From a virus, in the IMG/VR virus record IMGVR_UViG_3300010151_007942, positions 1 to 36,924 of that record: a stretch of DNA of 36,924 bases. One strand, given 5' to 3'. A program made the position numbers and the translations under genes. Of the stretch, positions 1 to 36,924 are shown in pieces (the first letter of the stretch is position 1; each line of letters opens with the position of its first letter). The notes beneath the pieces are model-generated. The model was given only the letters and a program-made list of their open reading frames with translations. It had not been told where the DNA came from and did not search any database.

Positions 1-1743
1 ATTATTTATATTCTGATATATGAAATTTTTAACATCGGATAAGGTTAGGTCATATTCTCTTTTCTCGTCGCGGTTCAAGAAAAATTCCAGAATATTGGCC
101 TGCGTAAATATCTCCGGTGCAATGAACCCGCGTGAAGTTAGTAGGCGTTGTGCCAATGGCGTTGGTCGGTGAGCATCATTGATACTTCCAGAAATGTATT
201 CTACATCCTTCAGGGTTGCAAGTGATTCAACCTGAAGATGGAGAGTATCTAAATAACTCGCCATTATCTGTGTTAACTTGCGGAGGTCGCCGCCCTCTCT
301 CCGCTCACTATCTTCTTCTATAATCCAACCGGGATATGAACTATAAATCGAAGAATTGTTGGTATCATCATAGTTTTTTCCTTCTTTCCTCTTTTTTGAC
401 AACAACGAAACTACATCTGGGTGGGTGGAGTAAATGATTGGGTCCTTGAATTCGGTTTCCGCTGAGCCAGCCAACACCATAGCAGACTCAGTTGATCTAG
501 AAGCAGATTCATACCCTACCCATGTACCATTGCTGATTCGACCAGAATAATCCAAAACCACCGAATCAATACCAGTCTTTCCGGTTATCCCTTCATTAAA
601 CTTATAATAAACACCCAAATTAGTATTGGCGGTATCTGTATTCGTGCCTCCACCGACTTGAGTGAACCAATGTCGACCTATATCTTGAGCATTTCGTTTT
701 GTTTTCCAACACCTGAACTCATCGATGGAGCCAGAAAGCTTACCCCAGCCTTCCATTTCAGTGCCCGCAAAGAGCGTTCCGGAAGGAGAAGCACGCAGGG
801 CTCCAATATTAGCAATGAGGGGACCAGCTATTTCATTGATACCCGATGTTCCAAGTGTGGTGTTTTGGTTCAAGTCACCATTAATATAAAATTTTGTTTC
901 AACTCCGGAAGAGGCGCTAAGAAAGCTAAAAGCGTAATGATTCCATGAAGCTAGAGAACCGGTGCCTTGGATAGAGGCGCCAATTTGTTGATTAAAATAG
1001 CCCGCTGTTCCAGATTGAGCAGTTATGCGGAATGGCGACTCGGACGCAGAAGTTCCCGAAATTTCGATAGTGAGCCTTCCATATTCTGCACTTGAAGAAG
1101 CTTCCCCATTCCAAAGATCGAAGAGGACCTCCTTGCTGGTATCGGCTGGTGTAAACCCATCTTTTTGCAACCAGAACTCAACAGTAAAACCATCATTTTG
1201 CAAATCACACTTGAGGTTGCTCTCTCGATTTTCTGAAGCATCAAGTATATTGGCCGTGCCACCTTCCGATGGATAGATTTTTGATAAAGCAGTATTGTTA
1301 GGATCCTCGTGGGGTCCACCCTTTACTTGGATATATCCATCGACATCTGATTGTCCATACTCTCCAAGTGTTGCCTGGAGCGTGCCCCAGCCCGTTGGCG
1401 AGAGAAGAGCGTGCCCGTTTGTTCGGGGATAATCATTTTCGAAAAGATGCTGATCAAGAAATGAAGAGCTTATTCGCCATTGTAGCTTTTCTTTAAGGGA
1501 CCCGTCATACGGGTACTGAACGTGGATTCTCGTAATCGCATCTTCATAGTAGCTTTCCGCCGAACCAAAAATCGCAAAATTTTCAGGCTTAGAGAAATCT
1601 ACCTGGGGGATATACGATTCCCGCTCTCCCAGAAAAACTCTTACGTAGTCTGCCGACTCAACATCGCTGCCAAGCTCATGGATACTTTTTTTAGAAACTA
1701 ACTTAGAGGCGGCGCTTTCGTCAAAAAGATCTTTAATACTCAT
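1..1743 (-). CDS. LamG-domain virion structural protein (partial, 3' end off the left edge)
   Basis: An open frame of 581 codons begins at ATG 1743 and reaches base 1 with no stop, so the C-terminus is missing. Residues about 170-350 look like a concanavalin-like LamG jelly-roll: a strand with FTVEFWLQKDG (186-196), then SWNHYAFSF (266-274), KFYINGD (284-290) and SGSIDEFRCW (337-346). These are the usual strand signatures of Laminin_G_3 domains, which bind carbohydrate or protein. The first 170 residues and the part after 390 are not recognised. The gene follows the DNRLRE-like gene after a 3-base gap (TAA GCC ATG). It occupies the place where T4 relatives carry wedge genes 7 and 8, so a baseplate or peripheral tail role, perhaps as an adhesin, is inferred. 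The domain call is fairly sure and the exact role is not. Confidence 0.8.
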   Translation of the reverse strand, partial: MSIKDLFDESAASKLVSKKSIHELGSDVESADYVRVFLGERESYIPQVDFSKPENFAIFGSAESYYEDAITRIHVQYPYDGSLKEKLQWRISSSFLDQHLFENDYPRTNGHALLSPTGWGTLQATLGEYGQSDVDGYIQVKGGPHEDPNNTALSKIYPSEGGTANILDASENRESNLKCDLQNDGFTVEFWLQKDGFTPADTSKEVLFDLWNGEASSSAEYGRLTIEISGTSASESPFRITAQSGTAGYFNQQIGASIQGTGSLASWNHYAFSFLSASSGVETKFYINGDLNQNTTLGTSGINEIAGPLIANIGALRASPSGTLFAGTEMEGWGKLSGSIDEFRCWKTKRNAQDIGRHWFTQVGGGTNTDTANTNLGVYYKFNEGITGKTGIDSVVLDYSGRISNGTWVGYESASRSTESAMVLAGSAETEFKDPIIYSTHPDVVSLLSKKRKEGKNYDDTNNSSIYSSYPGWIIEEDSERREGGDLRKLTQIMASYLDTLHLQVESLATLKDVEYISGSINDAHRPTPLAQRLLTSRGFIAPEIFTQANILEFFLNRDEKREYDLTLSDVKNFIYQNINN

Positions 1744-1746
1744 GGC

Positions 1747-3225
1747 TTACTCTACTCTAAATTTAAATACTTCAGGTTGTTCGTGATAAGCACCATTGAT
1801 GTAATAAACAAACTTTATTCCATATGAATAGCCCGTTTCCAACAGTTCCATATCTAAATCAAAGTAACCTCCGGAAACATCAAAAGACATCTGCGTGTGA
1901 TTATTGCTTCCCGTCCCGTATGGGATTGCTTCAAGCCCATCAATCACGCGGACAACTTTATAATATCCAGCTTCAATTGTTTCTGCCTGGATATTTGAAG
2001 TTGCCTTGGTGTAAATAGTGGGATTCCAATCTTTTTGTCTGGTGTAGAGCCTGAACCGGGCGACCTCGTCTTTATCATATTTTGACTTCAAGTTTGTAAT
2101 GTTGGTTACATATTTTGGATTCGGATTCCAATTACTAGATTCGAATGAATTTACAGTAATTGCTGACCCGGAATGATATTCTGTTGATCCACTGTGCCAG
2201 ACCGGATAAACCGTGGTTGCTGACCCGGTATATGCAAACGTCGCCGAGTACACCCCCGTAGATACATAACTTCCAGTTACATTAACATCATCATTTGCTG
2301 CGACGCCACCGCCGACTGGCAACGTAAACTTCGATGATCCAAGAGTTTCATACACGCTCAGAAGAATATTGTTTGTGCTTACGGCAGGAATATTTTTTAA
2401 TTGCCCGCGCACATAATTATAAAGGTACAGCGTATTGAGGTTATCTGTTGCATCCGCAAGAGAACTGCTTAGATAAAAGTTTCCTGCATCATCTTTTATC
2501 GCAGAGTCCCAACGAGCTTCAATTATCGGCCTCTTATAAAAGAACTCGGTTCCACGAGCAAAAAACTTTTTAGTGTAGAAGGATCTCTCTTGAGCACCAT
2601 TTTCTTGGCTAGAGGTTAAGAAGACTCCAACACCATAATTTTGACGAGCAGGGGCCACACCCGCATCTAGCCACTCCTCAACAAGGGAAGTTATATTTAT
2701 TTCTAAGTCTTCTGTGCCAAGAGGAAATTCTTGAGAATAGAACGGAAGAGTACTCCCAGCCACATAGGCGCCAGTATGATAATCTCCCCCTTCCGTAGTC
2801 CAGTTGGTTAATCCAGAATTGCCACTTGACGCAACAATCCAGTTAGCATATCCCTCATCTGAATATTCTTCCATATCCAACCCACGACCCTCATCCCACG
2901 AGCGTGAAACCGCATGCACAACAAGAGTAAACTCGCGAGGCAAAGTAAAAGCATGGGGAGTATTATAAAGGCGCAAATAAAAATCAACACTACCACTTGC
3001 CGGAATTGTTCCCGCAGTTCTGTCAGTCTGAATATTTGTCGTTGACCATTCGGATAGCATTCTACACTTTTCCAATGATGAACTCGTTTCCTGACCATAA
3101 ATCGAAAAAATCTCAGATACGTCGGAGAGGCCCATGCTTGAACCCGTGCCGCGCATAGTTAGATTGGCCTTGAATGCGTTTGTTATGGTTGTATCTTTGG
3201 TGGCTATGTATCTTTTAATCGACAT
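1747..3225 (-). CDS. DNRLRE-like virion structural protein
   Basis: The product has 492 residues. The N-terminal part (about 1-230) resembles the DNRLRE or carbohydrate-binding-like beta domain found in phage tail and secreted surface proteins: a DTTIT start, a GLS segment, a region rich in aromatic and Ser/Thr residues, and a late segment DLEINITSLVEEWLDAG followed by NYGVGVFLTSS. The remainder has repeated short SGS/GSS/GSA turns and alternating beta-type sequence, typical of tail-surface proteins. No catalytic motif is visible. Its ATG overlaps the stop of the gp6-like gene by one base (TAATG), so it is probably translationally coupled to the baseplate wedge gene. A structural role at the baseplate periphery is inferred from the neighbours. 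The domain assignment is from pattern memory and is moderately sure. Confidence 0.7.
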   Translation of the reverse strand: MSIKRYIATKDTTITNAFKANLTMRGTGSSMGLSDVSEIFSIYGQETSSSLEKCRMLSEWSTTNIQTDRTAGTIPASGSVDFYLRLYNTPHAFTLPREFTLVVHAVSRSWDEGRGLDMEEYSDEGYANWIVASSGNSGLTNWTTEGGDYHTGAYVAGSTLPFYSQEFPLGTEDLEINITSLVEEWLDAGVAPARQNYGVGVFLTSSQENGAQERSFYTKKFFARGTEFFYKRPIIEARWDSAIKDDAGNFYLSSSLADATDNLNTLYLYNYVRGQLKNIPAVSTNNILLSVYETLGSSKFTLPVGGGVAANDDVNVTGSYVSTGVYSATFAYTGSATTVYPVWHSGSTEYHSGSAITVNSFESSNWNPNPKYVTNITNLKSKYDKDEVARFRLYTRQKDWNPTIYTKATSNIQAETIEAGYYKVVRVIDGLEAIPYGTGSNNHTQMSFDVSGGYFDLDMELLETGYSYGIKFVYYINGAYHEQPEVFKFRVE

Positions 3226-5036
3226 TATCTAATGGTCCCCACAATATCTTGATCAGGGTACTTTACTTCAATAATAACATTCTTTGGAATATCTATGTAT
3301 CTGCCATCGGGATCTATTCGGCTGCTGATATCAAATGGGGCTGAGGAATATCCAACTTGATTTTTGGCGGCAACGTTAACTTCAACAACATCCAGAAGGC
3401 CCGGAACAGCGCGCAAAACAGAAAATACATCCGATATATAAAAGTTTTCGCCTATATCATATTTTTTTAATGAAAAGTACGATGCAAGGAAATCAGAAGC
3501 CGTCTTAAAAACATCATATCGATTTGAACCCCTTTCTGCAATCGCAGAAAAACTCACTTCAATATTCATCACCCACGCATCTAAAATATCAACAGTATCG
3601 TTTATCATCTTATGTCTTTCAATCCAAGACTTTAAGTTTGTTTTTATCACAGAGTTCGTGGTTGCTAATTTTCCTGACCCATCTTCGGAAACAACATAGA
3701 CATTCAGATTGCGCTTAAAGCTATCCGAATCTTGAACTATCACCGCGCGGCGAATACTGCCAAACTGCGAAGGCATACTATAAATTAAACTGATATAATC
3801 TTGTTTTGTCACTGCGCGGTTTTGTGTTGCAAAGTGTCCCAGTATTCTAGACTTTAATTCTTGTGGAGTTGGGAATGATACTTTCCCCACAATCGGCTCT
3901 AAGTTTGACACCTCCAAAGAAGAATTAACCCCTCGAACAAGGCTCGTGTCTAATATAACGCCTGCGCCAAGCGAAGGAAAGCGAATATTTCTCTTAACCA
4001 CCTTTGAAACACTTCCGACATTGGCATTCACCGCGCCGGGACTCGCAACTCGATATGATACGAGCAGCGTTGTATTGGCCGGGGCAATGCCAAGGGCATC
4101 GGTTTTTGTCATCTTGGACGGATCAAAACTAACTTGCGAAACATAATTTCTACCATGAATATTTAAAGTTAAATCAGAAGGATCTGGGATCATTACGTTG
4201 CTTAGGTTTTCCTCGGACCCATAACCAAACTGTAAAACAGTTTTTCTTACTCCACGGCTTACCGTGAACCGTCTCGGAACAATGACGGGCTTTAATAATT
4301 TTTTAACCTTGTCGTTGTGAACGCCAACATTATCCACCTCGATGTATACAACATTTTGTGATAAATGGTCTACCTCATAATAAGAATTACCATCCGAATC
4401 CTCCACAGAAACTATTTCTGCCACATTGGGATTGGATATCTCAGCGGTTGGGAATCTTCGATAACCGCCAACTTCAATAGATTGTACGCCCACATCACCA
4501 GACATCACCTGCCCAAAAGCCTTAATAGCATATTGAGTAGGCAAGCTAGAAATTGCATCTGTAGAGTGACAAACAACTTCCCACCTTGGGTCAGCAAAAT
4601 TTATATCTTCATTCAAAATAAAAGATTGATTATTTACAGAAGAAAACATAGTTCCCTTTTCCACAACTGGAATATACTGAGAGTCTGGGGATGTTCCAAC
4701 TGAACTCGCTGGGACGGTGATATACAGTGCAACGGTTCCGTAAGCGGTCTGTGCATTATTAAATTTATACCCCAGCTGCCGACCAATTCTGAGAATTGAA
4801 TCATATTGGTTGGCAGTTTCCAACATACTCTCGTTAGCTTGGTAATCGACATAGAAAGATAAAATATCACCAACATAAGCTACGGTGTCCAGCATGAGTG
4901 ATCCAAAAGAGGCTTGGTTAAAATCTTGGAATGTATTGGGGTAATACCTTTTTGCGTACGCAACCAAGTCTCTCTTGATGGATTGAAAATCTCGACTTGT
5001 ATAATCAATTGATGTTATTTTATTTTTTAAACTCAT
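3225..5036 (-). CDS. 6: Baseplate wedge protein, gp6-like
   Basis: The product has 603 residues and is close in size to T4 gp6 (about 660), which forms the ring holding the baseplate wedges together. The N-terminus carries the family's conserved opening, IDYTSRDFQSIKRDLVAYAK (residues 9-28), followed by a SFGSLMLDTVAYVGDILSFY segment and an ANESMLETA helix, which together are hallmarks of the gp6/gpJ baseplate family. A later segment around QNRAVTKQDYISLIYSMPS matches the second conserved block of this family. It sits directly downstream of the gp25-like gene (14-base gap), the common arrangement in marine T4-like phages. ATG 5036 is preceded by AGAGGGA about 10 bases upstream. The identification is confident. 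Confidence 0.92.
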   Translation of the reverse strand: MSLKNKITSIDYTSRDFQSIKRDLVAYAKRYYPNTFQDFNQASFGSLMLDTVAYVGDILSFYVDYQANESMLETANQYDSILRIGRQLGYKFNNAQTAYGTVALYITVPASSVGTSPDSQYIPVVEKGTMFSSVNNQSFILNEDINFADPRWEVVCHSTDAISSLPTQYAIKAFGQVMSGDVGVQSIEVGGYRRFPTAEISNPNVAEIVSVEDSDGNSYYEVDHLSQNVVYIEVDNVGVHNDKVKKLLKPVIVPRRFTVSRGVRKTVLQFGYGSEENLSNVMIPDPSDLTLNIHGRNYVSQVSFDPSKMTKTDALGIAPANTTLLVSYRVASPGAVNANVGSVSKVVKRNIRFPSLGAGVILDTSLVRGVNSSLEVSNLEPIVGKVSFPTPQELKSRILGHFATQNRAVTKQDYISLIYSMPSQFGSIRRAVIVQDSDSFKRNLNVYVVSEDGSGKLATTNSVIKTNLKSWIERHKMINDTVDILDAWVMNIEVSFSAIAERGSNRYDVFKTASDFLASYFSLKKYDIGENFYISDVFSVLRAVPGLLDVVEVNVAAKNQVGYSSAPFDISSRIDPDGRYIDIPKNVIIEVKYPDQDIVGTIR

Positions 5037-5050
5037 TAATTAAAATCCCT

Positions 5051-5425
5051 CTATAGTGGAATTGCCAATTGCAAAATGTCCACAGCGCTTAAACCTGAGA
5101 TCGCATACTCTATTTGAATATATAGTTTTTCAGATATTTCCCGATCCTCCCCCATTCGAACCCCCTTGATTTGAACAAAGGGCATATATTTTTTTACTTG
5201 ACTAAAAATTCTTTCTTTGATGTCTTCCCGTACCGACTCAATATTATGTTCAAATAAAAACGCTCTAATTCCTACTCCGAAATTGGGGTCCATAATCCTT
5301 TCTCCGGGCGCTGTTAATACAATGTTTTTTAGATTTTGTTGTACATTTTCTTGAATAGACTTCGTTAAAGTAAATCCATCTTTAGAATCACGAAGAACCG
5401 GGAGTTTTACTGAATATCCAAACAT
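5051..5425 (-). CDS. 25: Baseplate wedge subunit, gp25/GPW-like
   Basis: This 124-residue protein has the usual length for the GPW/gp25 family, which forms part of the wedge around the central hub in contractile tails and also occurs in type VI secretion systems. The diagnostic block LTAPGERIMDPNFGVGI lies at residues about 37-53, followed by AFLFEHN and then the usual EDIKERIFSQVKKYMPFV segment. Some family members were once called lysozymes, but no lysozyme active site is visible. ATG 5425 has a good ribosome site (AGAGGAAGG) and abuts the TAA of the possible 76-codon gene. The stop of the giant gene lies 29 bases upstream. The identification is confident. Confidence 0.93.
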   Translation of the reverse strand: MFGYSVKLPVLRDSKDGFTLTKSIQENVQQNLKNIVLTAPGERIMDPNFGVGIRAFLFEHNIESVREDIKERIFSQVKKYMPFVQIKGVRMGEDREISEKLYIQIEYAISGLSAVDILQLAIPL

Positions 5426-5656
5426 TTAACTCGCCTTCCTCTCTCTTATGGACATCATGGGCAACGACGGCCTCTCTTCTTTTTGTGTGGCGGGAGTGAT
5501 GGGATTTTTATATCCAGCAATTTTCTCAACCACGGCACAATACTGAACAGTGCTTTTAAAATCATCCACGGGAAAATTAACAATATTAGAGGGATCGGCA
5601 GCTCTAGCGGCTTCTGCCACCAACGATTTCTTGGTTTTGCTTTCATTGCCCACCAT
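5426..5656 (-). CDS. Possible small protein overlapping the 3' end of the giant gene
   Basis: An open frame of 76 residues starts at ATG 5656. Its first 202 bases lie inside the 3' end of the giant gene in another frame, and its TAA lies directly before the gp25 ATG (TAAATG). The product is hydrophilic, with a KSLVAEAARAAD helix-like stretch, the segment VNFPVDDFKSTVQYCAVVEK and a proline-rich tail ending in basic residues. A purine-rich GAGGGGG lies 13 bases before the start. I do not recognise the family. The exact abutment with gp25 argues for a real, coupled gene. Against it, the giant frame is also open and ends in a plausible hydrophobic helix with a basic tail. One of the two reading frames may be a shadow, so confidence is low to moderate. 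Confidence 0.4.
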   Translation of the reverse strand: MVGNESKTKKSLVAEAARAADPSNIVNFPVDDFKSTVQYCAVVEKIAGYKNPITPATQKEERPSLPMMSIRERKAS

Positions 5657-8600
5657 GATGGATGTTCGGACCCCCTCGCAACATTGTAGAGTTCTTTAAT
5701 TAAATCCTTCGTAGTCTTAAACATCATTTCTCGGTTTGGCAGCCCAGAAATGTGCTCAGCATTGTAAATAGTTGCTAAGCTAATTAGTCGCGTAGAGGGG
5801 ATCATGTATTCAAGAACCGCTTCATACTGAGGATTCTGAATAATTTGTTTCTTCAATATTAAAGAATTGTCGGCATGTATTTTTTCAAAACGAATGGCGG
5901 CTTGCGGAATTACAAGCTGATTCTCCATTCTCCCTATATAATACTCAAGCTGTTGTATCGCATTTATTATCTTATCGTAGGCTTCACAGTTGGCAGTCCC
6001 TAGCCTGCTGTTCGGATCGCCCGGGTCACGAAGACATCGGCGGGTTGGGGTCAGCCCGTCGGGCTCCATTGCCTCCAGCTGCTTTTCCAGAAAATCTTTA
6101 AAGTTCTCCATCATCACCTTCAACAGGTGATCTCCTGGTATCTCCGACAATTGCTCTGGCAAATCTTGTTGTAGCATATCCTCAAATGGTTTTTTTATTG
6201 AATACGTTAGCCAACCATGTACCCACTTGCGTCCCCACCTAAAATTTCGAGCACTAATTAGACCAAGGTCATCGGTATCGTATTTGTGTGGCTTCAAAAG
6301 GTCATCTACGAATGACTCATACCATAACGGACCAGCGATTCGCTCGCGTCGGTCAGTATATTCCTCCACCGTTTCAGATATCATTGGCCCATACAGCCTA
6401 GCATCGATATCTATATTGTGCGCACCAAGGTCTACGCCCAGCATATCCAGAGTCCACGCTTCTCCTTCCGGGCTACCGTAGAGGCCTCCTCGACAGCGAG
6501 CTTCTGGGTGGTCAGTGCTAAAATCTGATAAAAAGATTTTCGGCTGTAAATCGTTATCCTTAACTGCCGGTGACTTATTACAACCCGCGAGCGCATATAC
6601 CCCCGTAGTGCGGAGCGTACCGGGCGCTCCACTTTGGACACTGCCGGCGCCATTTGAAAGGCAACGAACGTGCCCTCCTGGCTGAGTGGTTGTCCAGTTG
6701 TTCGCTCGTGGAACTGTGGCCTCGCCGCCCTCCAATCCCGGGCCAGTTACCTGGTGGTACCTGCCGTACGCGTCCATCACCGTGACCTGCTCGTGCTGAC
6801 GGGTTTCGGAACCGGGGTGCGCAGGAAACGTTCGTTGTCGACCTTCGCGATCTTTATCGGTATAGTATTCCGAAGGTTTATTATATATTAGGTCACTGTC
6901 GCGCACTGGGTCCTCGCCGTTCTGGCGAACGGCCAAGGTCCACTCTGGTGGTGCATCGTCAGCGTTAAACTGAAACTCGCCGCCAAAAGCTCCCCAAACA
7001 TTAAATCCAAAAAGCCTGTATCCCAGGTCCCATATTTTCTTTACCATTTGCCAATACTGAGAATTCGACCCGTCTCCTCGGACGCGCTCGAAATCTGGCT
7101 GAACGGCACTTTCCCCACCCGGTAGAGATCGATTGCCGCTATAAAAATTGCCATCCGGGCCTAGTCTAGGTCTGCTCACGGCCTCTGACCAAGGCTCCAT
7201 CCAAGGGGGAACAACGCGACCGCCCCAGTTCTGGAGCCAGCCGGTCTTCCGCAATGGAGAGTTCGCGTTGCTCCAGGAATAAGCATACGCAGAATAATAA
7301 AACTCGCTTTGGTCACCCTGCCGACATGCGCTGTCATATGGAAGAACAAAATTATTAAACTTGATAGCATCATCTTTAAATCCGGGGTCGCCAGAAAGAC
7401 CATTTTCTATCGGATCTAGAAAAACGTCTTGTATGGATTGAATACAAGCTTGAATTGCAGATCTAGTATCATTATGAAGGGCGGGAAATTTTATGTCTGC
7501 GGACTGTAATTCTACCAAACCTTCCATCAGTGGCAACGTTTTTATATCTACGATTTCCTCGCTGGTCTCAAGATCTAAAAGAGTGCGAGCATTGGGGTCG
7601 TTTGGGTCTTCAAGTTCGACCTGATTTCTGAATGTCAGATCTTCTTGCAATAAATGGCTTTTATTTGTTTGAATAAACCGCTCGACTTGAGGCTGCATTG
7701 GCTCAGCAAATGTCTCGGCCAAATCAGAATTCAAATTTATTCTTCCGGGGCCGCCATGTTCTAGCGGGTAAACGAAGGTTAATCTTGTTCCCATCTCCCA
7801 TTTATCAAAATATTTTGTAATATTAAGGTATGGTTTCCCATCAGCGGGCTTAACAAACAACCCCAACTCTTCATGGTAATCAAGAAGCGTGCGGACCCAG
7901 TCCGACCATGCTTGTAGATTTACAACACCAAATAAACTAGAATCTCTATTTTTAATTAAACTTTCTGCCCTATTCGCAGTCGCGTCTCCATACTCAGCTC
8001 GGAGAGTCCCGAGAATAATCGGCCAGTCTTCCTCAAAGCTTTTGTCTGTGATCTTAACAAATCTTTCCAGCACAAAGCCACCATGCGTACCTAAGCCGGC
8101 CTTACAGAAATCATATTTTAAAGAACCGGGCTGAGTATCACAATAAATATCTCCTATGGGCTCATCGTCAGACCCGCGTTGCGCATTTAGAATTTCGTCA
8201 GTTGAATCCGACAAGCTTCTCATAATGTAATTTTCTAATTTTGAAGCAGGCGGATAAACATTCTGTTTTATTTTCCAAGTGATAACTTTTGAGCTACCGT
8301 TATCTCGGCCATCGCCGCCGAAATTTTCTCCACAATGGTTATCGCCGTCTTCGAGCTTGTAGTCAAACCACTGTGTCCACACAACCTCACCGGCGTTCAC
8401 CTCTATCATACCGGGGTCACTAAATTTATTTTGATTCCACGTCCAGCGCCAGCGCGTGGCGTAGTCGTAGCGCTCGCCGTCAGTTTCAAGGGAAACAATC
8501 CTATGGTCGGTCCCGCCGAAGCGGTTCCAGGTTGCACAGTCAAGTACAATCGGCTCAGCGTCAAAAATCTGCTCACTAACATCAAACCCAATTTCATCAA

Positions 8601-11600
8601 GGGCAGCTCTGAATCTCTGTCCCTCCTCCTCAACATTGTTCTGCACAAAATTATGAATATTTTCGCCCTGTTCTCGCAGAACGCCCCAAGCCCAATAGAC
8701 CTCTGCCAGTTCAGAGTTCCCCAATTCATCTCTAATCGATTCCTCATTAACGGAAAAAGGCTCATTTGAATCCTCGGTTCCAAAGCCTATAAAAAATCTA
8801 GGTTTTCCAATGGGACTAGTCTTCGGGACATCCACGACTTCTGCTATTTCATTTAGCCAGCTTACTGGAGTAATGTGCCCCTGCAGCACAGTATCATATT
8901 CGCCGGCCATCGATGCTACGAGATCCCTAACTGAATATTCCATGAAGCCCATGGTTTTTTTGCCAGTATCAGGATCGATTGATTCGGTTGACCACATATT
9001 AGAAAACGTCATGTTGCCAACCTCAAAACACTCAGAACCCTCTATTTGACAAACTGGGACCTTTTCCACCGAGACATCAGCGGGCTCCCGGCCCTCCAGT
9101 GTCTTTCCACCCGTAAGGTTCTTTTGGGCCTCCTCTGTATTCGGAAGATTCAACTCAAATAGTTTTTCGCTAGCAAGCAGTAGCTCAATAGGTTCTCCGG
9201 TAAGAGGGTCTTTAAATTCTTCTCGATCATCATACTTTCTACTTAACAGGTCTTGATCAATCCGAAAAACCAGATCTTCAAAAAATGGTATATTTTCTAC
9301 GAAGCCGCCCTCGAACGTCAAAACATTGCTTTCGGTGAGGCCGGATTTCTTATTAAATCTATTGATGAAGTACCTAAATAATAAATCTGATTTGGCAACA
9401 GAGCTAAACTTAAATTCAGAAAACACAAAGATAGAATCTAAAAGCATTTCTATCAAAAAGATTTTCATATAAGCTACGCCAATGCCATAAGTTATTGCTG
9501 CAGTATTTCTTTGAGGATCCAAGAGAAGAGATCGGGCAGCATGGCTGGTTGTTCTCCTTCTCAAATCGTTAACGTTCAAGAGACCCTCCGGCCTTGGGTT
9601 ACAAAACGAATCTGATGAAAAGTCAGCTTCTATTATTTCCTCTTTACCGTCATCCGGGGCTAGTTTTAAAAACCTGCCGGCTTTCATAATATCAAAGACT
9701 TGCCCAAGTACATATTTTATCAACTCGGGATAAAGATGCTCCATGTGATATTCTAAAAAGGCCTCTGAGTTTTCTAGATATGTGCGCGCGTTAACTGCGC
9801 TAGAAACAGGAAGCTCCATCCATTTTCCAAGTAAATAATTATTAAATGCCTCAACTGGAGGGGCCGCGACGCCTCTTATCGGGTGTCCAAGCTGTTCATC
9901 CGTCACCACCGACAAAACAGCTGGTGTTAGCAGCTTTTCTCCATTAAACGCAAAATATAATTCTCCAGGTACTCGCCAACCCTCTACACGATAAGCATCC
10001 AAAATTCTGTCCCACTGCGTTCCGGGATCTACTTTTGGACAAAGTTCATATTTAATAAGTTTTCGCTCAATTCTATCGGGGGTGGATGTTGGAATGGTCC
10101 CGGGGCCGTTCTTCTGTTCCCATATATTAAAATCCTTGGATCCACCATGCCTTCCAACAGCACGGCTTGTATAGAAGTTATCATCCCAAACTCTTCTAGG
10201 GGGCAAAACCAACCAAGTTGAACTTTGTGCAGGATTCTGGACGTTCATTATAACTGTGTCACGGTTGTTTGGATCAAGCCAATTTTCATACTCATCGTAG
10301 GAATTATCCATTACCGTTGGTGCAACCACCACCTGGATTGCTTTTGGCTCTGCACCGAGGCCGTCGGCGAGTAATTCCATCACGGGGTGGGGCTCGGCCG
10401 CGTCGGGGATGGGCTGTGCCGTGACCTGCTGAAAAGGGGCAATTGTATCAACATGATAATTATAATCACTATTATACTGATCTTCAATTGGTGTGAATAC
10501 CGTATCCTTCACTATATCATTTAAAAACTTAACAGAGGGTGGCTCTCTTGGAACCAGTCCATTAGGGTTCGCCGGGTCTTGAAAAATCGATGGCATCAAC
10601 CCGGCCGCAAAATCTTCTCCGCCAGCCGATTTCTTTGCTAATTCAATTATTCCTTCGGCACGGGCAGTATCACACTTCGCCGCTTCCGTGAGAAGTTCCC
10701 GAATTTGTTCAGCGGTGGCTCTCCCGTTTGCCAGATTTTCTCTGAACTCACTGTTCTCGCACAGTGAATTTGTACCCTCAGTATCGGCTGCTGCCATTAG
10801 GTCAGCAAGATTATTACAAATTTCAAGATCTATCATCTCACCAAGCATCGTATAAAGATTTATTACACGCTGCGTAGTTGACCATTGAGCACGAACTGAT
10901 GGATAGCTTTCAGCTATCAACTTCTCTACTATGTTCACCGTTGGCAAGTCAGCATTTCCAGTAAGAAGCGAACAAAATTCTTTTGGTTTTAAAATCGTAG
11001 AAGTGTCCTTTAACAACTGGTTTAGGATATCCGGGTCAATTATATCTGATGGAAGGCTGTTCTGCTTTAATCCCTGGTTCAGGGCCGGCAGATCAATGTC
11101 GCCATATGATCTATCAAAGTTAAGAGCGAAGGCTTGTTGTTGGGGTCCTTTTGTCTCGCACTTCCACGAAAAATCAAGCATCAACGATATTATCTGAACA
11201 ATAAATTGAATTATAAGATTAATTACGGCGTTCAAAATAATTGTCATAATGTACGCCAGAATATCAACCGTTGGGAGTCTATCGGGGATGGTAAATCTTG
11301 GGGGCCACTCAAATGGCAAACATGCACACAATAGTGGTATTGTTTTACAAATATCACTGCACCCTATGAATGCGGCCTGGGCTCGTAATATATCAGCCTG
11401 GATGAGGGACGCTGTATCACCTCCCACACCATTGTTTTCAAGCCAGATGGCCTTCTCCTCTAATTCATTGCACGCACAATCAATCAGCATTCTTATTTTT
11501 TCCTTAAAATCTATTTTTGCTAAGGCTTCATAATACAGACGATTGAGCATGTGTTGTCCCATGGCCGAATCGAGAGCGCCGAGTTCGAGAGGATCCTCGC

Positions 11601-13401
11601 CCTCTAAGAGCTTTTTCGTTTGAGAGGTTGTTTTGGTGGTCGCGCCCGTTAGTATTTCTTTAACAATTTGATTAATTTCACCTTGCCATGGATCTCCCAC
11701 AAACTCTGAGCTTGGGCCACCGTGTCTGTCCCACGCCTTTAACCACTCGTCCTTGTCGATTCGAGTTATAAGCTTGTCTCTTTCCTCCTCAGTAACAAAT
11801 GGAGCCCACGGAAGCTCATAGTCGTCCATGCCGCCAGATTTATACGCATCAGCAATTGTTGGATTACTGCCAAGTGGAGTTAAGTATTGTCTGCTCTCGG
11901 GGGATATCCAATCACATTTTAAATCCATCTTGTGCCAGTCTTTCCACTTTTTAAAATCTCCCCACGCGTTGTCACCAAATGTGTTGCTAAAGGAACTTTT
12001 AATACAATCCCAAGAATCTAGTGAATTAGGATCACATTTCTTTTGTTTTTTTGTAAATGACGGTTTTGGAAAAGTATATTCTTCAATCAACTGTTTCCAA
12101 CCTTTGGGCATTTCTTTGGTTTTTTTCACCAAATTATAAAGCTCATTCATCCGAGCTACATAAGCCAAGGTTCTTGGATAATTAAATGGATGAGTCCGCA
12201 ATAAGGTAGAAAAGCCCACTGTCAAAAATACTACACCAACATCTCCGCTATTAACCAATATATATTTTATATTGTATTGATCATCGAGGGCGACCTCATA
12301 AGTGTCGTTGGAGCGTTCGTTAAGCGCTAAACCATTTAATGTTAACAGCCTCCTAAAATTAGAAAGAAAAAGCTGTAAATTAGATGCCTCTTGTTTAAAA
12401 TTAAAAAATCCATATTCTGGGGCTGGTCCATTCCACGAGCCATTTTGCCCGCGCCAACTTCGATATCCATCATAATGTTTGAACATATCGCTTAGTGCAT
12501 TTATTTGAACCTCAAATGTCTTTGCTAAAAGAAAAATGTTTTGAGACGAATCGGGAATTATAATTTCTTTTTCTGGTATCGCATTAAAATACTTAGCGTG
12601 AACAGAAACAAGAACTTTTAAAGGAGATCGAGCGCTAGATGGATCAAGCCACCAGCTTGTTGCTTTGGCAAACTTAAAACCATTTAATAATCTGCCCACT
12701 GTTTCATTATCGCTGGCCTTGGCGTAGTGTTCCAAAAGAGCCTTGACACCAATGGGGATTTGCTCTTCCATTCGAGATTGAAGAGCGCTGTCGCCTGTAT
12801 TATAATACTGAGTTGTGACTGAAACCAAGTACTCACAAGAATCAGAATCAAAATACGGCTCTGTTGTGGTGTACCACTGGGGGGTAGTCAATGCACAAAA
12901 TTCATCAACTTTTGCGGCAATAGTTTCGATACAGGTGCCGAACACCATCTCGTTTGATTGGGGAGTAGTGTCGAGAGCGAGAGCGCCAATGCGCATAGTT
13001 TCTGTGTCTTGTAGCGCTGCTGGAATTTCTCCCAATCCACTATAGATATACCCCACCAGCCCATCCACTTCAGGATTTGTATCAACAACAGAGACAAAAT
13101 GCCAAGCACCATTTCGACCCACCCTTTCGTCGAGAACAACAAGCAAAGTCTTGTGACTGAGACCGGCAATAACCTCTGCTCCGTCCCTATACGGCAAATC
13201 TGAATAGAGGTTCGCACAATAATTGAGAGGAACAACATCGCCGGCTTCAGTATACCCATATCGAATAACATCATCTGACGCGTTGCCGCCCCAATAAAAA
13301 ACCCAGTGTGTTGCCTCAGAATTCTCCCAATTCGTGGGAGGGGACACAAAATTGTCCCATGCTTCTCTATCCGCTGCCAACTGTCTATGTGTAAGAGACA
13401 T
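5455..13401 (-). CDS. Giant 2648-residue putative tail/baseplate-associated protein
   Basis: One frame stays open for 2648 codons from ATG 13401, which is preceded by GGGAAAGG with good spacing. I do not recognise a family. The sequence is rich in Trp, Tyr, Pro and Asp and has many scattered Cys, so it looks like a set of folded domains rather than a long coiled-coil tape measure. A strongly hydrophobic segment lies at residues about 711-742 (YIMTIILNAVINLIIQFIV and on). A second lies near the end (about 2597-2622, PLILLIFPWMILKALFSIV), followed by a basic tail with KKKRGRR. It is bracketed by the spike/hub-type genes and gp25/gp6, so it probably belongs to the tail or baseplate. Alternatives are an internal protein ejected with the DNA or a host-envelope-interacting protein. 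The last 202 bases overlap another open frame. Confidence 0.85.
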   Translation of the reverse strand: MSLTHRQLAADREAWDNFVSPPTNWENSEATHWVFYWGGNASDDVIRYGYTEAGDVVPLNYCANLYSDLPYRDGAEVIAGLSHKTLLVVLDERVGRNGAWHFVSVVDTNPEVDGLVGYIYSGLGEIPAALQDTETMRIGALALDTTPQSNEMVFGTCIETIAAKVDEFCALTTPQWYTTTEPYFDSDSCEYLVSVTTQYYNTGDSALQSRMEEQIPIGVKALLEHYAKASDNETVGRLLNGFKFAKATSWWLDPSSARSPLKVLVSVHAKYFNAIPEKEIIIPDSSQNIFLLAKTFEVQINALSDMFKHYDGYRSWRGQNGSWNGPAPEYGFFNFKQEASNLQLFLSNFRRLLTLNGLALNERSNDTYEVALDDQYNIKYILVNSGDVGVVFLTVGFSTLLRTHPFNYPRTLAYVARMNELYNLVKKTKEMPKGWKQLIEEYTFPKPSFTKKQKKCDPNSLDSWDCIKSSFSNTFGDNAWGDFKKWKDWHKMDLKCDWISPESRQYLTPLGSNPTIADAYKSGGMDDYELPWAPFVTEEERDKLITRIDKDEWLKAWDRHGGPSSEFVGDPWQGEINQIVKEILTGATTKTTSQTKKLLEGEDPLELGALDSAMGQHMLNRLYYEALAKIDFKEKIRMLIDCACNELEEKAIWLENNGVGGDTASLIQADILRAQAAFIGCSDICKTIPLLCACLPFEWPPRFTIPDRLPTVDILAYIMTIILNAVINLIIQFIVQIISLMLDFSWKCETKGPQQQAFALNFDRSYGDIDLPALNQGLKQNSLPSDIIDPDILNQLLKDTSTILKPKEFCSLLTGNADLPTVNIVEKLIAESYPSVRAQWSTTQRVINLYTMLGEMIDLEICNNLADLMAAADTEGTNSLCENSEFRENLANGRATAEQIRELLTEAAKCDTARAEGIIELAKKSAGGEDFAAGLMPSIFQDPANPNGLVPREPPSVKFLNDIVKDTVFTPIEDQYNSDYNYHVDTIAPFQQVTAQPIPDAAEPHPVMELLADGLGAEPKAIQVVVAPTVMDNSYDEYENWLDPNNRDTVIMNVQNPAQSSTWLVLPPRRVWDDNFYTSRAVGRHGGSKDFNIWEQKNGPGTIPTSTPDRIERKLIKYELCPKVDPGTQWDRILDAYRVEGWRVPGELYFAFNGEKLLTPAVLSVVTDEQLGHPIRGVAAPPVEAFNNYLLGKWMELPVSSAVNARTYLENSEAFLEYHMEHLYPELIKYVLGQVFDIMKAGRFLKLAPDDGKEEIIEADFSSDSFCNPRPEGLLNVNDLRRRTTSHAARSLLLDPQRNTAAITYGIGVAYMKIFLIEMLLDSIFVFSEFKFSSVAKSDLLFRYFINRFNKKSGLTESNVLTFEGGFVENIPFFEDLVFRIDQDLLSRKYDDREEFKDPLTGEPIELLLASEKLFELNLPNTEEAQKNLTGGKTLEGREPADVSVEKVPVCQIEGSECFEVGNMTFSNMWSTESIDPDTGKKTMGFMEYSVRDLVASMAGEYDTVLQGHITPVSWLNEIAEVVDVPKTSPIGKPRFFIGFGTEDSNEPFSVNEESIRDELGNSELAEVYWAWGVLREQGENIHNFVQNNVEEEGQRFRAALDEIGFDVSEQIFDAEPIVLDCATWNRFGGTDHRIVSLETDGERYDYATRWRWTWNQNKFSDPGMIEVNAGEVVWTQWFDYKLEDGDNHCGENFGGDGRDNGSSKVITWKIKQNVYPPASKLENYIMRSLSDSTDEILNAQRGSDDEPIGDIYCDTQPGSLKYDFCKAGLGTHGGFVLERFVKITDKSFEEDWPIILGTLRAEYGDATANRAESLIKNRDSSLFGVVNLQAWSDWVRTLLDYHEELGLFVKPADGKPYLNITKYFDKWEMGTRLTFVYPLEHGGPGRINLNSDLAETFAEPMQPQVERFIQTNKSHLLQEDLTFRNQVELEDPNDPNARTLLDLETSEEIVDIKTLPLMEGLVELQSADIKFPALHNDTRSAIQACIQSIQDVFLDPIENGLSGDPGFKDDAIKFNNFVLPYDSACRQGDQSEFYYSAYAYSWSNANSPLRKTGWLQNWGGRVVPPWMEPWSEAVSRPRLGPDGNFYSGNRSLPGGESAVQPDFERVRGDGSNSQYWQMVKKIWDLGYRLFGFNVWGAFGGEFQFNADDAPPEWTLAVRQNGEDPVRDSDLIYNKPSEYYTDKDREGRQRTFPAHPGSETRQHEQVTVMDAYGRYHQVTGPGLEGGEATVPRANNWTTTQPGGHVRCLSNGAGSVQSGAPGTLRTTGVYALAGCNKSPAVKDNDLQPKIFLSDFSTDHPEARCRGGLYGSPEGEAWTLDMLGVDLGAHNIDIDARLYGPMISETVEEYTDRRERIAGPLWYESFVDDLLKPHKYDTDDLGLISARNFRWGRKWVHGWLTYSIKKPFEDMLQQDLPEQLSEIPGDHLLKVMMENFKDFLEKQLEAMEPDGLTPTRRCLRDPGDPNSRLGTANCEAYDKIINAIQQLEYYIGRMENQLVIPQAAIRFEKIHADNSLILKKQIIQNPQYEAVLEYMIPSTRLISLATIYNAEHISGLPNREMMFKTTKDLIKELYNVARGSEHPSWWAMKAKPRNRWWQKPLELPIPLILLIFPWMILKALFSIVPWLRKLLDIKIPSLPPHKKKRGRRCP

Positions 13402-13417
13402 TTATTTACCTTTCCCT

Positions 13418-14344
13418 TTAATTAGTATAGTTATTTAAACTAAGAATACCGGGTCCTCCGGCCAAGAGATGCCTTCTAATAAATGATGTGGCATTTATCT
13501 TTTGGAAAAAACAGCCCGTCTTGCACTTAAGGGCAAGATTAAGATTAATGGCCGGCGTACCTATTTGAAGGAGGAATGGATCTGGGGTTGTTGGCCCCGC
13601 AACAAATGACACATGGTGATGACCCTGCATAAACCCATTCATTATGGTTTGCATTTGTATTTGTGAGTCAACGATTCCACCCAAAGCCTCAACGTGTTTT
13701 ACCAACTCCGTTAAAGCTCTTATTAAATTGTGCCCTTTCACCAGCGGCTGCATATCAGAATCATCTCCGCGAGCAATCAATTGTATACCATAGGCTTCTG
13801 AGTTTATTTTTGCTCCCACTGCCTCACTCATTACATCCACACCAGATATTATGTTTATTCCTTCTCTCGCAACTATTCTAACTCCATCCGCCTTAAGAAC
13901 TGCTGCTGATCTGTTTTTTGATGATGGGGCTTTTCCCGTAGGAAGAAGCCAGTCGGTGTCGACATCAGACTTCTGTGACAAATACAAGGTAGCTGCATCA
14001 TACGTGTTGCTTGGGTGGCCTACAATTGGTTTTCCTTTCTTATTTTTGGTTGCTGCGCGGTGACCCATGTGTCCAACAGTAAAGCGCATGGCGCCATTGT
14101 GAGTATCGCCTCGACTCTTTCCGGAGCCACAACTCCCAGGGCGATCTCTACCAAACAAGATAAAGGAATTTGAATTACCTTCGTGAACTCGATCTCCCTC
14201 GCATCTTTCAAGACGAGGTTTATTTGAAATATAATTTGCCCGCTTCGTTTCTTTTTTTAAAGTACCAAACTCTTTTGCAAGGGCCTCACCAAGGCCAGCC
14301 AAGATATCGTTGCGTCCAAATATTTTTGGTCTTTCATCAGACAT
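13418..14344 (-). CDS. Putative baseplate hub/spike-associated protein
   Basis: The product has 308 residues with no certain family. The centre (about 150-195) has short beta-like repeats such as ADGVRIVAREGINIISG and AYGIQLIARGD. These resemble the repeating strands of phage spike beta-helices and VgrG-type tips. A helical stretch follows (HNLIRALTELVKHVEALGG), then a GHHHVS cluster (241-246), then GPTTPDP. His clusters bind iron at the tips of some phage spikes, which makes a metal-binding tip a possibility here, but that is inference. The gene lies between the amidase-bearing hub gene and the giant gene. Its ATG 14344 follows the hub stop as TAATAATG, so coupling is likely. The structural assignment is moderate and the spike role tentative. 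Confidence 0.65.
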   Translation of the reverse strand: MSDERPKIFGRNDILAGLGEALAKEFGTLKKETKRANYISNKPRLERCEGDRVHEGNSNSFILFGRDRPGSCGSGKSRGDTHNGAMRFTVGHMGHRAATKNKKGKPIVGHPSNTYDAATLYLSQKSDVDTDWLLPTGKAPSSKNRSAAVLKADGVRIVAREGINIISGVDVMSEAVGAKINSEAYGIQLIARGDDSDMQPLVKGHNLIRALTELVKHVEALGGIVDSQIQMQTIMNGFMQGHHHVSFVAGPTTPDPFLLQIGTPAINLNLALKCKTGCFFQKINATSFIRRHLLAGGPGILSLNNYTN

Positions 14345-14346
14345 TA

Positions 14347-17172
14347 TTATCTACTCTCCGCCGCGCGATGGTCCTTGTCGCGAATAAGGGACTTTAGGGC
14401 CTTTATAATTGCTCGACTGGTTCGTTCTTCCGTCGGTACGCTAGTCCATGGGGGCACGATTTTTTCGATGATGCCCTGCCAACTCGCGCCGTCTTTAAAG
14501 ATCGACATGGTAATAAACAAGTCGTTTTTTTGATGGGCCAGCTTCAAACTCTCAACTTCTTCTCTTGCTTTTCTTAGTTCGTGGTTGAGATTGCCGAGAC
14601 GTTCGAGGGCAGCCGGGGACCGAGCCTGTCCGATTCTCTTTTGAAGTGCATCTACTTTCCTTTGGGCCTCGGCCAGTTTCTGCCTTGACCCCTTCATTGA
14701 ATTATAAATGTTATCTGAATATCCTGATATGAACGACTCTTTAGAGGTGATCTCGCGATCATGTATCAAAACAAATACCCTATAATCACCTTCGTGTTCC
14801 AATGCGGCGACGATCTGATTTTTTATTGTCCCTTGCTGTCCTTCTGACACAACAAGCCCCGTCCCAACAAACTCCACGTTTACAGAGTCGGGGGTAGACC
14901 AATTCTCACGAATCTCTTGAACTGTTAAGAGTTTCGGCAGTAGACTCTGAAGGTTAAGGGGCGGTATCCACCTTTTCGTATTCGTCAGGTGAACACCGGT
15001 TGACTTTTGAATTGATTCCTTTATGGCCTCCTTACCTGCCAAGACGAGATCTTCTCTGTTGTCGGGGTGGGGAAGTGGGGGGAAAGGTTCGTTCCCCTTA
15101 AGCATGCCCGCAGTAGCCCACCATGCATCTTCAACTGAATAGCCGGCAGCATATACTGCTATAAGAAAATATATTTGATGGCGTCCGTCCGTGCGGTTGC
15201 CGTCCCAGCGAGAATGGGCGGCGATTCCTATTAGGGGAGTTCGCCGTATCCTTATGTTGGCGGGGGGCCACGCGGGACTTCCATTTACCCCAGGGAAAGC
15301 ATCGGGAAGCTGTCTTCGGGCGGTGTAACTAAATCGACCCGGGTGGCCGTTGGAGGGTTCTCCGTCGTTGCCAACGCGCAGGCTCTGCCAGGTTCCGTTG
15401 GGCGACCAGCGCTTAAGGGCCATACAAAATTTTGGCGTCCCGTTATCATCTGGCTCACCACTATCATTAACTTTAATCACCGCGAACGGAAAAAAACGAG
15501 ATACCCACTCTCCATAACTCTCGGGGCCGTTGGGGTCTCTGCCATATTCATTTGCCCTTTTGTCAGGGCTGGACAGCCAATCCTGATAAATTGAAAAAAG
15601 TTTAGGGTGGTTCGTGGAATCGTTGATAAGCGCCTCCACGAGTTCATCCAACAACCTCATCTGAGAAAACGAGGGGATTTGGTAATTCTTCGGCGAGTCT
15701 GAATTGCCCCCCCGGCCATAAATAGTTATTGGACGGTCGCGTCTGGACCCTACCTTCTTTTTTTTGTTCTTCCTCTTTCTCAAATTCGGACTGAATGTCA
15801 TATCCACTCCAATCGTAGACGAGTTGGTCCATTCACCATGATTAGATATTTCCAAAGTATGAAAATGTTGAGTTATGATATCGCCAGAATCCAGCGTTGG
15901 GCTCCTAATTATAAAATGAGAGGAAGCGCCTTCTTTTGTCCACGTCCTCAAAACATTCGTTTCACCCTGGGCGAATTCAGTTTCGGGTAATGTTTCTGGG
16001 GGGTCGGGGAGGGTTCCACAACCTCGGCCTTCGCAGTCGGGGCCTCGGCGAGCCTGCCAGCGGAGCCGGTACGGAGAAGCAGTATCATGCATCACAATCC
16101 CCGTTACTAGGGGGCCATCGCGACTAGCATCAAAATCAGGGTACCCAGGAAACAGGCCGCCGCGAGGAATTGTTGCCCTGGTTCCACCCTGACTGGGGTA
16201 TCTTATCCCCCGAAGGGTTCCCGGAACATCAACAAGGGGGCCGGTGTACCATTTACAATGGCATTTTAGTTGGGCGGCGGTATTGTAATGGCCTTCGATG
16301 CCGACAGCTGTCCACCCCACACATCCCATTCCAGCTTGCTGCTTCTGGGCGTTGTTTTGGCGAGGCGGCACCGATGCACATGGATCAGGTGTCGGCGCTT
16401 GCGTCTGCTCGCCTACGGCTTGGCATTGGTTCTCACCGCCGCTGCGTTGAGGGGCCGTTTCGGCAGCAGTTTGATTAGAATTATAACTTCTGCGGCGTGG
16501 TCGGGGGGCGTCGAGGGAACTTTCCTCATCGTCAGAAGAAATTCGACAGTTAATCTCTTCTTTTATTTTTTTAAAGTCTTTTTTTTGTTCTTCCTCTTTC
16601 CCTGCTGCCATAACTGCGGACGCAACTATCTCGCTGGCTGCGGCAACAATATATCTCGCTGCAGCCACGTGGGCCTCGTACACCCCGTCCGTACCCCAAT
16701 CAGCATTTCCAAAACTCACACGAATAATCGATCCACATGCAGGCACGTCTAAATCCGTGGTAGCAGCAACAAAAAGAGGATATCTACTAATCTTGTGTTG
16801 GTGTGGATCAGTATGCTTTCCCTCATCTCCATATCGTAAGGGGCAGCGCAAGCCTGCATGCAACTCTGGGATGCGGGCCCACACCTTTACCAAATTTAAT
16901 TTTGCTTCTCCGGGCTCTGTATACGAGCCAGCGCCAGACTTTGTGTTTAAAAAATTTCGGCGTGAATTATATTTTTCTACCCGCAACACAATTGCATTCC
17001 ACTTACCAGAACTGGTAAGGGAAAACTTTTGAGTATACGATTCTACTGCCCTCTTGATTGAAATCCCCTTCAAATTAGTTGTTTTTGGATCAAGCGTCGG
17101 GGCTGTAAAAGCTTTTCGTACGTTGTTAAGCTCCCCAATTGGAAAATCGCAGGGAGGCACCTTCTTAGGCAT
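14347..17172 (-). CDS. Baseplate hub protein, gp5-like, with N-acetylmuramoyl-L-alanine amidase domain
   Basis: The product is about 941 residues. Residues about 45-170 resemble the OB-fold start of gp5/VgrG-type hubs (KVWARIPELH, then PACGSIIRVSFGNADWGTDGVY). A charged, Pro/Gln/Cys-rich linker covers about 190-290. Residues about 355-670 form an amidase of the Amidase_2/PGRP type: VMHDTAS with zinc ligand H363, SSHFIIR near 420, IGVDM near 456, and a second ligand in AAHSRWDGNRTD (H654, D663). It would cut the amide bond between N-acetylmuramic acid and L-alanine so that the tail tube can cross the cell wall. In T4 gp5 the inserted enzyme is a lysozyme, so here the catalytic module differs. 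A coiled coil follows (about 820-885). ATG 17172 is preferred over GTG 17175, because GGGAG lies 6 bases upstream. Confidence 0.85.
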   Translation of the reverse strand: MPKKVPPCDFPIGELNNVRKAFTAPTLDPKTTNLKGISIKRAVESYTQKFSLTSSGKWNAIVLRVEKYNSRRNFLNTKSGAGSYTEPGEAKLNLVKVWARIPELHAGLRCPLRYGDEGKHTDPHQHKISRYPLFVAATTDLDVPACGSIIRVSFGNADWGTDGVYEAHVAAARYIVAAASEIVASAVMAAGKEEEQKKDFKKIKEEINCRISSDDEESSLDAPRPRRRSYNSNQTAAETAPQRSGGENQCQAVGEQTQAPTPDPCASVPPRQNNAQKQQAGMGCVGWTAVGIEGHYNTAAQLKCHCKWYTGPLVDVPGTLRGIRYPSQGGTRATIPRGGLFPGYPDFDASRDGPLVTGIVMHDTASPYRLRWQARRGPDCEGRGCGTLPDPPETLPETEFAQGETNVLRTWTKEGASSHFIIRSPTLDSGDIITQHFHTLEISNHGEWTNSSTIGVDMTFSPNLRKRKNKKKKVGSRRDRPITIYGRGGNSDSPKNYQIPSFSQMRLLDELVEALINDSTNHPKLFSIYQDWLSSPDKRANEYGRDPNGPESYGEWVSRFFPFAVIKVNDSGEPDDNGTPKFCMALKRWSPNGTWQSLRVGNDGEPSNGHPGRFSYTARRQLPDAFPGVNGSPAWPPANIRIRRTPLIGIAAHSRWDGNRTDGRHQIYFLIAVYAAGYSVEDAWWATAGMLKGNEPFPPLPHPDNREDLVLAGKEAIKESIQKSTGVHLTNTKRWIPPLNLQSLLPKLLTVQEIRENWSTPDSVNVEFVGTGLVVSEGQQGTIKNQIVAALEHEGDYRVFVLIHDREITSKESFISGYSDNIYNSMKGSRQKLAEAQRKVDALQKRIGQARSPAALERLGNLNHELRKAREEVESLKLAHQKNDLFITMSIFKDGASWQGIIEKIVPPWTSVPTEERTSRAIIKALKSLIRDKDHRAAESR

Positions 17173-17467
17173 CACCGTCTCCCAGGTTAATCAGATCAAA
17201 CAATTCTTTTTTATCTTCTTCTGTCAGATCATCCGAATCCTTAGAACCTTTCTGGATTAATGCAGTTAACTTAACAAGTTGTTCATTGGAGCGCTGGAGG
17301 GTCTCAACATATTTGGCAGCAATCATGCCAATCTCTTTGTGAGTGTGCCCTGATTTTTGGATTTCAGCGAGAAGATCAGTAAGGAGATATTTTACTGTGT
17401 CCCGGTCGTGTCTTATGTTTTTAATAGATTCATTAATGAAATCTTCTAAATCTTTCCCGCGTCCCAT
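17165..17467 (-). CDS. Conserved small helical protein, unknown function
   Basis: The product has 100 residues, is almost entirely predicted helix and is very charged. It opens with MGRGKDLEDFINESIKNIRHD and ends in an acidic stretch SDDLTEEDKKELFDL. No catalytic motif, signal peptide or membrane segment is visible. Its start overlaps the 3' end of the late sigma gene by 22 bases, and its stop overlaps the hub gene start by 8 bases. It is therefore expressed with the late sigma factor and the baseplate hub. It could be a transcription accessory or an assembly chaperone, but the sequence does not decide. The ribosome site is weak (AAGAAAAA), which suggests coupling to the upstream gene. Confidence 0.75.
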   Translation of the reverse strand: MGRGKDLEDFINESIKNIRHDRDTVKYLLTDLLAEIQKSGHTHKEIGMIAAKYVETLQRSNEQLVKLTALIQKGSKDSDDLTEEDKKELFDLINLGDGDA

Positions 17468-18168
17468 TTTTTCTTAAAAACCCTATATTTTATGCGCAGC
17501 TTATTAAGATTGTTAACAACCTGTTTTGTGTTCAAATCCGTTAGTTCTCGCAAGTATAGATAAATAGCTTTCTTATTGAAAATTTCGATATTGTCAGAAC
17601 TCTCAAATAGTATCTTCACGGCTTTTAATACTTTTTGTTCATTTTCCTTCAACAGATCCTTATCCCACGTCTCAACTTCTATAAAGAAATTTTCCCAAAA
17701 CTCTTTTGTTTCCCGATTATGAATATATTTATGATGCGTGATCATGCGAGTGTCTTCGACACCCTTGAAAGCTTCTTCATATTGAACTTCCCGTTCATTA
17801 TGAAACTTGTTTTTCTTTACTTTGTGGATGAACCAATTTTTCGTTATAACGCTGAAATAACTAAAGGCCTTCGAGCCCTTGGTTGGATCAAACTTATCCA
17901 AGATGGTGGTTAGCCAAATTTTACAATCGTCCTTTAAGACATCGATGTTGGGAAGGGATGTAAACTTGTATGTATAAGCAATCTTATCCACCATTTCATT
18001 AAATGCTGGTTGGATATAGTCCACATAAAGCTCTGTCCGAACCTTCATGTCTGTTGAAGCACAATAATCCAGAATTGCCTTTTCATGCACTTCTGTGAAA
18101 TAATAATTTTTCTTCTTTTTTCTACGCTTGCGCTTCTTCGGCGCTGTCGGTTCCGTCATCCAATTCAT
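17446..18168 (-). CDS. 55: Late-transcription sigma factor, gp55-like
   Basis: The product is about 240 residues. The region KDDCKIWLTTILDKFDPTKG, followed by KAFSYFSVITKNWFIHKVKK, matches sigma region 2 as found in T4 gp55, the phage sigma that directs host RNA polymerase to late promoters of TATAAATA type. A strongly basic run (KKRKRRKKKK) sits near the N-terminus. The C-terminus (KYRVFKKKWDAGKI) lacks an obvious hydrophobic and acidic sliding-clamp tail like that of T4 gp55. The frame opens at 18225, but I choose ATG 18168 or 18159. AAGGAGAGG lies just before them, and this limits overlap with the upstream membrane-protein gene to 38-47 bases. Family assignment is confident; the start is uncertain by a few codons. 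Confidence 0.88.
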   Translation of the reverse strand: MNWMTEPTAPKKRKRRKKKKNYYFTEVHEKAILDYCASTDMKVRTELYVDYIQPAFNEMVDKIAYTYKFTSLPNIDVLKDDCKIWLTTILDKFDPTKGSKAFSYFSVITKNWFIHKVKKNKFHNEREVQYEEAFKGVEDTRMITHHKYIHNRETKEFWENFFIEVETWDKDLLKENEQKVLKAVKILFESSDNIEIFNKKAIYLYLRELTDLNTKQVVNNLNKLRIKYRVFKKKWDAGKI

Positions 18169-18463
18169 CCTCTCCTTCTTCTCGGGTGAGATCGTAAATA
18201 TCTTCAAAAACTTTTGCTTCTTCAAGTATAAAGCTTGTGTGATCCATTAATCCTTTTAGGGTTGAATCTCCATAAAACATCTCCATTTCATAAAGGCTCT
18301 CAAGGTGTTCGTGATATTCTTTTATCAGCCCCACCATGTCTCCGATATTATCGGATACAAAAAGTAAATCACCTATAACTTGTCTACTATACCAAATCAA
18401 AAAAACATTCAATGCGATTGAAAGTACAAGCAATAAGGATAAAATTACTATTGTTAATATCAT
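18122..18463 (-). CDS. Small membrane-anchored protein with acidic tail
   Basis: The product has 113 residues. The first 25 form one clear hydrophobic helix (ILTIVILSLLLVLSIALNVF), probably a signal anchor. A helical soluble part follows (SDNIGDMVGLIKEYHEHLES), and then a very acidic tail rich in Glu and Asp. I recognise no family function. A single-span anchor with a cytoplasmic or periplasmic helical domain is the most that can be said. The ATG overlaps the stop of the zinc-ribbon gene as ATGA, and the 3' end overlaps the start of the sigma gene. The acidic tail is encoded by the same bases that encode the basic N-terminus of the sigma factor in another frame. Confidence 0.78.
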   Translation of the reverse strand: MILTIVILSLLLVLSIALNVFLIWYSRQVIGDLLFVSDNIGDMVGLIKEYHEHLESLYEMEMFYGDSTLKGLMDHTSFILEEAKVFEDIYDLTREEGEDELDDGTDSAEEAQA

Positions 18464-18717
18464 GGTTTGTGCTCTATTATTCTTCCGTGTTTTTCTTGCT
18501 TCATGTCTCTCTTCGCTTCTTCAATGTGCTGTTTAACAATTTGTCCAGGTTTCTGTATTCCCTTCTTCTCAATCTTTATGATTCTGGTTATTGATGGCAG
18601 GCGCTTAAGAGAATCCTGCTCTCCACACAGGTGGCAATCCTCTAACTTGGCTTTGATTGAGTGAACTTGCTCAAATATTTCTTCACAAGAGTCACAGTAG
18701 TAGACATATCTAGGCAT
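18460..18717 (-). CDS. FmdB-type zinc-ribbon protein
   Basis: The product has 85 residues. It begins MPRYVYYCDSC, the classic opening of the FmdB/CxxC_CxxC_SSSS zinc-ribbon family, and has the second pair in CHLCG. The four cysteines are C8, C11, C28 and C31, so one zinc ion is likely bound. The C-terminal part is basic and helical. Family members are small putative regulators with poorly known function, and they occur in marine T4-like phages near the late genes. ATG 18717 is chosen over a TTG at 18729, because it yields the conserved N-terminus and overlaps the upstream stop by only 8 bases. Zinc binding is well supported. A role in transcription is only suggested by the adjacent sigma gene. 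Confidence 0.82.
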   Translation of the reverse strand: MPRYVYYCDSCEEIFEQVHSIKAKLEDCHLCGEQDSLKRLPSITRIIKIEKKGIQKPGQIVKQHIEEAKRDMKQEKHGRIIEHKP

Positions 18718-18904
18718 CTTGAGCTTCAACTGAACTGTTGTTGAACTTTACAGTTGGTGGATTTGTAACAATCAGCTCCGATTGATCGTCCCCCGTAATC
18801 ACGAAATCAAAATTTTTGAGCATAGGAACAATGTCTGACTGTTCCATTAGACTTTTTTGTAGGGCGAGCATTACAGCGCCCAATGCTTGATCTGAAAGTT
18901 TCAT
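18710..18904 (-). CDS. Conserved 64-residue phage protein of unknown function
   Basis: The product begins MKLSDQALGAVMLALQKSL and continues with a QSDIVPMLKNFDF segment and the motif VTNPPTVKF. I recall very similar short proteins in marine T4-like phages, always without a known function. There is an N-terminal amphipathic helix and a short beta-like C-terminal half. ATG 18904 has a strong ribosome site (AAGGAG, 7 bases upstream) in the 17-base gap after the glycan island. It opens the conserved cluster with the zinc-ribbon, membrane and sigma genes. The resemblance is from memory and cannot be checked here. Confidence 0.8.
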   Translation of the reverse strand: MKLSDQALGAVMLALQKSLMEQSDIVPMLKNFDFVITGDDQSELIVTNPPTVKFNNSSVEAQDA

Positions 18905-18912
18905 AATTTTCT

Positions 18913-18929
18913 CCTTTTTTATTAAAAGG
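18913..18929 (-). promoter_or_regulatory. Weak hairpin covering the ribosome site of the 64-residue gene
   Basis: On the minus strand CCTTTT (18929-18924) and AAAAGG (18918-18913) can pair around a 5-base loop, spanning the stop of the GDP-mannose dehydratase gene. The right arm contains most of the AAGGAG ribosome site. With only two G-C pairs the stem is weak, so it is at best a mild translational control element and not a convincing terminator. Confidence 0.2.
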
Positions 18930-19914
18930 CTCCTGAGAACCTTAATCTCTTAGCGACAACCCCCAAGTCTGAATCATACATCATCTTGGCCAACTGTTTT
19001 AAATCCGTTTTTGGCTCCCACCCTAATTTTTCTTTTGCCTTCGAAGCATCTCCGAGGAGGAGGGGCACCTCCTGGGGTCTAAACAGTCTCGGGTCAATTT
19101 CAACATATTTGTATGGATCGCCGAGGCCCGCCACTTCAAAAACCAATTCCAAAAAATCACGGACAGTGTGTGTTCGACCCGTTGCAATCACAAAATCATC
19201 TGGCGTGTCTTGTTGCAGCATCAGCCACATTGCCTCGACATAGTCGCCAGCATATCCCCAATCTCTTTTGGAATCCAGATTACCCAAGTAAAGCTTATCT
19301 TGCTGAAGATACCCGATATTTGCAGCCGCTAACGTAATTTTTCTCGTGACAAAAGTTTCACCTCGGCGTGGAGATTCATGATTAAATAAAATCCCCGAGC
19401 AAGCAAACAACCCATACGACTTGCGATAATTTTTAATAAGATTGTGAGCAAACACCTTCGCGCACGCATATGGAGAAGCTGGCATTAACATCGTATTTTC
19501 ACTTTGTGGATATTCTGGGTTTTCACCAAACATTTCTGAAGATGATGCTTGATAGAACCTTGTGTTCGGGCTCACCTCCTTCACTGCATTCAAAAGGCGC
19601 AGAGTGCCCATCGCAATACCCTCAACTGTGTCTTCCGGGACATCGAACGATACCCTCACGTGAGATTGTGCAGCTAGATTATAAAACTCATCTGGCTTAT
19701 ATTCATTTAGTAGACGATACATGCAACTGACATCATTAAGGTCGAAATACTCTAAAGAAAAATTAGGATTGTTTAAAAATCCATCTATTCTCTCGGTACA
19801 AATAAGAGATGTCCTCCTCTTAAGTCCCACAACACGATATCCCTTATCAAGCAATAACTCTGCCAGATAAGAACCATCTTGCCCAGTAATCCCCGATATT
19901 AATGCTGTTTTCAA
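18922..19914 (-). CDS. gmd: GDP-mannose 4,6-dehydratase
   Basis: The product has 330 residues, slightly short for the family (about 345-370). It converts GDP-mannose to GDP-4-keto-6-deoxymannose, the first step to GDP-fucose. Seen in the sequence: the NAD(P)-binding loop [15 protein letters not shown] (7-21), SSSEMFG (124-130), the catalytic Tyr/Lys pair Y149 and K153 ([11 protein letters not shown]), and the family signature [15 protein letters not shown] (178-192). The start is a TTG at 19914 that overlaps the GDP-fucose synthase stop as TTGA. AGGGG lies 6 bases before it and no in-frame ATG fits. It is the last gene of the glycan island and is paired with its pathway partner. The identification is firm. 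Confidence 0.93.
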
Positions 19915-20852
19915 TTTATGCCCCTAACCTTTGGATAGCTAATCTTAAACCATTCACAGGTTTTTTTTAAGCCAATTCTCAAAGGAGTGTACCATTCTTC
20001 TTTCCAGCCAAGATTCAACAACTTTTGGTTGCTGCTTGGTTTCCTGAATTGCCCCGATGGTTTTGCCGTGTTCCACACTATTTTTCCACCATATTCCAAA
20101 AGATCACACAATATTTCAACAACTTGTTTAATCGAGTGTTCTTCCGTATTTCCAATATTTACGGGGTGCTCTTCCTCATACTCTTCCAACAAGAATAATA
20201 AAATTTTTGCTATATCTTCAGAATAAGTAAATTCTCTCAAAGGAGAACCATCCCCCCAGCACTCTACCGATGGCTTTTCGTTTATTTTTGCCTCCCAGAT
20301 TTTACGCATTAAGGCTGGAATGACGTGACTATTTTCTAGATCAAAATTATCATTTTCGCCATAAAGGTTGTTTGGAATTGCTGTGATAAAATTGCAGCCA
20401 TATTGCTGACGATATGCACGAGACATCACATCAACCATTCTCTTGGCATATGCATATCCAAAATTAGAGTGGTGAGGGGGACCCAAATGAAGTTGATCTT
20501 CGGTCAGTGGGTAAGTTATATATTGAGCATCGGGATAAATACAAGTTGATAAAAGTGAAACTACCTTTTTCGATCCTGCCATCTTTGCCGACTCTAAGAG
20601 TCGTTGATTCAGTTTGTGATTCTCAAAATAAAAATCACCCACGCTATTCAAATTAGCTTGAAGACCTCCCACCTTTGCTGCAAGATGAATTATGTTCTTA
20701 TCCTTTAGGTGAGTTTCTCTCCAAGGAGGGCCCAGTATTAGTCCCAAGTAGGATCGGTCTGGGTAAGATGCGTCTGGCAGGGCTCTTTTCATTGCGTGGC
20801 CAACCATCCCTGTTCCGCCCGTGACAATGCATTTATCTGGTAGCTCTTTCAT
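19911..20852 (-). CDS. fcl: GDP-L-fucose synthase (epimerase/reductase)
   Basis: The product has 313 residues, the normal length for the WcaG/Fcl family. This enzyme epimerises and reduces GDP-4-keto-6-deoxymannose to GDP-L-fucose. Seen: the nucleotide-binding loop [11 protein letters not shown] (10-20), LSTCIYP (101-107), the catalytic Y133-x-x-x-K137 in [18 protein letters not shown], and the late [10 protein letters not shown] motif seen in this family. It lies between the sulfotransferase and GDP-mannose dehydratase genes, with a 3-base gap upstream and a TTGA overlap downstream, so the two fucose genes are made together. With the GT10 and GT11 genes in this island it completes a fucosylation route. 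The identification is firm. Confidence 0.92.
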
Positions 20853-20855
20853 ACT

Positions 20856-21491
20856 TTATTCTTCTCTAAATTTGTATCCAAAATATTCAATATCTTTTTT
20901 ATAGTGTTGTGCTACAATCTCTTGCAGTTCATCATTATAATATTCCCAATATGGCTTGTGTTCGGTTCTAAGATAGTGTGGAAGTTGACTACGGGGAATT
21001 CCTATCTTGTCAGATATAAAATCAAAATCTTTTTGCAAATTTTCAAATTGGCCAATAAAATCAAAATAATCGCATGAATTGTTTCTATCTCTAAAGAGAT
21101 CATACATGGGACGCATGTGTGCCACCACTGGTCCGCTGTGTCCAAAGAATGGTTTATGTTTTACAAACATTTCAAATGAAGAAAATTTATCTCTGTTAAT
21201 CCAGTTTTTAGTCAATACATATTTTTTACCCGTTACAAACATATAAGCGGAAAGCAGACGATCCCAGGGGTTTCTTACAAAGGTATATTTCCAAGAATTA
21301 TTAAATATTTCTAAATGACTTCTTTTAAACAGCTCGACGGTACCATTAAGAATCAAGTATAAGTGGCAGTCATCAAATGTAAGAATCTGATGCTTGCCCT
21401 TCTTCTCGTGTTTCTTCGCCTGTTCCGAAAGGCATATTCGCATACTGCTCCAGGCACATTTCGGAGTGCCTACCCATATAATATTTTTCAT
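20856..21491 (-). CDS. Sulfotransferase family protein
   Basis: The product has 211 residues and matches the Sulfotransfer_2-type fold, which transfers sulfate from PAPS to a sugar hydroxyl. The 3'-phosphate-binding block YTFVRNPWDRLLSAY (69-83) is nearly canonical. The N-terminal block VGTPKCAWSSMR (7-18) fits the 5'-phosphosulfate loop with Lys11. No signal peptide or membrane anchor is present, so it would act in the cytoplasm on a nucleotide-linked or lipid-linked glycan. PAPS would have to come from the host. The gene begins one base before the methyltransferase stop (TAATG) and leads into the fucose genes, so fucose or a neighbouring sugar is a candidate acceptor by inference only. The family is confident and the acceptor unknown. 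Confidence 0.83.
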   Translation of the reverse strand: MKNIIWVGTPKCAWSSMRICLSEQAKKHEKKGKHQILTFDDCHLYLILNGTVELFKRSHLEIFNNSWKYTFVRNPWDRLLSAYMFVTGKKYVLTKNWINRDKFSSFEMFVKHKPFFGHSGPVVAHMRPMYDLFRDRNNSCDYFDFIGQFENLQKDFDFISDKIGIPRSQLPHYLRTEHKPYWEYYNDELQEIVAQHYKKDIEYFGYKFREE

Positions 21492-22024
21492 TATTTTATT
21501 GCCTCCAAATTTAAGCTCATAAGTTTGCCACTCTCCTTGTCCAGGTGTGGCAAATATGCTTGGCTATAATCATCAATATGCGAATGTTTGGTTTCGCGCC
21601 AGTCGTAATGTTTGATTTCTTTAAAACCGACACCTTTCAATGCTTTAGACAAGCTTTTAAAATCAAAAATCACTTTATGATAATCATAGATATTTCTTTG
21701 GCCACCGACAACGAGCCCCATAATATCTTCAACATTCTTATTTTCCTGATACCACTGATTGACCGCTTCGAAGTTTGGAACTGATATTCTTATTTTCCCT
21801 CCGGACCTTAGTTTAGAATACCAACACTGAAGGACTTCCTTATACTCATTTCTCCCGAAGTGTTCGAGAACATGACAACCATAAATTAAACTTACAGAAT
21901 CATTATCGATCTTGTCAAGCTTAGAGACATCGTCGATTAGAACCCCTTCCTTATCACTCAAAATATCAATATTTATAAATCCTGGAATTATTTTCTCGCC
22001 GCAGCCTAGATGTAACCTCGTCAT
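21491..22024 (-). CDS. Class I SAM-dependent methyltransferase
   Basis: The product has 177 residues. The SAM-binding motif I is LHLGCGEKIIPGFINIDI near the N-terminus, followed by VSLIYGCHVLEHFG and SGGKIRISVPNF, which are typical of small class I methyltransferases in polysaccharide clusters. The acceptor is unknown, and a sugar or a precursor is likely from the neighbours. An ATG at 22036 is also in frame, but GGAGGG, the likely ribosome site, falls on its first codons. ATG 22024 has that site 5-6 bases upstream and is preferred. It shares a base with the sulfotransferase start. The fold is confident and the substrate unknown. Confidence 0.85.
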   Translation of the reverse strand: MTRLHLGCGEKIIPGFINIDILSDKEGVLIDDVSKLDKIDNDSVSLIYGCHVLEHFGRNEYKEVLQCWYSKLRSGGKIRISVPNFEAVNQWYQENKNVEDIMGLVVGGQRNIYDYHKVIFDFKSLSKALKGVGFKEIKHYDWRETKHSHIDDYSQAYLPHLDKESGKLMSLNLEAIK

Positions 22025-22057
22025 GTCGCCCTCCATTGAAATCCTTTTACTCCAAAA

Positions 22058-23143
22058 TTAAAGAAATTCTTTGCCAATTCGTTGATAAAGAAATTCTTTA
22101 TAATCTCCGTCATGGCCATGAAACAAATCAAATTGTTTATAAATAAGCTTGAATGCACTTTCGTTTATCTGATATTCGGAAGCTGGAGTTCTTTCGAAGC
22201 CTCTATTTATTACCCCCTTTCTGTCCATATTGTTATGCAAAAAATACAGCCTACATATCTTTTCTATGCACTTAATATATTCTGTAGATGTTGATTTCGG
22301 CATTTCGGATAAACTGAAGCTATTGTAAAATACATCCACCGCTTGATTGGGAAAATTCGGCAATTCAAAATTCGGCAAGAACAAACAATCATAATCATCT
22401 AGATTTATTTCTGCCACATTGTCATACTCTCCATACAATAATACCTTCTTATCTGGGGCGGCAGACATAATGTAATACGCACCAATCACCAACATTTCTG
22501 GCAGATCAAAATCTATATAAGTAAGGCCCGGTATTTCCTTGAGCATATAATACGCCAAGCCACAATAACCGGCACCAATTTCTGCAAATATCGGATGAGA
22601 AATATCTTTAGTTAAATTCTTTACTTGTTGGCCGTGAGTATGATAACGAGTGGCTTTCGGGACTACCACTTCTCCTTCTATCTCAAGACCCCAATGATTG
22701 CCAACATCGGGTACTCGCAAATCTTTTACATCGAGGTCGAACAGCTCCTTCCATATTAAATAATTTTTTGAAACTCGATTTACAAACCTCTCAACAAACT
22801 CAACTTCATCATTAATGATTTGATCATATTTGGCGTACTCCTTTACAATCGGACTTAGATCATTTCTCCAAAAATTCGACAAAGTTTCATAAATTCTATC
22901 ATAGTTATCTTCAAGCAAATCATTATAGAAAGAATGGCGCTCTGCTATATAATTGTCCCACTCGCCGCCCGCAACATACAATTCGTTTATATTTTTGCTG
23001 TCGGCTTTAAGCCTTTGATACATTTTGCTTATTCGTTTTAATATCTCTATTTTATCCCCACTTGACTCAGCCCTTTCCTTCATCCCGTTTGCCAAGCTCA
23101 AAGAAGGTATATTACTTTTGTCAAATCTTTTTAAAAAATTCAA
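22058..23143 (-). CDS. Putative sugar O-methyltransferase (NanM-like)
   Basis: The product has 361 residues. The N-terminal half is helical and charged. The SAM-binding block AEIGAGYCGLAYYML lies at about 187-201, with DFDLPE at 211-216 and then a PNFELPNF segment, a pattern I associate with the putative sugar O-methyltransferase family found near nonulosonic acid genes. It probably methylates a sugar hydroxyl in the cytoplasm. No ATG fits the N-terminus: the frame starts at TTG 23143 with GGGGTGA just upstream, while M21 would leave out part of the conserved region. It lies immediately after the hisH remnant and the PseG-like gene, which suggests the methylated sugar could be the nonulosonic acid. 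The family name is from memory. Confidence 0.75.
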   Translation of the reverse strand: MNFLKRFDKSNIPSLSLANGMKERAESSGDKIEILKRISKMYQRLKADSKNINELYVAGGEWDNYIAERHSFYNDLLEDNYDRIYETLSNFWRNDLSPIVKEYAKYDQIINDEVEFVERFVNRVSKNYLIWKELFDLDVKDLRVPDVGNHWGLEIEGEVVVPKATRYHTHGQQVKNLTKDISHPIFAEIGAGYCGLAYYMLKEIPGLTYIDFDLPEMLVIGAYYIMSAAPDKKVLLYGEYDNVAEINLDDYDCLFLPNFELPNFPNQAVDVFYNSFSLSEMPKSTSTEYIKCIEKICRLYFLHNNMDRKGVINRGFERTPASEYQINESAFKLIYKQFDLFHGHDGDYKEFLYQRIGKEFL

Positions 23144-23164
23144 TTTATCACCCCGCCCATCGTG

Positions 23165-23245
23165 TCATTTTATTATATCAGCTTGTAGGGTTGTATTAAA
23201 CACAAAAACAAAATTACCGGGACCACAATCAACAATTCCTACCAT
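23165..23245 (-). pseudogene. hisH-like N-terminal remnant (26 codons)
   Basis: In the largest gap between genes the minus strand encodes a 26-residue frame starting at ATG 23245 and ending at TGA 23165. It begins MVGIVDCGPGNF and ends LQADIIK. This closely follows the N-terminus of HisH-type glutamine amidotransferases (a pattern like GIVDYGxGN, then a helix with N-x-x-L, then GADII), but the other 170 or so residues are absent. The ATG lies inside the 3' end of the PseG-like gene, as an intact coupled gene would. HisH/HisF homologues paired with an amidotransferase make acetamidino groups on aminated sugars in bacterial O-antigen and nonulosonic acid clusters, so a lost module is plausible. 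The match is short and unverified. Confidence 0.5.
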
Positions 23246-24251
23246 AGTGGCACCGCCCTTTTATCATTATTTCGTATATTCTATTTGATGCCAAGCCATC
23301 TATGACCCCTTTAGAGTTCAAGTGCATTATAAATAATTCTCTTCTATTCTTATTATAATATTCTATTTTTTCTGTTAGTTCTTCAGAGTCTATATTATTA
23401 ACCTTATCACACAGATTGTTCTCTACCAACTCCTGAATTAAAAACCTTTGAGATGGGTTTTCGACAAAGTTAATTGTGGGTAAACCAGCATATACAGATT
23501 CATATGTTGTAATACCACCGGGCAATATAAGAAGCGAGTTAAGACTTAAAATCTTCCACATTGAAGAATTGGTCTTAGCTAATATTATTTCATGATAAGA
23601 TTTTTTCGTTTCCTCTATTAGTTCGTCATATGAATGTTTATAGCCGTGCCCCAACATGATCCAAACAACATATTTGTTCTTCAACTTGTTAAGCTGTTTA
23701 ATCACTTTTAAGGTTTTGTTGGCTGCGTCTCCACCCCCCATTGATACAGCAATGGACATCCGGTCTTCATTCAAGTATTTTTTGTATGAAGCCGTATCTA
23801 TTTGCTCACAACCTTCTTGGATTAAAGCGTACTCAAGACCCTTATGAACTGTCGTTTTTTTATTGAATAAATAATTGTGGTATTTGGTTCTATGAAAAAT
23901 TGTCTCAACCTTATCCATATGATTAAAGAATGGAGAAAGCGAAACAATACAACTTGACGAGTTCGCCAAATTGAATAATTTATCTCCCACGGATAATAAA
24001 TCAAAAATAACTATACCATCTAAAAAAAGCTTCTCTCTCTGAGAGAACAGCTCTTCTTCCGATTTAAATATCTTATAATTGAAACACACATTAAATAACA
24101 AACCATCTAATGTTTTATTCCCGATTACGTAGTAAAAGACACGATCACTCTCGTGTTTTAATTCCTGAATAGAGCTTGCGAGCGTCTTACTTCTGATTAA
24201 ATGTCCATAACCAATTTCAGTAGACGCCTTTATTATAAAAGAAAAGTTCAT
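23229..24251 (-). CDS. PseG-like UDP-sugar hydrolase / glycosyltransferase-fold protein
   Basis: The product has 340 residues. It begins with a PseG-type opening, FIIKASTEIGYGHLIRSKTLA, where the GxGHxxR motif holds the catalytic His (H17). The middle has SMGGGDAANKT, and the C-terminal half has LILPGGITTYESVYAGLPTI, as expected for the GT-B fold nucleotide-sugar site. PseG removes UDP from a 2,4-diacetamido trideoxy sugar to feed a NeuB-type synthase, and here it is 3 bases downstream of such a gene. The exact substrate cannot be read, because UDP-sugar hydrolases for legionaminic and sialic acid lines are related. The last residues (CHYGRNC) look like a tail created over the start of the hisH remnant. 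Confidence 0.78.
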   Translation of the reverse strand: MNFSFIIKASTEIGYGHLIRSKTLASSIQELKHESDRVFYYVIGNKTLDGLLFNVCFNYKIFKSEEELFSQREKLFLDGIVIFDLLSVGDKLFNLANSSSCIVSLSPFFNHMDKVETIFHRTKYHNYLFNKKTTVHKGLEYALIQEGCEQIDTASYKKYLNEDRMSIAVSMGGGDAANKTLKVIKQLNKLKNKYVVWIMLGHGYKHSYDELIEETKKSYHEIILAKTNSSMWKILSLNSLLILPGGITTYESVYAGLPTINFVENPSQRFLIQELVENNLCDKVNNIDSEELTEKIEYYNKNRRELFIMHLNSKGVIDGLASNRIYEIMIKGRCHYGRNC

Positions 24252-24254
24252 CGT

Positions 24255-25259
24255 TCACTGTAAATATTTCTTGGTAATTCCCGTGTGTTTTTTTACATTT
24301 ACATTTACTTTTTTTCCTATCACAAAATCAATCTCATCGGCATTCATTTCTCCTTCAGGTCGGACCACTAAAATATCTCCGGATTCGATTACATGCCCCC
24401 TGGGCAAATCTTTTGAAGCATATAACGAGCGTCGCGCTCTTTTGCGAGTATATAATTCAGCCTCAGAAAGTTCTTTTTTTTCGTCTCGGAGGGCCTCAAG
24501 CGTCATTGTAATATCTTGAATATATTTAATTAATTCATCTTTTTCCATCGCATAGGCATGATCTAGCCCCGGCTGGGATTTGTCTTCTGTAAAATGTTTT
24601 TCAAACCACGTCGCCCCCATCTGCAGGGCCAAGCAAGCCGCTATACTATCACCCGTGTGGTCAGAAAATCCAACTTCCACCTCAAATTCATTTTTTAAAG
24701 TTTTTATATACTTTAGGTTGGCTTGATCAAGGGTGGCTGGGTACGCTGACACACAATGCAATAACACAAAATTGTCAAAATTAAGCTTCGACAGCTCATT
24801 AACCGTTTTTCTGACATCCTCAATCGTTGACATTCCCGTCGATATAATCATTTTAATATTACGAGTTGCGACCTCTCTTATCAAGCTTGTATGATTTAGG
24901 TCGCAAGAAGCTATTTTTATATATGGTGGATTAAACTCCATCAATAAATCAAGCCCATCAACATCAAACACAGATGCACTAAACGCAATATCAATTTCCC
25001 TACAATGTGCTGCCAATTCAGCATACTCAAAATCTTCCATTTGGCCGCGCTCTCTGATTTTTAAAACTTCCTCGATATCGTAATGGCCATACTCATAGTT
25101 TCCAGGAAGATATAAACCCCATGGATTAATAATTTGAAATTTTACAGAATCAGCGCCAGCCACATTTGCAATTCTTGCTAAATTTTTAGCTTTTTGTAAA
25201 TCCCCATTGTTGTTGGTGCCAGCCTCAGCTATTATATGAATATCTTCCCTTTTTAACAT
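24255..25259 (-). CDS. NeuB-type nonulosonic acid synthase
   Basis: The product has 334 residues and shows both expected parts: a TIM-barrel condensing domain (about 1-260) and a C-terminal antifreeze-like SAF domain (about 275-334, RRSLYASKDLPRGHVIESGD). It joins phosphoenolpyruvate to a six-carbon amino sugar to make a nine-carbon acid. Visible motifs are AEAGTNNNGD (11-20), GADSVKFQ (35-42), LLHCVSAYP (167-175), GFSDHT (197-202), EKHFT (220-224) and GLDHAYAM (231-238). In the first motif the usual His (NHNG-like) is replaced by Asn. Sialic, legionaminic and pseudaminic acid synthases cannot be told apart by eye. The ATG overlaps the pyruvyl transferase stop by 7 bases. Family confidence is high. 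Confidence 0.9.
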   Translation of the reverse strand: MLKREDIHIIAEAGTNNNGDLQKAKNLARIANVAGADSVKFQIINPWGLYLPGNYEYGHYDIEEVLKIRERGQMEDFEYAELAAHCREIDIAFSASVFDVDGLDLLMEFNPPYIKIASCDLNHTSLIREVATRNIKMIISTGMSTIEDVRKTVNELSKLNFDNFVLLHCVSAYPATLDQANLKYIKTLKNEFEVEVGFSDHTGDSIAACLALQMGATWFEKHFTEDKSQPGLDHAYAMEKDELIKYIQDITMTLEALRDEKKELSEAELYTRKRARRSLYASKDLPRGHVIESGDILVVRPEGEMNADEIDFVIGKKVNVNVKKHTGITKKYLQ

Positions 25260-26323
25260 TTTGAATCTATCACCAATCTTGCAAATTTTTCTGAGTTGTA
25301 TGTCATTGTATTTCTTAAATCAGCCCACGTAGATTTACAAAGTTCCTGCTTTATCTCCTTCAGCTCTCCTAGCCTATTGATTCTATCCTCGACCGCTGGC
25401 AATAATTCTTGTTTAAGCAAATCAATATTCCACTCATCCATTCCCAGGGTATCCACCATACTTATGGCCCTTTGATCATAACTAATTTTAATGGCCGGGA
25501 CATCATAAGAGATGCAAGGAATAAATGAATGTAAGCGAAAAGACACACTCAACCTAGTGCTTCTCAAATATGTTAAGTACGCGTACACATCCTCCGTATA
25601 CAGGTAATCCATCTCCGCAAACGAAGCTGCAAACGGTATATCTCTATGATCGTGACATAAAAATTTTACATTCGCATATCCCTTTTTTTTCAACAGCTCA
25701 ATCATATCAACTAGTTGGTTTCTTAGCTCATATTGATAATTCACCGGTATACTCATAAGAGAGGGAGTTCGAATAGAAATTAAAGCATCGGTCTTATTTG
25801 CTTCCGTTATTGGTACCAAGTGCTGGAGAATTTCATTAATAAACAAGGTAGGGCAGCCGCCCAGTATGTTGTTACAGCCTATAGAATCTATATATTCTTT
25901 TGTTGCCTTGTCTCTTGACAGGGAGATATCGGCTCTATTGTTTATCAAAGCAATCTTTTCACTTGGCATTACGTCAGTCCTGTCTACAAAGTCAAGTTTT
26001 TGATTATAAATCTTCCCCCTCGACACGCTAAAAATCATCATAGGTTTTTCTAACGCCGATAAAGCCGTAGAATCAACTTCTAGCTCACCATTTTCGTAAA
26101 GATTGCCGCCGCCTACAATAACGCCATCTCCAAATTGGTTAATTTCATAAACGGTCTGAGCACTTAGCCCCGATTTTCTTTGATTCTCATACTTGCCCGT
26201 TGCTGGGAGTGAAATAACATTAATATTTTGTCCGAAGGCCCTCTTTATAAAATGATTTAGACCAAGGTGAATTACGTCATTACCAATATTGAATCCCTTT
26301 GGCCGTATGCAAAAAATATTCAT
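25253..26323 (-). CDS. Polysaccharide pyruvyl transferase family protein
   Basis: The product has 356 residues. The N-terminal region has a DxIHLGLNHFIKR-like opening, and GVIVGGGNLYENGEL follows. The late region SVSFRLHSFIPCISYDVPA carries the SxRLHS signature of this family, followed by IKISYDQR. Family members transfer pyruvate from phosphoenolpyruvate to form acidic ketals on sugars, and some act as glycosyltransferase-like enzymes. A GTG at 26338 is in frame, but ATG 26323 overlaps the cytidylyltransferase stop as ATGA and has GGAGAG 8 bases upstream, so it is preferred. It sits inside the nonulosonic acid block, so its acceptor may be part of the same glycan. The family is clear and the acceptor unknown. 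Confidence 0.82.
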   Translation of the reverse strand: MNIFCIRPKGFNIGNDVIHLGLNHFIKRAFGQNINVISLPATGKYENQRKSGLSAQTVYEINQFGDGVIVGGGNLYENGELEVDSTALSALEKPMMIFSVSRGKIYNQKLDFVDRTDVMPSEKIALINNRADISLSRDKATKEYIDSIGCNNILGGCPTLFINEILQHLVPITEANKTDALISIRTPSLMSIPVNYQYELRNQLVDMIELLKKKGYANVKFLCHDHRDIPFAASFAEMDYLYTEDVYAYLTYLRSTRLSVSFRLHSFIPCISYDVPAIKISYDQRAISMVDTLGMDEWNIDLLKQELLPAVEDRINRLGELKEIKQELCKSTWADLRNTMTYNSEKFARLVIDSKC

Positions 26324-26982
26324 ACAAAATCTCTCCACGTTTTTGATGTATCGTTGTCTAGCAGCTTATTGAGTTTTTCTAGATCCAGGGGGAAGTCAAC
26401 AGTGAACCCCAAATCTTTGTTGAATTCTATTTCGCTCTTTATATTTAACAAATTAAATTTATCACTGTTTTGATACAAATAGCTTGTAACATGCTCTCTC
26501 TGAATTTCATTCATTTTTGAATAAGCAGTTTTAAAACTAGATGTTTTGATAATCTCCATCGATATTCCATATGGGTAACTTCTTTCATGAATGTTTGTAA
26601 TTAAATCGTAATCAGTGTTCTGACATATTTGCAGTCCTCTAGAAATAAGTTGCAGATCAATCATTGGTGAATCAGCATTTAGCCTAACAAAGTAATCTGC
26701 ATTATATTTTAATGCGCAGTTCAGTACTCTACCAGCAACATCAAGTAAGTCGCCTCGAAAACACTCTACGTTATTTCTATCCGCAATATCATTAATTCTA
26801 TCATCTGGTGAATTTATACTTGTGGCAACAATCACTGGCCACGGGTGGAGTGCTTTTTCCGCCCTGTTTATTACGAATTGCAATAGCGGTATCCCGCACA
26901 ACAATTGTTCCATTTTTCCCGGAAACCGCGTAGAGTTCATACGACCAACGACTATGCCAACTATTTTTCTGTTAGACTCCAC
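26320..26982 (-). CDS. SpsF-type cytidylyltransferase
   Basis: The product has 220 residues. The nucleotide-binding motif VGRMNSTRFPGK (12-23) and FVRLNADSPMID (98-109, with D104) are those of the SpsF/NeuA-like nucleotidyltransferase family, which activates nonulosonic acids as CMP-sugars. It lies between the DUF115-like and pyruvyl transferase genes, two genes upstream of the NeuB-type synthase, so activation of the NeuB product is the natural reading. The start is GTG 26982 and overlaps the upstream stop as TAGTG. The ribosome site is weak, so coupling is likely. SpsF proteins are less well characterised than NeuA or PseF, and the substrate is inferred from the neighbours. Confidence 0.82.
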   Translation of the reverse strand: MESNRKIVGIVVGRMNSTRFPGKMEQLLCGIPLLQFVINRAEKALHPWPVIVATSINSPDDRINDIADRNNVECFRGDLLDVAGRVLNCALKYNADYFVRLNADSPMIDLQLISRGLQICQNTDYDLITNIHERSYPYGISMEIIKTSSFKTAYSKMNEIQREHVTSYLYQNSDKFNLLNIKSEIEFNKDLGFTVDFPLDLEKLNKLLDNDTSKTWRDFV

Positions 26983-27833
26983 TATAACACCGTTTCTATT
27001 ATTTTACAACCAGATTCGACAGTAATTCCCCCGCTTGATAAGGTGCAGGTTTTTATCCCCGCGTTATTCAAGCTTGTCACATAATAACTAAAATTTCTAA
27101 TATTTGCCGATGCCGGCGGGAGGTGGCCGCCCCAAAAACGTTTGCCAACTTCCCTAGAGGTGCCGAACTTGCCCTCAAACCCAGGAACTTTTCCCAGAAT
27201 ATATTCAAACTCTTTATGCACGTTGTGAGCCTTGGCCCACATGTCGTTGCGATCATAACAATATTCATTCCAGTATTTTCTACTCTCTAAGATGCTTCTT
27301 ATATTTTTTTGCATCTTGTCTTCCAAATCATCATTCCCATTCCAAAAATGAGTATTATATTTTTCTTCAAACCCAATATAAACAATTTGGGCAGCACCCA
27401 TGATATAGGCGAGATGAGTTGCCAACAGTAACACGCTGGTGTTGCCCCTAAGCGAAATGTCACTTTCATTTTGTTTTTTATAAAGAGGCGACGATGGAGG
27501 ATCAGAAGAAAAAATAACAATTTTTTCGTCATCCCAAAAAAAGTCCTTCATATATGAGAAGGCTCGCCTTTTCTCACCTTTGTTGAAGGCTACGAACAAG
27601 GGCAACTCTTTTCGTGTATGTTCAAATAAATAAACAGCAGGTGATATATGAGCGGAAATAGCATATGATAAGCTATTAATACCTTCATAGGTATAATTCA
27701 CTCCAATCGTGGTTTTATTTTCTAGAAATTCTAACTCATCTCGCGTTAAACTTTTGAGGGAGGGGGCAGACCCCAATATGTAGATGGTCTCCCCGGCGTG
27801 CTTATCGTTATAATCATACAGTGTCTTTTTCAT
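26982..27833 (-). CDS. DUF115/Maf-like glycosyltransferase-type protein
   Basis: The product has 283 residues. The opening ETIYILGSAPSLKSL (15-29) and the segment TSVLLLATHLAYIMGAAQIV followed by YIGFE match the DUF115 fold, which includes MptE and the central domain of Maf flagellar glycosyltransferases. In this protein IGFE replaces the IGxD seen in many members. Maf proteins attach pseudaminic or legionaminic acid to flagellin in several bacteria, and here the gene is immediately upstream of nonulosonic acid genes. The product is much shorter than bacterial Maf proteins (about 600 residues). The ATG overlaps the hydrolase stop as ATGA with GGAGG 7 bases upstream. The fold is moderately sure. 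Transfer of a nonulosonic acid is inference. Confidence 0.68.
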   Translation of the reverse strand: MKKTLYDYNDKHAGETIYILGSAPSLKSLTRDELEFLENKTTIGVNYTYEGINSLSYAISAHISPAVYLFEHTRKELPLFVAFNKGEKRRAFSYMKDFFWDDEKIVIFSSDPPSSPLYKKQNESDISLRGNTSVLLLATHLAYIMGAAQIVYIGFEEKYNTHFWNGNDDLEDKMQKNIRSILESRKYWNEYCYDRNDMWAKAHNVHKEFEYILGKVPGFEGKFGTSREVGKRFWGGHLPPASANIRNFSYYVTSLNNAGIKTCTLSSGGITVESGCKIIETVL

Positions 27834-28534
27834 TCGTACCCTCCAAGTCTTTTTAATTCTTCTAGCACTATGGGCACCAAAGATTCAGATAACAAATGAA
27901 TTGTATCATACCAATAGTTTTTTTCATGCATGGTACTCGTGATCTTCTCAAAGGTTTCTATATGACGAAACCCCTTCGCCATAGATTGCTCTTTTAAAAT
28001 TTTATTAAACTTTCCAGTTATTTCCAGCCCACGTGAAGGGGCCTCACACGAAGGAACAAAACAAGTGCCTTCGTAGCCTCCATCAGTGCCACAAGAAATG
28101 TCCATCGTAAATAAATTCTTATATCCGAGTCTTTTTATTTCCTCATAAACAAGCAAATATCGCTCAACAACACTCTCAATAATTCTATTTACAGATACAT
28201 TTTGTTTTTCTGCTTGTTTCTTGATGTGGGCGCGGCAATCAATTTCTCCATAAGATAAACAAACATTAGAATCCAAAGAAACATTTTTTAGCTTTGGCAA
28301 TAAACTTGTTTGGGCTTTATCACATAGGGTATGTGCCAAACCGGCGTCTACGCGCCAACAATACAATTCATAGTCTTTGTGCTTATGCCACCGAGTCTGA
28401 GGGTGACCATACCTAACATCAAACCAGTTATACCTTCGATTTGGATTAACTGTCCCATCAGGTAAAAAGTGTTGTCCATCATTCCCTGATATTCCCAGTG
28501 CATGACTGTCGCCTATAAAATAAAACTTTTTCAT
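27830..28534 (-). CDS. SGNH/GDSL-like hydrolase
   Basis: The product has 234 residues. It starts MKKFYFIGDSHALGI, where GDSH matches block I of the SGNH hydrolase fold with the nucleophilic Ser. A mid-block LSYGEIDCR replaces the usual GxND region, and WYDTIHLLSE supplies the late Asp-x-x-His pair. These enzymes remove or transfer acyl groups on carbohydrates. No signal peptide is present, so it would act in the cytoplasm or on a membrane-facing lipid-linked glycan. The ATG directly follows the GT10 stop (TAAATG), and the 3' end overlaps the DUF115-like gene by 4 bases. A role in editing O-acetyl groups on the glycan is inferred. The family call is moderate. Confidence 0.65.
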   Translation of the reverse strand: MKKFYFIGDSHALGISGNDGQHFLPDGTVNPNRRYNWFDVRYGHPQTRWHKHKDYELYCWRVDAGLAHTLCDKAQTSLLPKLKNVSLDSNVCLSYGEIDCRAHIKKQAEKQNVSVNRIIESVVERYLLVYEEIKRLGYKNLFTMDISCGTDGGYEGTCFVPSCEAPSRGLEITGKFNKILKEQSMAKGFRHIETFEKITSTMHEKNYWYDTIHLLSESLVPIVLEELKRLGGYE

Positions 28535-29419
28535 TTATAATACCCTCCCCGTATCAATAATTCTTTTAATGCTTGGCCACCAGTTGTATTGAGTCAGAAT
28601 CCTAATTCTCGAATCAACAATACCGTTAACAACCTCTTCATTAACTGAGTTTGAAATTATTTTCAGAAGGTCTTCACAAGCATCGGGGCTTTTTATATCT
28701 AAATTATAAAACGATTGAGACGAAAAATACTTATCAATATCTGGGGCTCCCCAGTAAATCGGCACTGTGTGCGCCATGAGTGCGTCGGTTATCTTCTCTG
28801 TAAAGTAGCCATTTAATTGGCCATTTTCAATACACAGTGCGTATTCATATTGTGATAACCACTCCAATTTTTGTATATCCCCAAACGTAGAAACCCCTTT
28901 ATAATCGTCCCCCAAGCCCTCGTTCACCATTCCCACGCCGTAAACATCTAAAACGCCAGGATGCTTACTACAAAACTCCTTAATAAATCGAAGTCTCTCG
29001 TGGTGGCCTGTGCATATTCTTTTGTTGGATGTTATAGTACAAATTTTCTTTGTTCTTGGCTTCCACTTTATATCCTGCAATTCTCGATAAGAGAGGGGGA
29101 AAGAACACACGCCAAACAAATAAGAGTTTCCCAAACTATGTTTGAATTTATATGGAGTCGAATACCTATCCCAATTACACCCTCCTATCCAGGGCGGTTC
29201 TCTCCCGCATAAAATAATCTTATTTTGATTAATTCTCGACATGTCGATATTGGAGTCCGCATCTTCAATCGCAATGAGCCAATCCGCGTCATATGGGTCA
29301 GCGACGCCAATTAGATTTTCCCATATACCATCGCCGCTTGGGGTTGATCTTTTAAGGCCGCTCAATAATCTTGAACCACTCATCCCCCACGGACAACAAA
29401 ATGCAACCCTAATCATCAT
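28535..29419 (-). CDS. GT10 family fucosyltransferase
   Basis: The product has 294 residues. The C-terminal half carries the GT10 donor-binding signature: YEYALCIENG (191-200), YFTEKITDALMAHTVPIYWG (205-224), then APDIDKYF. Enzymes of this family transfer L-fucose from GDP-fucose in alpha-1,3 or alpha-1,4 linkage. The N-terminal acceptor half is less conserved, as usual. There is no membrane anchor, unlike animal enzymes but as in some bacterial ones. Two adjacent ATGs (29419 and 29416) are possible. The first overlaps the alpha/beta hydrolase stop as ATGA; the second has better spacing to GAGG. The gene depends on GDP-fucose, which the gmd and fcl genes of the same island would supply. The family is confident and the acceptor unknown. 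Confidence 0.88.
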   Translation of the reverse strand: MMIRVAFCCPWGMSGSRLLSGLKRSTPSGDGIWENLIGVADPYDADWLIAIEDADSNIDMSRINQNKIILCGREPPWIGGCNWDRYSTPYKFKHSLGNSYLFGVCSFPLSYRELQDIKWKPRTKKICTITSNKRICTGHHERLRFIKEFCSKHPGVLDVYGVGMVNEGLGDDYKGVSTFGDIQKLEWLSQYEYALCIENGQLNGYFTEKITDALMAHTVPIYWGAPDIDKYFSSQSFYNLDIKSPDACEDLLKIISNSVNEEVVNGIVDSRIRILTQYNWWPSIKRIIDTGRVL

Positions 29420-30135
29420 GAACCTCGATTATAGGAGGTAGTCAAATCTCGCAGGTGGCGTAAAATCTTTACTCTATCATAGAGATCTTTATTATTATGA
29501 ATGTAATAATCATGAGATGAATATTTTAATTTCTCAATAATATATTTTATATTTTTAGGGATAATATTAAGAAAACAAGATAGATTTCCACGATCAAGTG
29601 CACTATCTCCTATCATCAAATAAATGGCAGACTGAATATCGCGGTGCATCCTCTGATATATCTCGTCTATTTCTACCAACGGGTCCTGGCGGGCCAGAGA
29701 ATTATACAAAGAGTTGTGAATTGGGTGTGGTTTCCCGTGCTTCATACACTCACCAGTACTTATCTGAGGATTAACTGCGATTGCGTTCGCACCTAATAAT
29801 ATAGCATGATATATCGACCCGTAGGCGCCCATCGATGACCCAAAAAAAGTAACATTGGGGGCGCCGAACTTAGAGACGTAAGGCTGCAGTAACTCTTGGT
29901 ATTCTTTTCCTTGATCCTTCTCTAGATACCAATTATTTTTGTTGTTAATAAACAATAAATTAGACTCAGGATTTTTGCTTAAAGTATTAAGCTTAAAAAA
30001 CTGATGACCTTTATCTCGTATGATACCATTTTTATCGTGCAGTCCGTGTGGAGCAAAAGAAACCAACAAAACTTGAGACTCTTCTTTGGGAATAAAAATA
30101 TAATCTTTGTTTTTATAGACTTTCGTGAAATTCAT
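29416..30135 (-). CDS. Alpha/beta-hydrolase-fold protein
   Basis: The product is 239 residues from ATG 30135. VTFFGSSMGAYGS is a textbook nucleophile elbow (GxSxG, Ser about 101), with YLMIGDSALD as a candidate acid strand and KYSSHDYYIH as the candidate His near the end. The opening strands (QVLLVSFAPHGLH) fit the oxyanion region. It could be an esterase or acyltransferase acting on the glycan; similar folds occur in polysaccharide clusters. A longer frame starts at 30168, but ATG 30135 overlaps the FkbM gene stop as ATGA and is preferred. The fold is fairly sure and the function is not. Confidence 0.7.
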   Translation of the reverse strand: MNFTKVYKNKDYIFIPKEESQVLLVSFAPHGLHDKNGIIRDKGHQFFKLNTLSKNPESNLLFINNKNNWYLEKDQGKEYQELLQPYVSKFGAPNVTFFGSSMGAYGSIYHAILLGANAIAVNPQISTGECMKHGKPHPIHNSLYNSLARQDPLVEIDEIYQRMHRDIQSAIYLMIGDSALDRGNLSCFLNIIPKNIKYIIEKLKYSSHDYYIHNNKDLYDRVKILRHLRDLTTSYNRGS

Positions 30136-30734
30136 TCCTGGCGCCCCTTCAAGTACCAATTTTCCCACACAAAAGCATAATCATAAGTAATCGAATGAGT
30201 TTCCTTTAAATTTTGGCGAATTTTATGTCTCTTTACCAAGGCATCCTCAACAAAAGAATGAAATTGCACTTGGATATTTTTCATTTTAGAGGTTAACTCA
30301 CTTTCTATGCAATGAGATAGGAGAGGGAATTCCCCTCCCTCAATATTAATTTTAATAAGATCTATATTGTCTATGGACAACTCTTGCATAACTTTTCCAA
30401 TCTCTCGTAGTTGAATAACTTCCATTTTTTGTGCGCGCTTATAAATACTCGATGCATCACCATCGACACTAATTTCCTGATCCTGGTCTCTTTCTGCAAG
30501 ACCATAATCACAAACCACAATATTCGGATTGTTCGCAAACCGGCTTACAATTGATTCATAAAATTTTTCCACAGGTTCAAAAACATAAACCTTGCAGCCA
30601 TATCTTTGATTTATTTGAGCAGCAAAATCGCCACGGTAACCACCAACATCAAAAACAACGCTATCTTTATTTAAATTATAATTTAATCGGTGAACTAAGT
30701 CTCCCTTGTCTGCAAACCATCTTTGAAATTCCAT
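30132..30734 (-). CDS. FkbM family methyltransferase
   Basis: The product is 200 residues from ATG 30734. The SAM motif VVFDVGGYRGDFA lies near the N-terminus, YVFEPVEKFY is the acidic strand-2 motif, and IDLIKINIEGGEFPLL is the FkbM signature. Members methylate hydroxyl groups on sugars and polyketides. The frame continues upstream to 30758, but ATG 30734 overlaps the GT11 stop (TAATG) and has GGGAG about 9 bases upstream, so it is the likely start. It is the third methyltransferase-type gene in the island. The acceptor is unknown. Family confidence is high. Confidence 0.87.
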   Translation of the reverse strand: MEFQRWFADKGDLVHRLNYNLNKDSVVFDVGGYRGDFAAQINQRYGCKVYVFEPVEKFYESIVSRFANNPNIVVCDYGLAERDQDQEISVDGDASSIYKRAQKMEVIQLREIGKVMQELSIDNIDLIKINIEGGEFPLLSHCIESELTSKMKNIQVQFHSFVEDALVKRHKIRQNLKETHSITYDYAFVWENWYLKGRQE

Positions 30735-31516
30735 TATATTATCTCCCACCCTGCACAATAAAGGTCTTTGGTGTTATATGCCACACTGGGGCCAAACCAC
30801 CGCTGTGGAGCAACCACCACCTTGTCTGTGTTGGCATTTAACCACGCGGCCCACCAAGAAAAACTACTATTAGCTATAATATTGTGCTTACACATTGACA
30901 TAAGATACAAATCAATATAATCGGCTTCATTCTCAACCACATGAGCCAATGATCCAAATTCGTTTTTGCACCACTCGGCATCATCACTAAACACCACTAT
31001 ATCATACTGATCAGCATCTTTAAACATGCTTAATGCTTTTTGATAATAGTGGGGAGAGCACGTTGGATGTATGTTTGGGTGATTTGTGTAATCCCCCCTT
31101 CGAACATGTATTCCTATTGTTTCTCCTTCTAGAATATGAGAATATTGTTCATCAATATACTGTTTTATTTCTTCGGTTGGCTCGAACAGGGCTTTAATGT
31201 CATCGGCCCTGTGAACAAAATATTTTTCTGATTGGAAATATCCCAACAAACACATATTTTTTTTGTAAGGGAGCTTCCCGTAATAAAAATTTGGTTCTCG
31301 GTATGTACATTCAATTTGTAAATCACGAGAAAACTCTACTTTTGAAAAAATGTTGGATAAGTACTTGCCACACTTTCTATCAAGAAATTGAGGGGGAAGG
31401 TAATGTGTAGTGGTATCAAAAATTGGTTTGTCGTCGTGGTCTTTAGCCAGAGCCACCACAGTGGCAATCTGAAACATCATGTTCCCCAGGCCGCCCATCA
31501 ATTGTATTGTAATCAT
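30734..31516 (-). CDS. GT11 family alpha-1,2-fucosyltransferase-like protein
   Basis: The product has 260 residues, close to the family norm (about 290). It begins ITIQLMGGLGNMMFQIA (2-18), and it has the donor-binding motif IGIHVRRGDY (134-143) and NSSFSWWAAWLN (216-227), all diagnostic of GT11. These enzymes transfer L-fucose in alpha-1,2 linkage, usually to galactose. It follows the RmlB-like gene by 25 bases, one of the few gaps in the island, and overlaps the FkbM methyltransferase gene. With the GT10 enzyme it makes two fucosyltransferases served by the gmd and fcl pair at the far end of the island. The identification is firm. Confidence 0.9.
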   Translation of the reverse strand: MITIQLMGGLGNMMFQIATVVALAKDHDDKPIFDTTTHYLPPQFLDRKCGKYLSNIFSKVEFSRDLQIECTYREPNFYYGKLPYKKNMCLLGYFQSEKYFVHRADDIKALFEPTEEIKQYIDEQYSHILEGETIGIHVRRGDYTNHPNIHPTCSPHYYQKALSMFKDADQYDIVVFSDDAEWCKNEFGSLAHVVENEADYIDLYLMSMCKHNIIANSSFSWWAAWLNANTDKVVVAPQRWFGPSVAYNTKDLYCAGWEII

Positions 31517-31538
31517 TATTCACTTTTTCCAAATATGG

Positions 31539-31546
31539 TATTTATC
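31539..31546 (-). promoter_or_regulatory. Candidate late promoter element upstream of the GT11 gene
   Basis: The minus strand reads GATAAATA, which fits the NATAAATA form reported for cyanophage late promoters and differs by one base from T4 TATAAATA. It sits across the stop codon of the RmlB-like gene, about 22 bases before the GT11 ATG. Other NATAAATA matches in this window lie inside genes, so a chance match is possible. Confidence 0.3.
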
Positions 31547-32531
31547 TCCATTCTGGATTATTTAAAAACCACTCTACTGTTTCTTTGAGTCCGTCGTTTA
31601 GACTAGTTTTCGGGGCCCACCCCATCTTTTTCATCTTCTTCCCACACAGGGAGTATCTAAAATCATGTCGTGGGCGCGTCTTTTTTGGATCCACTAGTTT
31701 ATACTTTAGTGGCTTTCCAACTATTTCAGCTACCGATTTTGCCAAATCTAAATTATCACTCTCCTGATCGTAGACAATATTATATTTTTCCCCTACGGTG
31801 TGGTTAACCATCAAAAACATTACAGCCCTGCAAACATCTCTTGAATGCAGATAACAACGCCTGCTGGCTTTCGTTAGCTCGGGATTGGAGTGGATCTGGA
31901 CCGTCTCCCCATTCAAAATCTTCTTGATTATTAGAGGAATAAACTTTTCAGGATGTTGTCGAGGTCCGTATACGTTCATCGTGTGAGTTATGATGATTGG
32001 CATCATATACGTGTTTTCATACGCCACACACAACTCCTCTGCACCAGCTTTTGTTGCGGCGTAGGGATTTCCAGCACGAAACCTGGAATCTTCGTCAAAA
32101 ACAACTCCTTCGGGGGCAGCTCCAAAGACCTCATCTGTGCTAAAATATAAAAACAACTTTAAATCTTTGCAGTGTAGCCTCGCATATTCCAAAAGGTTGC
32201 AAGTGCCAACAATGTTGTCCATAACGAATTCCATCGGATACAACACGCTTCTATCAACATGGGAACCGGCAGCGAGGTGGAGGATATAATCAACTTTTCC
32301 CAATTTATCAATTGTGTAATCATTCGGGAATGCCTTCAGGTCATGCCACACAACAGTCAAGCGATTTTTCCATTCCGGATTTTGAGAGACCACATCCGCA
32401 AGACGGTTTAAGTTCCCAGATACGTCTAATCTATCCAACGACACAACTTCAAAATTAGTGTTTTCCAAAAAATATTCTATTAACGCATGGCCAACAAAGC
32501 CCGCGCCGCCAGTGATTAATACTCGCTGCAT
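31542..32531 (-). CDS. RmlB-like NAD-dependent sugar-nucleotide dehydratase/epimerase
   Basis: The product is 329 residues, close to dTDP-glucose 4,6-dehydratase length. It has VLITGGAGFVGHALIEY near the N-terminus, HLAAGSHVDRS, FSTDEVFGAAPEG (about 130-142) and the catalytic Y157-x-x-x-K161 in NPYAATKAG, as in RmlB and related extended short-chain dehydrogenases. The likely role is making a 4-keto-6-deoxy sugar nucleotide or epimerising one. RmlA, RmlC and RmlD are not in this window. ATG 32531 is chosen over an in-frame TTG at 32537, because AGGAGG lies 7 bases upstream. The fold is certain, but the exact sugar is not. Confidence 0.85.
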   Translation of the reverse strand: MQRVLITGGAGFVGHALIEYFLENTNFEVVSLDRLDVSGNLNRLADVVSQNPEWKNRLTVVWHDLKAFPNDYTIDKLGKVDYILHLAAGSHVDRSVLYPMEFVMDNIVGTCNLLEYARLHCKDLKLFLYFSTDEVFGAAPEGVVFDEDSRFRAGNPYAATKAGAEELCVAYENTYMMPIIITHTMNVYGPRQHPEKFIPLIIKKILNGETVQIHSNPELTKASRRCYLHSRDVCRAVMFLMVNHTVGEKYNIVYDQESDNLDLAKSVAEIVGKPLKYKLVDPKKTRPRHDFRYSLCGKKMKKMGWAPKTSLNDGLKETVEWFLNNPEWR

Positions 32532-32544
32532 TACCAATCCTCCT

Positions 32545-33285
32545 TTAAATCTCTTCTAACAAATTATATTTTTTCATATGGCGGATTCTCATTTCAGAAT
32601 CTAATAATTTTCGATGATCAACCTTGTCCTCATTCAGTGGATTGGCCCTGTTATAAATGTGTAAAATCTCTTTTATATAAAAACTTCTGGTCCCAGCCAT
32701 CTCTAGCATCGGAAACATAAAAGCCAAATCCCAGGCTCCGTCACAAAAGCGACCATCTTCTTCTTGAAGATCTTCCTTTTTGATTTTTGACCAAAGCTTA
32801 TATTTAAACGTTCTCAGATGAGAGGAACACCAAGGCGCTTGTCGAAATGCCTTATTGGCAATGATTTGATCTGAAATCTGCTTTGCAAATTTTCCGCGCT
32901 GGCCGCTGGGGTATTCAGCGTAACTACCGTATGTTATCAAACAGTTGGTCTCCTCATAAACTTGTTTAAGCTTGGATAACACTTGCTTATTCGCAAGCCA
33001 ATCATCACCATCGAGAGTTACGATAATATCTTCAGGAGCAGGGTTTGAAAGCTCTATTCCATCATAAATGTTTTTCAGAGCAAGGGCTTTTTCTTTATTT
33101 TCTACGAAAACGAATCTCTCATCCCCTTCAATCTCTTTTTTGATAATCTTAGCACTATTATCTGTGGAAAGGTCATCTAGAACGATACATTGGAAATTTT
33201 CATAATCTTGTACCTTCACACTTCTCAGGCAAGCAGTTATCCACGCTTCGGCGTTGTAAAGGGGGGTGATGATTTTAAAATGCAT
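32545..33285 (-). CDS. GT2 family glycosyltransferase
   Basis: The product has 246 residues and is a typical short GT-A enzyme. It opens FKIITPLYNAEAWITACLRS (3-22), then has the donor-binding strand IVLDDLSTDNS (34-44) and the DxD-type metal site in VTLDGDDWLA (89-98). It lacks membrane segments. A helical C-terminal tail ends RHMKKYNLLEEI. It would transfer an unknown sugar onto the growing glycan. Its ATG overlaps the upstream glycosyltransferase stop by 11 bases, and the ribosome site is weak. The family is firm and the specificity unknown. Confidence 0.9.
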   Translation of the reverse strand: MHFKIITPLYNAEAWITACLRSVKVQDYENFQCIVLDDLSTDNSAKIIKKEIEGDERFVFVENKEKALALKNIYDGIELSNPAPEDIIVTLDGDDWLANKQVLSKLKQVYEETNCLITYGSYAEYPSGQRGKFAKQISDQIIANKAFRQAPWCSSHLRTFKYKLWSKIKKEDLQEEDGRFCDGAWDLAFMFPMLEMAGTRSFYIKEILHIYNRANPLNEDKVDHRKLLDSEMRIRHMKKYNLLEEI

Positions 33286-34111
33286 TTTCTATTACCGTGG
33301 GAATTGTATCTCTTTGATCCACAAAATATTGAATTAATTCTTTCCCCTTCTTTTTAAACCAGGGCTCTTTTGTTGCTCCGATTAGATTATTAGACATAAC
33401 AGCCATTCCCATCATCCTGGCTTCAACCACCACCCTGGAGAGGGTTTCGGGCGTGAGAGGAAAAAACACTAAATTTTTATTTCTAGATAAATTTTCTAAA
33501 AACTTTTGGGGTGGGGCTGGATCTATCAGATCATATTTCATATTCTTCTTTTTGCAAAATCTAATCGCCCCGAAAGTATTTTTATGAGAAATATTAGAGT
33601 TCATTATTGAACTGCAATCTCGTTTTTCTCTCGTCGATAGTTGTTCTAAAAGTTGAAGAGAATCGGGCGACCACAAGTTTCCACTTAAATTTACAATATT
33701 TTCTGTTTTCAAGTTATTTGAAACAATATCAGCATGAAATTTTGTTTGACAAACAACAGCAGATGCTTCTTTATAAAATTCAAAATTTATTATATCTTCT
33801 TGGGGAGCGATATAGTCTTTATATGCTGCGGGGTTTCTCCCTCTTAAATATTTGTGATCATGCTCATATACAATATACGGAACCCCACTCTCAATAATTT
33901 GGTTACGAAGATTGGGCTTCAAGTTAATAAAATTAGATATAATGATATGTTCTGAATTAAGAATATCTTTAGTCTGTACAAGATGACTTTGCCGTGGAAC
34001 CACATCCCACAAGCGTGAAATTAGCAAGTCTATGAGTTCTTTATTATTTAATTCTGCGCCACCAGTTATCTGATCAGCAAAAAAGTCATCAATGAAAAGA
34101 AGCCTACTCAT
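33275..34111 (-). CDS. GT4-like glycosyltransferase (short)
   Basis: The product has 278 residues, short for a GT-B enzyme. The opening LLFIDDFFADQITGGAELNN resembles the acceptor half of GT4 enzymes, and the C-terminal half has PETLSRVVVEARMMGMAVMS, where E222 and E230 form the EX7E pair that binds the donor nucleotide sugar. The linker between the two Rossmann halves appears reduced. The ATG overlaps the upstream glycosyltransferase stop by 8 bases (ATGAGTAG). It lies in a row of three related genes. Assignment to a glycosyltransferase is fairly sure. Confidence 0.78.
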   Translation of the reverse strand: MSRLLFIDDFFADQITGGAELNNKELIDLLISRLWDVVPRQSHLVQTKDILNSEHIIISNFINLKPNLRNQIIESGVPYIVYEHDHKYLRGRNPAAYKDYIAPQEDIINFEFYKEASAVVCQTKFHADIVSNNLKTENIVNLSGNLWSPDSLQLLEQLSTREKRDCSSIMNSNISHKNTFGAIRFCKKKNMKYDLIDPAPPQKFLENLSRNKNLVFFPLTPETLSRVVVEARMMGMAVMSNNLIGATKEPWFKKKGKELIQYFVDQRDTIPTVIENAF

Positions 34112-35384
34112 GAACTTCTACATTTAATTCGTTGAGCCAGCCTTGTACATTAAAATCTTCTTCTGGGGCGTACTCCTCTAGGTGCCCCACAAATTGTCCC
34201 CACATTTTTCCTTCGGTGAATTTACTACGTATATATTCTTGCAAATCCTTCGCTCGATTTTCATAAATTCTATATTTTTTATGAACATCGCGCAGCTTCA
34301 TTTTGAAACTTCCCTGGTCAGCATAGGCCCACTGAGAATCCTCCTGTAAAACACCGGCCCAGACAGCATTTTTTTGGATAACATTCACAGTGAACTCGAC
34401 TTCAGCGAATTTAGCCACCATCTGCTTCTTTCTTTTGCCTTTTATTTTTTCTGGGGCGTATAGAAAATCAGCTTGGCCGCCCCACGGATGCGTAACAATA
34501 GGCTTCCCGTATCCAGCCATCTCAAACATCGGCAAACCAAACCCTTCTCCGTGAGCAATATTTATTAATGCTTTAATTTTTGGATGTTGATACAGCGCAG
34601 ACATCTCATCATCTTTCAGATACCCGTGCAAGAGATGAACTGCACATTTTCTTTCAGAATATTTTGCGTCTGCTAATAAATTTTTAATACTATTTCTTGT
34701 GGTGTTCGCATCAATATAAGAATTGCTTGCTGAGCTGACCTTTAACAGCAGACCAACCTCTTGATCGTAGAACTCTTCTATAAACCAACGGATTGTATTC
34801 TCGACATTCTTTCGAGGACTAATTTGGGCTACAACAAGAAAATTAAAATCATATTTTAAATCAAAATCAATATTTGAAGGAATGTACGGTCTAAACGGAT
34901 AATTTACAACTTCAACCGGACCTTTAGCACCCATGTCCCTAACTTCGCCTGTTTCGGGGTTTGTGGCTTTATAGACAGTATTCACAAAAGCATGTTTTGA
35001 AAAATTCGAAACAACAATGATTTTATCTACAAGATAAGATTTTTGAACCCACTCTGGAGATATTTTTGTTGTTTCAATTCCGGCTGTGCAGCCAATATTA
35101 ATTGGAGCCAACTTTTCCCATTCATTCGGGATGGTGACTTGTAAAGAAATGTCAAACGTTCCCTTCTGCTGGCGATGGTGAACAGTCTTTAACAAAACAG
35201 AATCAATCCATTGTCGTTCTTCTGTATCTTCCCACAACCAACTTGTCTGGCCCCAGCTCAAATTTTCAAGATAAATATCAAATAAGTCTTCTCGACTTTT
35301 TAGTGCTCGCAATACAAATCTTGCATGTTCCCCATACCCGCTTTGACTTAAGGCAGGGCCCCTTATTAGTGCTTTTAATCTCAT
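34104..35384 (-). CDS. GT4 family glycosyltransferase
   Basis: The product is 426 residues from ATG 35384. It has the GT-B opening LIRGPALSQSGYGEHARF and a central switch into the donor half at FLVVAQISPRKNVENTIRWF. The donor site is HGEGFGLPMFEMAGYGKPIV, with the EX7E pair at about E280 and E288. The sugar is unknown. An in-frame ATG at 35402 exists, but ATG 35384 overlaps the upstream stop as ATGA with GGAAGAG just before it, so it is preferred. It is followed by a shorter relative, and the three consecutive enzymes probably act in sequence on one glycan. The family is confident. Confidence 0.88.
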   Translation of the reverse strand: MRLKALIRGPALSQSGYGEHARFVLRALKSREDLFDIYLENLSWGQTSWLWEDTEERQWIDSVLLKTVHHRQQKGTFDISLQVTIPNEWEKLAPINIGCTAGIETTKISPEWVQKSYLVDKIIVVSNFSKHAFVNTVYKATNPETGEVRDMGAKGPVEVVNYPFRPYIPSNIDFDLKYDFNFLVVAQISPRKNVENTIRWFIEEFYDQEVGLLLKVSSASNSYIDANTTRNSIKNLLADAKYSERKCAVHLLHGYLKDDEMSALYQHPKIKALINIAHGEGFGLPMFEMAGYGKPIVTHPWGGQADFLYAPEKIKGKRKKQMVAKFAEVEFTVNVIQKNAVWAGVLQEDSQWAYADQGSFKMKLRDVHKKYRIYENRAKDLQEYIRSKFTEGKMWGQFVGHLEEYAPEEDFNVQGWLNELNVEVHE

Positions 35385-36643
35385 AGCTCTTCCAATCTCC
35401 ATGATTTATAATTCTTTCGAGAATCCCAAGACCCATATTTTTCATATACATCTGTTAAAACCCTATCCCATTCGGTTTGGTAGCGTTCGAAACTATAATT
35501 TTTTATAACATGTTCTCTACCTTGCGTTCCCATCTCGTGTCGCTCTTTTTCGGAGAGATTATAAAACTTTTCCAGAGTATCAACGAACTCATCGCCATTA
35601 ATCCTATCTTCATAAATCCAGGGAATATCTTGTGATCCAATTATTGCACGAGAAGAAGGGCTAATACCAAACCCAAACCAATTTTCTCCATCAGTCGCCT
35701 GCTCTTGAAGGCCCCCTGTCATGTTAACAATGATGGGTATTTCACAAGCAAGAGATTCAAGAGTCGCGAGCCCGAAGCCTTCTGCATCAGATATATTAAT
35801 TGTGCAATCAGACATATTATACAATAAAGATAATCCTTCGGCTGAGATTTTATCTTTTGAAAACATCACTTGCCCCTGGTTTAGCCCAAGTTCATTAACT
35901 ATGGCCTCCAAATCTTGTCCATGCATATCCTTTGGGTCGGTGTGCATAAGCAAAGCTGCCTTGTCGTGTCCAATTCGATCTAAAAAGTCCTTAAACCAAA
36001 AAATCAAAGTTCCCGATTGTTTGCGCCTCGCGTTTCGATTGTTCCAGAAAAATATCATCTTTTCTGAGTTGTTGAACTTTTTTAAATTTTCATTCTTGAA
36101 TTCGGCAATTGTTTCAGAATCTACTTTCTTAAAAATTTCTGTGTTGACTGCGTGAGGAAGGTGAATCACTTCAGCCTCTTTCGCAACAATGTTTACAATC
36201 TCGTCGGTAAGCTTAGAAATAGTTACTATTACATCCGTTGAATCGTATGCCAAGCGATTAAATTTCGGAGGAGGATAATTATCCCAGACATGATAATAAA
36301 CCATGGGAACCAACGGACGAATCTCGTCCTCCATTTTCCAAAGCCATCCAAAAAATCGTGGATCAGTCATAAACCACAATATATCAGGTTTCTCATTTCT
36401 TAAAACCGAACGGACAATCTCTGCATTTCCATACCCATCAATTGGAAAAATTGTCCAGTCATCACCCCACTCTTCGGTTTTCATCGGCTGATAGTTCTGG
36501 TGTTTGACCGCCCCTCCGAGAGATACAACTTGGAACCGGCCTGTCTTTAACAGGCCCTCAATCATATATTTTGTTTGAGTTCCGACGCCGGAAGGAGAGA
36601 GCGGATGGTCTGAAATCGTGAGGATCTTAATTTTTTTACTCAT
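35381..36643 (-). CDS. GT4 family glycosyltransferase
   Basis: The product has 420 residues. The N-terminal half has KILTISDHPLSPSGVGTQTK (6-25), the glycine-rich acceptor loop of GT4 enzymes. The switch region is MIFFWNNRNARRKQS, and the donor site is SDAEGFGLATLESLACEIPI with E288 and E296 as the EX7E pair. No membrane segment is present. It is the first gene of the glycan island, 7 bases after the nuclease stop, with AGGTGA before ATG 36643. I recall similar enzymes in cyanophage-like genomes. The family is confident and the substrate unknown. Confidence 0.88.
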   Translation of the reverse strand: MSKKIKILTISDHPLSPSGVGTQTKYMIEGLLKTGRFQVVSLGGAVKHQNYQPMKTEEWGDDWTIFPIDGYGNAEIVRSVLRNEKPDILWFMTDPRFFGWLWKMEDEIRPLVPMVYYHVWDNYPPPKFNRLAYDSTDVIVTISKLTDEIVNIVAKEAEVIHLPHAVNTEIFKKVDSETIAEFKNENLKKFNNSEKMIFFWNNRNARRKQSGTLIFWFKDFLDRIGHDKAALLMHTDPKDMHGQDLEAIVNELGLNQGQVMFSKDKISAEGLSLLYNMSDCTINISDAEGFGLATLESLACEIPIIVNMTGGLQEQATDGENWFGFGISPSSRAIIGSQDIPWIYEDRINGDEFVDTLEKFYNLSEKERHEMGTQGREHVIKNYSFERYQTEWDRVLTDVYEKYGSWDSRKNYKSWRLEEL

Positions 36644-36650
36644 ATATCAC

Positions 36651-36924
36651 CTAAGTACAGTATTTTGTTTTATATAATTCGCAACCTCGGCAAGATAACC
36701 GATTTTTAATGAAATTCTTCTTATCGATATTGTACACAGCTTGATGAAGCAAGTTAAGGGCATTATTTGTTTTTTTTGGTCCGCTCGTAACTCTAAAGAT
36801 CTCAACTTGATCTTTTTTGGCTGTGCGCTTGAGAAGAGCAAAGTAAGTCTCAATATCTTTTGGATCAATATCATATTTTTTTGCGAAGAAGTGCTTATAC
36901 AATGTAAGCTGATATGTGGTCATC
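36651..36924 (-). CDS. Probable PD-(D/E)XK nuclease-like protein (3' part, cut at the right edge)
   Basis: The frame is open to the window edge and holds about 91 codons ending at a TAA at 36651. Only the C-terminal part is visible, so the first ATG (36923) may be an internal Met. The sequence MTTYQLTLYKHFFAKKYDID and the later NALNLLHQAVYNID helices resemble the C-terminal helical part of RecB/Cas4-like nucleases that I recall from marine T4-like phages. It ends with a Cys cluster, SCRGCELYKTKYC (CX2CX7C), which in Cas4 and AddB relatives helps to bind an iron-sulfur cluster. The catalytic core would lie outside the window, so the function is inferred. Confidence 0.55.
   Translation of the reverse strand, partial: MTTYQLTLYKHFFAKKYDIDPKDIETYFALLKRTAKKDQVEIFRVTSGPKKTNNALNLLHQAVYNIDKKNFIKNRLSCRGCELYKTKYCT

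Follow-up and report, generated by a model that had tools for sequence, protein, structure and literature searches.

The window, by which we mean the whole 36,924-nucleotide stretch analysed here (an entire 36.9-kb virus record, itself a fragment), carries on its minus strand a run of tail genes in which a very large ORF separates a spike-like gene from homologues of the baseplate wedge proteins gp25 and gp6 (Table 1). The ORF opens with an ATG and continues for 2648 codons without a stop, beginning 16 bases past the spike-like gene and ending 29 bases ahead of gp25. An earlier note, made from the letters alone, had described a 2648-residue protein of unknown family amid hub and wedge genes at this place, a description that holds and to which the minus strand can now be added. 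As for the neighbours it named, gp25 is supported by its PHROG match, while the spike-like gene matches no family in PHROG and profile searches; we infer the spike identity of P0002 from its position and from its homology to longer proteins found at the same place in sister lineages.

Table 1. Features of the window; residue numbers refer to the giant protein unless another protein is named
Feature	Position	Strand	Description and basis
Giant gene	5455..13401	minus	2648 aa; homologues known in relatives
SH3-like segment	13045..13182	minus	residues 74-119; iterated HMM common to 8 other members
Core module N	12049..12900	minus	residues 168-451; HMM, 60 members; AF2 pLDDT mostly >90
Core module H, helical	10459..11364	minus	residues 680-981; HMM, 75 members and divergent ones
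Hydrophobic helix of module H	11176..11262	minus	residues about 714-742
Near-invariant Cys881 of module H	10759..10761	minus	73/74 aligned members
Core module M3	9289..9489	minus	residues 1305-1371; HMM, 56 members
Core module M4	7705..8283	minus	residues 1707-1899; HMM, 34 members
Core module C	5458..6417	minus	residues 2329-2648; separate gene in a nested clade
C-terminal hydrophobic stretch	5530..5607	minus	residues 2599-2624, followed by a basic tail
gp6-like baseplate wedge protein	3225..5036	minus	phrog_219, E=1e-19
gp25-like baseplate wedge protein	5051..5425	minus	phrog_261, E=2e-19
Spike-like protein P0002	13418..14344	minus	308 aa; HMM and synteny; upstream of the giant clade-wide
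Pre-spike protein P0003	14347..17175	minus	942 aa; Amidase_2-like at residues 357-459, E=0.008, below cut-off

A chance ORF can be dismissed because a 2652-aa homologue in contig L006 aligns over the full length, from Met1, which matches Met1 of the giant, to the end, with 54% identity over 2490 aligned residues. The richness in Trp and Cys remarked on earlier is borne out by measurement, at 2.5% Trp and 1.3% Cys, whereas gp6 and the genes on its far side contain 0.2-0.3% Cys. Likewise, the hydrophobic helices expected near residue 725 and at the C-terminus, the latter with its basic tail, are both present in the window protein. Across the family, a mean hydropathy of at least 1.6, the usual threshold, is reached by the module H helix in 33 of 75 members, and a value of 1.6 is attained within the last 160 residues in 18 of 111. 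Since the H helix is strongly hydrophobic in fewer than half of the members, an amphipathic or buried helix is favoured over a conserved transmembrane segment.

Profile searches, which the earlier note had proposed as a check, connect the giant with no known family, whether tape measure or other, in keeping with its remark that no domain was recognisable. There were no Pfam matches at E<=1, hydrolase domains included (profile sensitivity being limited in the unmatched linkers), a single insignificant PHROG match (E=0.012) and none among PDB sequences; the core, queried as single sequences and as alignments, matched no Pfam, PHROG or PDB profile. Neither tblastn with the giants of the window, L010, L061 and L186 against 50,697 phage records nor peptides of the giant itself, scanned against viral contigs, returned a relative. 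Relatives were instead reached via gp6: scanning with one gp6 sequence brought up six contigs, two profile scans yielded 80 loci apiece, and the DNA upstream of gp6 in these contigs repeatedly holds a giant ORF. The contigs come from IMG/VR, with near-duplicates removed by hand, so that some may remain. Titles of MAGs with related gp6 genes suggest marine samples, and one MAG contig is assigned to a Maricaulis bin, although the binning of a lytic phage contig into a MAG does not name its host. We found no description of the family in the open-access literature, and, because it has no Pfam or PHROG entry, its genes would be annotated as hypothetical despite taking up mostly 5-9 kb per genome.

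All informative contigs of the clade have the spike-like gene followed by the giant, then gp25, then gp6, as traced with HMMs of the two wedge proteins and of the spike-like protein, and the spike gene lies upstream of the giant in 62 of 64 complete single-gene members. The length of these 64 has a median of about 2026 aa; the shortest giant with a spike gene measures 634 aa (L156), the longest complete one 3026 aa, and four more run off the contig end at 3166-3196 aa, so that the family spans 634 to more than 3196 aa. The last 566-612 residues form a separate gene in one nested group (L027, L029, L030, L035, L038). Sister lineages do without a giant: the spike adjoins gp25 directly in L080, L081, L086, L089 and L091, a 530-aa protein stands between the two in L083, and the core HMMs find nothing significant in the same-slot proteins of these lineages. 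In a maximum-likelihood tree of 148 gp6 proteins, built by a quick method with no bootstrap, all 91 giant-bearing rows are set apart from the others by a single branch (SH-aLRT 100), one state change being required, and the window's closest partner is L006, followed by L186. The tree thus shows that the giant was added once, in one clade of uncultivated phages with contractile tails. Their contractile tail is indicated by the gp25 and gp6 homologues that adjoin the giant in the window and across the clade, and by Phage_sheath_1 matches over the cut-off in the relatives G001 and G008, none being seen in the window fragment.

The spikes differ along the same divide, those of giant-bearing phages having a median of 315 aa and lacking about 200 N-terminal residues found in the sister lineages, where spikes measure 445-582 aa. 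A search for this N-terminal region in the pre-spike proteins gave one marginal match, so that movement of an OB-like domain from one gene to another is not demonstrated.

Iterated HMMs, seeded from segments of the window protein and refined on the very 111 sequences in which the modules were then counted (fragments in many cases), define a colinear core of five modules, N-H-M3-M4-C, found in 60, 75, 56, 34 and 69 of the 111, respectively. Module H is the best conserved and most general of these; with filters off, it is also detected in L065, L070, L074, L134, L135 and L136, and the short L156 has it at E=1e-7. Besides the near-invariant Cys881, Pro706 is kept in 65 of 68 aligned rows, and the N-H alignment contains no conserved polar constellation, its near-invariant positions being one Cys and Pro or Gly residues. 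An alignment across all C-terminal halves was too noisy and was replaced. The linkers vary in length, and most of those in the window yield only L006 from a smaller set of sequences. Accessory domains are present in few members. The SH3-like segment, predicted by AF2 as strands at pLDDT 80-89, is matched by PF08239 (SH3_3) in four of eight orthologous segments, all under the Pfam cut-off (best E 1.7e-5, 25.3 bits against a cut-off of 27), the window's own copy being unmatched. In addition, L049 carries a PG_binding_1 domain between N and H (E=1.3e-7), and L066 a LamG-type domain (E=1.6e-5).

Structure prediction, another check proposed earlier, resolved module N and part of H and led to no known PDB fold. 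In an AlphaFold2 model of window residues 60-990, built with 74 sequences at a mean pLDDT of 71, N is a well-defined, compact alpha/beta domain, and H, in its better part, forms helices at pLDDT 70-87. Against the PDB, Foldseek gave this partial model no match at E<=1e-3, and its VIA-align rows are short overlaps of helices; the best VIA-align scores for the two partial models made here, Z of 6.4 over 68 residues and 3.9, are unspecific. Against BFVD, the same model matched A0A1B1IUZ9 (1491 aa) at E 5.8e-20, A0A516MAR9 at E 4.9e-18 and A0A516M7H3 at E 2.2e-9, all at probability 1.00, with whole-model TM-scores of just 0.17-0.44. The models thus indicate that these three viral proteins are evidently members of the giant family, which, given the strength of the matches, would already sit in public protein tables without a name; no function is attached to them there, so they add no explanation. 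A model of the C-terminal half, made on L186, was poor (pLDDT 61) and had no match in structure searches of BFVD and the PDB.

The size of the giant, its hydrophobic segments and its place inside a tail gene cluster might suggest a tape measure displaced to the baseplate cluster, a reading that is disfavoured and that we regard as highly improbable. In G001, the contig of L064, two adjacent genes near the tail sheath (L098:298-5135) encode paralogous helix-rich proteins, P0008 and P0009, of 737 and 875 aa, sharing 28% identity, and G008, the contig of L186, has an 851-aa homologue near its sheath. Composition, position and weak PhageMin_Tail (PF10145) matches of the 875- and 851-aa proteins, under the cut-off, mark these as putative tape measures in two giant-bearing genomes, so that the giant most likely is not the tape measure. 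Helix formers amount to 39% and Trp to 2.5% in the giant, compared with 50-54% and 0.3-0.4% in the tape-measure-like proteins; the giant is neither mainly helical nor poor in Trp and Cys, does not lie beside tube or sheath genes, and contains the compact alpha/beta domain N. Composition, fold and separate sheath-side genes thus bear out the earlier impression that the protein is unlike a tape measure. Two tape measures in one phage, as in G001, would be unusual. The sheath clusters of G001 and G008 also share a further large gene with what we read as a gp27-like ending, and tblastn with the tape-measure-like P0008 and the hub-like P0010 matched no annotated phage.

Within the baseplate cluster, the giant keeps pace with the genes on its spike side. 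Comparing the window with L006 and with L186, identity is 33 and 26% for the pre-spike protein, 55 and 39% for the spike and 54 and 32% for the giant, against 64 and 46% for gp25, 74 and 54% for gp6, 82 and 73% for the gene that follows and 75 and 62% for a second giant. Median Cys content in the clade follows the same division, with 0.73% in the pre-spike protein, 0.65% in the spike and 0.71% in the giant, compared with 0 in gp25 and 0.33% in gp6. Because both divergence and Cys content follow the pre-spike and spike proteins and not gp25 and gp6, we read the giant as a member of the spike complex; rapid divergence and Cys content would also fit an effector or a peripheral adhesin. The weak amidase-like stretch of the pre-spike protein in the window and an M23-like ending in that of L064, seen in the sequence and in weak peptidase matches, suggest that the pre-spike gene encodes a wall hydrolase. 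Between relatives (window 14347-17175; L115:14929-16332), this hydrolase seems to be swapped, amidase-like in the window and L006 and M23-peptidase-like in L064. The second giant starts after gp6 (window 1-1743, minus strand), where cyanophages have gp7/VrlC; it carries a LamG domain (E=3.9e-9), has its continuation at L006:13297-21807 and in G006, the contig of L006, and reaches 3104 aa in that contig and 4178 aa in G001.

The centre of contractile baseplates is thought to be small and conserved, consisting of spike, gp25 and gp6, and it is exactly there that one of the largest genes of this clade was inserted. Judged by gp6, the closest isolates are Microcystis phage Mel-JY01 and the Flavobacterium phages immuto (30-33%), and these lack a giant; nor does one lie beside gp25 in two cultured phages, pelagiphage HTVC008M and cyanophage S-SM2. 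Two proteins share the slot close to gp25, the 530-aa protein that separates spike and gp25 in L083 and a chitinase-like protein near gp25 in Mel-JY01; neither has HMM similarity to any core module, and the latter is annotated as a hydrolase, whereas the giant is not recognisable as one. The cell-puncturing complex of T4 gp5, with its OB domain, lysozyme and beta-helix, is likewise located on the spike side. T4 has no giant partner, however, the giant contains no detected lysozyme or beta-helix, and the wall hydrolase and spike here appear to be separate neighbouring genes, P0003 and P0002. In the 595-kb uncultured phage LR756511, an ORF of 1640 aa lies upstream of gp6 at a distance of a few genes (L005:9218-14140); L005 was part of the first search set, and the core HMMs find no similarity in this ORF.

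Giant baseplate proteins are known from cyanophages and pelagimyophages as gp7/VrlC (PMC7029224), and they resemble the present protein in being giants of a baseplate cluster near gp25 and gp6; they follow gp6, however, and the protein described here lies upstream of gp25. A peripheral baseplate or receptor-binding protein, that is, a giant part of the wedge or rim whose variable inserts bind surface glycans before contraction, would accord with the big variable inserts, the LamG-type domain of L066, the adjacency to gp25 and gp6 and the existence of giant cyanophage wedge proteins such as the one annotated gp7 in S-SM2, whose gene exceeds 4150 codons. Such a role nevertheless seems unlikely, given that the giant lies on the spike side of gp25, that its divergence and Cys content follow that side, and that the gp7/VrlC slot downstream of gp6 is already taken by the second giant. 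Similarly, size, hydrophobic helices, rapid divergence and the lack of a fixed length could point to a tail-borne enzyme or effector delivered to the periplasm or cytoplasm, like large internal virion proteins. This we consider quite unlikely, since no enzyme family appears in the window giant, nor widely in 21 members, the N-H alignment is devoid of catalytic-looking conservation, and, by established tail geometry, the tube of a tail could not take up so large a protein in folded form, so that delivery would have to be unfolded or from outside. An assembly factor or scaffold of the spike-hub complex, absent from the mature virion, is the remaining alternative. T4 possesses small hub-assembly proteins, which serve as a precedent, and spike and hub genes are neighbours here; yet the cost of so large a protein and the cell-wall-binding-type domains of some members, which would have no evident use in assembly, make it a very doubtful proposition.

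We hold the chances to be about even that the giant is a structural virion protein of the baseplate, on its hub and spike side, of single origin and with inserts that contact the envelope; most likely, it is a huge, rapidly changing part of the host-attacking tail tip. The proposal draws on a family with a fixed slot, a colinear core with variable linkers, a single origin and a spike-like pace of change. The protein would be present in the virion, which gene order does not prove, and its helical core may dock on the hub beside the spike. Its variable inserts, which in some members are of SH3, peptidoglycan-binding or LamG type, would face outward so as to engage the cell envelope upon tail contraction. 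The pre-spike protein would then supply the wall hydrolase and the spike the tip, which the giant may grip or guide through the envelope. A bolder and rather doubtful version would make it a hitherto undescribed sleeve or collar around the spike, combining a conserved core with exchangeable wall-binding inserts; its gene would have been inserted a single time in the gap separating spike from gp25 and would then have spread through a large uncultivated clade, with roughly fivefold differences in size. Of the three functions that the earlier note had entertained, a baseplate or hub part fits best. A membrane-penetrating device is weakly supported, the hydropathy threshold being reached by a minority of H helices and C-terminal ends, and an ejected enzyme is unsupported, with no catalytic family and no conserved polar constellation in the N-H alignment.

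The clade keeps the giant although nearly all linker residues change, which points to a kind of tail tip not shown by the cultured model phages. Tractable targets for structure determination and localisation are offered by the boundaries of the modules, by the C gene where it stands alone and by the 634-aa member. Elsewhere in the window, sugar genes form a long series (18922-36643, minus) that shares the strand of the tail genes and includes three nucleotide-sugar epimerases, several glycosyltransferases, a sulfotransferase and methyltransferases. Near the start of the baseplate run lies a late sigma factor-like gene (17446-18225, minus; phrog_234, E=5e-5), and a similar gene occupies the equivalent place in G001.
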